Assembly: GCA_944381935.1 (NCBI GenBank)
Contig: CALWMN010000007.1
Location: 62,001 to 126,000 of the forward strand
Origin: an uncultured Mediterraneibacter sp.
Lineage (GTDB): Bacteria; Bacillota; Clostridia; Lachnospirales; Lachnospiraceae
Length of the DNA: 64,000 bases
Direction: 5' to 3'
A model generated the notes under the pieces. It had not been told where the DNA came from. It did not search any database and saw only the letters and a list, made by a program, of their open reading frames with translations. Numbering within the stretch: position 1 is the first letter of the stretch; every line of letters begins with the position of its first letter. Both the position numbers and the translations under genes were made by a program. Positions 1 to 64,000 of this stretch are shown here, piece by piece.

Positions 1-649
1 CGCCGAACTCACCTTCTGCACGGAAACCGTACACTTCTCCGGTGTTCAGGCTTTCCAGCCTTAAGGACGCTTCGCCGTTCTCCTCTATGACAGAGGCACG
101 GACGCCTGCGTTCTGGCTGTTGATCTGGCTTGCAGCCTCGCGCAGCATCGTCCCGTTCGTCTTCGCTGTGCCGTCATCATATGTACTGCTGACCTGGACA
201 GAAGCTGTGCCAAGGCTTCCGCTGACTGTAAAGTCCATATCTGCGGAAGCAGTGCCGGAAGCCGTTACCGCATCGCTGACGTTTACCTGGGCGCGCGCCG
301 TCTGGCTGACGTCAAGGACATACTCGCTGTAATTGCGCACCGGAAGGCGCTCTGTCACAGCCGCGACGTCAGTGTCGGAGCTGGTAACGGCCAGGTCATT
401 CACTGCGCTGGCCGAAGAGCTGGCGCCTTTTAGTTCGCTTGCCGCCTGCATCAGCGAGGACATACTGGATGTGTACTCTTTTACGAAGCTGAAGCTGTCT
501 GAGAGCGACGAGTTCGCCGGAGCCACAGTTTCCGTGATCTCGCTGAGTTTCGGGTTGCGGGAGAGCGCCTGGACAAGACGGGCGTTGTTGATTGCAGCCT
601 GGTAATTATAATATCCTGAGCCATAAGAATTAATTCCGTTGATCCACAT
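1..649 (-). CDS. FliD-like flagellar filament cap protein (partial, 5' part only)
   Basis: The reading frame is open from an ATG at 649 to the left edge of the window, giving the first 216 residues. The start MWINGINSYGSGYY follows an AAAGGAG site 8 nt upstream. Residues around 110-130 (YSEYVLDVSQTARAQVNV) and 175-205 (AASQINSQNAGVRASV, then LRLESLNTGE) resemble the filament-cap protein FliD, in which such stretches precede the variable domain. FliD caps the growing filament outside the cell and allows flagellin to polymerise. It is divergent from flagellin and has a sigma-D type promoter of its own, which fits a late flagellar gene. The N-terminus is not a textbook FliD start, so another hook-associated or FliD-related protein is possible. 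The C-terminus is outside the window. Confidence 0.72.
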   Translation of the reverse strand, partial: MWINGINSYGSGYYNYQAAINNARLVQALSRNPKLSEITETVAPANSSLSDSFSFVKEYTSSMSSLMQAASELKGASSSASAVNDLAVTSSDTDVAAVTERLPVRNYSEYVLDVSQTARAQVNVSDAVTASGTASADMDFTVSGSLGTASVQVSSTYDDGTAKTNGTMLREAASQINSQNAGVRASVIEENGEASLRLESLNTGEVYGFRAEGEFG

Positions 650-681
650 ACATTCCACTCCTTTCTTTCTTATTTATAAGA

Positions 682-708
682 ATATCGGCAAAAAAAAACG
701 GAATATAA
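682..708 (-). promoter_or_regulatory. Sigma-D (sigma-28) type promoter of the FliD-like gene
   Basis: On the - strand a perfect GCCGATAT -10 element lies at 689-682, about 33 nt before the ATG at 649. The -35 position (708-705) reads TTAT instead of TAAA, so this half is weak. The -10 octamer and the T after it are identical to the flagellin promoter on the other strand. Confidence 0.6.
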
Positions 709-776
709 GGCTGGCGGAGGATGGAAGACAAGACAGAAAGATTTTGAAAAAATTTTAAGAGAAATGAAAAAAAAAC

Positions 777-803
777 TTAATTTCCCGAAAATGAAGCCGA
801 TAT
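777..803 (+). promoter_or_regulatory. Sigma-D (sigma-28) type flagellin promoter
   Basis: TTAA at 777-780 is followed by exactly 15 nt and then GCCGATAT at 796-803. This is one base away from the sigma-28 consensus TAAA-N15-GCCGATAA in the -35 and one base in the -10. It lies upstream of flagellin and implies transcription under FliA/SigD late in flagellar assembly. Confidence 0.75.
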
Positions 804-809
804 TGATAA

Positions 810-1063
810 TAGACAGGGGAATGGAAAGCGATGAAATGTCTTGGAACTCTCTTTCTTCCGCTGGTTCCGTTCAGAACTGTCCACTCAACAGGGAGCATGG
901 GGGATCCTGAATCCGTCACGCCCCGGGCAGCCGGATGTATGCCTATTGTCCGCCAGTGCACAGAGAATCGATTCGCGGACAGGAGATATCAGACTGCAGG
1001 AGAACATAATATACTAAGCGAAGCCACGGACGGCTTCGGGAAAATTACCAGGGAGGTATTAAG
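810..1063 (+). other. Long untranslated leader of flagellin mRNA
   Basis: If transcription starts a few bases after the -10 box at 796-803, the flagellin message carries about 250 nt before its start codon. I see no convincing gene here: the only open frame (831-1067) has no good ribosome site and an unremarkable composition. A leader of this length could carry translational control, which is known for flagellins in other bacteria, but no specific structure was identified. Confidence 0.4.
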
Positions 1064-1882
1064 ATGAGAATCCAACATAATATTTCAGCACTCAATTCTT
1101 ACCGTAACTTGACAACAAACAACAGCGCACTGAGCAAGAACCTTGAGAAACTGTCTTCCGGTTACGCAATCAACCGCGCAGGCGACGACGCAGCAGGACT
1201 TGCTATTTCCGAGAAGATGCGTGCTCAGATCACAGGTCTTGAGACAGCTCAGAAGAACGCTAATGATGCGATTTCTCTCGTACAGACAGCAGAGGGTGCC
1301 CTGACAGAAGTTCACTCCATGCTGAACCGTATGGTAGAGCTGGCTGTTCAGTCTGCAAACGGTACATATGATAATGATGTTGACCGTGCAAACCTTCAGG
1401 CTGAGGTTGACGCTCTTACAGAAGAGATTGACCGTATTTCAGAGTCCACAAACTTCAACGGAATCAAGCTGCTGGATGGTTCTTATTCCGGAACTCTTCA
1501 GATCGGCGACACAGCTGACGCGTTCAACCAGTTAAGCGCTCAGATTTCTGCGACAGATTCTGCTGCACTTGGGATTGATGGCGTTTCTGTTGCAAGCCAG
1601 GCAGGCGCTTCGGCAGCGATTTCCTCTATCAGGGCAGCCATCAACACGGTATCTTCTATCCGTGGTGGTCTTGGAGCGATCCAGAACCGTCTGGAGCACA
1701 CGATCAACAACCTGAGTGTTCAGACAGAGAACATCACCGCAGCAGAGAGCCGCATCCGCGACGTAGATATGGCGAACGAGATGATGGCTTACACGAAGAA
1801 CAACATCCTGGTACAGGCTTCACAGGCAATGCTTGCACAGGCAAACATGGTACCGCAGGGCGTTCTTCAGTTATTACAGTAA
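1064..1882 (+). CDS. hag: Flagellin
   Basis: The 272-residue filament subunit starts [16 protein letters not shown] after a GGGAGG site and ends [12 protein letters not shown]. The conserved N-terminal D0/D1 region (about 1-140, including [20 protein letters not shown]) and C-terminal D1/D0 region (about 200-272) are complete. The central region is only about 60 residues, so the surface-exposed D2/D3 domains are essentially missing. It is close in length to Bacillus Hag. The middle (about 145-185) is rich in Ser and Thr, the residues normally O-modified in flagellins. The genes immediately downstream encode glycosyltransferases and modification enzymes, so this protein is the likely acceptor. 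It is followed by a strong terminator, so the modification operon probably depends on readthrough or its own promoter. Confidence 0.97.
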
Positions 1883-1900
1883 GCGGGAACTTTCCAGACT

Positions 1901-1928
1901 CCCATCCCACCGTGGGATGGGGGTTTTT
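1901..1928 (+). terminator. Rho-independent terminator after flagellin
   Basis: CCCATCCCAC (1901-1910) pairs with GTGGGATGGG (1912-1921), followed by five T at 1924-1928. It lies 18 nt after the flagellin stop codon. Confidence 0.9.
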
Positions 1929-2000
1929 CTTATGGAAAATGCCAGAATCTTCCATAAGAAAAGCCTATAAAAAGATACCATAGAGGAAGGGCAGGACGAG

Positions 2001-3359
2001 ATGTCAGAACAGAAGAGGAAGGTACGGTTATCCCAGTGCATGATCGTGAAAGATGAAGAGGGCAATATACGCAGGGCCCTCTCCTGGGGGAAGAAGGCAG
2101 TGTGTGAGCAGATCGTGGTGGACACGGGAAGCACGGACCGGACGGTGGAGATCGCCCGGGAGATGGGGGCGAAAGTGTTCCGCTTTGAGTGGTGCGATGA
2201 TTTTTCGGCAGCGAAGAACTACGCGATCGAGCAGGCGTCCGGGGAGTGGATCGCCTTTCTGGACGCGGATGAATATATGACGGAGGCAGATGCAGAGGCA
2301 CTGATGCAGATACTCTGTGAGATCGAGTCAGATGGGACGGGGGCAGAGAAGGCTCAGGTTATCCGGTGCGCGTGGCAGCAGATCGGCGAGGACGGACGTC
2401 CTTTTTCTGTGTCCGTGCAGGACCGGATCTTCCGTAATATCCCGGAAATCCGCTATCACGGGCGCATCCATGAGCAGGTCCGTCTTCCCGGCGGGGAAGC
2501 CATGATCTGTCAGGACGAGCAGAGAAGGCTGTCCATCTTTCACACGGGATATATCCCGTCCGTCATGAAAGAAAAGAGAAAGAGTGAGAGAAATATCCGG
2601 CTTCTCATGCGCGAGATAGAGGAGAAGCCGGGCAACGGCACTGCCTGGTCCTATCTGGGGGATGCGTACACCAGCCTCGGCGAGCTGCAAAAAGCGGCAG
2701 AGGCGTATGAAAAGGCGCTTTCCCCATCTTCTGAGGTCCGTGTAAGCCGGTGGGGCCGTGTGAACGCGGGGAAGAACCTGCTGAAGATGTATGCGAATCA
2801 TCCGTCTCTCGCCGGCTCAGATGAGAAGGCGGAGGAGACGGCGGTTAAGGCAGGGTATCCGGCGACGGATAACCCGGACATCTATTTCTTCCTTGGACTC
2901 TACCGCCTGAAAAAAGGGGACTATAAACGGGCATATGGCGATATGAAGCGTGCGTTCCAACTGTTGGAGATCTATCAGGGGGATGACGTGATCTACCTGA
3001 GAGGCACCCTTGAGAAAGCATATGTCTGGATGGCAGGGCTCTGCCAGCAGATGAAGCTTCCGGCAGAAGAACTGCGCTATACGGTCCTTGCCCTGGGGAA
3101 GAACCGGTATCAGGAGAGTGTCCTGTGCGAAATGCTTTTTCTTCTGCAAAAGGAAGACAAAGAGGGGAAGCAGACAGAAGGGGCGTGGAATCTTCTGTTG
3201 GGTATCTATCATATGGGATCACTCAAAGACATCCTCTTCCTGCTCAAATGCACCAGGATCGCAGGTTATCCCTACCCCGAAGACAGACTCTTAAACTATC
3301 TGCCCGAAGAAGTCAGAGACAGGCTGGCCAAAGGAGGAAAACACAGGGATGAAGATTAG
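2001..3359 (+). CDS. Family-2 glycosyltransferase with TPR domain (flagellin modification)
   Basis: The product has 452 residues. Residues 8-110 form a GT-A glycosyltransferase domain of family 2: LSQCMIVKDEE at the start, VVDTGSTDRT at 40-48, and the metal/nucleotide-binding DAD at 88-90 in AFLDADEY. Helical tetratricopeptide-like repeats follow from about 205 (AWSYLGDAYTSLGELQKAAEAYEKAL). This architecture occurs in enzymes that put the first sugar on a protein, such as SunS, and in clostridial flagellin glycosyltransferases. The position, right behind flagellin, supports transfer of a sugar to flagellin Ser/Thr in the cytoplasm. The start is the ATG after AGGAAGG. It overlaps its paralogue by 11 nt. 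The sugar donor cannot be read from sequence. Confidence 0.87.
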   Translation: MSEQKRKVRLSQCMIVKDEEGNIRRALSWGKKAVCEQIVVDTGSTDRTVEIAREMGAKVFRFEWCDDFSAAKNYAIEQASGEWIAFLDADEYMTEADAEALMQILCEIESDGTGAEKAQVIRCAWQQIGEDGRPFSVSVQDRIFRNIPEIRYHGRIHEQVRLPGGEAMICQDEQRRLSIFHTGYIPSVMKEKRKSERNIRLLMREIEEKPGNGTAWSYLGDAYTSLGELQKAAEAYEKALSPSSEVRVSRWGRVNAGKNLLKMYANHPSLAGSDEKAEETAVKAGYPATDNPDIYFFLGLYRLKKGDYKRAYGDMKRAFQLLEIYQGDDVIYLRGTLEKAYVWMAGLCQQMKLPAEELRYTVLALGKNRYQESVLCEMLFLLQKEDKEGKQTEGAWNLLLGIYHMGSLKDILFLLKCTRIAGYPYPEDRLLNYLPEEVRDRLAKGGKHRDED

Positions 3360-4713
3360 AAAAAAAATCAGGTTATCTCAGTGCATGATCGTAAAAAATG
3401 AAGAGAAAAATATCCGGCGCGCCCTCTCCTGGGGAAAGGGCATTGTGTGTGAACAGATCGTCGTAGATACAGGCAGCACGGACCGGACGGTGGAGATCGC
3501 CCGGGAGATGGGGGCAAAGATCTTTCACTTTGAATGGATCGACGACTTTTCAGCGGCGAAGAACTATGCCATCGAACAGGCGTCAGGGGACTGGATCGCG
3601 TTTCTGGATGCGGACGAGTATTTTACGGAAGCAAGCGTACAGAAGATCCTGCCTGTTATCCAGAAAGTGGAAAAAGGCGCATATAGCGGCAGCGAGATTG
3701 TGGCCATTGCTACAGAGCTGATGAGCATTGATGAGAAAGGGCGCCCGGGAGTCTCGGGACAGCAGATCCGGATCTTTCGGAACATCCCGAAGCTCAGATA
3801 CAGGAACAGGATCCATGAGGAACTGGAGTATGCCGGCCGCGGGACATTTGACGTCCTCGATTCCCGGGGAGATCTGACGATCTACCATACGGGTTATACA
3901 AAGGAAGCATTTGAACAGACCGGTAAGAGCGAGAGAAATATCCGTATGCTGAAGAAAGAACTGGAGGATGATCCTGAAAATGTAGGGGCGCTTGTGTATC
4001 TGGGCGACTCTTATATGACGGGAAATTCCTATGAAAAGGCAAAGGAATGTTTCCATGAAGCGCTGAAATACGGCACAGAAAAGGAGGACACCCTGCCGAA
4101 GGATCTGCTGAGGGCAGCATCGATGCTGCTGATCCTGTATGCGCGCGACCCGGCGCCGGAGCAGGAGGAGACGGTGCGGGAGATCCATGAGAAATATCGG
4201 GAAATGCACAGCGACCACCCGGATGCAGACTGCTATTTCGGCGTGTGGCTATATGAGAATAAATATTATGAAGAAGCAGCGGGATATCTGAAGGCGTCTT
4301 TGGACAAGTTCAAGAGATACAAAGGGAGCGTGCAGGTATATATGTCTGCAAATCTGAAGATGGCCTATGCCCAGCTCGGAGACTGCTGTCTCCGGCAGGA
4401 GCAGTATGAAGATGCGGTACGGTATTTTACCATGTCGCTGGGTGTGGACCGATACTATACGGAGGCGCTTGTCATGCTTCTGAATATCTTCAAGAGGGAA
4501 GAAGGGGAGGCGGATACGGCGGCAGGGTCATGGACGCTTCTGTCCCATCTGTATAACCTGTCTTCCCTTAAGGATCAGATGATGATGCTAAAGGGGGCAA
4601 AGCTGGCGTCCTTCCCGGTTCTGGAAGAACGGATATACGGCGTCATGCCTGCTGAACAGCGCCGCGTGGTGCAGGAAGCGCTGGCAAAAAAAGCGAAGGA
4701 GAAGAGCAGATGA
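3349..4713 (+). CDS. Family-2 glycosyltransferase with TPR domain (paralogue)
   Basis: The 454-residue protein is a tandem duplicate of the gene before it. The first 90 residues are nearly the same, including VVDTGSTDRTVEIAREMGAK and FLDADEYFTEA, and the DNA is also close over this stretch. The C-terminal TPR halves have diverged. The same domain order applies: GT2 domain about 6-110 with the DAD motif near 87, then repeats from about 205 (GALVYLGDSYMTGNSYEKAK). It overlaps the upstream stop by 11 nt and the next gene by 4 nt, so translation is coupled. Diverged TPR parts with a conserved catalytic part suggest different acceptor sites or sequential action. This is inference. Confidence 0.87.
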   Translation: MKIRKKIRLSQCMIVKNEEKNIRRALSWGKGIVCEQIVVDTGSTDRTVEIAREMGAKIFHFEWIDDFSAAKNYAIEQASGDWIAFLDADEYFTEASVQKILPVIQKVEKGAYSGSEIVAIATELMSIDEKGRPGVSGQQIRIFRNIPKLRYRNRIHEELEYAGRGTFDVLDSRGDLTIYHTGYTKEAFEQTGKSERNIRMLKKELEDDPENVGALVYLGDSYMTGNSYEKAKECFHEALKYGTEKEDTLPKDLLRAASMLLILYARDPAPEQEETVREIHEKYREMHSDHPDADCYFGVWLYENKYYEEAAGYLKASLDKFKRYKGSVQVYMSANLKMAYAQLGDCCLRQEQYEDAVRYFTMSLGVDRYYTEALVMLLNIFKREEGEADTAAGSWTLLSHLYNLSSLKDQMMMLKGAKLASFPVLEERIYGVMPAEQRRVVQEALAKKAKEKSR

Positions 4714-6329
4714 GAAAAGCTCAGAAACAACAGATTGAAGAAACCTTTTCCCTGATGGGGAAAGTGCACGAAGAGATCAGAAAGCAGATAGCGGACGGGA
4801 ATCGTGAGAATGTCCTGCAGCTCTTAAGCGACTGCCAGGAAGGGGCCATACAGGCAGGAAACCTGATCGAGCAGGTCGAGGGGGAGGATGCCCCGGCTAT
4901 CGGCAGGATCGAGGAATACTGTGAGACCTGCTACCGGATCTATGAGAATGTGTCAGGGGAGGAGGAGCAGAATCCGTCAGGTGTATACCGGCTGCTCCAG
5001 AAGATGCTTGCAGCGATGGAAAGCGGCGTCAGGCTGACGGTTCCGGTACGACTGGAGATCGCCTTCTTCTGTTATAAGGCAAGTATGAGCGACTCTCTGG
5101 AGAGCATTTACTTTGCGGCAAAGGAAGATCCGACATGCGATGCGTATTTTATCCCGATCCCCTATTATGACAAGTATCCGAACGGAGCGTTCGGGGAGAT
5201 GCATTACGAGGCTGAAGGGTGTTACCCGGACACATACGAGCTGGTGGACTGGCAGAAATATAATGTGGAGCAGAGAAGACCGGATATCATCTATATCATG
5301 AACCCCTACGACGGAGCAAACCTTGTCACCAGCGTGCATCCAGATTACTATGCGGAGAGGCTGCGGAATCTGACGGACTGTCTTGTGTATGTGCCGTATA
5401 ACATTTCACCGGCAGATCCCCGTCCGGAAAAGTCGATGGCTCCGGGCGTGTTGTTCTCAGATTTGATGTTCGTACAGTCAGACCATATCAGGGACGTCTA
5501 TATAGAGAATTTCCTGAAACATAATGATATTGAAGGGCTGACGCCTAAGGTGGCGCGGGAGAAAATCATATCTATGGGATCGCCGAAGCTGGACAAGCTT
5601 GCCAATACCGGCAGGGAAGACTATGCCCTGCCCTCAGAGTGGGAGAAGCTTGTGGGATCCCGGGCAGGGGAGCGTAAGGTCATCCTCTATAACCTTACGA
5701 TTGCCAGTATGCTGGGAGGGACACAAGACGGCAGCGACCTGTACCTGAAAAAGCTCAAAAGTGCGCTGGAGTACTTCAGGAAGCGGCAGGATGCCGTGCT
5801 GTGGCTGCGTCCCCATCCGCTTCTGCTGCAGACGTTTGATACTATGCGCCCTCAGCTTGCTGCTGAATACAGGGAACTGATCACTGCATACAGGAATGAA
5901 GGATGGGGCATTTATGATGACACACCGGATATGAACCGGGCAATCATATGGGCAGACGCTGTCTACGGGGACAGAGCGTCCCTGGCGGTGCTGGCTGAAT
6001 TTGTGGGGAAACCGGTGCTGATACGGAATATAACAAATTCAGGAAACGAGCCGGAGCAGCCGGGAAGCGCTGAAGCGGTAAAGGAGGTCATGGACGGTTT
6101 ATCCGTCAGGGATGGGGCCCATTATTATGTCATCCCCGAGGCGGAAGGAGCGACCGGGGAAGGAAAGCTCAGCATCGCCGACTTCCTGGGGCACATGGAC
6201 GTGATCTTGGAGCACAGGGATGAACAGATGAATCAGTTCCGGGCGAGATTTGCCAATCCGGACGGGACTGCCGGAAGGAGGATACATGAATACACAACGG
6301 CTCTTGTCAGGAGAGCGAGAGGAGAATAA
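4710..6329 (+). CDS. CDP-glycerol glycerophosphotransferase-like protein
   Basis: The 539-residue protein starts ATGA-coupled to the preceding gene. The first 110 residues are helical and unassigned. The rest resembles the CDP-glycerol glycerophosphotransferase family, a GT-B-like fold that moves a phospho-alcohol from CDP to a carrier: IASMLGGTQDG near 330, WLRPHPLL near 370, and DTPDMNRAIIWADAVYGDRA near 405, followed by GKPVLI. Similar proteins occur in Clostridioides flagellin-modification loci next to a nucleotidyltransferase. Here it stands beside LicD and two cytidylyltransferases, so a CMP-linked phosphonate or phospho-alcohol is a natural donor candidate. No signal peptide or membrane segment is visible, in keeping with a cytoplasmic step. 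The exact substrate is unknown. Confidence 0.65.
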   Translation: MRKAQKQQIEETFSLMGKVHEEIRKQIADGNRENVLQLLSDCQEGAIQAGNLIEQVEGEDAPAIGRIEEYCETCYRIYENVSGEEEQNPSGVYRLLQKMLAAMESGVRLTVPVRLEIAFFCYKASMSDSLESIYFAAKEDPTCDAYFIPIPYYDKYPNGAFGEMHYEAEGCYPDTYELVDWQKYNVEQRRPDIIYIMNPYDGANLVTSVHPDYYAERLRNLTDCLVYVPYNISPADPRPEKSMAPGVLFSDLMFVQSDHIRDVYIENFLKHNDIEGLTPKVAREKIISMGSPKLDKLANTGREDYALPSEWEKLVGSRAGERKVILYNLTIASMLGGTQDGSDLYLKKLKSALEYFRKRQDAVLWLRPHPLLLQTFDTMRPQLAAEYRELITAYRNEGWGIYDDTPDMNRAIIWADAVYGDRASLAVLAEFVGKPVLIRNITNSGNEPEQPGSAEAVKEVMDGLSVRDGAHYYVIPEAEGATGEGKLSIADFLGHMDVILEHRDEQMNQFRARFANPDGTAGRRIHEYTTALVRRARGE

Positions 6330-6331
6330 TC

Positions 6332-7213
6332 ATGGCAAAAGGGATTAAAATGCCGCCGGAGGATTTGCGGAAGCTGCAGATGATCGAGCTGGAGATGCTT
6401 CTGGAGGTAGACCGTATCTGCAGGAAGCATCACATACAGTACTTTCTCGCTGCGGGCAGCCTGTTGGGAGCGGTACGCCACGGCGGGTTCATACCGTGGG
6501 ATGACGATGCGGACCTCTATATGCTGCGGAAAGACTATGAACGTTTCCTGGACATTTGCAAAACAGAGTTAAATACAGATAAATACTTCATGCAGACGTA
6601 TGAAACCGATCCCGAGTATCGCTGGTTCTACGGCAAGCTCAGAAGGAAAGGGACAGAATTTTTACGCGCCGGGCAGGAGGCGATCCGCTGCATGTCGGGA
6701 GTGTCCATTGATATTTTTGTGATGGATAATCAGCCGGATCATTACGTTCCCTGGCTGATCTTTACCCTTCTCAGAAGGGGATGCATTAAAACTCTCTGGT
6801 CAGTAGTGGGAGCTACTGAGGAAAAGGTAAAGTGGAAAAGATGCCTTTACCGCGTGCTGCGGCATGTAAACAAAAGGATTCCCCTGGGGATCATGAACTG
6901 CATGCAGAAGATTACAAACCGCAGGCAGGCGAGAAAAGTGTGCTGCATCGGATTCTACAGAAACAGTCCCTGGACCCAGAAACGGAAAAAAGGGGAACTG
7001 TGGGGATACCGCCGAAAATGGTTTTCTGATACAGTGGAAATAGAGTTTGAAGGATTCTCATTTCGGGCATTTAAAGAATACAAGGAATATTTACGTTGGA
7101 TGTATGGCGATTACATGACGTTACCGCCGGAAGAAGAGCGGTTTTCTCATACGCCGTGCAGATATCAGATAAACGTTGAGCCAGATTTAACAGGCGCGTG
7201 GAGGACAGAATGA
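6332..7213 (+). CDS. LicD-family phospho-alcohol transferase
   Basis: The 293-residue product has the LicD signature: FLAAGSLLGAVRHGGFIPW at 38-56 followed by DDDAD at 57-61, the nucleotidyltransferase-like active site with acidic metal ligands. LicD of pathogens moves phosphocholine from CDP-choline to surface glycans, and relatives act with other phospho-alcohols. In this operon it is followed by a PEP mutase fusion, and no choline kinase or choline uptake gene is in view. A CMP-activated phosphonate such as 2-hydroxyethylphosphonate is therefore a plausible donor. It begins 2 nt after the upstream stop and overlaps the next start by 4 nt. Confidence 0.85.
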   Translation: MAKGIKMPPEDLRKLQMIELEMLLEVDRICRKHHIQYFLAAGSLLGAVRHGGFIPWDDDADLYMLRKDYERFLDICKTELNTDKYFMQTYETDPEYRWFYGKLRRKGTEFLRAGQEAIRCMSGVSIDIFVMDNQPDHYVPWLIFTLLRRGCIKTLWSVVGATEEKVKWKRCLYRVLRHVNKRIPLGIMNCMQKITNRRQARKVCCIGFYRNSPWTQKRKKGELWGYRRKWFSDTVEIEFEGFSFRAFKEYKEYLRWMYGDYMTLPPEEERFSHTPCRYQINVEPDLTGAWRTE

Positions 7214-8487
7214 AAAAGGTATTTTTGAGTATAGGCGCTGATTTTATTCACGGCGGACATATCGCGATTATAAAAAAGGCGGCGGAACTGGGGGAGCTGA
7301 CCGTTGGAGTTCTTACAGATGAGGCAATTATGTCCTACAGGCCGTATCCGATCCTCTCTTTTGAAGAGCGTGTGGAGATTGTGGGGAATATAGCGGGGGT
7401 TTCCCGGGTGATTCCCAAGAACAGCCGCAGCTATGAGGAAATCATAAAGACGGAACAGCCGGATATTGTCGTTCATGGAGATGGCTGGAAAGGAAAAGTG
7501 CGGGAAGAGCTCCTTGAGCTTCTGAACAAATATGGCGGGGAGCTTGTAGAATTTCCTTACACTCACAAGACAGAGTATCAGATGTATGAGCGGCACAGGG
7601 AAGCCATCCGACATATGCCTGATATGAGACGCGGGATGCTTAAGCGGCTTCTGGGAGAGCTCAGGCGTCCTGTCCGCGTCATGGAAGCCCATAACGGACT
7701 TACGGGGCTGATTGTCGAGAAAACAAGGGTTGAGGTTGAAGATGAGGTGAGGGCGTTTGACGCTATGTGGGTGTCCTCACTTTGCGATTCCACTTCAAAA
7801 GGGAAACCGGATATTGAGCTTGTCGATATGACTTCCAGGATGAATACGATCAATGAAATTATGGAAGTTACGACAAAACCCATTATCCTGGACGCAGATA
7901 CGGGCGGACTTCCCGAGCACTTTGAATACAATGTCAGAACAGTGGAACGTCTTGGGGTCTCAGCAGTCATTATCGAAGATAAAATGGGACTGAAAAAAAA
8001 CTCTCTGTTCGGAAATGAGGTTCAGCAGCAGCAGGCGTCCATTGAAGACTTCTGTGAAAAGATCAAAGCAGGGAAACGCGCGCAGCAGACGAAAGAGTTC
8101 ATGATTATTGCAAGAATCGAGAGCCTGATTCTTGAACAGGGAATGGACGACGCCCTGAAAAGAGCGGACGCCTATGTAAAGTCAGGAGCGGACGGGGTCA
8201 TGATCCACTCGAGGAGCAAGAAGCCAGACGAGGTGATAGAGTTCTGCAGCAGATTCCGTGAGATGTACCCGGATATCCCTATTATAGTTGTACCTACTAC
8301 ATATAATACAATACGCGAACAGGAACTCTACGAGGCAGGAATAAACGTAGTGATATACGCAAATCAGCTGATACGGAGTGCTTTTCCGGCGATGAAAGAG
8401 ACTGCGGAGCTGATCCTTACGACGCAGAGAGGAAAGGAAGCTGATGAGAAATGTATGCCGATCAAAGAGATTTTAACTTTGATCTGA
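7210..8487 (+). CDS. pepM: Cytidylyltransferase-phosphoenolpyruvate mutase fusion
   Basis: The 425-residue protein has two domains. Residues 1-135 are a nucleotidyltransferase of the glycerol-3-phosphate cytidylyltransferase type with the HxGH-like motif H14-G-G-H17. Residues 155-425 are PEP mutase: EAHNGLTGLIVE at 159-170, DADTGG at 228-233 (metal site), and EDKMGLKKNS at 256-265, matching the mutase signature EDK-x5-NS that separates it from isocitrate lyases. PEP mutase makes the C-P bond: PEP to phosphonopyruvate. The equilibrium is unfavourable, so a decarboxylase must follow; a candidate is at 34.1 kb. The start chosen is ATG 7210, with GTGGAGG as ribosome site and an ATGA overlap with licD, rather than GTG at 7198. 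The fused domain suggests nucleotide activation of the phosphonate. Confidence 0.92.
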   Translation: MKKVFLSIGADFIHGGHIAIIKKAAELGELTVGVLTDEAIMSYRPYPILSFEERVEIVGNIAGVSRVIPKNSRSYEEIIKTEQPDIVVHGDGWKGKVREELLELLNKYGGELVEFPYTHKTEYQMYERHREAIRHMPDMRRGMLKRLLGELRRPVRVMEAHNGLTGLIVEKTRVEVEDEVRAFDAMWVSSLCDSTSKGKPDIELVDMTSRMNTINEIMEVTTKPIILDADTGGLPEHFEYNVRTVERLGVSAVIIEDKMGLKKNSLFGNEVQQQQASIEDFCEKIKAGKRAQQTKEFMIIARIESLILEQGMDDALKRADAYVKSGADGVMIHSRSKKPDEVIEFCSRFREMYPDIPIIVVPTTYNTIREQELYEAGINVVIYANQLIRSAFPAMKETAELILTTQRGKEADEKCMPIKEILTLI

Positions 8488-8516
8488 CACATGGAACACA
8501 GCGCAGGCTATAAATA

Positions 8517-9227
8517 ATGAAAGCATTGATATTAAACTCCGGTATGGGCAGCAGGATGGGGGACCTGACGAAAGAAAAACCGAAATGTATGACGGAGATT
8601 TCAAATGGGGAAACGATCCTGAAAAGGCAATTGTGCCAGCTTGTGAAAGCCGGGATTTCGGATGTGGTCATCACGACCGGTCTGCATAAGGAAGAGCTGA
8701 TGGAGTACTGCAGCTCCTTAAACCTGCCTTTAACTTACAGTTTTATCCATAATTCGGAATTTAAAGATACAAATTATATCTATTCGATCTATCTGGCAAG
8801 GGGTGTTCTCAGGAATACAGACATTCTTCTTATGCACGGAGACCTGGTCTTTGATTTTGACGTCCTGTCGCGTATTATCCGGCAGGCAGAGAGCAGCGTG
8901 GTTGTAAGTTCTTCCAGACCGCTGCCGGAAAAAGACTTTAAAGCAGTGATAAAGGATGGGTACGTTCAGAAGATTGGCGTTGAATTTTTTGAAAACGCTG
9001 TGGCTGCCCAGGCGCTTTATCATCTCTACGCCAATGAATGGGAGATATGGCTCCAACAGATAGAAGCGTACTGTCAATCTGGAAAGCGCAGTGTATATGC
9101 AGAAAATGCGTTAAATGAGGTGACGGATTCATGCCGCATCCGTCCGTTTGATGTGGAAGATGCGCTGTGCGATGAGATTGATACGCCGGAAGATTTGAAG
9201 AAAATACAAGAGTATGGGAAAACATGA
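8517..9227 (+). CDS. LicC/PntC-like nucleotidyltransferase (phosphonate or phospho-alcohol activation)
   Basis: The 236-residue protein has the sugar-nucleotidyltransferase fold: LNSGMGSRMGDLTKEKPKCM at 6-25 is the GxGxRxxxxT..PK nucleotide loop, and MHGDLVFDFDV near 100 carries the metal-binding acid. Short single-domain members of this type include LicC (choline-phosphate cytidylyltransferase) and PntC (2-aminoethylphosphonate cytidylyltransferase). Standing between PEP mutase and a phosphonoacetaldehyde reductase, it probably makes CMP-2-hydroxyethylphosphonate. The fused cytidylyltransferase in the previous gene would make one of the two redundant, or give them different substrates. The ribosome site before the ATG is poor. 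It overlaps the next gene by 4 nt. Confidence 0.75.
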   Translation: MKALILNSGMGSRMGDLTKEKPKCMTEISNGETILKRQLCQLVKAGISDVVITTGLHKEELMEYCSSLNLPLTYSFIHNSEFKDTNYIYSIYLARGVLRNTDILLMHGDLVFDFDVLSRIIRQAESSVVVSSSRPLPEKDFKAVIKDGYVQKIGVEFFENAVAAQALYHLYANEWEIWLQQIEAYCQSGKRSVYAENALNEVTDSCRIRPFDVEDALCDEIDTPEDLKKIQEYGKT

Positions 9228-10345
9228 CAGAGGATATGGAAATTAAAGCGCAGTATTTTAAGGAAACGGAATTATTTTTGTCATCGATAAAAAAAGAGAA
9301 ACAAAGACTGTTCGTTGTATGCGGACAGTCTTTCATGGGGGCGGAGCTGAGGGGAAAACTGGAAAAAACGGATCTGGACCTTGTATATTTTCATGATTTT
9401 TCTCCAAACCCCACGTATGAGTCTGCAGAAGCAGCGGCAACCGAATACAGGAAAAGCGGATGCAGCGCAGTTCTTGCCGCCGGGGGCGGGAGTGCGATCG
9501 ATGTGGCAAAGGCGGTCAAAGCCTTTGCCGGCATGAGTGAAGATAAAAACTATCTGGAGCAGGAAATTACAGAAAATGGGATTCCGCTGTATGCCATACC
9601 TACAACTGCGGGAAGCGGCAGCGAGGCTACGAAGTTTGCGGTGATCTATTACTGTGGGAAAAAGCAGTCGCTTACCCACCCTTCTCTGCTTCCCCGGAAA
9701 GTGCTGCTGGAGCCATCTGTTTTGAAGGGACTGCCTCTCTTTCAGAGGAAAGCCACTATGATGGACGCATTGTGCCATGCAGTTGAGTCGTTCTGGTCGG
9801 TGAACTCCACACAGGAGAGCAGAGAGTATTCCAAAGGCTCCCTCAATGGTATCCTAAAATATAAGGAGGGTTATCTGCGAAATACGGATGCGGGAAACGA
9901 GGGGATGCTGTATGCTGCCAATCTGGCAGGCAGGGCGATCAATATCACGCAGACGACCGCCGCGCATGCCATGTGCTATCAACTGACTACGCGTTATCAT
10001 CTGCCGCATGGAGGCGCGGCGGTAATCTGCCTTCCGTATCTTTGGTCATATATGCTGGAACACTCGGAACTTTGTACAGATTCCCGCGGACCGGATTATC
10101 TGAGAGGGATTTTCTCTGATATAGCAGAGGCGCTCGGCTGCCAGACGCCCCGTGAAGCAATTCAGATGCTTCATGAATGGATCAGGGGGCTGGAACTGGA
10201 GATTCCTGCTGTGCCGGAAAGCGAGATTGAATCCCTGGCGGCATGTGTAAATTCAGACAGGCTGAAAAATAATCCGGTGAGGCTAGAGCAGGCAGATATT
10301 CAGTGTATTTATCGACAGATGTTTCACCGCACCGAGGAGGAATAG
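9224..10345 (+). CDS. Phosphonoacetaldehyde reductase (iron-type alcohol dehydrogenase)
   Basis: The 373-residue protein is a group III alcohol dehydrogenase: GGGSAIDVAKA at 87-97 binds NAD(P), IPTTAGSGSEATKF at 125-138, and metal ligands D181, H185, H248 and H262 are in place (MMDALCHAVES, TTAAHAM, RYHLPHG). Relatives in phosphonate clusters, such as PhpC, reduce phosphonoacetaldehyde to 2-hydroxyethylphosphonate. Next to PEP mutase this is the best-supported role. No aminotransferase that would divert the aldehyde to 2-aminoethylphosphonate is seen in the window. The gene overlaps the upstream stop by 4 nt. A partial copy with a 260-bp internal deletion lies at 12.4-12.7 kb. Confidence 0.85.
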   Translation: MTEDMEIKAQYFKETELFLSSIKKEKQRLFVVCGQSFMGAELRGKLEKTDLDLVYFHDFSPNPTYESAEAAATEYRKSGCSAVLAAGGGSAIDVAKAVKAFAGMSEDKNYLEQEITENGIPLYAIPTTAGSGSEATKFAVIYYCGKKQSLTHPSLLPRKVLLEPSVLKGLPLFQRKATMMDALCHAVESFWSVNSTQESREYSKGSLNGILKYKEGYLRNTDAGNEGMLYAANLAGRAINITQTTAAHAMCYQLTTRYHLPHGGAAVICLPYLWSYMLEHSELCTDSRGPDYLRGIFSDIAEALGCQTPREAIQMLHEWIRGLELEIPAVPESEIESLAACVNSDRLKNNPVRLEQADIQCIYRQMFHRTEEE

Positions 10346-10349
10346 ATTC

Positions 10350-11504
10350 ATGCAAATAAAGAACTGCGGTTCGGAAGAGTTTATCGAAAACCTGAAAGGG
10401 AGAAAGGTGATCTGCTTTGGGGCGGGCGCCAGAATGATCAAGGCAGATTATGCAGTAAATCATATAGAAAACCATATCGCTTTTTTCGTAGATAACGATG
10501 AGAAGAAACAGGGATTGACATTTCAATATTTAGGACGTGAATTTGATATTAAAAGTCCGGATGTATTGAAAACCCTTGATACAAAAGATTATGTACTTCT
10601 GATTACGTGCGGTTCCTACATTGAAATATACAGTCAGCTAAAGGATATCGCAGAGCTTAGAGACATGGAGTGCTATATCTATGAGTCAATGTGCAGATAT
10701 CCCGAAACTGATATGGAACAGTTTTTCACCGAGGAACTTCAAAACCCCGCGTTTCATGACTGGAAACAGGTACTGGAAAGGCATAATCTGAAGAATAAGC
10801 ACCGGGGAAGAAGATGCTTCCTGATAGGGAACGGACCGAGCCTGAAGGCGGAAGACCTGGAGCTTTTAAAGGATGAAATTACATTTGCGGCAAATCGCAT
10901 TTATATGCTGTTTGATAAGACAAAATGGCGACCGACATACTACTTTTGTGTAGATGCCAGATGTTATGGCATAGATCACAGGAAAATAAAAGAGATGGAC
11001 GCAGAACTGAGATTTGTCCCTTTGAACACGGGAGTAATGGCAGGGAAAGTATACGATGAAGTCACATATTATAACAGAAAAATAAATTATGTTGAAGTTA
11101 ATCAGGGAAATGTCGTATTCAAAAGCGAGGTTAAATTTTCCTGTGATGCCGAAAAAGCCGTATATGCAGGGGGGACTGTTTTGTATGATGCCCTGCAGTG
11201 GGCGGTTTATATGGGATTTTCTGAAATATATCTCCTGGGTGTTGACTGCAGTTACGCATATGAAATGACAAAGGATGGAACAGTTGTCGCAACAGATATG
11301 GAAAAAAGCCATTTCGATGAAAAATATGAGACGGGTTTTAACGGGGCAGCAGAACCATTTCGCATGTTCACAGCCTGGGAGCAGGCTAAGAAAAGCTGTG
11401 AGGAAAAAGGGATTGTCATTAAGAACGCCACCAGGGGAGGAAAACTGGATATATTCGAGAGAGTCTCTCTGGAAGATATCATAAGAACAAGGAAAACTGA
11501 ATGA
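10350..11504 (+). CDS. MAF-type (DUF115) motility-associated glycosyltransferase-like protein, copy 1
   Basis: The 384-residue protein has an N-terminal Rossmann-like part (VICFGAGARM at 20-29, FFVDNDEKK at 45-53) and a DUF115/MAF domain from about 150: CFLIGNGPSLKAEDL at 156-170, TKWRPTYYFCVD at 191-202 and IYLLGVDCSY at 293-302. MAF proteins in Campylobacter, Clostridium and Geobacillus add nonulosonic acid or other sugars to flagellin. They fit both cassettes of this locus. The gene lies 4 nt after the reductase, with GAGGAGG as its ribosome site. An intact copy, mostly identical, follows at 12.7-13.9 kb. Confidence 0.82.
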   Translation: MQIKNCGSEEFIENLKGRKVICFGAGARMIKADYAVNHIENHIAFFVDNDEKKQGLTFQYLGREFDIKSPDVLKTLDTKDYVLLITCGSYIEIYSQLKDIAELRDMECYIYESMCRYPETDMEQFFTEELQNPAFHDWKQVLERHNLKNKHRGRRCFLIGNGPSLKAEDLELLKDEITFAANRIYMLFDKTKWRPTYYFCVDARCYGIDHRKIKEMDAELRFVPLNTGVMAGKVYDEVTYYNRKINYVEVNQGNVVFKSEVKFSCDAEKAVYAGGTVLYDALQWAVYMGFSEIYLLGVDCSYAYEMTKDGTVVATDMEKSHFDEKYETGFNGAAEPFRMFTAWEQAKKSCEEKGIVIKNATRGGKLDIFERVSLEDIIRTRKTE

Positions 11505-11520
11505 TCACGGGGGAAAACAC

Positions 11521-12321
11521 ATGCAGATAAAAGAAATACAAAGGCTGACCAGGTTAAACAGAGACAGGATAATTACATCCTTCCGGAATCAGGGATATAA
11601 ATTCTGTTACTTACCGGATAAACTTCTTGCTGAAATTTTCGGGGGGCATGACGCGTTTATCAAAACCCGGCTTACAGATGCGGATAAAAGTGAGCGGGCA
11701 GTAATGCTTATCATATCCAGAAATCAGGAAATACTTGAACTGGAAAAAGAGTTCCCGAAGCTGGATATTTATGTGATGTCTGAGGAATATGCCCGTATGG
11801 AAAGCAGGCTGGAAATGGCTACAGAGGATGCTATATCTCACTATTTAAGTATTTTTGGCTATGAGGGAATCTGCTTTGAAGGAAATGGATCGGTCATGAA
11901 CGGATTAAAGAACCTGTCCGGGGAAAAACTGCAAGGGGATGCTTCCTGTAAAGTCTTGCATGTGACAGAATATTTTGATGAAAAAAATCTGGAACTTCCG
12001 CAGGGACATTATCGCTGCGGAATGAGGGATGTCCTGTATGAACTGAAAGAGTTTGCAACTCTTCCGGAAGAGATAGAGTCAGAGCTGAAGTCTGTGGATC
12101 AATTCAGGGACTTTGCAAAGCGGACAGTAAACGGATTGATGAAAAATGGCTGGAAAGTGCTCTTCTCGGATCGGACGCCATTGTCCGAGTGGATAGTCAA
12201 TGAATGTGAAGGAGTTTCATATATAGAAAATATAAAAGGGGCGCAAATAGCTGGAGAAAAGATTTTTGTAGTTAAAAACGGCAATCTGGCAGGTTATTTT
12301 AAATTTTATTATAAACTTTAA
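11521..12321 (+). CDS. Uncharacterised protein, N-terminal-domain-only member of the CitC-like fusion family
   Basis: The 266-residue protein matches the first third of the larger fusion protein at 19.6-22.0 kb (IKTRLT, IYVMSEEYARME, GIRDVLYEL, GEKIFVVKNGN) but stops at FKFYYKL just where the larger protein goes on to its SGNH-like and CitC-like domains. No catalytic motif is recognised in this domain. It sits on a G6 run (11641-11646) in frame, at the same place where the larger paralogue has a G7 run out of frame. Its last 18 coding bases before the stop region recur at the 5' edge of the C-terminal-only paralogue on the - strand near 31.88 kb. It may be a separated half of a once larger gene, or a stand-alone domain. 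Confidence 0.6.
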   Translation: MQIKEIQRLTRLNRDRIITSFRNQGYKFCYLPDKLLAEIFGGHDAFIKTRLTDADKSERAVMLIISRNQEILELEKEFPKLDIYVMSEEYARMESRLEMATEDAISHYLSIFGYEGICFEGNGSVMNGLKNLSGEKLQGDASCKVLHVTEYFDEKNLELPQGHYRCGMRDVLYELKEFATLPEEIESELKSVDQFRDFAKRTVNGLMKNGWKVLFSDRTPLSEWIVNECEGVSYIENIKGAQIAGEKIFVVKNGNLAGYFKFYYKL

Positions 12322-12335
12322 GGAGTGTAAAGCGT

Positions 12336-12482
12336 ATGAAAACTGTCGCATTAATTCCAATAAAACTCAGTAGTGAAAGACTGCCCGGAAAGAATACAAA
12401 ACCTTTTTTTGACGGGACGCCGCTCATGCATTTTATACAGAGAGTATTCCAAAGACGCCCTCAATGGTATTCTAAAATATAA
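12336..12482 (+). pseudogene. 5' fragment of a CMP-sugar synthetase gene fused to reductase debris
   Basis: A good ribosome site (AAGGAGTG) precedes ATG 12336 and about 35 codons that begin MKTVALIPIKLSSERLPGKN. This is the CTP-binding start of a NeuA-type cytidylyltransferase, like the gene at 16.65 kb. At 12438-12450 the sequence switches, at CAGAGAGTATTCC shared with the reductase gene (9820-9832), into the duplicated reductase in another frame and stops at 12482. The rest of the synthetase is lost. Confidence 0.75.
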
Positions 12483-12700
12483 GGAGAGTTATCTGCGAAA
12501 TACGGATGCGGGAAACGAGGGGATGATACAGGGATGGATCAGGGAACTGAAACTGGAGATCCCTTCCGCACCGGAAAGCGAGATCGAATCCCTGGCGGCA
12601 TGCGTAAATCCTGACAGACTGAAAAACAATCCGGTGAGACTGGAACAGACGGACATTTCGCGCATTTATCAGCAACTATTTCACTGTATCGAGGAGGGAG
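12438..12700 (+). pseudogene. Relic of duplicated phosphonoacetaldehyde reductase
   Basis: The translation REYSKDALNGILKYKE, SYLRNTDAGNEGM matches reductase residues 200-228. It then jumps to WIRELKLEIPSAPESEIES and onward, matching residues 314-370 of the intact gene at 9224-10345. About 260 bp of the middle are gone, and the first 199 codons are absent. The domain carrying NAD and metal ligands is missing, so it cannot work. It marks the left part of a segmental duplication of 9820-11504. Confidence 0.88.
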
Positions 12701-12706
12701 ACATCA

Positions 12707-13861
12707 ATGCAAATAAGGAACTGCGGCTCTGAAGCGTTCATCGGAAACCTGAAAGGGAGAAAGGTGATCTGCTTTGGGGCAGGACTCAGAATGATTAAAG
12801 CAGCTTATATAGTAAAAAATATAGAAAACCATATCGCTTTTTTTGTAGATAACGATGAGAAGAAACAGGGATTGACATTTCAATATTTAGGACGAGAATT
12901 TGACATTAAAAGTCCGGATGTATTGAAAACCGTTGATACAAAAGATTATGTACTTCTGATTACGTGCGTTTCCTACATTGAAATATACAGTCAGCTGAAG
13001 GATATCGCAGAGCTTAAAGACATGGAGTGCTATATCTATGAGACGATGTGCAGATATCCCGAAACTGATCTGGAACGATTTTTCACTGAGGAAATCCAAA
13101 AACCCGCGTTTCATGACTGGAAACAGATACTGGAAAGCCATAATCTGAAAAATAGGCACCGGGGAAAAAGATGCTTCCTGATAGGGAACGGGCCAAGCCT
13201 GAAGGCGGAAGACCTGGAGCTTTTAAAGGATGAGATTACATTTGCGGCAAATCGCATTTATATGCTGTTTGATAAGACAAAATGGAGACCAACATACTTC
13301 TTTTGCGTAGATTCTGGACTTTATAGTATGGATCACAGGAAAATCAGGGAAATAGACTCAGAGCTGAGATTTGTTCCTTTGAATACAGGAATAACGGCAG
13401 GAAAAGTATATGATGAAGTTATATATTACAACAGAGCAATGAACTTTGTTGAAGTTAAGCAGGAGAAAGTTGTATTTAAAAATAAGGTTAAATTTTCCTA
13501 TGATGCAGAGAAAGTCGTATATGGAGGGGGTACTGTTTTGTATGATGCCCTGCAGTGGGCGGTTTATATGGGATTTTCTGAAATATATCTATTAGGGGTT
13601 GACTGCAGTTATAAATTTGAAAGGACTGCGGATGGAAAAGTTATTGAAAATGATATAGACAAAGGGCATTTTGATGAAAGGTATAGTGCCGGAATTAGTA
13701 GTGTATCAGAAACATTCCGCATGCTTATAGCCTGGGAGCAGGCCAAGAGTAGTTGTGAAGAAAAGGGGATTGTCATTAAGAACGCCACCAGAGGAGGAAA
13801 ACTGGACGTCTTTGAGAGAGTCTCTCTAGAAGATATAATAAGAACAAAGGATACTGTTTAA
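12707..13861 (+). CDS. MAF-type (DUF115) motility-associated glycosyltransferase-like protein, copy 2
   Basis: The 384-residue protein has the same length as copy 1 at 10350-11504 and the same motifs (CFLIGNGPSLKAEDL, TKWRPTYFFCVD, IYLLGVDCSY, NATRGGKLD). Differences are concentrated in two stretches: about 200-270 (FCVDSGLYSMDHRKIREIDS versus FCVDARCYGIDHRKIKEMDA) and 305-335. The rest is almost unchanged, which suggests diversification of a substrate-contacting part after a recent duplication. The ribosome site is GAGGGAG before ATG 12707. Base composition drops visibly after its end. Confidence 0.82.
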   Translation: MQIRNCGSEAFIGNLKGRKVICFGAGLRMIKAAYIVKNIENHIAFFVDNDEKKQGLTFQYLGREFDIKSPDVLKTVDTKDYVLLITCVSYIEIYSQLKDIAELKDMECYIYETMCRYPETDLERFFTEEIQKPAFHDWKQILESHNLKNRHRGKRCFLIGNGPSLKAEDLELLKDEITFAANRIYMLFDKTKWRPTYFFCVDSGLYSMDHRKIREIDSELRFVPLNTGITAGKVYDEVIYYNRAMNFVEVKQEKVVFKNKVKFSYDAEKVVYGGGTVLYDALQWAVYMGFSEIYLLGVDCSYKFERTADGKVIENDIDKGHFDERYSAGISSVSETFRMLIAWEQAKSSCEEKGIVIKNATRGGKLDVFERVSLEDIIRTKDTV

Positions 13862-14004
13862 CTGGATCAGCTATGTTGCTGAAATAAGATATATGAGGTT
13901 GTGTATCGCTTGCTCAACAAGATCTCGATAGAAAGAATGAGTACGAGTAACTGTTGCAAACGTAAGTTACATAGATTGAAACACAGCATACAGGAGATTG
14001 AAAG

Positions 14005-14868
14005 ATGATTAGCTATGCGATAGTAAGAGAGAAAATAAAAGACTGTATAGATAGGGGAATTACATCGTTTGCTATCTTTCCGTATGGTGAAAATGGCATG
14101 TTTGTTGCAAAGATCCTTCAGGAATGTTTTGGGGTAGAAGATGCCTTAAAGGTGGATAATGGGTTATGCAAATACAATAAAAAGATTTGTAACATAACAG
14201 AGTTAGAAGGAGTAGTTAAAGAGACAGACTGCTATGTACTGCTTACAAGTTACGCCAGATCAATCAGAGAGAGTCTATTTGATCATATACCTCCACAGCG
14301 AATTGTTGAATTATTTGGTTCTCCAGAGGAGGCAAAAGAATATAAACATACAAAAATTGGAAAATATTGCTATGGTCCGCTGGTCAGGGATAATATTAGA
14401 ATAGAAAGAATTGGTTCTTTCTGCTGTTTTGCAGAAGGTGTAGATGCCGTATGGAATCATCCACTTGATATGGTGACACAGCATGACTTTATTTACGAAT
14501 CATATTGTTGTAAAGAAATAGATAATCAAAAGTATACATATGAAGAACTAAATAAGAAATATGTTATCGGTAATGACGTATGGCTTGGAAAGAATGTTCT
14601 ACTTACAAACGGCGTGAAACTTGGAAATGGAGTACGGGCTGCAGCGGGAGCAGTGATCACAAAAGATGTGCCGGACTATGCCGTAGTAGGAGGGGTACCC
14701 GCAAAGATAATCAAATATCGTTTTTCAAATGAACAGATAGCAAAACTGAATCAGATAGCATGGTGGGACTGGCCCATAGAAAAGATAAAGGACTGCTATG
14801 ATGACTTTATGGATATAGACGTTTTTTTGGAAAAGCATTACAAATCAGACAATGTTCAGGAGGAATAA
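14005..14868 (+). CDS. Hexapeptide-repeat O-acetyltransferase with N-terminal extension
   Basis: The 287-residue protein has an N-terminal half (1-115) that looks like a small Rossmann or redox-sensing domain (FAIFPYGENGMFVAKILQ). The C-terminal half is a left-handed beta-helix acetyltransferase of the CatB/xenobiotic type: IGKYCYGPLVR, IGSFCCFAEGV, the catalytic His in WNHPLD near 151, VIGNDVWLGKNVLLTNGV and AVVGGVPAKIIKY. It probably acetylates the sugar made by this cassette. AGGAG lies before ATG 14005. From here to about 22 kb the sequence is visibly richer in A and T than the phosphonate genes upstream, which suggests a separately acquired cassette. Confidence 0.82.
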   Translation: MISYAIVREKIKDCIDRGITSFAIFPYGENGMFVAKILQECFGVEDALKVDNGLCKYNKKICNITELEGVVKETDCYVLLTSYARSIRESLFDHIPPQRIVELFGSPEEAKEYKHTKIGKYCYGPLVRDNIRIERIGSFCCFAEGVDAVWNHPLDMVTQHDFIYESYCCKEIDNQKYTYEELNKKYVIGNDVWLGKNVLLTNGVKLGNGVRAAAGAVITKDVPDYAVVGGVPAKIIKYRFSNEQIAKLNQIAWWDWPIEKIKDCYDDFMDIDVFLEKHYKSDNVQEE

Positions 14869-14869
14869 A

Positions 14870-15712
14870 ATGAAAGCAGTATGTTTTGGAGCCGCAGGGG
14901 GTGGAATCAGACTCTATGATGAGATATGTCGCAAATATGAGGTGGTTGCGTTCACTGATAATGACACAAAAAAGTGGGGGAGAGATTGCTGTGGAATCCA
15001 TGTATTTTCACCAGAATATTGTCTGAGACATATAGAATATGATCATGTCATTATTACATCCGCGCCAGGACTTGAAAATATCAAAAAGCAATGTATCAAT
15101 ATGGGAGTAGAAGAAAATCGGATTATCACAAGTTATATTGAAGCGCCTTTGGAAAGCAGGATAGAGTTTCTGAAATGTTTTGCTCAAATTTATTGTGATA
15201 AAACACAGGGTAATGTCGCGGAGGCAGGTGTATTCGAGGGAGATTTTGCAAAAGAAATCAACCGCTTTTTCCCGGACAGGAAACTTCATCTGTTTGATAC
15301 ATTTTCCGGCTTTGATAAAAAAGATATTCAGAAAGAGGGGAAAATGTCAAATGCCGCGGTGGGCGATTATGGAAATACTTCTGTGGAGTCCGTTATGTCT
15401 AAGATGCCTTTTCCTGAAAAATGTATTGTGCACAAGGGATATTTTCCTGATACGGCGATTGGAAATCAGGTGGAACAGGAAACATTCTGCTTTGTGAATC
15501 TGGATATGGATTTGTATGAACCCACTTATCAGGGATTAAGGTTTTTCAGCAAAAGAATGGAGCGCAATGGGATAATATTAATACATGATTATTTTGCAGA
15601 AAATTTTGAGGGCCCCAGACAGGCGGTATCATGCTTTTTAGAAGAAAACAGACAAAATCTTTATTTGTTTCCGATTGGCGATGGTATCAGTGTGGCAATA
15701 TGCGGATTTTAG
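14870..15712 (+). CDS. TylF-family O-methyltransferase with N-terminal Rossmann domain
   Basis: The 280-residue protein starts at ATG 14870 after AGGAGG rather than the in-frame ATG at 14852. Residues 1-95 resemble a CoA-binding-like domain (VCFGAAGGGIRLYDEI, FTDNDTKKWG). Residues 96-280 are a macrocin-O-methyltransferase (TylF) domain: VAEAGVFEGDFAKEI is the SAM-binding start, LHLFDTFSGFD follows, and LDMDLYEPTYQGLRFF and ILIHDYFAE carry the metal-binding acids. It likely methylates a sugar hydroxyl. A second TylF-type gene is in the opposite cassette at 25.6 kb. Confidence 0.82.
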   Translation: MKAVCFGAAGGGIRLYDEICRKYEVVAFTDNDTKKWGRDCCGIHVFSPEYCLRHIEYDHVIITSAPGLENIKKQCINMGVEENRIITSYIEAPLESRIEFLKCFAQIYCDKTQGNVAEAGVFEGDFAKEINRFFPDRKLHLFDTFSGFDKKDIQKEGKMSNAAVGDYGNTSVESVMSKMPFPEKCIVHKGYFPDTAIGNQVEQETFCFVNLDMDLYEPTYQGLRFFSKRMERNGIILIHDYFAENFEGPRQAVSCFLEENRQNLYLFPIGDGISVAICGF

Positions 15713-15736
15713 AGGTGTCAGAGAGGAGATAATCTA

Positions 15737-16630
15737 ATGAAGTGTTTGATCTGCGGATGTACAGAAGATGAAGTGATCTATGATGACTATATAAGGGATG
15801 GAGCTCCGGGCACTTTAACTTCAATGAAGTATAAAATGCATCAGTGTAAGCAATGCCATACGATATGGCATGAGACAGATAAACAGGAGAATCTTGACTA
15901 TTATCAAAGTGCAGAATACAGAAATAAACTGGAAAACAGTACGGAAATATCTTCCTATTATCATCTCCATGACAAAGAAGTTCTAGAAAAACTGCAGTAT
16001 ACAGGAACAGAATTGTTTCGTAATGCTAAAGTTGCAGACATTGGGTGTGCAGGTGGAAGTTTTCTTGATTTTGTGTCAGGAGCTGCAAATGAAATAATTG
16101 CAATTGAACCGTCAGAAGTTTATAGAAAGCATCTTTCGGCAAAAGGATACCATACCTATGCGTATGCTAAAGAAGCATTGACAGATTATTCAGAAAGAGT
16201 AGATGTAGTGACCTCTTTCGATGTAATTGAGCATGTGGATAATCCGGTGGAATTTATGAAAGATGTGTATGATCTTCTAAAAGATGGGGGAAAAGCGGTT
16301 ATAGGAACCCCATCCGATTGTCCGATTATGAGGGAACTGATGGGAAAAGAATACGAACAGAAACTTTTATTCAGTTTTCAGCATCCTTGGATATTGAGCA
16401 AAGAGAGTTTTGCTATGTGCTGTGAAAACGCGGGTTTTCATAAAGTGTCTATTGTACCGAAGCAGAGATACGGTCTCTCAAATGTCCTGTTCTGGTTAAA
16501 AGAGAGAGAACCCAGAGGACATTGTAAATACAATTTCATTTCAGAGACATTAGATCGTGTATACCAAACAGAAGTGGAAGCGAAAGAACTTGCAGATTAT
16601 CTGGTTGCGTATGTAGAAAAAGGTAATTAA
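15737..16630 (+). CDS. Zinc-ribbon SAM-dependent methyltransferase
   Basis: The 297-residue protein has an N-terminal zinc ribbon (CLICGC near 3-8, CKQCHTIWHE near 37-46). A class I methyltransferase follows: VADIGCAGGSFLDFV near 98-112 is motif I and SFDVIEHVDNPVEFM near 160 is motif III. This combination is common among sugar C-methyltransferases and related glycan-tailoring enzymes. It lies in the + strand sugar cassette with a TylF enzyme before and a CMP-sugar synthetase after. A similar zinc-ribbon methyltransferase occupies the matching place in the - strand cassette. Confidence 0.78.
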   Translation: MKCLICGCTEDEVIYDDYIRDGAPGTLTSMKYKMHQCKQCHTIWHETDKQENLDYYQSAEYRNKLENSTEISSYYHLHDKEVLEKLQYTGTELFRNAKVADIGCAGGSFLDFVSGAANEIIAIEPSEVYRKHLSAKGYHTYAYAKEALTDYSERVDVVTSFDVIEHVDNPVEFMKDVYDLLKDGGKAVIGTPSDCPIMRELMGKEYEQKLLFSFQHPWILSKESFAMCCENAGFHKVSIVPKQRYGLSNVLFWLKEREPRGHCKYNFISETLDRVYQTEVEAKELADYLVAYVEKGN

Positions 16631-16653
16631 AAAACACGAGTGGAGAGAGTAAA

Positions 16654-17307
16654 ATGGCAGAAAAGGTAGTATCGTTTATACCAATCAAGCTGAATAATCA
16701 GCGTTTACCGGGGAAAAATCTGATGGATCTAGCGGGCAAACCCTTGTGTAACTATATATTTCAAACAGTGAAACAGATTAATTCGATTGACGAAAAATAT
16801 GTTTATTGTAGTGATGACAGAATCAAAGATTATATTCCGGAAGGTCTGTCTTATTTGAAAAGAGATACTTACCTGGATGGATATCAGGTAAAAGGTCTTG
16901 AAATAATTGAATATTTCTTAAAGGATGTTGTGGCGGATGTCTATGTGCTGACACATGTTACACAACCGTTTACCCGGGTAGCTTCTATAGAAAATGCGCT
17001 GAATAAAGTATTGTATGAGGGATATGATTCTGCATTTAGCTGTGTGAAATTACAGGACTATTGTTGGTATCAGGGCAAGCCTTTTAATTACGATATGAAG
17101 AACATAGTAACGACGCAGAACCTGGAACCGATTTATATGGAAACAGGCGCCTTCTTTATATTCAGAAGAGAGGTTTTTGAGAAACTGCATCAGCGAATTG
17201 GCTCAAACCCTTATATGTATGTGATAGATCAGTTTGAGGCGGTAGATATTGACACTGCAGAAGACTTTGAATTTGCAAAGGTAGTTGCAGAGTATTTGAA
17301 GGGGTGA
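16654..17307 (+). CDS. CMP-sugar (nonulosonate-type) cytidylyltransferase
   Basis: The 217-residue protein starts VVSFIPIKLNNQRLPGKNLM, the CTP-binding loop of NeuA/KdsB-like enzymes, and carries LTHVTQPFTR near 90 and EAVDIDTAEDFEFA near the end, where the second metal-binding acids lie. These enzymes couple acidic nine- or eight-carbon sugars to CMP. It is 4 nt before an aldolase gene and followed by a KdsC-like phosphatase, the three-gene order expected for making and activating an acidic sugar. The actual sugar is not predictable. Confidence 0.85.
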   Translation: MAEKVVSFIPIKLNNQRLPGKNLMDLAGKPLCNYIFQTVKQINSIDEKYVYCSDDRIKDYIPEGLSYLKRDTYLDGYQVKGLEIIEYFLKDVVADVYVLTHVTQPFTRVASIENALNKVLYEGYDSAFSCVKLQDYCWYQGKPFNYDMKNIVTTQNLEPIYMETGAFFIFRREVFEKLHQRIGSNPYMYVIDQFEAVDIDTAEDFEFAKVVAEYLKG

Positions 17308-17311
17308 CTGT

Positions 17312-18937
17312 ATGAAGAATATACAAATACTTGATTGTACATTGCGAGATGGTGGGAGGATCATTGACTGCGCTTTTAAAGATGACGTAATACGAGAAAT
17401 GACGGAGAAACTGATAAATGCGGGAATTGATATTGTTGAAGTGGGATTTTTAAGGGATAAGCGGAATACAGATTATGAGGGTAATTCTACTTTTTTTACG
17501 AAAGTTTCACAGATAGAACCCTTTATTCCCCAAAATTGTGATGGAAAAATGTGCGTTGCATTTATAGATTTCCATATGTATGATTTTGATGACCTTGAGC
17601 CATGCAATGGGAAATCTGTTACGGGAATCAGAGTCGGTTTTACAAAAAAGCAATGGGATGAAGAGCGTCAAGAACTTAAGAGATGCTTTTTGAGAGTTAA
17701 AGAGCAAGGGTATAAACTGATGGTGCAGGGAGTTAATTCTCTGGCATATTCAGATAGGGAATTACTGGATGTAGTAGATATGCTTAATGAAATAGAGCCA
17801 TACAGCTTCGGAATTGTAGATACATATGGAGCTATGTATCTGGATGATATTGTGCATTACTATAATCTTGTTGACTATAATTTAAAACCCAACATACATA
17901 TTGATATTCATTCACACAATAATTTTCAATTGTCGTTTGCATTTGCGCAGGAGATTATTTCTTTGAGTAATCAAAAAAGGGGCATTATTCTGGATGCAAC
18001 ATTGAATGGCATGGGAAAGTGTGCAGGAAACCTTAATACTGAATTAGTTGTGGACTATTTGGTCAGAAAAAAGTATTATCATTATGATTTTGAAGCAATT
18101 TTAGATATTATTGATGATTATATTTACGATATAAAGCAGCATCAGGGGTGGGGATATTCTATCCCTGCTTTTATGGCGGGCATTTATAAATCGCACCCTA
18201 ACAATGTGATTTATCTTACAAAGAAATATCGAATGGGTGCAAAGGATATTGGCAATATCATCTTTATGATTGATGAAGAAATGCGTCAGCGCTATGATTA
18301 TGATAATATAGAACGTTTGTATATTGAATACAATAACGGAAAACTGAATGATGATGAAAACATCCAGATGTTGAGAAAGGAAATGGAAGGCAGGGATGTG
18401 CTGGTTATTGTTCCAGGACACACTATTACTGAATACGAAGAAAAAATCGACTCATTTGTAGAAAAAAATAATCCAATTATAATAAGTGTTAATTTTTACT
18501 CAAAATACGAGAGCAGTTATGTATTCTGGGGAAATAAGAAACGTTTTCGCATAGAAGATGAAAGAAACAGCTCTTATCGGAATATTATCTGTTCAAATGT
18601 CCATGAACAAATGCCTGGATTATGTGTAGTGAATTTTTATTCTCTTATTAATAAAGGATATAAATATTTTGACAATTCAACCATAATGTTGCTGAATCTT
18701 CTCAGAAAAGTTAAAGTGAAAAAAATCACACTAGCAGGATTTGACGGTTTTGATGAAAAGCTCAAAGAAAATTTTATAGACAAATCTTTCCATAATGACA
18801 GGCATATAGGTATCTTTAAAGAACTAAACCAGGAATTGGAAGAAATGTTAGGGCAGTATGTATCTACAGTGAAGAATGAATGTGAGTTATCATTTCTTAC
18901 ATCGAGCAAATTTGAAAAAGTTGTCAGAGAGCAATAA
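17312..18937 (+). CDS. DRE-TIM (HMG-CoA lyase-like) aldolase with extra C-terminal domain
   Basis: The 541-residue protein begins MKNIQILDCTLRDGGR, the metal- and substrate-binding loop of DRE-TIM metallolyases such as 4-hydroxy-2-oxovalerate aldolase. The metal-binding HIDIHSHNNFQ motif is near 196-206, and NGMGKCAGNLNTE near 233-245 marks the barrel end. Residues from about 350 form a second domain (VLVIVPGHTITEYEEKI) that I do not recognise. Such proteins occur in surface-glycan clusters with unknown reaction; cleavage or formation of a pyruvate-containing sugar is plausible. Here it takes the place where NeuB would stand in a sialic-acid-type pathway. It could therefore build an ulosonic acid from pyruvate rather than PEP. 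Confidence 0.75.
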   Translation: MKNIQILDCTLRDGGRIIDCAFKDDVIREMTEKLINAGIDIVEVGFLRDKRNTDYEGNSTFFTKVSQIEPFIPQNCDGKMCVAFIDFHMYDFDDLEPCNGKSVTGIRVGFTKKQWDEERQELKRCFLRVKEQGYKLMVQGVNSLAYSDRELLDVVDMLNEIEPYSFGIVDTYGAMYLDDIVHYYNLVDYNLKPNIHIDIHSHNNFQLSFAFAQEIISLSNQKRGIILDATLNGMGKCAGNLNTELVVDYLVRKKYYHYDFEAILDIIDDYIYDIKQHQGWGYSIPAFMAGIYKSHPNNVIYLTKKYRMGAKDIGNIIFMIDEEMRQRYDYDNIERLYIEYNNGKLNDDENIQMLRKEMEGRDVLVIVPGHTITEYEEKIDSFVEKNNPIIISVNFYSKYESSYVFWGNKKRFRIEDERNSSYRNIICSNVHEQMPGLCVVNFYSLINKGYKYFDNSTIMLLNLLRKVKVKKITLAGFDGFDEKLKENFIDKSFHNDRHIGIFKELNQELEEMLGQYVSTVKNECELSFLTSSKFEKVVREQ

Positions 18938-19018
18938 GCATTAGATAGAGCTCTACTATCTGCAGGTTCTATCGTTTTGCAAACACCTAAATTCTGGTTA
19001 AAAGGGAAAAGGAGTAGA

Positions 19019-19498
19019 ATGGATAAAAAAATTAAAGTATTTGTCATGGATGTTGATGGCACGTTAACCGATGGAAAAATTTATATGGGTGAAAACGGCG
19101 AACTGTTTAAAGTGTTTCATATAAAAGATGGATATGGCATTCATGATATATTATCCAAACGGGGGGTTATTACAGTCATTCTGACAGGGAGGACGTCAAA
19201 AATTGTGTTGCAAAGAAGCAAGGAACTGGAAATAGATTATGTGTTTCAGAATGTAAAGGACAAAGAACTTGCTATTTGTCAATTACTGGATAAACTGAAT
19301 CTTAGTTTGGATGAGACAGCATATGTAGGAGACGATATCATCGATCTGTCGGCGATGAAACTGTGTAAAGTGAAGGGATGTCCGGTTGATGCAGTCTATC
19401 AGGTAAAAGAAATCTGTGATTTTGTTTCAGACAAAAAAGGAGGTGAAGGTGCCGTCAGAGATTTTATTGAATGGATGAAGGGTAAAGAGCTGATATAG
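19019..19498 (+). CDS. KdsC-like HAD phosphatase
   Basis: The 159-residue protein starts at ATG 19019 after AAAAGGAG. It shows VFVMDVDGTLTDG with catalytic D11 and D13, ILTGRTS (motif II), and AYVGDDIIDLSAM (motif IV), without a cap domain. This is the form of the tetrameric KdsC group that removes phosphate from 8- or 9-carbon ulosonic acid phosphates. It completes an aldolase, phosphatase and CMP-synthetase set in this cassette. The opposite cassette has the same phosphatase fused to its CMP-synthetase. Confidence 0.85.
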   Translation: MDKKIKVFVMDVDGTLTDGKIYMGENGELFKVFHIKDGYGIHDILSKRGVITVILTGRTSKIVLQRSKELEIDYVFQNVKDKELAICQLLDKLNLSLDETAYVGDDIIDLSAMKLCKVKGCPVDAVYQVKEICDFVSDKKGGEGAVRDFIEWMKGKELI

Positions 19499-19588
19499 AG
19501 ACAAGCTTTAAACACCTGTGTTTTATACTATAGGACAAATTATCTAATCTATGGGGAGATTTTCCGCGAACAGGAAAGGGAAAGAACT

Positions 19589-21963
19589 ATGTGTTTAGAA
19601 AAAGAGATATGCAGACTCGTTAAATTAAATAAAGATATCATTATTACGTCTTTCAAGAGCCAGGGATATAAAAACCTTTACCTGGCTGAAGAACCGCTTG
19701 TTGAAATTTTTAGGGGGGGTATGAGAATTTTATAAAAACCCGGCTTACCGAAGAAGATAAAGGCGCGCGGACAGCAGTGCTTACAGTTTTCAAAAGTCGG
19801 AAAATAGTCGAACTGGAAAGGGACTTTCCGAATGTGGACATTTATGTGATGTCTGAGGAATATGCCAGGATGGAGAGACGTCTGACAGAGGTCACAGAGG
19901 AGATGCTTTTACAGTATTTGGCGCTTTTTGGATATGACGGCATCCGGGTTGAGGGAGAGGGAGCTATAATGGACAGATTCAGATTTCTGTCAAGACATGT
20001 CCAGAAGAAAGGCTTCCATCAGAACATTCTTTGCGTAACAGAATATATGGAAACAGAAAACAGTCAGGCATCTTGCGGATATTACAGAATCGGAATACGT
20101 GATGTTTTATATGAGCTGAGCAGGTTTTCTGTTTTTCCGGATGAGATAAGGCTGAAATTGAATTGTCCGGAACAATTCAGGAATTTTCTGAAACGTTCGA
20201 TCGAGACACTCGGAGAGGAAGGTTGGCGGGTTGCTTTTGCAGACATAACGCCGCTCTCGGAGTATCTGTCTAATGAATATCACTGGGTAGAGTACATGGA
20301 GGATATAAAAGGGACATATATTCCGGGCGAAAAAATCTATGTACTTAAGAATGGAAACCTGTCGAAATTTCATCAATTCTATAATGAGAATAAGGAAACC
20401 GCCTGGATTGAAAGCCGCAGGCGGATTCACTTCTTAAAAAAATGGTGCATAGAATTACTGATAGAATATTTCAGGGGAAAACTGGGAGATCATAAAGTCT
20501 CTATGTATTTCCTTACATGGGATTGGGCGTATAACCATCCATTGTTTCCCCAGGAGAAAATTACTTCCGAACAAATAAGCAAAAGAAACCAGTACCAACT
20601 CTACAAAATCCGTGAGAATTTGGATAAAAGTGTTCCGTTTTTAGAAAAAATATATGGAAAAAAATATTCGGCGAATTATGTAAAAAATATCATGGATATT
20701 CCGAATACACTTAAACTGGACAAGGGTAAAATCAGACATGAAAATCACAGCAGCCAGTATATTAATGTTACAAGCGGTGAAAGATATACACCGGGACAGC
20801 CAGATGACAGCAGACATACTATATATTTCCTGGGATCATGTGTCTTTTTTGGATATGCGGTTGAAGATGGAGAGACGATAGCAGGATATCTGCAAAAAAA
20901 GATTAATACTGTTTACAGTGACTGGCGCGTGGTCAATATGGGAGTGTGGGGGGCAGGCATTGAATCAGTATATAAAAACCTTTATGATATGAAACTGCGA
21001 AAAGGAGATATTGTGGTCGCAGGCTATGGAGCCTGGATGCCTTTTCAGGAGAATGGTAAGAAATATGATGTCAGCGCATCGTTAAACAGTTCGGCTATGA
21101 AAGAGCAGCCTTATTTTAACGTGATTTCTCACAGTAATCATAAGGGGTATAAAATAATTGCTGATAAACTATGGACAATAATAAAAGACAGAGTCGCAGA
21201 AACGGATGATTCTGATCTGGGTTCTTTTTACCTGGAGCCGCCGGTCAGCCGGGAAAGCGTACAGGAAGATCCATATTATGCGCAGGCGGCAGAGTACATC
21301 AGCAAGGTAAAAGCAGAAACTCCGAAGAATTGGAAAGAAGGGGTGCGCGGTGCAATTGTAATGAACTGTAATCCATTTACTCTGGGACATCAGTACCTGA
21401 TCCGGCAGTCGGCAGCAAAAGTGGATTATCTTTATATTTTTGTAGTCGAAGAAGACAAATCGTTCTTTCCATTCAAGGACAGAATCGAGCTGGTAAAGAA
21501 GGGGACACAGGATATAAAAAATGTGATTGTAGTGCCAAGTGGGAAACTTATTATCAGTTCCGTAACTTTTCCCGGATATTTTTTAAAGGATTCCCCGGAC
21601 AGCGTGGGAGTCGATACCTCCCTTGATGTGGATATCTTTGGAAAGTATATTGCCTCTCCGCTGGGTATTACAAAGAGATTTGTCGGGGAAGAGCCAATAG
21701 ACATGGTGACACGAAGCTACAATGAAAGCATGAAAGAGATACTCCCAAGATACGGCATAGAAGTGGATGAAATAAAAAGAAAAGAGAAAGATGGAGGCGT
21801 GATCAGCGCCTCGAGAGTCAGAAAAGCGCTGCAAACCAGCGACTTTGATTCAATACGGAAACTGGTTCCAGAGACAACATATGAGTATTTGTGGGAAAAC
21901 AGAGAAAGATTTATCTTTTCGGCTACGGAAGCAAAGAGGAATCTGACTTTGAAAAATGTGTAG
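19589..21963 (+). pseudogene. Three-domain CitC-like fusion protein, frameshifted at a G7 run
   Basis: ATG 19589 opens a frame homologous to the 11521-12321 protein. At G7 (19713-19719) it runs into a stop after FRGGMRIL, while the rest continues in another frame (ENFIKTRLTEED onward) to 21963. Eight G, or five, would restore one frame of about 790 codons. Domains: unknown N-terminal domain about 1-260; SGNH-hydrolase-like part about 385-500 (FLGSCVFFGYAVED, NMGVWGAG); and a C-terminal part from about 590 resembling citrate lyase ligase CitC: GAIVMNCNPFTLGHQYLI, VVEEDKSFFPF, GVDTSLDVDIFG and ISASRVRKAL. That part should transfer a nucleotide to a small substrate. It may be phase-variable, dead, or a sequencing error. 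Confidence 0.7.
19713..19719 (+). repeat. G7 homopolymer at the frameshift of the CitC-like fusion gene
   Basis: Seven consecutive G fall at codon 42 of the frame starting at 19589. The downstream frame is offset so that G8 or G5 would be in frame. The paralogue at 11521 has six G followed by C at the homologous site and is in frame. Runs like this are slippage-prone and serve as on/off switches in Campylobacter flagellin-modification genes. Confidence 0.6.
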
Positions 21964-22027
21964 GGGTTGATTGAAGATATAGTCATATCATGATATAATG
22001 TGATTATAAAATTGACGGGAAAATAAT

Positions 22028-22219
22028 AAAGCTGTTATTATCACTGTGAACGGACGGGGAGATACCGAATCACTTTCTTATGAGGAATACAAAAAGATGA
22101 AATCAAGGATTGAACTTCTGGAAATTTTATTGGCGGCAGAAGATGATGTAAAAAATGGAAGAGTTGAACCAATTGAAAACACTTTCCAGGATCTAAGGCG
22201 GATACTGAAGGAGAAATAA
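22028..22219 (+). pseudogene. Antitoxin remnant (Phd/YefM-like), N-terminus missing
   Basis: The frame reads KAVIITVNGRGDTESLSYEE then YKKMKSRIELLEILLAAEDD, typical of the second half of Phd/YefM-type antitoxins, which bind toxin and repress their own promoter. An in-frame stop lies just upstream and no start codon with a ribosome site is present, so about the first 30 codons are gone. It ends one base before a truncated toxin. Confidence 0.62.
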
Positions 22220-22220
22220 T

Positions 22221-22319
22221 ATGAAGTATACAGTTGTCCGCACAGACATCGCAGATGAGCAGATCCGTGAGATCATCCTTTATATCAATGAGAATTTTGG
22301 ATCAGAGACTGCATTATAG
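22221..22319 (+). pseudogene. RelE/ParE toxin fragment
   Basis: Thirty-two codons (MKYTVVRTDIADEQIREIIL, then YINENFGSETAL) match the start of RelE/ParE-family toxins, followed by a stop. GGAG of the antitoxin end serves as ribosome site. The family is usually about 90-100 residues, so two thirds is missing. A terminator-like hairpin follows. Confidence 0.62.
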
Positions 22320-22332
22320 AAATATTAGCATA

Positions 22333-22378
22333 ATGGGGGCAGCTATCAGGAGTAAATTCTGATGGCTGCTCCCATTTT
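22333..22378 (+). terminator. Hairpin terminator after the toxin-antitoxin remnant
   Basis: ATGGGGGCAGCTATCAG pairs with CTGATGGCTGCTCCCAT around an AGTAAATT loop with few mismatches, followed by TTTTAT. It closes the + strand sugar cassette before the restriction-modification pair. Confidence 0.7.
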
Positions 22379-22482
22379 ATTCTGACTCATACTTGCCAGA
22401 GGTGAAGATTGCCTTTCCGCGTTTTGTATGCTAGAATGATGTCTGAATAGTTATGTCTATTACATACAAGGAAGTAAAAAGT

Positions 22483-23358
22483 ATGAGAAATTTCAGAGAT
22501 TTTGCCCCAGATGAGCGGCGCAATTATATAACCCTTTCAGCAGGTGAGTATTATCCAGATATTCTTGAGGATGCTTGCAGTTTATATTTACCGGTATTGG
22601 AAACATTTTCAAGAATGTTACATAGATCAGAAAGCTCTACAGCATTATTTATGAATATAACGCAGGCGCCTAATCAATGGATGCGTATTCAGCTTTCCAG
22701 AGTGTTTAGAAAATATGTTTCGCCCGAAACGCCTGTTGAAATGCTTAAGACAAAATCGAAAGCAGAGAAAACATGCCGTGACTTTGGTGATGGATTTAGA
22801 CCCATTCATATAGTTCAAGAGCGTTTTGACTCTCGTCCCTTACCAGATGAAGCGTTATGTGCTTTACTTTGGGAATATAAGAACAGAGGGAAGAAAGGAT
22901 ATGACCTTACAGATAAATTTTTTGATATGATTCAGGGAAAATTTCCTGATATGCATATCTGGGGACCGAGAGGAGCCGGTGCTGATATTCAGGCAGCTGA
23001 ACTATGGAGCGATTATCCGAACAATAGTAGACCGCTGGATTTTGTTATTTCATCAAAAGATAAAAAAGTCATATATGCTGTTGGACTTGCTCGATATGAT
23101 GGAGATAGAGGGGGAGCGCAGGAGGATGATAGAACAGGTGGCTATAAAAACTGTGCTGATGAGGTTTTAAGCTATGTTCATTCGCATGGATTAAAGACTA
23201 AAGTAATATTTCTAAATGATGGACCAGGTTTACTGTTAGGCTCTATGTGGGAAGATTATTCCCGTATAGAAGAACGTTATCCTAATGAAGTTAAGGTTCT
23301 CACATTGAGAATGATAGATGAGAGATTAACTAGGTCGTGGATAAAAGGAGAAGATTAA
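22483..23358 (+). CDS. Putative type II restriction endonuclease
   Basis: The 291-residue protein starts at ATG 22483 after AAGGAAG (an earlier ATG at 22453 has no ribosome site). It ends one base before a DNA methyltransferase, the usual layout of a type II pair. The segment RPLDFVISSKDKKVIYAVG followed by LARYDGDRGGAQEDDRTGGY near 190-225 has the look of a nuclease core with an acid on a beta strand, but I cannot place it in a named family or predict its site. Identification as the nuclease rests largely on the neighbour. No frameshift or stop interrupts it. Confidence 0.6.
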   Translation: MRNFRDFAPDERRNYITLSAGEYYPDILEDACSLYLPVLETFSRMLHRSESSTALFMNITQAPNQWMRIQLSRVFRKYVSPETPVEMLKTKSKAEKTCRDFGDGFRPIHIVQERFDSRPLPDEALCALLWEYKNRGKKGYDLTDKFFDMIQGKFPDMHIWGPRGAGADIQAAELWSDYPNNSRPLDFVISSKDKKVIYAVGLARYDGDRGGAQEDDRTGGYKNCADEVLSYVHSHGLKTKVIFLNDGPGLLLGSMWEDYSRIEERYPNEVKVLTLRMIDERLTRSWIKGED

Positions 23359-23359
23359 T

Positions 23360-24619
23360 ATGGCGACAGGGGTACCGCCCAAAGAAATACAAAAGCGTAA
23401 AAAAATTTCTATTAGTCTATCCTATGAGGGCAAAGAAGCTGCTGAAAGTGTGTTAAATTATGCAGGAAAGCCATTTGAAGTACAATTTCCAATAAATGGA
23501 ACTGGAAAAAATCTTTTCTTTTTTGGTGATAATATAGACGCATTAGCGTATTTGCTAAAAAATGGATATAAAAATAAAATAAAATTAATTTATATTGATC
23601 CGCCGTTCGCAACTACATCAAACTTTGTTAATCGCCGACAGGAACACGCTTATAGCGATTCACTTTGCGGTGGTGAGTATGTTGAATTTTTGCGTAAAAG
23701 ATTAATTTTATTACGGGAATTATTATCTGAGAAAGGCTCTATTTATCTTCATTTAGACAATAAAATGGCTTTTACAATGAAATTGGTAATGGATGAAATT
23801 TTTGGAGAAGATAATTGTAGAGCCTTTATTACAAGGAAAAAGTGTAGTACAAAGAATTACACTAAAAATACTTTTGGAAATATTTCAGACTATATCATGT
23901 TTTATTCTAAAACAGCTAATTATACATGGAACAGACCATATGATCCCTGGGAATATGACCGCATGATTGAGCAATATCCATGTATTGACGAAAAAACGGG
24001 ACGACGTTATAAAAAAGTACCTGTTCATGCTCCGGGGATCAGAAATGGGGCGACAGGAAAGGAATGGAGAGGTAAATTGCCTCCTACAGGCAAGCATTGG
24101 CAATATACGCCAGACAGACTGGATGAATTAGACGCTGCTGGAGAGATATATTGGAGTCCCACAGGAAATCCCAGGCGTAAAGTTTTTTGTGACCCATCAA
24201 AGGGAGTCCCAGTACAGGATATTTGGTTAAATTATAGGGATTCAATTAACCAGGCTCAAAAGACAACGGGGTATCCAACTGAAAAAAATATGGATATGTT
24301 AAAAATGATTGTAACAGCATCATCTGATCCTGGGGATATAGTTCTGGATTGCTTTGCTGGAAGTGGAACAACTTTAGGGGCAGCTTTTGAGAAGAACCGC
24401 TATTGGATTGGGGCAGATAATAGTCTTGAAAGTCTGAAAGCTGTTCTCAAACGTTTTACAGATGGACTTGATGTTTATGGTGATTATGTAAATACTATGA
24501 CATATGAACAAAGCACTTTAGATTTGGAAGAAAAGTGTCCATTTACTATTTTGACATTAAAAGAAGCTGAATCTTGTGTAAGAAAGATGTGCTACATTGA
24601 AAAACAAAAAATAGTTTAA
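23360..24619 (+). CDS. Site-specific DNA methyltransferase, beta class (N6-adenine or N4-cytosine)
   Basis: The 419-residue protein has the beta-class order: motif IV DPPF at 80-83 (LIYIDPPFATTSNFV) first, and motif I near the end in VLDCFAGSGTT at 328-338. In between lie YVEFLRKRLILLRELLSEKG (motif V region) and a target-recognition part about 150-300. It flips and methylates an adenine or cytosine in the recognition site and would protect the host from the nuclease encoded just upstream. AAAGGAG precedes the ATG. A decayed second copy of this gene sits at 33.77-34.09 kb. Confidence 0.87.
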   Translation: MATGVPPKEIQKRKKISISLSYEGKEAAESVLNYAGKPFEVQFPINGTGKNLFFFGDNIDALAYLLKNGYKNKIKLIYIDPPFATTSNFVNRRQEHAYSDSLCGGEYVEFLRKRLILLRELLSEKGSIYLHLDNKMAFTMKLVMDEIFGEDNCRAFITRKKCSTKNYTKNTFGNISDYIMFYSKTANYTWNRPYDPWEYDRMIEQYPCIDEKTGRRYKKVPVHAPGIRNGATGKEWRGKLPPTGKHWQYTPDRLDELDAAGEIYWSPTGNPRRKVFCDPSKGVPVQDIWLNYRDSINQAQKTTGYPTEKNMDMLKMIVTASSDPGDIVLDCFAGSGTTLGAAFEKNRYWIGADNSLESLKAVLKRFTDGLDVYGDYVNTMTYEQSTLDLEEKCPFTILTLKEAESCVRKMCYIEKQKIV

Positions 24620-24620
24620 G

Positions 24621-24662
24621 GGAGACCGTTTCAAGCTCCCCACAAAATTTGAAACGGTCTCC
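24621..24662. terminator. Hairpin between convergent genes
   Basis: GGAGACCGTTTCAA (24621-24634) and TTGAAACGGTCTCC (24649-24662) form a perfect 14-bp stem directly between the convergent methyltransferase gene and the - strand sugar operon. No strong T run on the + side; T-rich sequence follows on the - side. Confidence 0.6.
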
Positions 24663-24676
24663 GCAGAGTCGCTGCC

Positions 24677-25540
24677 TCAAACCCTCTCCCATATCTGATA
24701 AATCGTATCGGATAATTTTTCTGTCTTTAATACCTTATTGTATGCCTCTGACAAGGCAGGCTCATTGAATATGTTGAATACATGCTGCCCTCCTGGCTTT
24801 CCCTGGGCCAGCCAGTACAGGTGATTTGCCAGGGGATATCTTTGATAGAAATCCAATCTTACAGGGCGAAATTTTCCTGTCGATAAGATCATCCTTTTTA
24901 ATGTTTCCTCCGTATAGAGGATCAAATGAGCGCTCCAATAGGTAAAGTCGGCAAACGCCTTGTTTTCATATAACGTTAAAAGGGCGTCGTCCGCATTTGG
25001 TACTTCTATGATAAGGCGCCCCCCCCACCTCATATGTAATGCAATTTTTTGAAGCCATAGTTGAGGCGCTTCTAAATGTTCCAGTACATGAAAAAGTGTA
25101 ATGACGTCAAACTTTTCCTCATATTCATCAATCTCTCTTTTACAGGTAATTCCTTTACTGTTTAAGTACTCCCTTTCTTCATGCCCCAATTCCACGCCTG
25201 CACAGTAATCTGATACAGCCTGTATTCTTGACAGATATCCTCCAAATCCACAGCCAAAATCGAGCACATTCCTGGAACTACATTCTTTCTTCGTCATCTG
25301 ATAGCGGCGTTCGTCGTCCTCTTCACATAATTTTAAATGCTCCTGGGGAGAAAGCTTTGCCGTATTTGTGCTAAGATGCATAAAACCTGCTTCATAATCA
25401 TTATGGTTAAATTTCGATAGAAATTTAATATTGCAGTCCTGACAGATATATACATCGATATCAGAATTATCACGTACTCCCTTATGAATGAGAGAAACAT
25501 TCTTGCTGGAACATAATGGGCAAGATAATACTGTCGGCAT
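24677..25540 (-). CDS. Zinc-ribbon SAM-dependent methyltransferase (opposite cassette)
   Basis: The 287-residue protein starts at ATG 25540 after GAGGAGTG. It opens with a zinc ribbon (CPLCSSKN near 7-14, CQDCNIKF near 33-40). A class I methyltransferase follows: NVLDFGCGFGGYLSRI is motif I and FDVITLFHVLEHLEAPQLWL covers the next acid. It is the last gene of the - strand sugar operon and the counterpart of the zinc-ribbon methyltransferase at 15.7 kb. It contains a G8 run (25019-25026) in the codons for WGGR, presently in frame. Confidence 0.8.
   Translation of the reverse strand: MPTVLSCPLCSSKNVSLIHKGVRDNSDIDVYICQDCNIKFLSKFNHNDYEAGFMHLSTNTAKLSPQEHLKLCEEDDERRYQMTKKECSSRNVLDFGCGFGGYLSRIQAVSDYCAGVELGHEEREYLNSKGITCKREIDEYEEKFDVITLFHVLEHLEAPQLWLQKIALHMRWGGRLIIEVPNADDALLTLYENKAFADFTYWSAHLILYTEETLKRMILSTGKFRPVRLDFYQRYPLANHLYWLAQGKPGGQHVFNIFNEPALSEAYNKVLKTEKLSDTIYQIWERV
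25019..25026 (-). repeat. G8 homopolymer within the zinc-ribbon methyltransferase
   Basis: Eight C on the + strand are eight G on the coding strand. The frame is intact at this length; loss or gain of one G would truncate the protein near two thirds of its length. Confidence 0.55.
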
Positions 25541-25556
25541 AAAAAACACTCCTCAA

Positions 25557-26222
25557 TTACTCTTTTATCATATATACCGGTTTTGCATGCGAAAAGGGAT
25601 ATTTCTTAAACACATGCTTCCGAGTCGCAAAAAACTCGTCTACTGCGACGGTTTCTCCTTCTATTGTCGAATAATCGTCAAATATAATAACTCCATCTGG
25701 AACGATTCTGTCATAAAGAAGTTCTAAACCAATTTTACACGGCTCATACACATCGGTATCAATGTGCAGCAGCGAGATCCTGAACTGTCCGTTTTTGGAC
25801 AAAAATTCTGGAAGGGTTTCTTTTATATTTCCTTTTATCAGTTCAACATTGTGTATACCTTTCAGTTTCAGACTTTGATATATCTCTTCTCTTGTAACAA
25901 AATCATCCTTAAACATTCTGTTCCAGTTACTGATAAATTTTTTATCGCTTTCAATTTTATCAGAATCAGGAAATTCACCAAACATATCAAATCCTATTAT
26001 CCGTCTGGAGTTTTCGTTTTCAAGCAATTCCCGGAAAGTTCCCCACTGGATTATACCCCCCCCCTTGAAAACTCCCAGTTCTACGACGTCTCCGGGGAGA
26101 TGCAGTATCTTTTTATACAATTCATAATGTGCCAGTATATTTCCCAGGCGATAAGGTTTAGAAGTAAGATAGAATCCATTTTCATACATAAATTCTTTTG
26201 TTTCATCAAATTGATTAATCAT
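25557..26222 (-). CDS. TylF-family O-methyltransferase (opposite cassette)
   Basis: The 221-residue protein has the TylF/MycF form: GDVVELGVFKGGGIIQWG near 44-61 is the SAM-binding start, IIGFDMFGEFPD near 74 follows, and LLHIDTDVYEPCKIGLELL and GVIIFDDYSTIEGE carry the metal-binding acids. A sugar hydroxyl is the likely target. The ribosome site AAAGGGG precedes ATG 26222. The SAM-binding loop is itself encoded by a G9 run (26056-26064), so slippage would break the protein within the first quarter. Confidence 0.82.
   Translation of the reverse strand: MINQFDETKEFMYENGFYLTSKPYRLGNILAHYELYKKILHLPGDVVELGVFKGGGIIQWGTFRELLENENSRRIIGFDMFGEFPDSDKIESDKKFISNWNRMFKDDFVTREEIYQSLKLKGIHNVELIKGNIKETLPEFLSKNGQFRISLLHIDTDVYEPCKIGLELLYDRIVPDGVIIFDDYSTIEGETVAVDEFFATRKHVFKKYPFSHAKPVYMIKE
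26056..26064 (-). repeat. G9 homopolymer within the TylF-family methyltransferase
   Basis: Nine C on the + strand encode the KGGG of the SAM-binding loop on the - strand. The gene is in frame at nine. It is the longest G run noticed in the window. Confidence 0.6.
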
Positions 26223-26270
26223 TGGTTGACGCCCCTTTCTTTAGATAATTTTTTATATGTCTCGATCTTT

Positions 26271-27449
26271 TCACATGGTTCTGCTTAAGATTGTTTCCGC
26301 GACTTCCCGTATCACTCCCTCTCCGCCGTTCGCTTTCGCAATGTATTTTGCAACCTCCCGGACCTGAGGTACTGCATCAGCCGGGCAGCAGGCAAATCCA
26401 ACTATTTTCATCGCATCTATATCGTTGATATCATCACCGATATAAGCAACATTTTCAGGAGAAATCCCTTGTTCCCGGCATATCCTGGTTATAACGGCAG
26501 CCTTATCTTCGCATCCTGTTTCCAGGATATCCAGTTTCAGCTTTTCTGCCCTCCGGCGGTTCAGATCAACGTCCTCTCCCGTAACGATCCCTGTAAGAAT
26601 CCCTCTCTTACGCAATAGTGCGAATCCCATGCCGTCACGGGTGTTAAACTTTTTCAGTTCATCACCCTGCTCAGAATAATACATCCCGCCGTCTGTCAGA
26701 CATCCGTCACAATCTGAAAGAAATAATCTGATCTCTGGAATAATACTTTCCGATATATGGATATTCCTTTTTTTCATCAACGCCTCAACGATTGTCCAAT
26801 CTCCCGGCTCATCAATCTCAAGAAAAGTGTCCTCTGCCATCTCAACTGCTTTGATATTGCCTGAGAGACGATTCCGAGATTCCAGAAGGGCGTGACGTGA
26901 AGTGATATAGAAAGCTCCGTTTTCCACTAAATAACCGGGAAAATCCTGGCGGCGCGGACGCTGGGACACATCATAGTTTGTCGGATGCGCAAACCCATCC
27001 TCATCATTTTCCCAGTTAAATCTTTTCTGCGGGACTACAGATAGCACACTGTCTGTCCCCGGAGTGTCAAATGCTTCAAACCCAAGCTCCAGATCTCTGC
27101 TTGTAAGCAAAGGGGATGTGGCCTGTATTAAAACGATATTATCAAATTCATGACCAGATGCAAACTCCAGCATGGCTGATTCCGTAGACGCCGTATCTGA
27201 TGCGGACTGCGCGGAGCGCCCAATCACTTCTGCTTTGGAAAAGAGAGCAGACTGTTCCCCGTGCTTGAAACCTTCGACGGTTTCCCGGATCAGAGGACTG
27301 TCCGTAGCAATGTATACTTTATGAATGTATCTGCATCCACAGGCAGCTTTAACGCACCAGTACACTAACGGCATACCGTTTAACGGTTTTATATTTTTCA
27401 GGGGGATAGACTTGCTGCCTCCCCTGACCGGTATAAATGCTACGTTCAT
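26271..27449 (-). CDS. Bifunctional CMP-sugar cytidylyltransferase and KdsC-like phosphatase
   Basis: The 392-residue fusion has a NeuA-like cytidylyltransferase at 1-228: MNVAFIPVRGGSKSIPLKNI is the CTP loop, LIQATSPLLTSRDL and EIDEPGDWTI the sugar and metal sites. A HAD phosphatase occupies about 238-392, with LFLSDCDGCLTDGG giving nucleophile D246 and D248, and AYIGDDINDIDAM. The phosphatase removes phosphate from the NeuB product, and the cytidylyltransferase makes the CMP sugar. Fusions of this order are known in sialic and legionaminic-type pathways. GGAGG precedes the ATG. It lies in the - strand operon with NeuB. Confidence 0.88.
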   Translation of the reverse strand: MNVAFIPVRGGSKSIPLKNIKPLNGMPLVYWCVKAACGCRYIHKVYIATDSPLIRETVEGFKHGEQSALFSKAEVIGRSAQSASDTASTESAMLEFASGHEFDNIVLIQATSPLLTSRDLELGFEAFDTPGTDSVLSVVPQKRFNWENDEDGFAHPTNYDVSQRPRRQDFPGYLVENGAFYITSRHALLESRNRLSGNIKAVEMAEDTFLEIDEPGDWTIVEALMKKRNIHISESIIPEIRLFLSDCDGCLTDGGMYYSEQGDELKKFNTRDGMGFALLRKRGILTGIVTGEDVDLNRRRAEKLKLDILETGCEDKAAVITRICREQGISPENVAYIGDDINDIDAMKIVGFACCPADAVPQVREVAKYIAKANGGEGVIREVAETILSRTM

Positions 27450-27505
27450 CCTTCAGCCTCCTTCACGAATATCTACAAATCCACATTTGATCCATTTAAT
27501 TGTTT

Positions 27506-28264
27506 CTATAATCTTCCATAAATATCCTCATACCGGATAATATCATCTTCCCCAAAGTAATCACCTATCTGTACTTCTGTAATGATCAGAGATTCTTTTT
27601 CATCTTCATTGATGACCCTGTGCCTGCATCCTTTTGGAATAAAGACAGAACTTCCACAATGAACACTGAAAACAGACTGATCCAGTTGAACAGTTCCCAT
27701 CCCATGCGCGACGATCCAATATTCCTCCCGGTGGTTGTGCGACTGAAAGCTTAACTCCGATTTTGGATTGATACTGAGTATTTTGGACTGAAAGTAATCA
27801 TTCATGACCGTCGTTTTATAAAATCCCCAGGGTTTCGGAAATATCTCATAATCCGTTACCCCTTCATCCAGACTCAGAAAATCATAGTCAAGGTCAGCAT
27901 GTAGATCAAGCAACAGCAGGGTATGAAGCTGTCTCTTCGTAATTATGTTCACTAACTTCTTCCCGTCGTCTACCACAGGCAGGAATTTTATGGATTCATT
28001 CTTGAACAGCTCAATTGCCTGTGGAATACCGTCAGAAGCGTACAGGGATTTAAAGTTTCTGGTATAGATATCCGCAATCATGCTGTCAGTAGAAGAACCA
28101 CTGATAAAAGCACGGCGTATATCTCCATCTGTAAGTGTTCCGATCACCTTTTCTGATTCATCGACCACGACAAGAAAACCCATCCTGTTACTGTCGATCT
28201 TTCTCAGCGCTTCAAGAACTGTGATCGGCTCCTTTGTCACCAAAATATGTAAATTATCCCTCAT
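27506..28264 (-). CDS. CBS-pair and cupin protein
   Basis: The 252-residue protein has two CBS repeats at about 8-130 (FLVVVDESEKVIGTLTDGDI, then FLPVVDDGKKLVNIITKRQL), which usually sense adenine nucleotides or SAM. A cupin resembling the C-terminal domain of mannose-6-phosphate isomerase follows at about 150-250 (PWGFYKTTVM, SFQSHNHREEYWIVAHGMG, VFIPKGCRHRVIN). CBS proteins often sit next to NeuB-type genes in flagellin-sugar clusters, where they accompany a nucleotidyltransferase; here the partner is a cupin. Its reaction, isomerase or regulator, is not settled. Confidence 0.72.
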   Translation of the reverse strand: MRDNLHILVTKEPITVLEALRKIDSNRMGFLVVVDESEKVIGTLTDGDIRRAFISGSSTDSMIADIYTRNFKSLYASDGIPQAIELFKNESIKFLPVVDDGKKLVNIITKRQLHTLLLLDLHADLDYDFLSLDEGVTDYEIFPKPWGFYKTTVMNDYFQSKILSINPKSELSFQSHNHREEYWIVAHGMGTVQLDQSVFSVHCGSSVFIPKGCRHRVINEDEKESLIITEVQIGDYFGEDDIIRYEDIYGRL

Positions 28265-28278
28265 GCCTGCCCCCTTTA

Positions 28279-29145
28279 TTATCCACGGTATTTCAGTTTA
28301 TCCCTTTGCTCCTGCTCAATTGGCAAAATCTCGCAGGACTTATAAGTCAATGAATCATGTACTGCATTTAAGTTTCTTACCAGCCTGCGAACCCCATCCG
28401 GTTCCAGGGAAGCTGCATGATCCGTCCCCTTCCAGGTCCGGTTAAGTGTATAATGCCGCTCGATGATATGCGCTCCCAGCGTATATGCAGCCATATCCAC
28501 GGCGATCCCATTGTGATGGCCTGAAAATCCAATCGCTTTTACTCTGCCTCCATATTGCTCTTTCATTCGCCTGATCTCAAGCAGACATACGTCTTTAAAT
28601 GGCACCGGATACCCGGAAGTGCAGTTAAAAAGAACAAGATCTTTCGCGCGGCCGTTTTTCTCGAAAAACTCTACAATCTGTTCCTCTTCCGCATGAGTTG
28701 TCATGCCAAACGACAGTTGGATCTCGCCCTCGTAGTTCCTGCAAATCCACTGCAGCATCTCGAAATGCGTATTACATGCAGATGGTATCTTGATAAATTC
28801 CGGACGAAGAGAAATGATTTCGACCGCGCTGGTCATATCCCATACAGAGGAAGAGTAAATGATCCCGGCTTCCTCGCACCATTGCTTAAGCTGTGCGTGT
28901 TGCTCCACCGTAAACTCCAGATACTCCCGATGATGTCCATATGTATCTCCATAAGAGTTTTCCGGATGGGGATGCGGAGCATTATACTGTTCTGGCGTCA
29001 GCAGCTCTTTCGGGCAGCGCTTCTGAAATTTAATGGCGTCAGCTTTGCAAAACTCTGCCGCCGTAAAGATCATTTCACGTGCAATATCCATCTTTCCCAT
29101 ATGATTGCATCCTGCTTCTGCAATGACAAAAGGTCTCTGATACAT
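28279..29145 (-). CDS. neuB: NeuB-family nonulosonic acid synthase
   Basis: The 288-residue protein has the NeuB barrel: PFVIAEAGCNHMGKMDIA at 5-22, AIKFQKRCPKELLT, IKIPSACNTHFEML, VLFNCTSGYPVP, IGFSGHHNGIAVDMAA and IERHYTLNRTWKGTDHAASL. NeuB condenses PEP with a hexose or a phosphohexose to give a nine-carbon acidic sugar. It ends at about 288, whereas sialic acid synthases have a further C-terminal antifreeze-like (SAF) domain to about 340, so that domain is absent. GGAGG precedes the ATG. The next genes in the operon supply phosphatase and CMP transfer. Confidence 0.88.
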   Translation of the reverse strand: MYQRPFVIAEAGCNHMGKMDIAREMIFTAAEFCKADAIKFQKRCPKELLTPEQYNAPHPHPENSYGDTYGHHREYLEFTVEQHAQLKQWCEEAGIIYSSSVWDMTSAVEIISLRPEFIKIPSACNTHFEMLQWICRNYEGEIQLSFGMTTHAEEEQIVEFFEKNGRAKDLVLFNCTSGYPVPFKDVCLLEIRRMKEQYGGRVKAIGFSGHHNGIAVDMAAYTLGAHIIERHYTLNRTWKGTDHAASLEPDGVRRLVRNLNAVHDSLTYKSCEILPIEQEQRDKLKYRG

Positions 29146-29164
29146 GGTATATTTCCTCCTGATA

Positions 29165-30343
29165 CTATTTTTTAATAATCTCTTTAATACGTGCCAGATT
29201 GTCCCTGCTTATTTTCCACAGCATTTCCTGAGCTTCAAATAAACGCCTGCGTGTTTCTTCATTCCTTTCCTCATGTACAGTAATAAACAGGTCAACGATC
29301 CTGGACTGCAAATCCTCCAGACGCTCTACAGTGTCCCTCAATTCTATACACCAGTCAGTCGCCTCAATATCCTCCAGGAACCATCTCGATTTATCATGTG
29401 AACACAGAGTGATAATCTCGCAATTCAGTCCGAAAGGAATCAGCTGAGCATGTCCCCTCATGCCAATCACTAAATCCATTTTATTATAAATTTTGTAAAC
29501 CTGATGCGGATACATATATGACATCACAATGGTTTTGAAAGAGACGTCTGCATCTTCAAGATACTGCACAAATTCCAGGTCACTGAGGCAGTGAACCAGA
29601 TAATAGATCTTGTACCCCCGCTCCTGTATCTCTTTTATAGAGCCTGCCACAGAACGTAAAACAGACTCTTTGTTTTCTCCATATCGCATTTCTGACCGGT
29701 CAAACGCCATGTTCACACCTACGTTTCCGGTACGCTGTTTGGCCGGTATATTTTTGTAGACTTTTCTGATCAATGTTGTCGTACAGGGCTGGAATATAAT
29801 CTTAGACGCCAGAGCTTCATCATTAACCAGTGATTTTATTTTCTCAACGCTTCCATGATTCCTCAGTCCTACAAATGCACTTTTGTCAACTAAAAGCTTC
29901 AGGTTCCTGATGAATAATTCCCCTGGTTCCTGTCCGCGAAAATAATTATATCCGACACTATAGACAATGACTGGAACCTCAATCTTTTTCAGCAGTTCCT
30001 CTGGAACTGCCCACTGCCATCCACTTATGGCATTTTCATTCGTGTCAGGCAGGAAAAGTCCTCCTCCGCCTATGACAAGTCCTCCCCCCTTATTAATGGC
30101 TTCTATCATTCTGTCTGAAACCTCAGTTTTTAACTCGATAAGATTCCATCTTTCCCCCATCCCCTCAGATTGGAACGTCTTTCTGACACACTGTGACAAG
30201 ACGGTATCTCCGACATTTCTTCTGATATGATAACTCACATGCGACAACATGACCCCCGACACATTGCAAGGCCGTTCTTCCTTTATTCTGTAAACCGCAC
30301 GGCGTATCGCGCGATAGATCCTTATAAAGACATTTTTTCTCAT
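29165..30343 (-). CDS. Polysaccharide pyruvyltransferase-family protein
   Basis: The 392-residue protein carries family features: MLSHVSYHIRRNVGDTVLSQ near 28-47, GGGLVIGGGGLFLPDT near 92-107, and VIGMRGHAQLIPFGLNCEII near 310-329, the conserved C-terminal HAQLIPF-like site. Members such as CsaB add a pyruvyl ketal from PEP to a sugar, though some are amine or phosphate transfer-like. Within the NeuB operon it likely decorates the glycan. It starts by ATGA overlap with the upstream CitC-like gene. Confidence 0.75.
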   Translation of the reverse strand: MRKNVFIRIYRAIRRAVYRIKEERPCNVSGVMLSHVSYHIRRNVGDTVLSQCVRKTFQSEGMGERWNLIELKTEVSDRMIEAINKGGGLVIGGGGLFLPDTNENAISGWQWAVPEELLKKIEVPVIVYSVGYNYFRGQEPGELFIRNLKLLVDKSAFVGLRNHGSVEKIKSLVNDEALASKIIFQPCTTTLIRKVYKNIPAKQRTGNVGVNMAFDRSEMRYGENKESVLRSVAGSIKEIQERGYKIYYLVHCLSDLEFVQYLEDADVSFKTIVMSYMYPHQVYKIYNKMDLVIGMRGHAQLIPFGLNCEIITLCSHDKSRWFLEDIEATDWCIELRDTVERLEDLQSRIVDLFITVHEERNEETRRRLFEAQEMLWKISRDNLARIKEIIKK

Positions 30344-31944
30344 TCATGTTCCTCCCTGAACCTTTTACATAAATATTTGTATGTCGTATCCGGAACAAGA
30401 CTCTTTATCAGTCCAAAATCTCCGGTCTTCAGCGCCTTCCTGACTCTTGAAGCGCTGATCACGTCTCCGGCTTGCTCTTTTCTCTTTATCTCATCCACCT
30501 CTATACCGTATCTCGGGAGTATCTCTTTCATGCTTTCATTGTAGCTTCGTGTCACCACGTCAATCGGTTCTTCTCCGACAAAGCGCTTTGTAATGCCCAG
30601 AGGAGCGGCAATATACCGTCCAAAGATGTCTACATCAAGAGATGTATCGACTCCTACGCTGCCTGGAGAGTCCTTTGAAAAATATCCGGGAAATGTTACC
30701 GAGCTGATAATGAGTTTTCCGCTTGGCACTACAACGACATTTTTAAGATCCCTTGTTCCTGCCCTCACCAGCTTAATCCTGTCTTCAAATGGGAAGAAGG
30801 ACTTGTCTTCTTCCACCACAAAAATATAAAGGTGATCTACTTTTTCTGCCGACTGCCTGATCAGATACTGGTGTCCCAGAGTAAATGGATTGCAGTTCAT
30901 TACGATTGCGCCGCGCACTCCCTCGTTCCAGTCTTCCGGCGTGTTCTCTTTTACTTTATTGATATATTCCATTGCCTGTCTGTGATACTGCTGTTCCTCA
31001 CCGATTGCCTCATGTACCGGCTGCGGCAGATAAAACGGGTCCGGTGAAGAATCGTCTGCTTCTTCCAGCTTCCCTCGTATAATTGTCCACAGTTTGTCAG
31101 CAAGCAGCTCATAACCTGTGTGGTTGCAGTGCAGTATCATTTCAAAATAAGAATCCCTTTGCATTGCTTTATTGTTCAATGCCGTTGTGATATCATATAT
31201 CTCACCGTTTTCCTCCATAGGCATCAGGCTTCCGTACTCTATAACTAAAATATCCCCTTTTCTGAATTTCATGTCATAAATAGCTTTATAGGTGTCATGA
31301 AAACCTGCTCCCATCACTCCCATATTGACAACCCGCCAGTCATTGTAAACCTCATTGATCTTTCTTTGCAGATAACTTGCCATCGTGTCCTTGTCTTCAA
31401 CCGCATATCCAAAGAAAAGGCATGTGCCAAGCAAGTAGACAGAGTGGCGGCTGTTGGCAGGGTTTCCCGCTGTATATCTCTTGCCGTTTGACACGTTAAT
31501 ATACTGACTGCTGTGATTTTCATGCCTTATTTTCCCCGGGGCCAGATCCAGTTTGTTTGGAATGTTATGCCTGATCCCATCCACATAATCAGGAGTATAT
31601 TTCTCCCCATATATTCTTTTCAAAAACGGAATGAACGGTTTCTGATCTCTGCAAATTTCGTTGAGCCGGTAACGGCGCATTTTCTCCAGCTGTTCAGAAG
31701 TAGTATGCTCCTGCGGATATAATGGATGGTTAAATCCCCATTCCCGGGAAACAATATACATCGAGACTCCCCGCCTGCTTAAGTAAAGCTGGAAATGCCT
31801 GCACAGCAGTTCTGCCTTCCAGTTTTTGATCAGCTTTATCGTTCTCTTGCTTTCAATGTAGCAGGATCCCTTTGTTTTATAATAAAATTTAAAGACATTC
31901 CCCAAAAGTCCCGTAAATACAGTGTTTAGCGCATTTACAGGCAC
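30340..31944 (-). pseudogene. CitC-like fusion protein lacking its N-terminal domain
   Basis: About 534 codons correspond to the SGNH-like and CitC-like domains of the 19.6-22.0 kb protein (SSQYINVSNGKRYTAG, LLGTCLFFGYAVED, GAIVMNCNPFTLGHQYLI, VVEEDKSFFPFEDRI, ISASRVRKALKT). Homology to the paralogues fades at about 31.88-31.9 kb, beside the integrase element; before that the paralogue has a 260-residue domain absent here. The only usable start is a GTG (31944) without a ribosome site. The two C-terminal domains look intact and may still be made, but the gene is most simply read as truncated at its 5' end. It heads the - strand operon, so that operon's original promoter may also be lost. Confidence 0.7.
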
Positions 31945-31958
31945 AGGGGAACATCCTT

Positions 31959-31977
31959 TTTACTACTCATTTACTAC
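31959..31977. repeat. Paired TTTACTAC motifs, left of the integrase element
   Basis: TTTACTAC occurs at 31959-31966 and 31970-31977, 11 nt apart. The same octamer occurs at 33610-33617 and 33667-33674 on the other side of the integrase gene. They may be arm-type integrase binding sites; this is inference. Confidence 0.45.
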
Positions 31978-32108
31978 TTTTGAGCCTTGCCAATGAAAAG
32001 CGGGATATTCCACGATGTAAGATTGAAAGAAAAATACAGCGGACTGAAAAGATGTTCTGCCGCCGTAACCGTTGTAGGAACAGAAGAAAACGAGAACGGA
32101 GAGTAATT

Positions 32109-32288
32109 ATGACTTACGATAAGAAATCTATTATGTATGAAGCATACAGAAGATACAGGATTGACAAGGAACATAACCCTGGTTTCCCACAGGTATTTTC
32201 TGAGTATCTTGAAATGGTGTGGTTTGAAGACAAATATGAGAAGTGGTTTTGTGAAACCCACTCGTCTGATGAATATGGAAAGGAGTGA
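32109..32288 (+). CDS. Small uncharacterised protein of the integrase element
   Basis: ATG 32109 follows GGAG and opens 59 codons (MTYDKKSIMYEAYRRYRIDK, then HNPGFPQVFSEYLEMVWFED) ending 4 bases before the excisionase-like start. It is charged and aromatic-rich, with no membrane segment. Position directly upstream of xis and int suggests a small accessory or regulatory protein of the element. An in-frame extension upstream has no good start. I do not recognise the family. Confidence 0.5.
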   Translation: MTYDKKSIMYEAYRRYRIDKEHNPGFPQVFSEYLEMVWFEDKYEKWFCETHSSDEYGKE

Positions 32289-32292
32289 TAGC

Positions 32293-32403
32293 ATGAGTGA
32301 TAGAAAAGTTGGCCTTAAGGGCAAGTTCCTGCTGACTTTCGAGGAAGCAAGCCGCTATTTTGGAATCGGGGAAAATTCATACCCAGAAAGGAGCAAAAAC
32401 CAC
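32293..32403 (+). pseudogene. Excisionase (xis) remnant fused in frame to integrase
   Basis: ATG 32293 opens KGKFLLTFEEASRYFGIGEN, which matches the first helix-turn part of Tn916-type excisionases (their LTIEEASKYFRIGEN region). The remaining 40 or so residues are gone, and the frame runs directly into the integrase start at 32404. Excision is probably impaired. TTTCGAGG-like context suggests an internal deletion rather than a point change. Confidence 0.7.
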
Positions 32404-33588
32404 ATGGAAAAAAGAACAGACAGCAGAGGGAGGATTCTTAAAACAGGAGAAAGTCAGAGAAGTGACGGGAGATATGTGTATAAGTATCAGGGAGCGGACG
32501 GAAAGCCGAAATTTCTGTATTCATGGCGTTTGAACAAGACAGATTCACTTCCCAAAGGGAAACGGCACTGTGAACCTCTGCGGGAGATGGAAAAAGAAAT
32601 TTTGCGGGACGCTATGGACGGGATTGATTCTGTAGGCAAGAAAATGACTTTATGTCAGCTTTATGAGAAGCAGAACGCTTTGAAGCCTAATGTGAGGGCA
32701 TCCACAGTAAACGGCAGGAAACAGCTTATGGAGATTTTAAAAGCGGATATGTTAGGGAATATGAGCATTGAGAAAATCAAACCGAGCCACGCAAAGCAGT
32801 GGGCGGTTCGCATGAAAGAAAAAGGGTATGCTTTCCAGACTATCAATAATTACAAACGGTCGCTGAAAGCATCCTTTTATACCGCTATCAATGACGGTTT
32901 AGTCCGTAAGAACCCGTTTAATTTCAAGCTGACTGATGTCATTGAAAATGATACTGTACATAAAACAGCACTTACAGAGGAACAGGCAGATGCGTTTTTA
33001 TCTTTTGTAAGGACAGATTCTGTTTATCAACGTTATTATAGGGCAACCATAGTCTTATTAAATACAGGTTTAAGAATTTCCGAATTGTGCGGACTTACGG
33101 TCAAAGATATTGATTTTGAGAATGGATTTATCAATATTAACCATCAGCTAATATATAGTAAAAATGGTTATTCTGTAACCCCGCCAAAAACAGAAAACAG
33201 TGTCCGCCAGATACCCATGATTGAACCTGTCCGTAAAGCATTACAGGAAGAAATACAGGAGCGGAAAAATGTACAGCTTTTACAGGTAGACGGATATTCC
33301 AATTTTATCTTTCTGAATGTAAAAGGATTACCCATGTATTCAAGTGCATACTCTACAACATTTTCCTCTATGGTAAAGAAATACAATAAATTCCATAAGA
33401 AAAAACTTCCTGCAATTTCTCCGCATATCTTACGCCATACTTTCTGTACGAATATGGCAAACAAGAAAATGACTCCTAACACCCTGCAATATATCATGGG
33501 ACATAAGAATATCACTATGACACTGGGGTACTATGCACATGGTTCAGCAGAATCGGCTAAATCAGAAATGAGGGAATTAGCGGCATAA
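32404..33588 (+). CDS. int: Tn916-type tyrosine integrase
   Basis: The 394-residue protein starts MEKRTDSRGRILKTGESQRS after AAAGGAG and is colinear with Tn916 Int (405 residues). The N-terminal arm-binding domain (1-80, GRYVYKYQGADGKPKFLYSW), core-binding domain (80-180, KMTLCQLYEKQNALKP, TINNYKRSLKASFYTAI) and catalytic domain are all present. Catalytic residues are visible as R in NTGLRISELCGLT, HILRHTF, and the tyrosine in MTLGYYAHG, with the GH of MGHKNI. It cuts and rejoins att sites. The excisionase next to it is truncated, so it may be locked in place. Confidence 0.93.
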   Translation: MEKRTDSRGRILKTGESQRSDGRYVYKYQGADGKPKFLYSWRLNKTDSLPKGKRHCEPLREMEKEILRDAMDGIDSVGKKMTLCQLYEKQNALKPNVRASTVNGRKQLMEILKADMLGNMSIEKIKPSHAKQWAVRMKEKGYAFQTINNYKRSLKASFYTAINDGLVRKNPFNFKLTDVIENDTVHKTALTEEQADAFLSFVRTDSVYQRYYRATIVLLNTGLRISELCGLTVKDIDFENGFININHQLIYSKNGYSVTPPKTENSVRQIPMIEPVRKALQEEIQERKNVQLLQVDGYSNFIFLNVKGLPMYSSAYSTTFSSMVKKYNKFHKKKLPAISPHILRHTFCTNMANKKMTPNTLQYIMGHKNITMTLGYYAHGSAESAKSEMRELAA

Positions 33589-33609
33589 ACGGTTGATTGT
33601 ACTACCCGT

Positions 33610-33674
33610 TTTACTACTTTACAAAGTGCTTTTTTTAGTTTCTTTAAGCTGATTCGTGAACATGTTTTTACTAC
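33610..33674. repeat. TTTACTAC motifs, right of the integrase gene
   Basis: TTTACTAC at 33610-33617 and 33667-33674 in the same orientation as the left pair at 31959-31977. Candidate integrase arm sites near the right end of the element. Confidence 0.4.
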
Positions 33675-33677
33675 ACG

Positions 33678-33725
33678 ACTTCCCGTAACCCGCATAAAAT
33701 AAGGCTTTGCGGACTTACGGGAAGT
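33678..33725. repeat. Inverted repeat near the right end of the integrase element
   Basis: ACTTCCCGTAA (33678-33688) and TTACGGGAAGT (33715-33725) are perfect complements; inside them CCGCA and TGCGG pair too. It may act as terminator of int or mark an element end. The methylase relic begins about 40 nt further on. Confidence 0.5.
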
Positions 33726-33765
33726 TGTGGGAAGATTTATGGAAATCCATTTAAAGTTTCGGTTG

Positions 33766-34086
33766 GAAAACGGCTAATTATACGTGGAACAGAGCATATG
33801 ATCCATGGGAATATGACTGCATGACTGAGCAATATCCATATATTGATAAAAAACAGGACGGCGTGTAAAGTTTTTGGTGACCCGCCAAAGGGAGTCCCAG
33901 TACAGGATATTTGGTTCAATTATAGGGATTCAATTAACCAACTCCAAAAGACAACGGGGTATCCAACTGAAAAAAATATGGAATAGTATTGAATATCTGA
34001 AAGCTATCCTTAAACGTTTTGCAGATGAACTTGATGTTTATGGTGATTATGCAAATAACATGACATATGAACAAAGCACATTATAT
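33766..34086 (+). pseudogene. Relic of a second copy of the 23.4-24.6 kb DNA methyltransferase
   Basis: Stretches of near-identical DNA match three separate parts of the intact gene: residues about 185-212 (TANYTWNRPYDPWEYD region), 273-312 (KGVPVQDIW, TTGYPTEKNM) and 351-395 (LKRFTDGLDVYGDY). Two deletions of roughly 180 and 120 bp separate them and frames no longer agree. Both catalytic motifs, DPPF and FAGSGT, are lost. It abuts the 3' end of the convergent phosphonopyruvate decarboxylase gene. Confidence 0.87.
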
Positions 34087-34088
34087 TT

Positions 34089-35213
34089 TCACTTTCCGCT
34101 CTCTTTTATATATTCCATAAAATCCTGTCTGTTCTCTTCTGTTGTTGTCGTAGGCCTGCCAAGATCCGCCCTTGCCCCGATCGCGGCTTTTACCTCGATA
34201 AAAGTCAGCTCACCGTTATCTTTTGCGGCACGCAGCGCGTCTCTTAATTCATCTTTTGTTGTTACTGTCTCCGTCCGTGGATATCCGCACGCCGCTGCAA
34301 CGTCTGCCAGCCGGGTTTCCTTAGCCACCGTCGGGATTCCGCCGACAGTCTCGTGGGCTTCGTTATTGATGACGATATGGATCAAATTGGAAGGTTTCCG
34401 GCTTCCGATGACAGCCATAGCTCCCATATGCATCAGTGCTGCCCCGTCTCCGTCGATACACCATACTTTCTTCCCGGGTTTCGCAAGGGCGATTCCAAGC
34501 GCGATGGAACTGCTGTGCCCCATAGAACCTACGGTCAGGAAATCCCTCCCGTGTCCCTGTCCCCTGTGTTCCCTGATTTCAAAAAGCTCTCTGCTGGCTT
34601 TCCCCGTTGTCGAGACGATAAGATCATCTCCTGAAACTTCCGTGATACATTCGATGATGGTTTCCCTTGTCATCGGGTAAGGGTTCTTATAATGCAATTT
34701 ATCCTCATACTTCAGGGCGCCTTTGCGGACCACGAAAGCCACACTGCTGCCCTCGCTCAGCAGAGGTTTCGAGGCTTCCATCATTTCTTTCAGTTCATTT
34801 TCCGTTGTATCAACGGAAATGATAAAAGGCCTGATCCCCATATCTTCCAGAAGCCTTACCGTGACCTCGCCCTGATAGATATGCTGAGGTTCGTCATGTA
34901 CTTCCGGTTCTCCGCGCCATCCCACTACAAAAATACAGGGAATGGCATACACTTTTTTATGGAGCAGGGAAACTGCAGGGTTGAGCATGTTTCCAAGTCC
35001 GCTGTTCTGCATATAGACAAGCGGGACTTCCCCTGTGGCAAGATAATGTCCTGCTGCAAGGGCAGTGCAGTTCCCCTCGTTTGCAGCCACAATATGATTT
35101 TCCGAAATCCCGTATGTATGCATCAGATAATCGCACAAAGGTCTCAAGAGAGAGTCTGGAACGCCGGTATAAAATTTTGCCCCTAAGATTTTCACAAAGC
35201 TCTTAACATCCAT
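34089..35213 (-). CDS. ppd: Phosphonopyruvate decarboxylase
   Basis: The 374-residue thiamine-diphosphate enzyme starts at ATG 35213 after AGGAG. The first residues VKSFVKILGAKFYTGVPDSL and NEGNCTALAAGHYLATGEVP with YMQNSGLGNMLNP are characteristic of phosphonopyruvate decarboxylase and its sulfopyruvate relatives. GDGAALMHMGAM, then IVINNEAHETVGG near 260-295, is the thiamine-diphosphate and Mg binding segment. VHDEPQH is also typical. It decarboxylates phosphonopyruvate to phosphonoacetaldehyde, making the mutase reaction irreversible. Mutase and reductase are at 7.2-10.3 kb, so the pathway is complete in this window but split by intervening cassettes. It stands alone on the - strand. Confidence 0.9.
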   Translation of the reverse strand: MDVKSFVKILGAKFYTGVPDSLLRPLCDYLMHTYGISENHIVAANEGNCTALAAGHYLATGEVPLVYMQNSGLGNMLNPAVSLLHKKVYAIPCIFVVGWRGEPEVHDEPQHIYQGEVTVRLLEDMGIRPFIISVDTTENELKEMMEASKPLLSEGSSVAFVVRKGALKYEDKLHYKNPYPMTRETIIECITEVSGDDLIVSTTGKASRELFEIREHRGQGHGRDFLTVGSMGHSSSIALGIALAKPGKKVWCIDGDGAALMHMGAMAVIGSRKPSNLIHIVINNEAHETVGGIPTVAKETRLADVAAACGYPRTETVTTKDELRDALRAAKDNGELTFIEVKAAIGARADLGRPTTTTEENRQDFMEYIKESGK

Positions 35214-35325
35214 CTTATTTATCTCCTGTAAACAAATCCTGATAGGTAAATCAGGCATATTCTGTTTATGCCACGAATTTTACCATCTATATTTTATATC
35301 AACGGAGTGAGAAGCACAAGTATCA

Positions 35326-35359
35326 TATCTCGTGAAACCCCATAAGTTTTCACGAGATA
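35326..35359. repeat. Perfect 12-bp inverted repeat upstream of ppd
   Basis: TATCTCGTGAAA (35326-35337) and TTTCACGAGATA (35348-35359), separated by 10 nt, lie about 115 nt upstream of the ppd start. No T run follows. It could be a protein-binding site controlling ppd or a hairpin. The remaining bases between 35214 and 35514 show no gene. Confidence 0.5.
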
Positions 35360-35514
35360 ATTTCACGTCACTTATTTTTTCAGTACATCCCTCATTATTT
35401 GTAACCTTCCCCTCTGAAGAATCAGGAGTAAAAATTCAGGTGGTGGTATCCAGGGCAAATATGATATAATCAGGAAAACTGGGAAGTAAGTAATGGATGA
35501 GAGCTAGATAAATA

Positions 35515-35892
35515 TGGCAAAAATCAGGGGGGTTCACGGGACGGATTATGTCTTGCAAACGCTTCAGTATCCTGGAGGAAAAGAAGATAATGATTACGGG
35601 AGAATGGATTCTATGCCACAGAATATGAAGAGCGAGCGAAAAGCTGGGCGGCGCTGAACGGGAATCCAGTAAAGTCGGTGAGCAGACCGTAAAGCTGTAT
35701 AAGATTGATACAAGTACATATGATGTGATACAGGGTTATCGTGCAGACGACAGTTATACGCAGGTGATAGAGGCGTTCCGGCAGATTAGATGGCTTCAAC
35801 CCTACGAGACGGATATGGAAGGAAGCTACAAGGAGACGGACATCCATGCATGGGCGTATGAGGGCAATTTATCATCTGTGAAAGCAATCTAA
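35515..35892 (+). pseudogene. Decayed DUF3990-like gene
   Basis: Three frames in succession give VHGTDYVLQTLQYPGGKEDN, then FYATEYEERAKSWAALNGNP, then VKLYKIDTSTYDVIQGYRAD with DDSYTQVIEAF, ending at 35892. The HGT start, the GFY.TE..E.A..WA block and GYRADDSY resemble DUF3990-type proteins that accompany small kinase or toxin-like loci. At least two frameshifts interrupt it and the 5' end is missing or unclear. Confidence 0.55.
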
Positions 35893-35937
35893 GATAAGGA
35901 ACGTAGTAAAAGCCTGACAATGAGGGAAAGTGTGTGG

Positions 35938-36882
35938 ATGGGAATGGAGAAGAAAGTAAAAGAGTATCATTCGTTCGATGAGATGGTGAAGGAGATTTAT
36001 GGAGAAAAGGCTTTTATCACAGAGAATGAGCGCGTGCACGGAGGAGATATCAATGATGCGTACAGGATGGTTCTTTCTACGGGGGACAGCATCTTTGTAA
36101 AGATTAATTCAAGAAGTAACCTGCAATTTTTCCGGACGGAATCAAATGGACTGAGTGCCCTCCAATCAGTGGACAAGATCGGCGTTCCGAAAATTCTGGG
36201 GATGGGGATTGACAGGCAGAAGGACTGTTCGTTCCTTGCCCTGGAGTATCTGGAAAGCGCGAGGCGTATCGATTCTTATTGGGAGACATTCGGCCATCAG
36301 CTGGCAGGGATGCACAGGGCAGAGTGTCTGCCGCTGGTATCATCCGGGAATGACGGGGAGAAAAGCAGGCTCAGATTCGGGTTCTATGAGGATAATTTTA
36401 TCGGCGCAAGCCCCCAGAAAAACCAGCCGAAGGAAACGTGGATTGGCTTTTACAGGGACTGCCGGCTTCTTCCGCAGCTGACAATGGCAGAGAGATACCT
36501 GGGGACTGCCGTGAGGAAAAAGGCGGAATGGCTTTTGGAGCACCTTGGCTCCTATCTGAGGGAACCGGATTTTCCTTCTCTGCTGCACGGGGATTTGTGG
36601 GGCGGAAATATGTTATGCGGACCTGACGGAAGGGCGTGGGTCATAGATCCGGCTGTCTATGCAGGGGATTTTGAAGCTGATCTGGCTATGACCCAGTTGT
36701 TCGGAAGCCTTCCGGCAAGATTCTACGAGGCGTACAGTGAGAGAAACCCAATCGACAGAAAGGGATATGCGGAGCGGAAGGGACTTTATGACCTGTATCA
36801 TCTCCTGAATCATCTGAACCTGTTTGGAAGAGGATATTTAGGAGGCGTTGTGGAGATCATAAACCGATATGCGGGCAGATGA
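35938..36882 (+). CDS. Fructosamine kinase-family protein
   Basis: The product of about 314 residues belongs to the fructosamine/ketosamine-3-kinase family: VHGGDINDAYRMVLSTGD near 30, VKINSRSN (ATP lysine), GMHRAECL, RFGFYEDNFIGASPQKN, and the catalytic loop LLHGDLWGGNML with VIDPAVYAGDFEADLAM near 225-260. These kinases phosphorylate glycated amines or related sugar substrates and act in the cytosol. A start at ATG 35938 uses GAGGGA as ribosome site; 35920 and 35944 are alternatives. Its neighbours on both sides are gene relics, so it seems to be transcribed alone. Confidence 0.85.
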   Translation: MGMEKKVKEYHSFDEMVKEIYGEKAFITENERVHGGDINDAYRMVLSTGDSIFVKINSRSNLQFFRTESNGLSALQSVDKIGVPKILGMGIDRQKDCSFLALEYLESARRIDSYWETFGHQLAGMHRAECLPLVSSGNDGEKSRLRFGFYEDNFIGASPQKNQPKETWIGFYRDCRLLPQLTMAERYLGTAVRKKAEWLLEHLGSYLREPDFPSLLHGDLWGGNMLCGPDGRAWVIDPAVYAGDFEADLAMTQLFGSLPARFYEAYSERNPIDRKGYAERKGLYDLYHLLNHLNLFGRGYLGGVVEIINRYAGR

Positions 36883-36900
36883 CATAGCAGGTGAGGAAAT

Positions 36901-37168
36901 ATGAGCAGGCAGATTATTTCAGATATACTGGATCTTACTTATCTGGATTGGAGTAAAATACGAAATTCATCAGGAACGCCAGGATCATCACGTGGCTTTG
37001 TTCCTCGAGGGATTTTAAAAAGACAGGAGAGAGTTTTTATCTGTTTCCAGTGAAGATCTGTACCAGATAGAAGATCAGCTTCCCCTTACAGCAGCAGATT
37101 TTAATTTTTATATTGGGCACGAAGTGATTTCCACGGCTGAAGCGGCAGAGATGTACGGGATACGTTAA
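36901..37168 (+). pseudogene. Small gene remnant (HipA-like start and unrelated-frame end)
   Basis: ATG 36901 opens IISDILDLTYLDWSKIRNSS and GTPG, which recalls the start of HipA-like kinase proteins found in Clostridia, but the frame stops at 37053. A different frame then gives DLYQIEDQLPLTAADFNFYI and STAEAAEMYGIR up to a stop at 37168. It looks like the two ends of a small locus with the middle lost. Assignment is weak. Confidence 0.35.
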
Positions 37169-37288
37169 GCTTGCACCGCCGTTTTATTCTCTGTATAATA
37201 TACTTTGTAAACAGATTGTGGATGAATCAGTATGTATGCATGAAACTGCCGGCGCAGCCGGTGCAAGGTACAGGAAGAGGAGAATATT

Positions 37289-37783
37289 ATGGCTTCTGAA
37301 GAGAACAAGATTACAATGGAGGAAACGGCGAAACATACAGAAGAGGTGAATCAGGAAGTGTCCGAAGGGCAGACGGTTCAGGAGGCGGAGCCACAGGAAC
37401 CTGTGATGGAAACGCCTGTAGTGGAAAGATCTGAGCCCATGGCAGAGAAATCCGTGGCAGAAGAGCTGCCGGTGGTGCACAGGGAGGTCCATCAGGAACC
37501 GCAGCATGCGTTTTCAAGGGAAGAGTGGATCCTGACCCATCTGGAGGGAAAGGAGCTTCTGGAATACCTGAAGCTGGAGCATCAGAAAGAAGAGGACGAG
37601 CTCAGTGCGAAGGAGACGAGGCAGAAGAGGATTCTCTCGGCATTCCAGCTTGCGATGTCCCTTGCGGCGGCAGTAAGTATCGTATATGTGCTCAGTGCGA
37701 ATCCGACCATACTGGTGAATATCCTTTATATTGCGGGACTTATTGCAGGGATGTGGATCTGGAAGAATCCAAGGGAAAAATAA
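37289..37783 (+). CDS. Acidic protein with C-terminal membrane segments, unknown function
   Basis: The 164-residue protein has an unusually acidic first part (1-85, rich in E, V, Q and P), a charged helix (90-115, EYLKLEHQKEEDELSAKETR), and two closely spaced hydrophobic segments at about 122-140 and 144-158 (SLAAAVSIVYVLSANPTILV, NILYIAGLIAGMWIW). The N-terminus is probably cytoplasmic. AGGAG precedes the ATG. No family recognised; it could be a membrane-anchored small regulator. It is not in an obvious operon. Confidence 0.65.
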   Translation: MASEENKITMEETAKHTEEVNQEVSEGQTVQEAEPQEPVMETPVVERSEPMAEKSVAEELPVVHREVHQEPQHAFSREEWILTHLEGKELLEYLKLEHQKEEDELSAKETRQKRILSAFQLAMSLAAAVSIVYVLSANPTILVNILYIAGLIAGMWIWKNPREK

Positions 37784-37866
37784 GAAGTCTTATGGCAGCA
37801 GTGTTAAAATAAGGAGATTAAAAAAACAGGGCATGGCATAGTGCCAAATGGGTATCCTATTATAGA

Positions 37867-37911
37867 AACGTCGGTGTACAGGAAATATAGTTTCCCTTGT
37901 ACACCGACGTT
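37867..37911. repeat. Long perfect hairpin in intergenic DNA
   Basis: AACGTCGGTGTACA (37867-37880) and TGTACACCGACGTT (37898-37911) are perfect complements; GGAAA and TTTCC inside extend the stem. No T run follows, so it is not a typical terminator. Confidence 0.6.
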
Positions 37912-37992
37912 ATGCATCGAAAATGAATTAAGCTGGAGCGGTCGTAAAAAAGACAGAGCGCAAAAGACAGCAGTACAGGGGAAGTGAAGAGG

Positions 37993-38922
37993 ATGAAAAG
38001 ATATTGGCGTGCGGCAGCGGCTTTCCTGATGACTCTTTTTTTATCAGCGGCGGCAGTTTACTCTGCGCTCATACCGTGGCATATCAGAGAACCGTATGAA
38101 GAGACGGTCCCGGTGCCTGTTGAGGCAGGCGGCAAAGCGAAAAAGTGGGAAGAGAACACATCTGACATACAGGGAAGGGGAATCCATGTCACAGTCCTCG
38201 GAGACAGTATAGCAAAGGGGTACTCATCGGACCAGTCGGCCTGGATCGAATGTTACGGAAGGATAGCGGCGAAAAGAATCGCGCTGGAAGAAGAAGGCGT
38301 CTGCTTTTTGCAGAACTATGCAAAAAACGGACTTGCCACAGACGGTCTGAATGAAAGGATACTGACACAAAAACAGGTTCTGATGAGCCTGGAAAAATCA
38401 GATATTATCTTTATTACCATTGGTTCAAATGACCTGCTTAACGAATGTAAGGCAGTTGTGCAGGAAATTTTGGATCTGGATACAAAGTTTAAAAGCGCGG
38501 ATGAAGCGTTGGCTGCCCTCAAGGATTCTGTGGGTGAGAATCCGCTGCTCATTTTGAATGTGATAGATGCACTGAGCAACTGGGATTATCTGACGTTTGA
38601 CTCGGAGTGGACAAAAATGATGGATACAGTCACCGCAGCCAAAAGAGATGGCGCAAGGATTATTGTCACAGACATCTATAATCCGGCGGTCAATATGGAC
38701 CTTCCGTCCACGATGAATCAGGTCGTGGACGATATCATAGGCAATATGAACATGATCATACAGAAACATGCGGCTGAGTATGGTTATCAGATTGCGGCTA
38801 TATCGGAATCGACCATAACGGCGCATGTGCAGGACGACGGGCTTCACCCGGATCAGATGGGACAGCAGATCATAGCAGACCTTGTATATGAGGAATATAT
38901 GGAAACGGCAGAGCGAAGATGA
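37993..38922 (+). CDS. Secreted or membrane-anchored SGNH/GDSL hydrolase
   Basis: The 309-residue protein has a signal-anchor at about 4-30 (YWRAAAAFLMTLFLSAAAVY). The GDSL-type esterase fold follows: VTVLGDSIAKGYSSDQSAW (block I Ser), IIFITIGSNDLLNE (block III Asn), and DGLHPDQMGQQIIADLVYEE (block V Asp and His). It probably removes acyl groups from a cell-surface substrate. ATG 37993 is preferred to GTG 37984. A terminator overlaps its stop codon. Confidence 0.83.
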   Translation: MKRYWRAAAAFLMTLFLSAAAVYSALIPWHIREPYEETVPVPVEAGGKAKKWEENTSDIQGRGIHVTVLGDSIAKGYSSDQSAWIECYGRIAAKRIALEEEGVCFLQNYAKNGLATDGLNERILTQKQVLMSLEKSDIIFITIGSNDLLNECKAVVQEILDLDTKFKSADEALAALKDSVGENPLLILNVIDALSNWDYLTFDSEWTKMMDTVTAAKRDGARIIVTDIYNPAVNMDLPSTMNQVVDDIIGNMNMIIQKHAAEYGYQIAAISESTITAHVQDDGLHPDQMGQQIIADLVYEEYMETAERR

Positions 38923-38942
38923 GGCTTTGCCGTTTCTTTTTC
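38902..38942 (+). terminator. Rho-independent terminator after the GDSL hydrolase
   Basis: GAAACGGCAGAGC (38902-38914) pairs with GCTTTGCCGTTTC (38924-38936), one wobble pair, then T5-6. The stop codon lies in the loop. Confidence 0.85.
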
Positions 38943-39063
38943 ACAGTTATAACACAGAACGTTCACATAATTCTGATACCGTTTTAACGTACTTGAATGT
39001 CCCCGGGTATCATACAATGATACTGCAGGGGGAGATCAGGCAGGAATAACGCGTTAGGAGGGT

Positions 39064-40089
39064 ATGACCTTGATTGAAGTGAGGAATTTGGTGAAGAAAT
39101 ACGGAAACCATCTTGCCGTAGACCATCTGGACTTCACGATTGAAGCCGGAAGGATCTATGGCTTTTTGGGGCCTAATGGGGCAGGGAAGTCTACCACGAT
39201 GAATATCATGACAGGATATCTCGGAGCGACAGAGGGTGAAGTGCTGATCGACGGACATGATATTCTGAAAGAACCGGAAGAGGCGAAGCGGCACATCGGG
39301 TATCTCCCGGAACAGCCGCCGCTCTATATGGATATGACGGTAAGGGAGTACCTTGAGTTTGCCGCTGAGCTGAAAAGGATCCCGCGCAGTAAGCGGGAGG
39401 AATCGATAACAGAGGTGGAAAAACTGGTGAAGATCCACGACGTGGAGGAGAGGCTGATCAAGAACCTCTCCAAGGGATACCGACAGAGAGTCGGACTGGC
39501 ACAGGCTGTACTGGGATTCCCGGAGATCATTATTCTCGACGAGCCGAGCGTAGGGCTTGACCCGAAGCAGATCATTGAGATCAGGGAGCTGATCAGGAAG
39601 CTGTCGAAGAAGCATACCGTGATTCTTAGCTCCCACATCCTTGCGGAAGTTCGGGAGGTGTGTGACCATATCCTGATCATCTCAAAGGGCAGGCTCGTGG
39701 CAAGCGACACCCCGGAGAACCTGGAGAAAATGCTGGGGGATGCAGATACGGTTGAGATCGAGGCACACGCTGATCCCTCTGAGATCAGGGCAGTCCTTAA
39801 ACATGTCCCGGGAATCGAGCAGGTGACGGTGGCAAGCGGAGAGGATGGGGTAACACTAGCCAAAATCCGGGAAAAACGAGGGGAAGATATCCGGGAACGT
39901 ATCTTCCAGGCATTTGCCGCCAGGGATATTCCCCTGCTTACGCTGCGTCTTGAGCATGTCAGCCTGGAGGATGTATTCATGGAACTGACCCAGAAAGACA
40001 CCGTACCGGATGCATTTTCCAGAAGAAAGAAAAAGGACGGGGATGAGGCAAAGAGAGAGGAGGAAGATGAAAATGCTGGCAATCTATAA
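39064..40089 (+). CDS. ABC transporter ATP-binding protein (gliding-type operon)
   Basis: The 341-residue ATPase has Walker A GPNGAGKSTT near 38-47, the Q-loop, signature LSKGYRQRVGLAQA near 136-149, and Walker B IIILDEPSVGLD near 157-168. A C-terminal extension of about 110 residues includes a regulatory part (VEIEAHADPSEIRAVL) and a lysine-rich tail. It heads a four-gene operon with a permease, a GldG-like protein and a DUF4340 protein. That arrangement is like GldA/GldF/GldG of Bacteroidetes, but is widespread in Clostridia, where its cargo is unknown. AGGAGGG precedes the start. Confidence 0.88.
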   Translation: MTLIEVRNLVKKYGNHLAVDHLDFTIEAGRIYGFLGPNGAGKSTTMNIMTGYLGATEGEVLIDGHDILKEPEEAKRHIGYLPEQPPLYMDMTVREYLEFAAELKRIPRSKREESITEVEKLVKIHDVEERLIKNLSKGYRQRVGLAQAVLGFPEIIILDEPSVGLDPKQIIEIRELIRKLSKKHTVILSSHILAEVREVCDHILIISKGRLVASDTPENLEKMLGDADTVEIEAHADPSEIRAVLKHVPGIEQVTVASGEDGVTLAKIREKRGEDIRERIFQAFAARDIPLLTLRLEHVSLEDVFMELTQKDTVPDAFSRRKKKDGDEAKREEEDENAGNL

Positions 40090-40939
40090 AAGGGAACTGA
40101 AATCTTATTTTCAGTCTATGGTAGGATGTGTATTCATCGCATTTCTTATGGCATTTACGGGGATTTATTTCGTAGCATACAACCTGTCTGCGGGGTACCC
40201 GTATTTTTCCTATACGCTCTCAGGATCCTTAATCGTTTTTATTGTGGGAATACCGCTGATCACGATGCGGAGTTTTTCAGAGGAGAGAAAGAATAAGACG
40301 GACCAGATGCTGCTCACCGCCCCGGTCAGCCTGGGGCAGATCGTGATAGGGAAATATCTTGCAATGATCACGGTCATAGCGATCCCGAACCTGATCTTCT
40401 GTCTGTATCCGATGATCATCCAGTCCCAGGGAATCGCGTACCTGAAAGTAGACTACATCTCGATTGCGGTATTCTTCCTCCTGGGGTGTGTGTACGCCGC
40501 AATCGGAATGTTCCTCTCTGCGCTCACAGAAAGCCAGATCATAGCCTTTATCAGTACATTTGGAATCCTCCTTGTGCTGTATCTGTGGGACGGAATCCTC
40601 TCCATGCTGCCAGGCTCTGCGGTCAGCGGACTTGTCGGGGTCCTGGTCATTCTGTCTGTCATAGCATTTTATATCTATCATATGACGGACAATATTGTGC
40701 TGGCAGGGGGGATTGGGATTGTGGGCATCATAGCCGGGGCAGTGGTTTATTTTGTGAAGTCTGACCTGTATGAGAACCTGCTGTCCAACCTGCTTGGCAG
40801 GCTGGCGCTTGCCGATGTGTTTACGGATATTACTTCAAACAGCATTGTGGATGTGACGGGTATTGTTCTGTATCTGTCGATCATCGCCGTGTTTGCATTT
40901 CTCACAGTACAGGCGATCCAGAAGAGACGCTGGAGTTAG
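40073..40939 (+). CDS. ABC-2 type permease (gliding-type operon)
   Basis: The 288-residue membrane protein has six hydrophobic segments. It begins MLAIYKRELKSYFQSMVG, and RSFSEERKNKTDQMLLTAPV near 66-85 is the conserved cytoplasmic loop of GldF-type ABC-2 permeases. The preferred start is ATG 40073, nine nt after AGGAGG; 40067 is too close. It overlaps the ATPase by 17 nt and is followed by the GldG-like gene. Confidence 0.86.
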   Translation: MLAIYKRELKSYFQSMVGCVFIAFLMAFTGIYFVAYNLSAGYPYFSYTLSGSLIVFIVGIPLITMRSFSEERKNKTDQMLLTAPVSLGQIVIGKYLAMITVIAIPNLIFCLYPMIIQSQGIAYLKVDYISIAVFFLLGCVYAAIGMFLSALTESQIIAFISTFGILLVLYLWDGILSMLPGSAVSGLVGVLVILSVIAFYIYHMTDNIVLAGGIGIVGIIAGAVVYFVKSDLYENLLSNLLGRLALADVFTDITSNSIVDVTGIVLYLSIIAVFAFLTVQAIQKRRWS

Positions 40940-40952
40940 GAGGGGACAGATC

Positions 40953-42461
40953 GTGGAAAAGATAAAAAAGACAACAGGAAGATTAAGCGGGCTTTTTCAT
41001 TCTTCGGGAACGCGGCATGGCGGATACAGTGTCGGAATGACGGTGGTCGTCATCGCGATTGTAATCGTATTCAACCTTGTGGTCGGGCAGATTCCTGAGG
41101 CATACCGGAATCTTGACGTCAGCAGCACGAAGATCTATGAGATCTCGGATACTACGGCAGAGCTGCTGGATGGTCTTGAAGAGGATGTTACGATGACGGT
41201 TCTGGCTGTCAGAGACGAAACCGATGAAAGGATCACCACATTCTTAAGCAAATATGGTTCTCTTTCCGGGCATCTTTCCATAGAATGGATCGATCCGGTG
41301 CTGCATCCTTCTGCACTTACAGAGTATGACACGACGGAGAATACGATCGTGGTGTCCTGTGAGGCAACCGGGAAGACAACGACAGTATCCTTTGACGACA
41401 TTCTCGTATCGGATCTTTATTCCTATTATTATTACGGGACTGCGGCATATACAGAGTTTGACGGGGACGGACAGCTTACAAGCGCCGTAAACTATGTAAC
41501 CAGCGATGTCCAGAAAACCATCTATCAGGCAGCAGGACACGGGGAAGCGACGCTTTCTGCGACGGTCACGGACCTGATGGATAAAAACAATTATACGCTC
41601 TCAGAGCTGAATCTTCTGATGGCGACATCCGTGCCGGAGGACTGCGACTTACTTCTGATCAATGCGCCCCAGACAGACCTGTCGGATTCTGAGAAGGAAA
41701 TGCTCACAGGATATCTGGCGGAGGGCGGCAAAGTCATGGTCCTGCTGGGCAATACCGGGGCAGGGGACCTGCCGAATCTGGAGAGTGTGCTGGAAGAATA
41801 TGGGATGCAGGTTACGGATGGCTATATCGCGGATCCCCAGAGATGCTACCAGGGAAATGCGTACTATATTTTCCCGGAGCTCTCACTTCCAGGCGACATG
41901 GCGGCGGGCATATCGTCAGAGATGGTGCTGCTTACGAATACGCATGGCTTGACGCTGACAGACCCGGCACGGGACACGATCGCGACGACTTCTTTCATGT
42001 CTTCATCAGACGGCGCTTATTCGGTGACGGAGACGAGCCAGGAGCCGGGAAGCTATGTCCTGGGGGCTGTGGCAGAAGAAACCATCAGCACGTCATCAGA
42101 CGAAGCGCAGAGCAGTTCCCCAGAGTCAGATGAAAGCAGTGCTGACGATTCGGGATCAGGAGATGCTTCTGAAGATACAGAAGAGCTGACAGGACGGCTT
42201 ACCGTAATCTCGGCGGGCAGCCTGATCGATTCCCAGATAACGGATTCCTTCGCGCAGCTTGAGAATACGACCGTTTTCATGAATGCTGTAACTGCGAATT
42301 TTGACGGAGTGACAAATCTTTCCATTGAGGCGAAGAGCCTGGAAACACAGTATAATACGGTTCAGCATACCGGAATGTTCAGCTTCCTTGTGGTGTTTGG
42401 AATACCGGCAGTCATACTGATCGCAGGCTTTGCCGTATGGTTCAGGAGACGCAGGGCATAA
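40953..42461 (+). CDS. GldG-family ABC transporter-associated protein
   Basis: The 502-residue protein starts at GTG 40953 after AGGAGGGG. One N-terminal membrane segment (about 29-49, VGMTVVVIAIVIVFNLVV) and one C-terminal segment (about 480-497, FLVVFGIPAVILIAGFAVWF) anchor a large external domain of the GldG type (LDVSSTKIYEISDTTAELLD, TYQAAGHGEATLS-like, INAPQTDLSDSEKEML). A Ser/Asp/Glu-rich linker lies at about 365-410. It acts with the permease encoded upstream; the substrate is unknown. Confidence 0.82.
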   Translation: MEKIKKTTGRLSGLFHSSGTRHGGYSVGMTVVVIAIVIVFNLVVGQIPEAYRNLDVSSTKIYEISDTTAELLDGLEEDVTMTVLAVRDETDERITTFLSKYGSLSGHLSIEWIDPVLHPSALTEYDTTENTIVVSCEATGKTTTVSFDDILVSDLYSYYYYGTAAYTEFDGDGQLTSAVNYVTSDVQKTIYQAAGHGEATLSATVTDLMDKNNYTLSELNLLMATSVPEDCDLLLINAPQTDLSDSEKEMLTGYLAEGGKVMVLLGNTGAGDLPNLESVLEEYGMQVTDGYIADPQRCYQGNAYYIFPELSLPGDMAAGISSEMVLLTNTHGLTLTDPARDTIATTSFMSSSDGAYSVTETSQEPGSYVLGAVAEETISTSSDEAQSSSPESDESSADDSGSGDASEDTEELTGRLTVISAGSLIDSQITDSFAQLENTTVFMNAVTANFDGVTNLSIEAKSLETQYNTVQHTGMFSFLVVFGIPAVILIAGFAVWFRRRRA

Positions 42462-42475
42462 AGGAGGGCAAGAGG

Positions 42476-43393
42476 ATGAAGAAAAGGAAAGCGCTCTTTC
42501 TTCTGCTGGGAGTCCTGATCCTCCTTCTGGCAGCATACTTTGCGCTGTCTTACTGGAATAAGGGCCGGGAGGAGAAAGAAGCAGAAGAGGCAGAGGCGTC
42601 GAAAATATATGTCACAGACATCGGCTCCGATGACATTACGGCGATCAGCTATAATGTCGGGAACGGGGACATGGAGTTTGAAAAGGAAGACGGAACCTGG
42701 TATTATACGGCGGACAGAGACTTCCCGCTGACACAGAGTTATCCGGAAAATGCGGCAGAGGCGATGGGGCGTCTGGAGGCGGACCGGGAGCTGACAGACG
42801 GTGATAAACTGGCGGATTATGGGCTGGAGGATCCGGCATATACTGTGCAGCTTACACAGAGTGACGGCACGGTCACGGATATCTGTTTCGGAAATACGAC
42901 CGGAGACTGTTACTATGTGACGGCAGGCGATACGGGGGTGGTCTATACCGTATCGGCGACAGTGATTGAGGACTTGAACTATACGCTGGATGATATGGCA
43001 CAGCTTGACGAGTATCCGGGCATCGGAAGCGGGAATCTGGTAAAAGAGGTCATCACCGAAAATGGCGAGAGTACAACTTATGACTCCGAAAATGAGGATC
43101 AGTCTGAGGATATTGCGGCAGTGGCAGGAGGACTGGGAGCCGTGGCGCTCTCAGAGGCTGCCGACTATTCTGTGGAGGATGAAGACCTGGCAGGATACGG
43201 ACTTGACGAGGCGTCAAGGATCACGGTGGAAGCCACATATACCCAGGATGAGGAAGAGAAAGTCCTGACCCTCTATCTGGGAGGCGAGGACGGAGAAGGG
43301 AACAGATACGTGATGCTGAATGACTCCAGGATCGTGTATCTGATCTCAGATGAAATATGTAACAATATCTTAAATATCGACGAAGAAGAGTGA
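42476..43393 (+). CDS. DUF4340 lipoprotein-like protein
   Basis: The 305-residue protein starts at ATG 42476 after GGAGGGCAAGAGG. A single N-terminal membrane anchor (about 5-25, ALFLLLGVLILLLAAYFAL) is followed by an external domain with DUF4340 features (DITAISYNVGNGDMEFEKED, WYYTADRDFPL, GLEDPAYTVQL, YTLDDMAQLDEYP). It ends the gliding-type transporter operon and probably forms the external complex with the GldG-like protein. Confidence 0.8.
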   Translation: MKKRKALFLLLGVLILLLAAYFALSYWNKGREEKEAEEAEASKIYVTDIGSDDITAISYNVGNGDMEFEKEDGTWYYTADRDFPLTQSYPENAAEAMGRLEADRELTDGDKLADYGLEDPAYTVQLTQSDGTVTDICFGNTTGDCYYVTAGDTGVVYTVSATVIEDLNYTLDDMAQLDEYPGIGSGNLVKEVITENGESTTYDSENEDQSEDIAAVAGGLGAVALSEAADYSVEDEDLAGYGLDEASRITVEATYTQDEEEKVLTLYLGGEDGEGNRYVMLNDSRIVYLISDEICNNILNIDEEE

Positions 43394-43399
43394 CCGGGA

Positions 43400-43437
43400 C
43401 AGGGGCAGGATTCCTTAGCAGGAATGATCTGCCCCTG
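43400..43437 (+). terminator. Hairpin after the transporter operon
   Basis: CAGGGGCAG and CTGCCCCTG pair around an inner ATTCC/GGAAT stem, 7 nt after the last stop codon. The T run behind it is poor. Confidence 0.5.
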
Positions 43438-43547
43438 CTTCCCCAGCCATATATTTTTGGAAAATTTATAAGATTTTAATTGACATCGCTCAAAAAACAG
43501 AGGAAAATATTCGCATATTATAATTTGTTGCAAACGGAAAAGGATGG

Positions 43548-43961
43548 ATGGAAATGAAAGAGAAATTCATGCGCTTTATGCAGGGACGATACGGGGTTGA
43601 CACCTTTTCAAGATTTCTTCTCGTGGCAGGGCTGATCGTGGTATTTCTGGCGGCGCTGGCAGGAGGGAATATATTTGGCACGGTTTTTTATCTGCTGGGC
43701 TGGTTCCTGATCATTTACTGCTATTTCAGAATGTTTTCCAGGAACGTTTCAAAGCGTTATGCAGAGAATCAGGCGTTCCTCAATAAAACGTATAGAATCA
43801 GAAGCTATTTTCAGAAACAGAAAAATATCTGGAAGCAGAGGAGCGAATATCATATTTACACCTGCCCGCGATGCAGGCAGAAGATCCGTATTCCGAGGGG
43901 AAAGGGGAAGATCGAAGTCCGCTGTCCGAAATGTGGGGAGACATTCATCAGGAAAAGCTGA
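43548..43961 (+). CDS. Membrane zinc-ribbon protein
   Basis: The 137-residue protein has two membrane segments at about 22-42 (FLLVAGLIVVFLAALAGG) and 45-62 (TVFYLLGWFLIIYCYFRM). The basic cytoplasmic tail ends in a zinc ribbon with two CPxC knuckles (YTCPRCRQKIRIPRGK, VRCPKCGETFIRKS). It is followed 53 nt later by a DnaJ-domain gene, and similar pairs are common in Clostridia. The function is unknown. Confidence 0.75.
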   Translation: MEMKEKFMRFMQGRYGVDTFSRFLLVAGLIVVFLAALAGGNIFGTVFYLLGWFLIIYCYFRMFSRNVSKRYAENQAFLNKTYRIRSYFQKQKNIWKQRSEYHIYTCPRCRQKIRIPRGKGKIEVRCPKCGETFIRKS

Positions 43962-44014
43962 TCTGCCGGTTTCAGAATTGAGAATCACAATGCAAGGGGG
44001 AATGGAGAAATACA

Positions 44015-44761
44015 ATGCCGGATCCATACAGTATATTAGGCGTAGACAGGAACGCGTCAGACGACGATATTAAAAAAGCATACAGAAAACTGAGCCGGAA
44101 ATACCATCCTGATGCCAATATCAATAATCCGAATAAGGATGAGGCTGAGGCGAAGTTTAAGGAAGTGCAGCAGGCATATCAGCATATCATGGATGAGCGG
44201 GAGAGAGGCTATTCCTCCGGCGACGGATATGGGAGCGGCACCGGGGATGCCTATGGCGGCTACGGTCCGTTTGGCGGGTTCGGCGGCTATGGCCCCTTCG
44301 GCGGTTATGGATCCTTTGGCGGTTACGGGCAGGGGACCGGGGACCGCCAGGAAAGTGAGGAGGACGTCCATCTCCGTGCCGCGGCAAATTACATACGGAG
44401 CGGCCATTATGCAGAAGCGCTCAATGTGCTGAATGGAATAAAAGAAAGGGGAGCCCTCTGGTATTTCTACAGCGCATCTGCCAATTCCGGCGCGGGAAAT
44501 AACGTTACAGCGCTGGAGCACGCAAAGGAGGCCGTAAGGCTCGACCCGGGAAACATGCAGTATCAGATGCTCCTGCAGAGACTGCAGGGCGGGGGAGCCT
44601 GGTATCAGCAGAGACAGTCCATGTACGGATACCCGGGTACATTTGACAGCAGCTGCTGCGTGAAGCTGTGCGCTGCCAACCTACTGTGCAATCTGTGCTG
44701 CGGAGGAGGCGGCCTGTGCTGCGGAGGTTACGGCGGCGGCTACGGCGGCGGTTATATTTAG
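44015..44761 (+). CDS. DnaJ-domain protein with Gly/Tyr repeats and Cys-rich tail
   Basis: The 248-residue protein has a J domain at 1-66 ([28 protein letters not shown] with the HPD motif) that stimulates Hsp70 ATPase. A repeat region follows at about 72-108 ([20 protein letters not shown]), then a TPR-like helical part ([17 protein letters not shown]), and finally a Cys/Gly-rich tail ([20 protein letters not shown]). The tail cysteines may bind metal. It probably recruits DnaK to a particular client. The gene lies behind the zinc-ribbon membrane protein. Confidence 0.85.
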
Positions 44762-44833
44762 TAGGCGTGCTGCATACGGTCAGTGCGCCCGTGTTCCGCG
44801 TATAAAGGGAAATAGAAACAGAGGTACAAGGAT

Positions 44834-45554
<721 letters not shown>

Positions 45555-45579
45555 TGATACCATCTATAAGGAGCACATT

Positions 45580-46335
45580 ATGAAAAAAGGACAATCAAAT
45601 CGATTGACTGAACAGCAAAAAGAAGGACAGGGACCACTTACAATCTTCCATGAAGACGCCATAGTCCATGACAAAGAAGTATCTGATACTTCAACTGTTG
45701 TCAGGAAAAGACTTGAAGATGAATTTCCAATGCTGACTTTCCGATATAGAAAAGAACTGCAAAAAAGGGAAATAAACACAGCGTTACAGAAAATAGATAA
45801 ATATCTGGGGTAAACACTTTTTGTCAGTAATGCCAGAATAATTCCTGACGGCGGTATAATCGAAGTGAAAGATGACCTCGGCAACTGGCGGGTAGTTCTC
45901 GTTTCCGAAGCAAAGCACCAGGGGAAAGATATAGAAAATATCAGTGAAATGGCGAATTTTATGCTGGCTGAACTCCATTTCCCGTATGTGCTGTTTTTAG
46001 AGGGATCTAATTTTTTGACTCAGGATGTTACGATCGAAAGACCTGATGGCAGGGAAGTGACATTGACCTATAATGCAGGTAAACTTAACAGGCTTGACAG
46101 ATTGATTGCTGCAAATTATGGTATGCCTATAAACACAAATCTGTGTGAAAACAGATTTGTGCAATGCAATGGCGTGAGTATAATGCTCCAGGCCGCCTCG
46201 ATTTATACCAAAGGTGACGGCGGTCACTGGAATGACAGTGATATGATAGAAATTATGCTTGAAGTTTCCCGTACCTCTCTGAAAATGTTAGGAAAAGACA
46301 TTTTCAGTCAGCTCAGTAAAAAAGTTAATACATAA
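45580..46335 (+). pseudogene. Decayed EcoRI/RsrI-type restriction endonuclease gene
   Basis: ATG 45580 follows AAGGAG and reads SNRLTEQQKEGQGPLTIF, LTFRYRKELQKREINTAL and QKIDKYLG, close to EcoRI residues 5-80. A TAA at 45811-45813 then stops it; the same frame goes on as TLFVSNARIIPDGGIIEVKD and WRVVLVSEAKHQGKDI, which holds the EcoRI catalytic set (D91, E111, K113 in PDGG and EAK). Next, about 27 residues of EcoRI, including the base-contacting MAAGNAIER stretch, are missing before NISEMANFMLAELHFPYVLF. The rest runs to a normal end (LDRLIAANYGMPINTNLC). A stop plus loss of the recognition segment means it is inactive. The target family site is GAATTC. Confidence 0.9.
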
Positions 46336-46349
46336 ACCAAACCTGTTTC

Positions 46350-47222
46350 TTAATGTACCCTGAAAACACCGATTCCAATTGCACCGGGACCGGTGTGTGT
46401 CCCGATGCTCATGGTGAGCGGGAGATAGATCAGATCCAGCTCGGGAAACGCTTTTCTCATTTCATCTTTAAAATGCTCCAGCTTTTCCGGTTCCATAGCT
46501 GTGTTGGCAATACCAACCTTTAATACACCCTGCTCATGGAGATGGGAGAAGCGGGAAGCAATGTCGTTTTTTACCGCGTCGACCATAAGCCGGAAAGCGG
46601 ACTTCATCCCTCTTGTCTTTGCAAAGGAATCCAGCTTGTCCCCCTGGATCGTGAGGACAGGCTTCAGTTTCAGGACCGTTCCTACAGCGGCAGCGGCGGC
46701 AGTAATGCGTCCGCCCTTTTTCAGGTATTCCAAAGTATCCACCGCAATGTATATACTGGCGTCCAGAGCTTCTTTTTCCAGGAGCTCTTTAATTTCGCGC
46801 GCGCTTTTTCCGTTATCTGCCAGAGTGAGGGCGTCAAAGACAGACTGTGCCTGTGTCACGGAGATCCGGTGGTTGTCCACGACGAAGACACGGCCTGCGT
46901 AAGCATCGTCCTCTGCCAGCATGGCGGCAGTCTGGCATGTATTGCTCAGTCCGCTGGACATGGGGATAAAAACCACTTCACTGTGAGACTGAAGCAGAGT
47001 GTCCCACATCGCCGTAACGTCACCGGGGGAGGGCTGGGATGTTGTGATATTCGCGCCGGATGACTGCCTGTCATGAAACTCCTCCAGTGTGAGGTCAACT
47101 CCTTCGCAATACGCGTGCCCATCGATGATGACAGGCATCGGAAGTACGTGGATTCCCCTTTTTTCTCCTTCTTCCGGCATAATGCCGCAGTTGCTGTCCG
47201 TCATAATGGCGATTTCTGACAT
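46350..47222 (-). CDS. DegV-family fatty-acid-binding protein
   Basis: The 290-residue protein starts at ATG 47222 after GGAGGGG. It shows IAIMTDSNCGIMPEEGEKRG at the start, TTSQPSPGD in the first domain, IPMSSGLSNTCQTAAMLAED in the middle, and TLEYLKKGGRITAAAAAVG, the DegV lipid-binding segment. DegV (FakB-type) proteins present fatty acids to the FakA kinase. It diverges from a TetR-family gene, with a shared operator region between them. Confidence 0.9.
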   Translation of the reverse strand: MSEIAIMTDSNCGIMPEEGEKRGIHVLPMPVIIDGHAYCEGVDLTLEEFHDRQSSGANITTSQPSPGDVTAMWDTLLQSHSEVVFIPMSSGLSNTCQTAAMLAEDDAYAGRVFVVDNHRISVTQAQSVFDALTLADNGKSAREIKELLEKEALDASIYIAVDTLEYLKKGGRITAAAAAVGTVLKLKPVLTIQGDKLDSFAKTRGMKSAFRLMVDAVKNDIASRFSHLHEQGVLKVGIANTAMEPEKLEHFKDEMRKAFPELDLIYLPLTMSIGTHTGPGAIGIGVFRVH

Positions 47223-47243
47223 AATACCCCTCCAAAACAATTA

Positions 47244-47272
47244 TTGACCGTTATTTTAACAGGTGTTAAAAT
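47244..47272 (+). promoter_or_regulatory. Promoter with palindromic operator for the TetR-family gene
   Basis: TTGACC (47244-47249), 17 nt, then TAAAAT (47267-47272) is a good sigma-A promoter. The perfect 20-nt palindrome ATTTTAACAGGTGTTAAAAT (47253-47272) covers the spacer and -10, so a bound repressor would block transcription. It lies between TetR and DegV genes, so autoregulation and control of the divergent gene are likely. Confidence 0.7.
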
Positions 47273-47355
47273 TATAGCAAAACGTCTGATGGATAACAAT
47301 GAACAATAATCGGAAACTGTTAGTTATTTATACAGAAAAAGGAAACTGTCAGGGA

Positions 47356-47952
47356 ATGGAAGATAAAAGGATAACAAAGACAAGGCGCTGCCTGAAATCC
47401 GCTTTGATCGAGATGCTTGCGAAGGAAGATTTTGAACATATTTCTATAACAGAATTATGCAGGAGGGCGGATATCAGCAGGATCACGTTTTACTCACATT
47501 ACAGCGATAAATATGCGCTGCTTGACGATATTTTCAACGACATGCTGACAATCGGCACCGAGGACTACCGCAGAAGGCAGAAGGAGAATAATCCCAGAAA
47601 CGGACTGGTGGCAGGGTATGTGAATATGCTGGATAGCATACTGAAGGTATATTATGACAGATTTGATTTCTTCCGGCACACGAATCCGGAGAGCAATCCG
47701 TACCTGGCATCGCGCTTCTACAGCATTGTCCTGGAAACAGTGGAAATGCATACGGACCATGTCAGGAAGAGGCTGAAGCTGAAATATTCTCCAAAGAAGA
47801 TAGCAGGATTTGTGTGTTTCGGCATGTTTGGGTTTATTAATGAATGTCATGAGGAAGATGCCCCTCTGGAAGAGATCCGGCGGGATGCCAGGATGCTGCT
47901 GACGGATGTGCTCAGGTCGGGAGTGCTGACGGAGGAGCGGGGCAGCCTCTGA
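47356..47952 (+). CDS. TetR/AcrR-family transcriptional regulator
   Basis: The 198-residue protein has a TetR helix-turn-helix at about 8-52 (KTRRCLKSALIEMLAKEDFE, SITELCRRADISRITFYSHY). The ligand-binding part is helical (VLRSGVLTEERGSL at the end). The start chosen is ATG 47356 (MEDKRITKT); upstream ATG 47299 would add 19 residues lacking the usual TetR form. It diverges from degV across a palindromic promoter. Confidence 0.85.
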   Translation: MEDKRITKTRRCLKSALIEMLAKEDFEHISITELCRRADISRITFYSHYSDKYALLDDIFNDMLTIGTEDYRRRQKENNPRNGLVAGYVNMLDSILKVYYDRFDFFRHTNPESNPYLASRFYSIVLETVEMHTDHVRKRLKLKYSPKKIAGFVCFGMFGFINECHEEDAPLEEIRRDARMLLTDVLRSGVLTEERGSL

Positions 47953-47973
47953 AGCGGGTTTGGTTAGAACGGC

Positions 47974-48000
47974 AAAAAAATCCAGGCACAATTGACCTGG
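47974..48000 (-). terminator. Minus-strand terminator, probably the original tRNA-Val terminator
   Basis: CCAGGTCAATTGTGCCTGG on the - strand is a hairpin followed by seven T (47980-47974). It lies just beyond the left end of the tRNA-Val island, where the transcript from the intact tRNA gene would have ended before the island inserted. Confidence 0.65.
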
Positions 48001-48046
48001 TTGCGGAATAAATAATAAGTCGTCAGAGGAGATTTCAAGAGCATAG

Positions 48047-48075
48047 AAAATGGAAGCAACGGGGCTCGAACCCGT
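48047..48075. repeat. attL-type repeat (copy of tRNA-Val 3' end)
   Basis: AAAATGGAAGCAACGGGG and the following 11 bases recur exactly at 54473-54501, where they belong to the intact tRNA-Val. This copy is not followed by the rest of a tRNA. Confidence 0.88.
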
Positions 48076-48100
48076 ATAAAACAACGTATAAAGCCGGTAT

Positions 48101-48687
48101 TTATGCGGGGTTCGAGTTTTCGTGTTGTACTTCGTATTGCATGAATTTCCGAAACTCCTTTTGAGCCTTCTTGCTATCCCTTTTATCGAAAAGCATCAGC
48201 CACGCTTGATACTTAGCCTGGTCAAAACATTCTTCACCTTCCCTATCGAGATTCAGGACATCTTCAAAATATCTGTCGATCATTTCGTCCGTTTCAACCT
48301 GTTTGTCAGAAAATGATGGGTATACACTTTCTTCATTACACGGTCACTTTTCCATCCTCCACGCTCTAAGGCATATTTCTCCGGGACTTTAAGAAAAGCC
48401 ATGACAGACGCATTTATGTGGCGAAGTTTATGGAAATTCATGGTTATACCATTCTTTGCCATGAGGCGGGAAAACCTCCTGCCGATAGCGGTCGCTGATC
48501 CAGGGACCAGTTGATTCTGATTTTCCGGCAGAGCGTCGATCAAGGTCTTTATGTATCCTGGGATTCGATGCCTTCGGATCCGAGCCGGCGTCTTTGCCAG
48601 GTCTTTCCATGTCTCTTTTCCATCCACATCGATTACCACCTGATTAATCGTAATATAGTCGCCTTGTACGCTCTCCCCTTTTTTCAT
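48101..48687 (-). pseudogene. Phage tyrosine integrase, truncated and frameshifted
   Basis: The upper part (48687-48280) has the catalytic domain: GSATAIGRRFSRLMAKNG, FHKLRHINASVMAFLKVPEK and ERGGWKSDRVMKKVYTH with H-x-x-R, H/G-W and the tyrosine. It lacks the N-terminal half and the first catalytic arginine region. After VYTHH the frame breaks by one base, so FLTNRLKRTK ends at a stop while the true continuation (FSDKQVETDEMIDRYFEDVL) runs on in the next frame to 48101. The gene is inactive. It lies next to the attL repeat, as expected for a tRNA-site integrase. Confidence 0.82.
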
Positions 48688-48704
48688 TATTTTTCAAAAA
48701 TCTA

Positions 48705-48765
48705 TTGACAGCGTTCCTCAAAACGAATATATTATAGATGTGAGGTAGTTAGTTACTTGACTAAC
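48705..48765 (+). promoter_or_regulatory. Promoter and GntR operator of the transporter operon
   Basis: TTGACA (48705-48710), 17 nt, TATATT (48728-48733) is a good sigma-A promoter. Downstream lies GTTAGTTACTTGACTAAC (48748-48765), an inverted repeat of GTTAGT and ACTAAC spaced by six. A site placed after the promoter and before the GntR gene suggests autoregulation by that repressor. Confidence 0.68.
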
Positions 48766-48793
48766 AAACATGCTAACAAAAGGAGTGATATGG

Positions 48794-49177
48794 TTGAATA
48801 TAAATCCAAATACAGAAAAGCCCATATTCATTCAGATTGCGGAACAACTAGAGGACTCCATATTCACAGGAGTATATCCAGAGGAAACGAAAATACCCTC
48901 AACAAATGAAATATCCGCTCTGTTGAATATCAATCCTCATACCGTTTTAAAAGGAATGAATTTACTTGTGGACGAGGAAATCATCTATAAGAAAAGAGGT
49001 TTAGGAATGTTCGTTAAAGAAGGTGCAGTAGAAAAGATACGTCAGAAAAGACAGGGACAATTTTACGACCAGTTTATTGCTTCATTAATAGAAGAAGCCA
49101 ACAAATTGCACATGACGAAAAATGAAATCATTTCAATGATAGAAAGGGGTTATGAAAATGAACGCAATTCAAATTAA
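48794..49177 (+). CDS. GntR-family regulator, YtrA type
   Basis: The protein of about 127 residues has a winged-helix domain (PIFIQIAEQLEDSIFTG, EETKIPSTNEISALLNINPH, VDEEIIYKKRGLGMFV) and a short tail of about 50 residues, the YtrA form without a large ligand domain. These regulators control small ABC transporters in Firmicutes. TTG 48794 is favoured, 9 nt after AAAGGAG; an upstream ATG 48770 is possible. It overlaps the next gene's start. Confidence 0.85.
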   Translation: MNINPNTEKPIFIQIAEQLEDSIFTGVYPEETKIPSTNEISALLNINPHTVLKGMNLLVDEEIIYKKRGLGMFVKEGAVEKIRQKRQGQFYDQFIASLIEEANKLHMTKNEIISMIERGYENERNSN

Positions 49178-50018
49178 GAATGTTACCAAAAAATACAAAG
49201 ATGTTACTGCTCTTGATAATGTTTCCTTTTCTTTTGAGTATGGAAAAATCTATGGATTTTTAGGGAGAAACGGAGCAGGAAAATCTACACTGATTAACAT
49301 TATCGCTAATCGAATTTTCGCAGACAGCGGAGAAATTATGATTGATGATATTCCAGCTAAGGAAAATATGAAAATTCACGATAAAATTTTCTGCATGAGT
49401 GAGGCAGATTTATATGACGAAAGTTTAAAAGTCAAGGAGCTTTTTAAATGGATTGATCGTTTCTATGATGATTTTGACAAGGCAAAGGCTTTTGAAATTG
49501 CGGAAAAATTCAATCTCGATACCAGCAGAAAATTCAAGGCTTTATCAAAAGGGTATCAGTCCATTTTTAAGCTGACAGTTGCCCTGGCGCTCAATGTTCC
49601 GTATGTGATTTTTGATGAACCTGTTCTTGGATTGGACGCAAATCATAGAGAGCTGTTTTATGAACTGCTTTTAAAAGATTATGAAACCAACGAGCGAACA
49701 ATCATTCTAGCGACACACCTCATTGAAGAAGTAGCAAATATCATTGAGGAAGTTATACTGATTGATAAAGGAAAGGTACTGTTACAGGATAATGTCGGTT
49801 CATTATTGGAAACTGGATATAGTGTATCTGGCTTGGCACACGAAGTAGATACCTATTGTGCAGGCAAGAATGTTATCGATTATGATGAATTGGGGAATCT
49901 GAAAATAGCTTATGTGCTGGGCGAAAAAACGCCACTTCCAAAGACTGGAAATCTATCGCTTTCAGCCATGAATTTACAAAAATTGTTTGTCAAGCTGACG
50001 GAGAAAGGTGGTAACTGA
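49158..50018 (+). CDS. ABC transporter ATP-binding protein
   Basis: The 286-residue ATPase has Walker A GRNGAGKSTL near 36-45, signature LSKGYQSIFKLTVALAL near 131, and Walker B YVIFDEPVLGLD near 151. It starts at ATG 49158 after AAAGGGG; 49152 is too close. With the GntR gene before and permease after, it forms a YtrBC-like exporter operon, a type often linked to peptide antibiotics or cell-envelope stress. Confidence 0.88.
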   Translation: MNAIQIKNVTKKYKDVTALDNVSFSFEYGKIYGFLGRNGAGKSTLINIIANRIFADSGEIMIDDIPAKENMKIHDKIFCMSEADLYDESLKVKELFKWIDRFYDDFDKAKAFEIAEKFNLDTSRKFKALSKGYQSIFKLTVALALNVPYVIFDEPVLGLDANHRELFYELLLKDYETNERTIILATHLIEEVANIIEEVILIDKGKVLLQDNVGSLLETGYSVSGLAHEVDTYCAGKNVIDYDELGNLKIAYVLGEKTPLPKTGNLSLSAMNLQKLFVKLTEKGGN

Positions 50019-50020
50019 TT

Positions 50021-50743
50021 ATGAAAAATTTGAAATCTATTATTCAGTATGAATGTATGACATCTTTTAAATACGTCTGGATATTTTACGCAATCCAGTA
50101 TGCCATTGTAGCCTTTATCACAATCATTATCGGGCTCGTCATGGGGACTTTTGAAGATGTAGGTACAAATTGTTTGGAAGTGAATACGTTAATTTATATT
50201 GGTATCTTGGGCGTTTTAGGTTTTACAGAGGATTTTAAAATGCTGATACAGAACGGATTTACCCGTAAGTATATCTTTACCGCAACATTCTCCATGTTCG
50301 GTTTTATTTCTGGAACAATGGCATTGATTGATACAATAGTAGGAAACTTGATACATCATTTCAATAACAGCTATTCTACCCTTTATGGTGGCATTTATGG
50401 ATATGATAATTTATTTATGAACTGGCTGTGGTTATTCCTGCTTTATGTTACATTCTGCTGTCTGTTATATTTGATTATTCTTATAATCAATAAGACAGGG
50501 AAAAATGTATCTATCATCTTAGGAGTAGTATTTGGTGGTATCGTTTTATTGATTGTAGCGTTATTCAGATATGTATTTACAGGAGAAACTATCCATAACA
50601 TTTTAGAAATTTTAATGAAAGCTATGGGATTTATGGCAGACGGCACAATCAATTATGTATTTCCTGCAATCACTCTGTTTACGCTTGTAGCAATTCTGGG
50701 GGCGAGTTCCTATGCAATTATCCGTCGTACAGAATTGAAATAA
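50021..50743 (+). CDS. ABC transporter permease
   Basis: The 240-residue protein has six hydrophobic segments (WIFYAIQYAIVAFITIIIGL, YIGILGVLGF, FTATFSMFGFISGTMALI-like, WLWLFLLYVTFCCLLYLIIL, GVVFGGIVLLIVALFRYVF, ITLFTLVAILGASSYAII). It lies 2 nt after the ATPase stop and is the membrane partner. No further partner follows; the sequence then turns to regulator fragments. Confidence 0.83.
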   Translation: MKNLKSIIQYECMTSFKYVWIFYAIQYAIVAFITIIIGLVMGTFEDVGTNCLEVNTLIYIGILGVLGFTEDFKMLIQNGFTRKYIFTATFSMFGFISGTMALIDTIVGNLIHHFNNSYSTLYGGIYGYDNLFMNWLWLFLLYVTFCCLLYLIILIINKTGKNVSIILGVVFGGIVLLIVALFRYVFTGETIHNILEILMKAMGFMADGTINYVFPAITLFTLVAILGASSYAIIRRTELK

Positions 50744-50851
50744 GAAGCAGGGAATGTAATAGTATCTTTTCAATACCCTATCCTGCTAGAAAAAGTAGTC
50801 ATGTAAAATTAAAGAGTAAGGTGGTGGTTATATGGGAAGTTACTAGTTGTT

Positions 50852-51039
50852 GAGCTATCTGATAAAGAAGAACAGATTTACAAAAATGTGTGGGGTTATG
50901 ACAATGCGCCAGACGCAAGCAATCTTTCCTCGTTCATCAGAAAGCTAAGGCTAAAAATCGAGCCACACCCAGACAATCCACGATACATCATTACTGTCTG
51001 GGGCGTGGGTTATAAATTTAGTGAAAAAGAAAAACCGTA
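50852..51039 (+). pseudogene. Response-regulator DNA-binding domain fragment (OmpR type)
   Basis: The frame reads KEEQIYKNVWGYDNAPDASN, then LSSFIRKLRLKIEPHPDNPR and YIITVWGVGYKFSE, the winged-helix end of OmpR/PhoB regulators, up to TAG 51037-51039. There is no receiver domain or start before it. Fragments of a receiver are found further on in the opposite direction. Confidence 0.75.
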
Positions 51040-51082
51040 GCTGTATTTCACAATCTATTGTGATCTGCACGCTACGGTTTTA
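51029..51082. terminator. Hairpin between the regulator and kinase fragments
   Basis: AAACCGTAGC (51031-51040) pairs with GCTACGGTTT (51071-51080), flanked by A and T runs suitable for either direction. It lies between convergent fragments. Confidence 0.6.
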
Positions 51083-51093
51083 CATTAAACTGT

Positions 51094-51861
51094 TCATTTC
51101 AAGGGAAAGGAAACTGTAAATGTTGCTCCACCACCAACTGTATCATTCACTTGTATTACACCATTTAATATTCTAGTTAATTCTTGTGCTATGCTAAGAC
51201 TCAAACCAAAATTAACCTTATTTGTATGAGATTTATCCCCACTGAAAAAACGGTCAAAGATGTATTTTTTATCTTCATCGGTAATCCCCTGCCCGTGGTC
51301 AATAATAGAAAATGCTATTTGCTGTTTTGTATGAACAGCCTGTATTTGTAATAAAGTGTTATTCTTTGCGTGTTGAATAGCATTGTCCATAAAGATACAT
51401 AAAATCTGAAACAGTCTATTTTTATCAGTATTTAATACAGGATAAGTATCTTCTGATAAGCTCACTTTTAGCCGTATTCCATTTTTGATACGCGTTTGTT
51501 CATATGTTTCATATAGAGTTATAAGTAATGTATCAATATTAACTTGGCTTTTGTTCAGTGTCCATATTTGAGCGTCAGAAGAAGCAAGCAACAGCATATC
51601 TTTTACTAAACGTGATAATCCCATACATTCCGATTCTATCACACTGACGTCTTGTTTTGCCGGTTCATCTAATGATTTGTTGTCAGTAAGAATATCTGTG
51701 TCCATCACCATAACAGCTAACGGTGATTTTAATTCATGGGAAGCAGTGGCAACAAAATCTTTCTGACTTTTTAAAACACGCTCTGTTGGCATATGAGTGT
51801 ATAAATTCCACCCTGTGAAGTAAAGGAATTGTACTTTGCATATCAGACTGTGAGTTTTCAA
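51094..51861 (-). pseudogene. Sensor histidine kinase, N-terminus lost
   Basis: From about 51790 down, the phosphoacceptor FVATASHELKSPLAVMVMDT, the N box FMDNAIQHAKNN, IIDHGQGITDEDKKYIFDRF and FGLSLSIAQELTRILNG are all in order, so dimerisation and ATPase domains look whole. The sensor and membrane part is missing: the frame opens with debris (CKVQFLYFTGW). Without a membrane domain it probably does not function as a sensor. Confidence 0.75.
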
Positions 51862-51918
51862 GCTGATAAATCAGCAGGGTTGTCATTCTCTGAAACATGG
51901 TGCTTTCTTTTTTTAGAT

Positions 51919-52023
51919 AATTGTAAGTTTGCAAGTCGCCTTGTCAATGCTCTGACTCTAGCTAGAAGTTCCTTGATATGAAATGGCTTGACTAAATAAT
52001 CATCTGAGATTTTATCAGCTTGC
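51919..52023 (-). pseudogene. Receiver-domain fragment of a response regulator
   Basis: On the - strand ADKISDDYLVKPFHIKELLA followed by RVRALTRRLANLQ is the end of a CheY-like receiver with its conserved KPF. It joins the kinase debris at its end and the FtsX fragment at its start. It shows the rearranged state of the two-component locus. Confidence 0.65.
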
Positions 52024-52980
52024 TTTTAAATATATATCAAGAAAAAAAGCAAAAACAATACTTCTGTTTTTGGTATTAGTTCTGGTAAATACTATGATTT
52101 TAAGTACCAGCATGATACTTAGAGCTACAAATGAGTCAATGGACTCCATGCAGGCAAAGACAAATTCAAAAGTTGTTGCCGAGACAGTAGACACAGGAAA
52201 TATGATTACAGAGGCAGAGGTAAGACAAATAGAAAATATGCAAAATATAACCTCTGTTAATCGTGTCGGACAGTATAACGTATTTCCGTCAAATTTTATT
52301 CCAATTACAGGAAATACATCTTCGCAAGAGGACAATTCCAAAGTTGTACTATTAGCCTATGATGATTTAGAAAAAGATAGCCCGTTCTCTGATTTGCAGT
52401 ATAAACTTACTGCTGGAGACTATATCAATGATGAATATCGAGCAAAACGTATCGAAGAATTATCAAAAGAGATTGGCGATAAAGACGGCAAGCTGGACGG
52501 GTACTATCAGAAAAAAATTGTTGTAAATGGCAGTGTGAACTGGAATACAGGGACGACAAATATTTTTGAAACATTAAATCTAAAAGATATTGAAAAAATT
52601 TCTAAAACAAGAGGGATAAGTGATTATAATATCACAACGGCTGTTACTGCCGTTAATCCGGTTGGTTTTAACAGGATTGAGAATAAAGATACCGACCAGA
52701 GTTCAGATGTATGCGTGATTTCTGAAGAACTTGCACAGGAAAATCATCTATCTGTTGGAAATACCCTTTCTTTTAATGATTATCACGATAAAGAAAATTC
52801 AACCGTTGTAAAAGCAAAAATTATCGGTATCTTCCAAGTAGGGCAAAAATGTCTCCGTATATGCAAGGCGACACTTATCGCTCAGAAAATGTTATTTTCA
52901 CTGATTTATATTTTCCGCAAAAAGCCGGGGGCGAGTCCAGTCCATTGTTCCAGCGTGCTTATTTCAAGGTCGGAGATACT
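52015..52980 (+). pseudogene. FtsX-type ABC permease fragment (MacB-like), frameshifted
   Basis: The frame reads FKYISRKKAKTILLFLVLVL (first membrane segment), then a long external part (ATNESMDSMQAKTNSKVVAE, VGQYNVFPSNFIPITGNTSS, SDVCVISEELAQENHLSVGN). At about 52850 the frame shifts, and MQGDTYRSENVIFTDLYFPQ continues in the next frame. The three C-terminal membrane segments are lost where the holin begins. Such permeases pair with two-component systems in peptide-antibiotic resistance. Confidence 0.75.
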
Positions 52981-52985
52981 GGCTT

Positions 52986-53228
52986 ATGATCATGGTCGCG
53001 TTTGGGGCATCGGCAGTATTTATAGAAATAGGGAAAGTAATCGGGGTGAACCTGGGAATAACGACTCTTCTTGGATGGTTTGCCTTGGCATCCCTGATTA
53101 TAAACGAAATCAGGTCAATCCTGGAAAATTTTGTCGAAGCGGGGTATAATGTACCTGTGGTGATTGTAAAAGGACTGGAGGTTGCGGACAAAGTAGTGAA
53201 TAAGGATAGTGATTCAGATGGCGAGTAA
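52986..53228 (+). CDS. Phage holin, N-terminally truncated
   Basis: The 80-residue frame opens at ATG 52986 ([20 protein letters not shown]) with hydrophobic stretches ([18 protein letters not shown]) and the holin ending [20 protein letters not shown] then LEVADKVV. It matches the toxin-secretion/phage lysis holin family, where about 50 more N-terminal residues are expected. The join with FtsX debris runs right up to its start, so the first membrane segment is lost. It precedes the lysozyme gene by 41 nt, the standard lysis pair. Confidence 0.7.
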
Positions 53229-53269
53229 TCGTCTTCTTGTTGCGATGTCGCAACGGAAAGGAGAAAAAT

Positions 53270-54301
53270 ATGGCAACAAAAAAGGTTATTGATGTAAGCT
53301 ATCATAATGGAACAATTAACTGGGAAAAGGTTAAGGCTGCTGGTATTGACGGGGCAATCTTGCGCTGTGGATACGGCGATAATATATCCAGTCAGGATGA
53401 TAAGCAGTGGAAGAGAAACGCAGATGAGTGTACAAGACTTGGAATCCCGTTTGGTACATACATTTATTCCTACGCAAAAACAGACGCTCAGGCAAGGTCT
53501 GAAGCAGAACACGTACTAAGGCTTGTAAAAGGATATAAGTTATCATATCCTGTGTATTACGACCTGGAAGAAAACGGAACACAGTCCGGCGCCGCGGAGC
53601 GAATGAAAATTTTTGCCGGAATCATCGAGAAAGCCGGGTACTGGTGCGGCGTATACTGCAACAAGTCTTGGTGGGATAATACACTTAGATCCCTGGGAGA
53701 CAGATATACAAAGTGGATCGCGAGATATAACAGCACGCTCGGGATGGATGGCGTTGATATGTGGCAGTATACTTCCAGTGGAACTGTATCAGGTATTTCT
53801 GGAAAGGTTGATATGAATCATTGTTATCGTGATTTCCCGAGTGAAATTGCAGGGTCAGAAAGCGGCGGGGGTAATAATCCGGGTTCTTCTGGTTCTGCGA
53901 GCGGCTCAACGCTTGATATTGTCTATTATATCGTCACAAATGGCATTGATGGCGATGCCAGAAAAAGCTACTGCGGCGCTCGCTATGACGAGGTACAGAG
54001 TTTTATTAACCATATATGCAATGCATCTGACCAGACGCTTGCCAATGAGGTTAAATCCGGCAAATATGGCAATAATCCGGTCCGTAAAGCTGTGCTAAAC
54101 GCTTGTGGGAATCGATATGATAAGGTGCAGTCGATTATTAATGGTGGCGGGTCATCTGCTCAGTACTATACAGTCAAGTCGGGAGATACACTATCGGGAA
54201 TTGCCAAGAAATATGGGACGACCGTAAGTAAGCTTCAGAGTTTGAATAAAATTAAAAATGCAAATGTCATATATGCCAGACAAAAAATACGTGTAAAATA
54301 A
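53270..54301 (+). CDS. GH25 lysozyme endolysin with cell-wall-binding repeats and LysM
   Basis: The 343-residue protein starts at ATG 53270 after AAAGGAG. GH25 muramidase spans about 1-195 ([41 protein letters not shown] with catalytic Asp/Glu, [12 protein letters not shown]). Two Cpl-7-like repeats follow at about 220-290 ([13 protein letters not shown]-like, [33 protein letters not shown]). One LysM domain lies at the end ([20 protein letters not shown]). It cuts peptidoglycan during phage release. No signal peptide is seen, in keeping with holin-dependent export. Confidence 0.92.
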
Positions 54302-54343
54302 TAACTTGCCCCGGGGAGAAATATTGTATCATCTTCTATTTTC

Positions 54344-54372
54344 GTGTTGCATAACGTTCTAAAATGCAACAC
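54344..54372 (+). terminator. Hairpin after the endolysin
   Basis: GTGTTGCAT (54344-54352) pairs with ATGCAACAC (54364-54372). It closes the phage lysis genes before the tRNA. No T run directly follows. Confidence 0.45.
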
Positions 54373-54472
54373 AGACTCTAATATTTTAGAATGGGTGTGA
54401 AACAACTAATTTCCTGAAGACGCGTATTTGCGCCGCTTCCGGCATGTTTCTGCAAAAACGGGAGGGCACGAA

Positions 54473-54501
54473 AAAATGGAAGCAACGGGGCTCGAACCCG
54501 T
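54473..54501. repeat. attR-type repeat inside tRNA-Val
   Basis: This 29-bp stretch includes the 3' end of the intact tRNA-Val and is duplicated at 48047-48075. It marks the right boundary of the island. Confidence 0.88.
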
Positions 54502-54550
54502 GACCTCTCGCGTGTGAGGCGAACGCTCATCCCAGCTGAGCTATGCTTCC
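54477..54550 (-). tRNA. tRNA-Val (CAC)
   Basis: On the - strand GGAAGCATAGCTCAGCTGGG begins the acceptor stem and D arm. The anticodon stem-loop is TTCGC-CTCACAC-GCGAG with CAC anticodon; T arm ACGGGTTCGAGCCCCGT; acceptor end TGCTTCC-A. All arms pair. Its 3' end is the insertion site of the island to the left. Confidence 0.95.
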
Positions 54551-54625
54551 ATGTATCCTATTATAGCACTACGGCAGGAAAATGCAAGATGACAACCCGG
54601 CATTTTCCTGCCGCAGTATTTTGCT

Positions 54626-56008
54626 TTATTTTTGCCGGACGGTTCCCTGCCCGATGTCCCCGTACTTGTGAAAGATGTGACGGAGCATGATGACAGCGCA
54701 TATGCTCAGTACAAATTCAGCGAGAAACTGTGCATAGGATAAGCCGTAGAGCGGGAACAGGAAGTTCAGGATGAACAGTGCCGGGATCTCCAGGATGATC
54801 TTGCGCATGACGGCGAAGAGAAGGGCGTATTTACCGAAACCGAGAGCCTGGAAGACGCCGACGGCAAGGAAGTCAATGCTCAAGAACATAAGTCCCAGGC
54901 AGAAGCCGCGCAGGAACCTGGAACCATAGGCGATAATGGCTCCATTTTTCATAAACAGACCGATTAACCCTTCTGCTCCGATATAATATATGACGGTGAC
55001 AGATGCCAGGATCGGGATCATGATTTTTACAGCGAACAGGATCGCTTCCTTCATGCGGCGGCGGTTCCCTGCGGCGAATGTATAACTGATAAGCGGCATC
55101 ACGCCCTGGGAAAATCCGAGCGTAACCTGCATGGGAACCATGTAGATCTTATAGGTAATCCCCATAGCGGCTACAGCGTCCGCGCCATAGGCGGAGGTGA
55201 AATTGTTCAGGATCGTCATGCCGGTCACATTCAGAAGGTTCTGTATGGAAGCCGGTATCCCGACTCCGCATACCTCCCGGAGGATATCTTTGCGCAGGCA
55301 CAGCATCTTCGGATTTATACATACGAAGGTATTTCCCCGTCTGCTGTAGAGCAGGACAAAGAAATAGAGGCATGCCACACAGTTCGAGAGAAAGGTGGCA
55401 AGTCCGGCTCCGGCAGCGCCCATGTCCAGTCCCCATGGAAGGATAAAGACCGGGTCAAGGATGATGTTCAGCAGACACCCGCTCATCGTCCCGATGCTGG
55501 CATGGAGAGATGCTCCCTCCGAACGCACCAGGTATGCCAGGACGACATTTAAGATCGCGGGAGCGGATCCGAGAAAGACTGTCCAGAACATATAGCCACG
55601 GGTCGCCTCCCGGGTGATTTCGTCTGCCCCGATCAGAGCCAGCAGCGGGTGCTGGAACAGCGAGCAGAGGATACCAAAAAGTACGCCGCATATGAGAGAA
55701 CAGTAGAAGCCGAAAGCAGAGCTTCTCAGGACAGTATCATAATCCTTCCGTCCCAGTGACCTGCTCATCATACTCGAGGTTCCCACACCGAACAGGTTAT
55801 TGACGGCGTTGAAGGCGAGAAGTACTGGAGCGGCAAGGGACACTGCCGCATTTTCCACAGGATCATTCAGCATGCCGACAAAATAGGTATCTGCCATATT
55901 GTACAGTACCATGACAAGGGAGCTGAAGATCATGGGGACAGCCAGCTTTGCCACCGCCTGCGGAACAGGCGTGTTTTCAAATAATTCCGTTTTCTGATTT
56001 TCGTTCAT
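54626..56008 (-). CDS. MATE-family efflux transporter
   Basis: The 460-residue protein has twelve membrane segments. It begins NENQKTELFENTPVPQAVAK and LAVPMIFSSLVMVLYNMADT with YFVG, and continues TSSMMSRSLGRKDYD, the usual MATE features. It exports cations or drugs in exchange for Na+ or H+. ATG 56008 follows AGAAGGAAGG; TTG 56014 is possible. It is transcribed away from the tRNA-Leu side and is not in an operon. Confidence 0.92.
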   Translation of the reverse strand: MNENQKTELFENTPVPQAVAKLAVPMIFSSLVMVLYNMADTYFVGMLNDPVENAAVSLAAPVLLAFNAVNNLFGVGTSSMMSRSLGRKDYDTVLRSSAFGFYCSLICGVLFGILCSLFQHPLLALIGADEITREATRGYMFWTVFLGSAPAILNVVLAYLVRSEGASLHASIGTMSGCLLNIILDPVFILPWGLDMGAAGAGLATFLSNCVACLYFFVLLYSRRGNTFVCINPKMLCLRKDILREVCGVGIPASIQNLLNVTGMTILNNFTSAYGADAVAAMGITYKIYMVPMQVTLGFSQGVMPLISYTFAAGNRRRMKEAILFAVKIMIPILASVTVIYYIGAEGLIGLFMKNGAIIAYGSRFLRGFCLGLMFLSIDFLAVGVFQALGFGKYALLFAVMRKIILEIPALFILNFLFPLYGLSYAQFLAEFVLSICAVIMLRHIFHKYGDIGQGTVRQK

Positions 56009-56211
56009 TTCCAATCGGACCTTCCTTCTGAATTATGTGTACCAAAAGCTTTCGTTGCGTCCTTTGCCATGCTGCCTGCCCGTCAGCCGTATAACCGAGA
56101 GCATGATGGCATCAGGCAGTAACAGGTTTTATCGTTCTGCATATAATGAATAAGCAGGAAAAGAAAACCTGATATTTGCATCTGAGCTGAGCGAAAGGAG
56201 TGGGTATCTCT

Positions 56212-56502
56212 ATGGAACAGATCATGGATTATGTAAAACCAGAACTGCTCATTGTATCGATCGTGTTATACTTTGTTGGTATGGCCATGAAAAAAGCGGA
56301 GGCGATACACGATAAGTATATTCCCCTTATTCTGGGCGGTATTGGTATTATACTTTGTGCAGTGTGGGTACTTGCCACGGAACCTTTGTCCACAGGGCGC
56401 GATATCGCGATGGCTGTGTTTACTGCAATTATACAGGGTATACTGGTTGCAGGATTAAGCACATATGTCAATCAGGTTATTAAGCAGATCACCAAAAATT
56501 GA
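56212..56502 (+). CDS. Small holin-like membrane protein
   Basis: The 96-residue protein starts at ATG 56212 (MEQIMDYVKPELLIVSIVLY), 11 nt after AAAGGAG. It has three to four hydrophobic stretches (LLIVSIVLYFVGMAMK, IPLILGGIGIILCAVWVLAT, IAMAVFTAIIQGILVAGLST), like small phage holins. It stands alone between MATE and a tRNA-Leu, with no lysozyme nearby, so it may be a phage leftover. Confidence 0.65.
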   Translation: MEQIMDYVKPELLIVSIVLYFVGMAMKKAEAIHDKYIPLILGGIGIILCAVWVLATEPLSTGRDIAMAVFTAIIQGILVAGLSTYVNQVIKQITKN

Positions 56503-56603
56503 CAGCTCACAATGACATCAGCGAATAAAAAGTGTGAAGGCTGAATTTGCAGTAAAAAGGAAGAATCCCTTGTCTTTCAAGGGATTCTTCCTGATCTTAT
56601 GAA

Positions 56604-56687
56604 TGCGGAAGAAGAGACTTGAACTCTCACAGGATTAACTCCCACTAGAACCTGAATCTAGCGCGTCTGCCATTCCGCCACTTCCGC
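56604..56687 (-). tRNA. tRNA-Leu (CAG)
   Basis: On the - strand GCGGAAGTGGCGGAATGGCA starts the acceptor and D arm. The anticodon stem-loop CTAGA-TTCAGGT-TCTAG has CAG; a long variable arm GTGGGAGTTAATCCTGT-type follows, then T arm AGAGTTCAAGTCTCT and acceptor CTTCCGC-A. The long variable arm fits leucine. Confidence 0.95.
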
Positions 56688-56854
56688 TCGACAAATGATA
56701 TCTTATCATAATGCAGGTCTTTTGTAAACCCCTCAATTTCATTTTTTCATATCTTTTCAGTCTCTCTCAGTGTTGTATATGCAGAGTGTACACTTGGACA
56801 GGAGTGTTTTTTTCAGACAGTACGGCTCGGGGAACGGAAAATGAAAAAAATGGA

Positions 56855-56912
56855 TTGACATATATAGATCATCGATATATAATGAGGCAAACATATATAG
56901 ATTATCGATATA
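56855..56912 (+). promoter_or_regulatory. Consensus promoter with two tandem PadR-type operators
   Basis: TTGACA (56855-56860), 17 nt and TATAAT (56878-56883) form a perfect sigma-A promoter. TATATAGATCATCGATATA (56861-56879) and TATATAGATTATCGATATA (56894-56912) differ by one base and are spaced 33 bp, about three helical turns. One covers spacer and -10, the other the leader just before the PadR gene. This arrangement predicts strong autorepression. Confidence 0.82.
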
Positions 56913-56928
56913 AAAAGGAGGGATTGCA

Positions 56929-57264
56929 ATGCCAGTTGACAAGAGTCTGTTATCCGGCAGTACCACAATGCTTTTGCTAAAGCTTCTGTCGGAGAAGGAT
57001 ATGTATGGGTATGAAATGATTGAGACATTGAGAGAGCGCTCACAGAATGTCTTTGAACTGAAGGCAGGAACGCTTTATCCGCTGCTTCACGGACTGGAAG
57101 AGAAGGGGGTGCTCACCGTCTATGAGAAAGAAGTGGGCGGAAAGGTACGGAAGTATTACAGTATTGCAAAGAAGGGGCAGAAGATACTGGCGGACAAAGA
57201 GGAAGAATGGAAAACCTACGCACAGGCGGTTACAAATGTGCTGACAGCGGGAGGGGTTGTATGA
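56929..57264 (+). CDS. PadR-family transcriptional regulator
   Basis: The 111-residue protein has the PadR winged helix: SLLSGSTTMLLLKLLSEKDM, YGYEMIETLRERSQ, GTLYPLLHGLEEKGVL and GGKVRKYYSIAKKGQ, and lacks the long C-terminal helix bundle of full PadR. GGAGG precedes its ATG. Its stop overlaps the ATG of the membrane protein gene, as in many Clostridia where this pair controls cell-envelope genes. Confidence 0.92.
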   Translation: MPVDKSLLSGSTTMLLLKLLSEKDMYGYEMIETLRERSQNVFELKAGTLYPLLHGLEEKGVLTVYEKEVGGKVRKYYSIAKKGQKILADKEEEWKTYAQAVTNVLTAGGVV

Positions 57265-58613
57265 AAGCAGACGAATATTTGAATGCATTGACGGAGCAGA
57301 TCCGCTGCAGGATGGCAAGAGAGTCTGTCAGGGACGAGCTGCGCTGCCATATTGAGGACCAGAAAGCTTCGTTTATCAGCGAGGGAATGGAGGCGCAGGA
57401 GGCGGAAGAGGCAGCAGTGCGGGAGATGGGAGATCCTGTAACGACGGGAAATGAGATGGACCGGATTCACCGCCCGAAGATGGCGTGGGGCATGATCGCG
57501 CTGATTGCAGTATTGAGTGTTGCGGGGTATGTGATCCAGAGAGTGATGGAAGAGAAGGTGGTTGCGGCAGGCGGCTACGGCTGGATGAGCCACTGGAACC
57601 TGATCTATATGATCATGGGATTTGCAGTTATGGTCGGAGTATGCTTCCTGGATTATACGCGTATCGGGAAATTTGCACGTGTGATAATGGCAGCAGCGGA
57701 TGTTCTCCTTTTTGCGGCAGTTACATTCAGCGCGGTTATGATCAACGGCGCTTCCAATTACATCAGCCTGCCGGTGATCGGCATCGGTTACATTTCCATC
57801 AATTACCTGCTTTTCCTTACAGTGCCGCTTTATGCAGGAGTATTGTATGCATACAGGGGACAGGGGTACCGGGCAGTGGCGAAGGCTGTGCTGTGGAGTG
57901 TGCCGCCTGTGTGGATCGCGCTCAGGATACCGAGCACGATGACGGCAGTCATCTTGTCGATCTCTTGCTGGATCATGCTGGCGATTGCTGTCTGGAGAAA
58001 CTGGTTTCGCATCTCGCGGAAAAAGACCCTTGCCGGAATCTTTGCAGCCGTGGCCGGCGTCCCGGCAGCGGGGATCGCATGGTACTGGTTTTTCGGGGCA
58101 GAGTATCAGCAGGAGCGGCTGCGTATGATGCTGCTGGATCCGCAGGGGACAGGAGGGGGGTATCTTATGTCACTGCTCCGGCAATTTCTGGAAGACAGCC
58201 GTTTCGCCGGCCGGGGAACTGTCTCACCGGATGTCTCCCGGATTCCGGTTTTTCAGGAGTTCCTGTTAAGCGGAGTGATCGTGTATTATGGATTCTTTGC
58301 GGCAGTGCTCCTGGCAGGCCTGCTGCTCCTTCTTCTCGTCCGATTCCTGCGGATCTCCCTGTGCCAGAGAAACCAGCTCGGGATGCTGATGGGGAGCGGG
58401 TGCGCTGTTTTGTTCCTGGCGGAAGCAGCCTTTTATATCCTGTCCAACCTTGGGATCACGTATCTCCCTGTGTTCTGCCCGTTTTTGGGATATGGCGGGA
58501 CGGGGACAACCGTCACCTATATCCTGCTCGGCATCCTCTTAAGCATCTACCGATATGAGAATACGGCGCCGGAGAGGATCCCCTTTCGCAGAGGATCACG
58601 GCTGGCGGAGTGA
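57261..58613 (+). CDS. FtsW/RodA/SpoVE-like membrane protein with permease-prefix domain
   Basis: The 450-residue protein starts at ATG 57261, overlapping padR. Residues 1-75 are a cytoplasmic prefix domain (YLNALTEQIRCRMARESVRD, EGMEAQEAEEAAVREMGDPV). Ten or so membrane segments follow, with SEDS-like motifs: NGASNYISLPVIGIGYISIN near 172 and NLGITYLPVFCPFLGYGGTG near 395. FtsW/RodA proteins are peptidoglycan polymerases; members with this prefix and a PadR partner are common but their role is unknown. The family's usual first segments are replaced by the prefix. Confidence 0.82.
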   Translation: MKADEYLNALTEQIRCRMARESVRDELRCHIEDQKASFISEGMEAQEAEEAAVREMGDPVTTGNEMDRIHRPKMAWGMIALIAVLSVAGYVIQRVMEEKVVAAGGYGWMSHWNLIYMIMGFAVMVGVCFLDYTRIGKFARVIMAAADVLLFAAVTFSAVMINGASNYISLPVIGIGYISINYLLFLTVPLYAGVLYAYRGQGYRAVAKAVLWSVPPVWIALRIPSTMTAVILSISCWIMLAIAVWRNWFRISRKKTLAGIFAAVAGVPAAGIAWYWFFGAEYQQERLRMMLLDPQGTGGGYLMSLLRQFLEDSRFAGRGTVSPDVSRIPVFQEFLLSGVIVYYGFFAAVLLAGLLLLLLVRFLRISLCQRNQLGMLMGSGCAVLFLAEAAFYILSNLGITYLPVFCPFLGYGGTGTTVTYILLGILLSIYRYENTAPERIPFRRGSRLAE

Positions 58614-58620
58614 GAGACAG

Positions 58621-58656
58621 AAAGAACAGCGGCAGGAGATCTGGCCGCTGTTCTTT
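58621..58656. terminator. Bidirectional terminator between convergent genes
   Basis: AAAGAACAGCGGC (58621-58633) and GCCGCTGTTCTTT (58644-58656) form a perfect 13-bp stem between the FtsW-like gene and the - strand phosphofructokinase. Confidence 0.85.
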
Positions 58657-58665
58657 ACGTGATTT

Positions 58666-59907
58666 CTATTTCTTCGGGAGCATGGATTTCCGGTATGCGA
58701 ATTTCGGGAGGCCGTCTTCCATCGGAACTTTTACGTCGCCCTGGATGAGCGGGCGGGCATAGGAGATAAAGCCGGGTCCGATGTCGGAGCCGTTCCCGGT
58801 GATCCATTCTGCGGGAACCTCTTTCTCCCGGTTGCAGATGAGGGTTACGTCCTCTGTGCCATAGGCGACCTGATAATCGTCGCCGGGAATCCGTTTGAGC
58901 GCGACCATTTTGCCGGTCTCTCCGTCCAGGGCGCACTTTATCCCGTAAGCGCCGGAAGCAGCCGCCTCTGCCAGGTCAGTGCCGGATAGCATAGAGGAAG
59001 AGCAGCGCTGGGAGACATTCAGCTCGACGGAACGTACCTTGACGCCAAGGCGGTCTTTGACCAGGTTTTCCAGATATTTCCCTGAGCCGGTCAGCATCTT
59101 GTGCCCGAAAGTATCCACTCCGACATCGCTTGCAAGCTCGCAGATGAATTTCCCGTTTCCATCGTGGATGCCTTCCGAGATACACACGACCAGGTTTGCG
59201 GCTTTGTCCAGGGAGCTTTGCACATCCTGGAGGAAGGTATCCGGGTCAAAGGGCGTCTCCGGGAGATAGATGAGCAGCGGGTTGTCGCCCTCGAATTTCC
59301 GTGCCAGCACACTGGCAGCAGTCAGCCATCCGGCATGGCGTCCCATGATCTCCACGATGGTTACGGATTTCTTATTGTCATATACGGCGGCGTCGAGCGC
59401 GATCTCCCGCACAGTGGTCGCCACGTATCTGGCTGCGCTGCCGAATCCGGGCGTATGGTCTGTCAGGACCAGGTCATTGTCAATGGTCTTGGGGATGCCG
59501 ATAAACCGTATTTCACTTTTGACCAGCCGGGCATACCGGGAGAGCTTGCTTACGGTATCCATAGAATCGTTTCCGCCTATATAGAAAAAATATCCGATCC
59601 CATATTCTGCAAATTGGCTGAACAGTTCCTGATAGACAGGATCGTCAAGGTCTTCCGGGAGTTTATATCTGCAGGAACCCAGATAGGAGCCGGGGGTTGT
59701 CCGGATCAGTTCAAGCTCCCCCGATGCCTGGAGCGGCGCCATATCCATGGCCTGCCCGTTCAGGAACCCTTCTATCCCGTTTACCATCCCATATACGGTC
59801 CCGAAAGAATCCTTGTGCTTTAACGCCTCGCACACCACGCCGTACAGGCTGGCATTGATGACTGCGGTGGGACCGCCTGACTGTCCTGCTATCACATTTT
59901 TCTTCAT
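58666..59907 (-). CDS. pfp: PPi-dependent 6-phosphofructokinase
   Basis: The 413-residue protein has the PfkA fold: NVIAGQSGGPTAVINASL, YIGGNDSMDT near 112-121, IGIPKTIDNDL near 143-153, and EIMGRHAGWLTAASVLA. The D in GGNDS and the lysine in PKTIDND in place of PGTIDND indicate pyrophosphate rather than ATP as phosphate donor. It interconverts fructose 6-phosphate and fructose 1,6-bisphosphate in glycolysis. GGAGG precedes the ATG. It faces away from the glycosyltransferase gene at 60.0 kb. Confidence 0.9.
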   Translation of the reverse strand: MKKNVIAGQSGGPTAVINASLYGVVCEALKHKDSFGTVYGMVNGIEGFLNGQAMDMAPLQASGELELIRTTPGSYLGSCRYKLPEDLDDPVYQELFSQFAEYGIGYFFYIGGNDSMDTVSKLSRYARLVKSEIRFIGIPKTIDNDLVLTDHTPGFGSAARYVATTVREIALDAAVYDNKKSVTIVEIMGRHAGWLTAASVLARKFEGDNPLLIYLPETPFDPDTFLQDVQSSLDKAANLVVCISEGIHDGNGKFICELASDVGVDTFGHKMLTGSGKYLENLVKDRLGVKVRSVELNVSQRCSSSMLSGTDLAEAAASGAYGIKCALDGETGKMVALKRIPGDDYQVAYGTEDVTLICNREKEVPAEWITGNGSDIGPGFISYARPLIQGDVKVPMEDGLPKFAYRKSMLPKK

Positions 59908-59972
59908 TGAGTACCTCCTTAAAAGCGCTGAACAATATCGTATATTTCTTAATATATAGGAAAAAAATAAAT

Positions 59973-60002
59973 TTTACAATATATAGATATCAATGCTATA
60001 AT
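59973..60002 (+). promoter_or_regulatory. Sigma-A promoter of the glycosyltransferase gene
   Basis: TTTACA (59973-59978), 18 nt, TATAAT (59997-60002), about 33 nt before the ATG. The spacer is AT-rich. Confidence 0.6.
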
Positions 60003-60034
60003 AGCTGTGAAATGAGTTCAGGGAGGACAAGGTG

Positions 60035-61051
60035 ATGAAATACATTTCATTCGCAATTCCATGTTACAATTCTGAGGCGTATATGGAAAAGGCGATTCAT
60101 TCAATTCTGGAAGGCGGCGAGGACGTCGAGATCATCGTGGTGAACGACGGTTCCAGCGACGGGACGCAGGAGATCGCTGAGAAATATCAGGAACAGTACC
60201 CTACGATCGTCAAAGCGGTAAAGAAAGAGAACGGCGGTCACGGAGACGCGGTAAACTGCGGGCTGGAGCATGCCACAGGAAAATATTTCAAGGTGGTGGA
60301 CAGCGACGACTGGGTAGACAAAGATGCGCTCTTTCAGATTCTTGAGGCGGTGAAAGGGTTTGTGGATGCGGATTCCCAGGTCGATATGGTGATCTCGAAT
60401 TACGTTTATGAGAAGGTGGGAATGACCCATAAGAAGGTTATACGCTATGACAATGTACTGCCGCAGAACCAGATCTTCCGCTGGGATGACATCGGGAGAT
60501 TCCATCTGGATCAGTATATCCTGATGCACTCTGTCATATACCGGACGGAAATGCTCAGGCTCTGCCAGCTTAAGCTGCCGAAGCATACTTTTTATGTGGA
60601 TAATATCTATGTCTATTATCCCCTGCCCCATGTGAGGACGCTCTATTATCTGAATGTAGATTTCTACCGGTATTTTATCGGACGGGAGGATCAGTCAGTC
60701 AATGAGAAGGTCATGATCAGCAGGATCGACCAGCAGCTCTTTGTTACAAGATCTATGATCTCCATGTATGAGCTGCGTATGATTACGAGCAAAAAGCTGC
60801 GGAAATATATGGTCAATTATCTGGCGATCATGATGACGGTATCCTCGATCCTGTGCATCCGCTCCAAGAAGAAAGAGAATCTTCAGAAGAAGAAGGAGCT
60901 GTGGGATTATCTGAAGAAAAAGGATTATAAGACATTCCTGAAGATCCGGTACGGGATACTGGGACAGACGATGAACTTGCCGGGAAGGCCCGGGCGAAAG
61001 GTATCTTCCCTTGCGTACAGCGTTGCCAGGCGTCTCATCGGCTTCAACTGA
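60035..61051 (+). CDS. Family-2 glycosyltransferase
   Basis: The 338-residue protein starts at ATG 60035 (MKYISFAIPCYNSEAYMEKA), 8 nt after GGGAGG. VVNDGSSDGTQEIAEKY near 35-51 and KVVDSDDWVDKDALF near 86-100 are GT2 nucleotide and metal sites (DSDD). The C-terminal third (VARRLIGFN, basic) may touch membrane lipid. It probably acts on a cell-surface glycan or lipid-linked sugar. It is separate from the flagellin island and has no obvious partner. Confidence 0.85.
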   Translation: MKYISFAIPCYNSEAYMEKAIHSILEGGEDVEIIVVNDGSSDGTQEIAEKYQEQYPTIVKAVKKENGGHGDAVNCGLEHATGKYFKVVDSDDWVDKDALFQILEAVKGFVDADSQVDMVISNYVYEKVGMTHKKVIRYDNVLPQNQIFRWDDIGRFHLDQYILMHSVIYRTEMLRLCQLKLPKHTFYVDNIYVYYPLPHVRTLYYLNVDFYRYFIGREDQSVNEKVMISRIDQQLFVTRSMISMYELRMITSKKLRKYMVNYLAIMMTVSSILCIRSKKKENLQKKKELWDYLKKKDYKTFLKIRYGILGQTMNLPGRPGRKVSSLAYSVARRLIGFN

Positions 61052-61113
61052 AAATATGTATAATTTTATCAGTCATGGTGCATATTACCTTTAAAAAGAA
61101 AGGGGCATGTATC

Positions 61114-61713
61114 ATGGCTGTTAATTTTTCAGAAAGCAGGACAAAAGAGAATCTGATGAAGGCGTTTGCAGGCGAGAGCCAGGCGCGCAACCGATATACG
61201 ATCGCGGCGAAGAAAGCGGAAGATGAGGGGATGCATACGATTGCGGCAGTTTTCCGGTATACCGCGGATCAGGAAAGGGCGCATGCCGAGCGGTATTATG
61301 CGCTGTTAAAAGAACTGGCGGGAGAGACCATCCACATAGACGGCAGCTATCCGGTGGACCAGCAGGAAACGCTGGCAGAGTTGCTGCGGGCGGCCCAGCA
61401 CAATGAGCATGAGGAGTACGAAGACGTTTATCAGGCTTTTGGGGACGCGGCAAGCGAGGAAGGTTTCCACGAGGCGGCGTCGGCGTTTTACCAGATCGCG
61501 GAAGTGGAGCATGTCCATGAAGAGCGTTTTGGGAAACTGGCAGAAATGCTGGAGAATGATACCTATTATGGCGGCGGCAGCGTGACGAAATGGATCTGCA
61601 CCAACTGCGGATATATCCATGAGGGGAACCAGGCTCCGAAATTCTGTCCGGTGTGCCGGTATGCCCAGGGATATTTCCTTCCCTATGATTTTGCATGTTA
61701 CAGGGGTGAGTAG
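61114..61713 (+). CDS. rbr: Rubrerythrin
   Basis: The 199-residue protein starts at ATG 61114 (MAVNFSESRTKENLMKAFAG). The ferritin-like part holds the diiron ligands in ESQARNRYTIAAKKAEDEGM, DQERAHAERYYALL and AEVEHVHEERF. A rubredoxin-like Fe(Cys)4 site is at the end (WICTNCGYIHEGNQAPKFCP, VC). It reduces hydrogen peroxide in anaerobes. The upstream GTG 61075 would add 13 residues without a ribosome site. Confidence 0.93.
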   Translation: MAVNFSESRTKENLMKAFAGESQARNRYTIAAKKAEDEGMHTIAAVFRYTADQERAHAERYYALLKELAGETIHIDGSYPVDQQETLAELLRAAQHNEHEEYEDVYQAFGDAASEEGFHEAASAFYQIAEVEHVHEERFGKLAEMLENDTYYGGGSVTKWICTNCGYIHEGNQAPKFCPVCRYAQGYFLPYDFACYRGE

Positions 61714-61792
61714 AGGAGAGCAGGTTCCCCGTAGGGGTTGTCCTTCCGGGGGACCTGTACCCATATCCGTGGATGGACAGGGCCGGGACGCA

Positions 61793-62776
61793 TCAGCACA
61801 GACGGGTAAGGCAGGGACGGTGCGCGGCCATGTCCAGGATGCCGTTTACACCACATTCCACCATACTCCTGACAGCATTGTCAGTGTAAAATGCCATGTG
61901 CTGGGTGTGGATCACATTTTTGAACTGCCTTAAGTACGCCATATCCCGGTTGGAAAATATATCGGTCTTGCGATCCCTGTGGACGATGTTTTCCTCAAAT
62001 TCCATGCAGTCCAGGCCGAGGGCGCCGATCTGTTCAGATTCAATTCCGGCGACCAGGGCTTTCATGTCTGTAAGCGGCCCCCTGGCGCAGTTGATCAGGA
62101 TGACTCCCTTTTTCATCATGGAAAGAGTCTTTTTGTTGACCATGTGCCAGGTTTCATCTGTGAGGGGAACGTGCAGGGAGATAACGTCACTTTCCCGGTA
62201 CAGTGTCTCAAGAGGTACATATTCGGCAAGGCATGCAGCCTTGTCATTTTTGTGCCTGCTGTGGGCCAGAATCCGGCATCCAAAGCCTGAGAGTTCCCGG
62301 ATAACGGAGCTGCCTATGCTGCCGGTCCCGACAATGCCGACGGTCAGGTCTTTCAGCTCCCGCCCGATCAGACCGTCCAGAGAATAGTCATTGACCTGTG
62401 TGCGCCATAGTGCCTGCTTATAATTCCTCAGGCAGAGAAGTATCATCATGAGGGTATAGTCGGCGACTCCGTTCGGTTCGTACCGGGCATTGCAGACATG
62501 GATGCCCAGCTCCTTCGCGCAGGCGATGTCAATGTGGTTGTACCCGATCGTCCGGGTGGACATAAAGACGATGCCTCGCTCTTTCAGGAGTGTAAGCTCC
62601 TTTTGCCCGTAGCGGTACATGCCAAGGACGCTGACCGCGCTTCCCCTGTCAAGCACCGGGATCCGGCCTGCAGTGAGCCCTTCTGCGCTCAGTACAAGTT
62701 CGACCCCACAGTTTCGGGACAGTTCCTGAAAGTACGCCCGCTCATCCTCTCTTACTTCAAACGCATAGATCTTCAT
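61793..62776 (-). CDS. D-2-hydroxyacid dehydrogenase (D-lactate dehydrogenase-like)
   Basis: The 327-residue protein has an NAD domain about 100-300: VGIVGTGSIGSSVIRELSGF near 145-164, catalytic R in INCARGPLTD near 233, E in LGLDCMEFEENI and H in NVIHTQHMAFYTDNA near 297. It starts MKIYAFEVREDERAYFQE. It interconverts a 2-oxoacid such as pyruvate and its D-hydroxy form. The VanH/LdhA group fits best. It stands alone between rubrerythrin and subtilase. Confidence 0.87.
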   Translation of the reverse strand: MKIYAFEVREDERAYFQELSRNCGVELVLSAEGLTAGRIPVLDRGSAVSVLGMYRYGQKELTLLKERGIVFMSTRTIGYNHIDIACAKELGIHVCNARYEPNGVADYTLMMILLCLRNYKQALWRTQVNDYSLDGLIGRELKDLTVGIVGTGSIGSSVIRELSGFGCRILAHSRHKNDKAACLAEYVPLETLYRESDVISLHVPLTDETWHMVNKKTLSMMKKGVILINCARGPLTDMKALVAGIESEQIGALGLDCMEFEENIVHRDRKTDIFSNRDMAYLRQFKNVIHTQHMAFYTDNAVRSMVECGVNGILDMAAHRPCLTRLC

Positions 62777-62989
62777 TGTTCAAGTCCTCTCTTTCCCCTG
62801 TATATGAGCATCACGGGGATATAGTCCCATCATATCGGACTTTTCCCCGCATAAAATGGATACAGTGAAGTATAAGAGATTCAAAAAGGGATGTCAATGC
62901 GGCGCTTTGACGCGGCAAACCGCTGCGCTTTCAAGCCGCAGGCACACAGGGGATCTCGGTTCAGGAAAGAGAGAGGATAGGGAAAAGAT

Positions 62990-64000
62990 ATGAGCCAGAA
63001 GATTGAGAATCTTTTGAACCTGGCGCTGGAAGCCACGCAGGAAGAGAGGGACAGGTCAGAGGAGCTGGAGACGGGGTATGACCCGGTAGAGAGGGAGTGG
63101 GAACTGATCCTTAAATTTTCGGGCAGTTCTGAGAGGATCCGGGGTATTTCGGTCTCTGTCACGGAGCTTATGAACGGATATGCCACTGCCATTGTGCGGG
63201 AGGACCGGATAGAAGAACTGGCAGGATTGGATGAGGTGGAGTTTATCGAAAAGCCGAAAAGCCTCTATTTCCAGGCGGAGGCCGGAAGGGGCGTATCCTG
63301 TATTGATGCTGTGCAGAATCCACCCTTTTCCCTTGGAGGGAAAGGGGTCCTGGTGGGGATCGTGGACAGCGGGATAGACTATGAGAACCCGGATTTCAGA
63401 AACGAGGACGGGTCGACCCGTATCCTTTCCTACTGGGACCAGACCGGCGAAGGGACGCCTCCCGCAGGGTATGCTCGGGGCAGAGAGTACACAAAAGAGG
63501 AGATAGACGAGGCGCTCAAAGAGACGGACAGGGAGAGAAGAAGAGAGCGGGTTCCTGCCCGCGACAATACCGGGCACGGCACCGCAGTGGCAGGGATCGC
63601 TGCGGGAAACGGCAGAGGGAGCGAGGGAAGGCGATTTCGGGGCGCTGCCCCAGAGAGCAGCCTTGTCGTTGTCAAGATGGGCAATCCCAGGGAGGAAGGT
63701 TTTCCCAGGACTACGGAGCTGATCGAGGGCGTGGATTATATCATACGCAGGGCGATAGAACTGAAGATGCCGGCGGCAGTCAATATCAGCTTCGGGAATA
63801 CTTACGGCTCCCATGACGGAACCTCTCTTGTGGAGCGCTTCCTCAACGCTGCCGCAGGAACATGGAAGAATGTCATCTGTGTGGGCACGGGCAACGAGGG
63901 GAACACAGCGGGGCATACGTCGGGCAGAGTGAGGGATGACCGGGAGGAAGAGGTGCAGCTTGCGGTGCAGGCAAGGGAGGTCAGCCTGAATGTGCAGATC
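62990..64000 (+). CDS. Subtilisin-like S8 peptidase, Csp type (partial, cut at the right edge)
   Basis: ATG 62990 opens 337 codons without a stop to the window end. A prodomain-like part (about 1-90, VSVTELMNGYATAIVREDRI) precedes the catalytic domain: VLVGIVDSGIDYENPDF with Asp near 127, and DNTGHGTAVAGIAAGNG with His near 190. AAVNISFGNTYGSHDGTSLV and VGTGNEGNTAGH follow. The catalytic Ser lies beyond the edge. Clostridial proteins of this form (CspA/B/C-like) process spore cortex-lytic enzymes or act in germination, which agrees with a spore former. Its true function needs the rest of the sequence. Confidence 0.87.
   Translation, partial: MSQKIENLLNLALEATQEERDRSEELETGYDPVEREWELILKFSGSSERIRGISVSVTELMNGYATAIVREDRIEELAGLDEVEFIEKPKSLYFQAEAGRGVSCIDAVQNPPFSLGGKGVLVGIVDSGIDYENPDFRNEDGSTRILSYWDQTGEGTPPAGYARGREYTKEEIDEALKETDRERRRERVPARDNTGHGTAVAGIAAGNGRGSEGRRFRGAAPESSLVVVKMGNPREEGFPRTTELIEGVDYIIRRAIELKMPAAVNISFGNTYGSHDGTSLVERFLNAAAGTWKNVICVGTGNEGNTAGHTSGRVRDDREEEVQLAVQAREVSLNVQI

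Follow-up and report, generated by a model that had tools for sequence, protein, structure and literature searches.

A putative pathway to CMP-activated 2-hydroxyethylphosphonate within a flagellin glycosylation island of an uncultured Mediterraneibacter

An uncultured Mediterraneibacter species carries a candidate phosphonate pathway among the genes that modify its flagellin. The stretch of DNA analysed here, referred to as the window, comprises 64,000 nucleotides (C7:62001–126000, where C7 is contig CALWMN010000007.1) from a genome totalling 3.04 Mb across 54 contigs. The locus is real, intact, and conserved. Based on the order and families of its genes, we consider it probable that the locus serves to produce 2-hydroxyethylphosphonate (HEP) in activated form and to decorate a flagellin glycan with it, with flagellin as the presumed acceptor.

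Gene content in the window is that of a flagellin glycosylation island, in which flagellin, Maf-type proteins (PF01973), and further glycosyltransferases form a single run. Over the 20 kb that precede the window, the proteins resemble, when read by eye, late flagellar genes (FliD-, FlgK-, FlgL-, and FliW-like). The fliC gene is the sole full flagellin match in the genome, and a second Flagellin_N match at C7:56331 is weak (31.5 bits). Behind fliC, the genes follow each other on the + strand nearly without gaps, in the order GTa, GTb, CGP, LicD, CyT-PepM, NTase, Fe-alcohol dehydrogenase, and Maf1. The features, by position in the window, are:

1064..1882, + strand: fliC, a 272-residue flagellin and presumed acceptor (PF00669 157.8 bits, PF00700 103.3 bits)
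1896..1926, + strand: terminator-like hairpin 3' of fliC and ahead of the modification genes (14 pairs and a T-rich tail, a consensus match only)
2001..3359, + strand: GTa, a GT2 and TPR protein, SunS-like glycosyltransferase (PF00535 67.2 bits; TIGR04195 SunS 78.6 bits, cut-off 350)
3349..4713, + strand: GTb, a GT2 and TPR protein, second SunS-like glycosyltransferase (PF00535 74.8 bits; 11-nt overlap with GTa)
4710..6329, + strand: CGP, a distant CDP-glycerol-glycerophosphotransferase relative and candidate phospho-group transferase (PF04464 18.2 bits, cut-off 22.1)
6332..7213, + strand: LicD-type phosphotransferase, candidate HEP transferase (PF04991 142.9 bits; Fukutin-related protein structure 28.9 bits)
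7210..8487, + strand: CyT-PepM, a Fom1-like fusion of an N-terminal cytidylyltransferase and a C-terminal PEP mutase (PF01467 48.7 bits, PF13714 203.4 bits); the program-made list of open reading frames starts it at GTG 7198
8517..9227, + strand: NTase, a LicC/PntC-like nucleotidyltransferase (PF12804 46.1 bits; LicC 1jyk 41 bits, PntC 6pd1 33 bits)
9224..10345, + strand: Fe-alcohol dehydrogenase, predicted phosphonoacetaldehyde reductase (PF00465 119.2 bits)
10350..11504, + strand: Maf1, a Maf-type (MptE-like) protein separated from the dehydrogenase by 4 nt (PF01973 58.1 bits)
12707..13861, + strand: second Maf-type protein, by eye closely similar to 10350..11504 and a near copy of it
34089..35258, − strand: ppd, phosphonopyruvate decarboxylase (TIGR03297 466 bits, cut-off 312.5)

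From GTa to Maf1, four gene pairs overlap and the intergenic gaps range from −11 to +29 nt, in agreement with the initial annotation of this DNA, which described the phosphonate genes as overlapped or adjacent to flagellin glycosyltransferases. Its description of a flagellin modification operon fits the near-gapless run behind fliC; fliC itself is separated from the rest by the hairpin at 1896–1926. Since this terminator-like hairpin lies directly 3' of fliC, co-transcription of fliC with the modification genes is not certain. We note that 12 terminator-like sites were found in the region compared with 10.0 in shuffles, and that the stem at 1896–1926 is the longest. The ppd gene was found at 34.1 kb, where it had been placed, 25.6 kb from the other phosphonate genes and on the opposite strand. 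A degenerate duplicated gene fragment flanks it.

The single PepM copy in the genome is fused to a second enzyme domain. The protein was first annotated as a PEP mutase with an EDK-x5-NS signature, and it passed the equivalog model for that enzyme (TIGR02320, 416 bits against a cut-off of 319.6), with the signature present as EDKMGLKKNS. What the annotation overlooked is the N-terminal domain, of which residues 8–123 match the structure of the Fom1 cytidylyltransferase domain (PDB 5x3d) at 117.5 bits, far ahead of other cytidylyltransferases (next best 41.5 bits). The HxGH motif of this domain is HGGH in the window, and both HxGH and EDKx5NS were intact in 88 of 88 aligned rows (87 loci and the window); L085 and L086, which have PepM without the full fused match, were left out of this count and of the tree described below and kept in the module count. 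Fom1, from the fosfomycin pathway of Streptomyces, has the same two-domain order, but it serves an antibiotic, whereas the fusion in the window lies amid LicD, Maf, and flagellin genes and an extra NTase. As described by Rice et al. (2019, PMC6697681), Fom1 joins CTP and HEP to form CMP-HEP. The predicted CMP activation of HEP, initially marked as inference, now has direct support from sequence, because a Fom1-type domain with an intact HxGH motif is fused to the PEP mutase.

Each step from PEP through phosphonopyruvate and phosphonoacetaldehyde to HEP has a candidate gene, as the initial annotation had proposed. PepM and Ppd are assigned by curated cut-offs, and ppd is the only place in the genome over the TIGR03297 cut-off; the reductase is assigned by family and context. 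The protein annotated as phosphonoacetaldehyde reductase does belong to the Fe-alcohol dehydrogenase family (PF00465), but its substrate is assigned from context, given that the closest curated model, PsrA (TIGR03405), scores far below its cut-off (133 against 424 bits). An anti-phage defence role was rejected both for this protein and for the one at 4710–6329, neither of which had a PADLOC match. PhnJ was absent from the genome and no genome match to phosphonatase was over cut-off, so we rejected catabolic phosphonate use and see no sign of phosphonate serving as a phosphorus source.

The cluster also contains the pair of genes expected of Pnt-type tailoring, a LicC/PntC-like NTase and a LicD protein, both of which had been recognised at the outset. 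Pnt clusters (PntC, LicD) are described as combining a PEP mutase, nucleotidyltransferases, and LicD in surface decoration, which resembles the window, while the PntC enzymes characterised there use or prefer 2-aminoethylphosphonate (AEP), which does not (Rice et al. 2019, PMC6697681). The string "flagell" has no occurrence in the main text of that paper. The protein initially called CDP-glycerol-transferase-like is a distant relative of that family and falls under the PF04464 cut-off. Its counterpart in the closest related locus, L117, scored 21.5 bits, and 17 of 22 aligned homologues matched PF04464 at E ≤0.1 (best 1.9e-6). Searching by sequence for a solved structure gave chance-level matches only, both for the single protein and for a 22-row profile. 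CGP probably serves flagellin glycans in general, since its relatives (present in 88 of 397 family genomes) are common without PepM, none lies beside the 87 PepM loci, and flagellin occurs in the same fetched stretch as a CGP relative in three of 20 loci. LicD is the likeliest candidate for the HEP transferase and CGP a less likely one. We note that LicD was not borne out as a marker of the HEP branch, with 11 of 32 HEP-type loci containing it versus 18 of 55 others.

Together, the predicted enzymes would form the following route. The PEP mutase in the C-terminal half of 7210–8487 would convert PEP to phosphonopyruvate, Ppd would decarboxylate this to phosphonoacetaldehyde, and the Fe-dehydrogenase, with phosphonoacetaldehyde as its putative substrate, would reduce it to HEP. 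The Fom1-type N-terminal domain would then join HEP and CTP to give CMP-HEP, and the extra NTase may also act in the HEP pathway. The HEP of CMP-HEP could then be passed by LicD, or less likely by CGP, to a flagellin-bound sugar, a candidate acceptor that the SunS-like or Maf-type proteins may have placed there.

The fliC-to-dehydrogenase core is conserved in the closest relative found, L117 (CASFID010000075.1), whose PepM matches that in the window at 92%. The order in L117 is fliC, GTa, GTb, CGP, LicD, CyT-PepM, and NTase, followed by three other genes and the dehydrogenase; ppd shares the strand of pepM and lies 13.4 kb behind it. Genes around this shared core differ between the two. Nine genes compared between the window and L117 had dN/dS values of 0.05–0.22, indicating purifying selection, though the ratios are rough at a dS of 0.38–1.17; on these values we rejected the idea that the genes are degenerate or decaying. 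Another genome of the same genus, G308, had neither a PepM nor a flagellin match.

Across Clostridia, NTase, CyT-PepM, dehydrogenase, and Ppd recur together as a module, which in most cases has no flagellin close to it. Of 397 genomes from the family, 46 carried a relative of PepM-CyT; for the class, the figures were 32 of 391. We collected 87 PepM loci, of which the 69 with at least 4 kb on either side were used for the module count. NTase and dehydrogenase occurred together in 26 of these loci, NTase alone in five, and neither in 38; the dehydrogenase was never found alone, which places the NTase in the dehydrogenase branch (Fisher p 2.4e-14, ignoring kinship and scoring dehydrogenases under 170 bits, such as those of L160 and L161, as absent). 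Ppd was within 4 kb of PepM in 60 of the 69 loci, including 25 of the 26 with both NTase and dehydrogenase. NTase-CyT-PepM formed one open frame in 26 of 41 loci with a same-strand NTase, the domain make-up of the Ppm-PF12804-PF01467 triple fusions reported by Rice et al. (2019, PMC6697681), who give their number as 42 (2.8%).

In two other genera, the module was also found inside flagellin islands. The locus in G022 is a one-strand run of about 37 kb with flagellin, GT2, a CGP relative (37%), LicD, Maf, CTP_transf_3, Maf, NTase-CyT-PepM, dehydrogenase, and Ppd. G139 has, on one strand, two flagellins, two Maf-type genes, NeuA- and NeuB-type genes, LicD, NTase-CyT-PepM, dehydrogenase, and Ppd. 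We infer that HEP is attached to flagellin in the window, and this link is strengthened by the occurrence of the same core in L117 and of HEP-type modules in the flagellin islands of G022 and G139. A HEP-type module in G188 lies 13.2 kb from flagellin on the opposite strand. In three more family genomes, PepM of other types, meaning that no dehydrogenase was over threshold within the fetched stretches, was found near flagellin, at 1.3 kb in G177, 14.0 kb in G315 (in a one-strand run), and 18.0 kb in G157. Among 13 named loci, flagellin was present in L117–L120. The order in L118–L120 is flagellin, a protein without a Pfam match (as scanned in L119), an APS-kinase-like protein, PepM-CyT, a radical-SAM/cytidylyltransferase fusion, and Ppd. 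Flagellin lies about 18.5 kb from PepM in the L123 genome, and a weak flagellin-like match in L058 (34%, 97 bits) was excluded from the flagellin-linked count.

The statistics of the flagellin link are modest on their own, and the argument draws its weight from how the loci in the window, L117, G022, and G139 are built. Of the 45 other PepM-bearing genomes of the family, 31 were flagellated and five had flagellin within 20 kb of PepM, compared with about 1.5 expected (P 0.015, with the 20-kb threshold picked after the distances were known and flagellin clusters counted by hand among the matches listed). Within 35 kb, there were six such family genomes against 2.6 expected (P 0.038). Among the matches listed, none of 29 further class genomes with PepM (eight flagellated) had flagellin within 20 kb. 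Genomes with PepM were mildly enriched in flagellin (32 of 46 versus 213 of 397 overall, Fisher p 0.027, ignoring kinship). When a quick tree was built from the 88 rows, the 12 rows linked to flagellin needed nine changes, at least five of them forced by well-supported branches, which indicates that the link arose more than once; shuffled labels needed a mean of 11.4 changes, and 9 of 500 shuffles were as low as nine.

This distribution bears on the possibility that the module makes CMP-HEP for another surface polymer, such as a capsule, teichoic-type polymer, or lipid, and that a mobile surface-glycan cassette landed behind fliC. Among the matches listed, PepM loci of both family and class mostly have no flagellin close by, and some genomes with the module lack any flagellin match. 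Two of these (L165/G417 and L166/G760, among the matches listed) have Maf-type and HEP genes together, which leaves room for a non-flagellar acceptor, and the displaced position of ppd beside a degenerate duplicated fragment would fit the arrival of a cassette. HEP is borne by the exopolysaccharide of Glycomyces, which resembles our reading in having HEP on a surface glycan, but that carrier is a polysaccharide and not flagellin. We nonetheless consider another polymer unlikely, given that the phosphonate genes are interleaved, nearly without gaps, between the flagellin glycosyltransferases and Maf1, that L117 retains fliC and the core together, and that the flagellin-linked rows require repeated changes on the tree.

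A more doubtful possibility is that the product is AEP or another derivative, made by an unrecognised aminotransferase, with the dehydrogenase acting elsewhere. The initial annotation held that phosphonate-decorated flagellin was not described, but Hensbergen et al. (2022, PMC8861647) reported AEP on GlcNAc of the type A glycan of Clostridioides difficile FliC, the one report of a phosphonate on flagellin that we found among open-licence PMC papers. The C. difficile case resembles the window in having a phosphonate on a flagellin glycan and a phospho-sugar modification cluster (cd0240–cd0244) that opens with a glycosyltransferase. It differs in that AEP is present on a small part of the glycan and the species is described as negative for pepM, the biosynthetic origin of its AEP being left unknown by that account (PMC8861647), whereas the window has a full biosynthetic set and HEP is the predicted product. 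Reports of HEP on flagellin, or of pepM in a flagellin locus, were not found among open-licence PMC papers. In marine Prochlorococcus, phosphonate is described in the protein fraction and the authors postulate surface glycoproteins (PMC8931226), but these are different organisms, with no flagellin and a different gene context. Production of AEP in the window would also accord with the preference for AEP of the PntC enzymes tested by Rice et al. (PMC6697681) and with a dehydrogenase far under the cut-off of its best phosphonate-linked model. The L117 cluster contains a DegT-type aminotransferase, which is in line with this possibility. Against this, no AEP transaminase was over cut-off in the whole genome, as judged by the single model TIGR03301 (best 48 against 360.8 bits), and we rejected the AEP branch on that result. 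In addition, the dehydrogenase goes together with the module in 26 of 69 loci, and the fused domain belongs to the Fom1 type, for which HEP is the substrate given by Rice et al. (PMC6697681).

Least plausible of all, and in our view very improbable, is a diffusible phosphonate natural product or a phosphorus store linked to flagellin by chance: phosphonate antibiotics exist and a PepM-CyT protein is the first enzyme of fosfomycin synthesis, but the operon showed no radical-SAM or other tailoring gene, the phosphonate genes are surrounded by LicD, glycosyltransferases, and Maf, and no phosphonate catabolism gene was over cut-off.

Beyond the proposed HEP decoration in Mediterraneibacter, we lean somewhat towards the view that phosphonate-modified flagellin is a dedicated and repeatedly evolved trait of anaerobic Clostridia. 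Under this broader proposal, a HEP-making and CMP-activating cassette would have been built into flagellin islands several times (in the genus of the window, G022, and G139), and other phosphonate chemistries, including the radical-SAM/cytidylyltransferase type in Oscillospiraceae, would lie beside flagellin as well. What is new here is the dedicated, repeatedly assembled gene islands and the prediction of HEP instead of AEP. With a full candidate route, an activation domain, and candidate transferases recurring in flagellin loci, the questions of who phosphonylates flagellin, how, and why become directly testable. If the proposal is true, these bacteria have flagella capped with hydrolysis-proof phosphonates, and they could be the kind of source sought for the AEP on the flagellin of pepM-less C. 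difficile. Placed on a surface protein that is abundant and visible to the immune system, a C–P bond would be expected to resist phosphatases and alter the protein's charge.

The displacement of ppd (phosphonopyruvate decarboxylase; 34089-35258, minus strand) from the phosphonate genes may be explained by a duplicated methyltransferase-like fragment together with the intervening 9.6 kb, which separates the two copies and includes an integrase-like gene as well as glycan genes. We observed that a DNA-methyltransferase-like gene is duplicated in its 3' portion (23909-24525 and 33767-34088), the second copy being degenerate. The duplication comprises three direct-repeat families of 88-93% identity, and the degenerate copy abuts ppd exactly, which begins at 34089. 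Elsewhere in the window, two Maf-type genes (10350-11504 and 12707-13861) share conserved blocks, and hairpin sites are repeated. From sequence, this pair looks like a recent tandem duplication.

Two further sets of genes stood out in the window:
16654-19498, adjoining genes for CTP_transf_3, a 541-aa HMGL-like aldolase protein and a HAD-like protein (the last assigned by eye)
19777-21963 and 30340-31944, two proteins with a C-terminal citrate-lyase-ligase-type nucleotidyltransferase domain (PF08218, 240 and 233 bits)

The first group, whose CTP_transf_3 and aldolase members have homologues in two fetched loci from other genomes (L135 and L166), possibly makes a CMP-activated acidic sugar by a route not yet described. 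Both PF08218 proteins sit in the glycan region, and no citrate lyase context was seen around them.

Other flagellin-linked PEP mutase (PepM) loci carried additional genes:
L074, 16200-18710, LicD and a nucleotidyltransferase/choline-kinase fusion, close to two flagellins and PepM
L195, 15350-17179, and L119, 9470-9985, APS-kinase-type genes immediately ahead of the PepM-cytidylyltransferase fusion (PepM-CyT)
L119, 11369-12790, a gene lying between those for PepM-CyT and Ppd, whose product joins a radical-SAM protein to a Fom1-like cytidylyltransferase

Phosphocholine in addition to phosphonate is thus possible on the L074 flagellin glycan, and sulfation may accompany phosphonate in the L195 and L119 islands. 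The radical-SAM fusion has relatives in L118, L120-L123, L057, L063 and L070, and adjoins flagellin in L118-L120. Its presence suggests further modified phosphonates.
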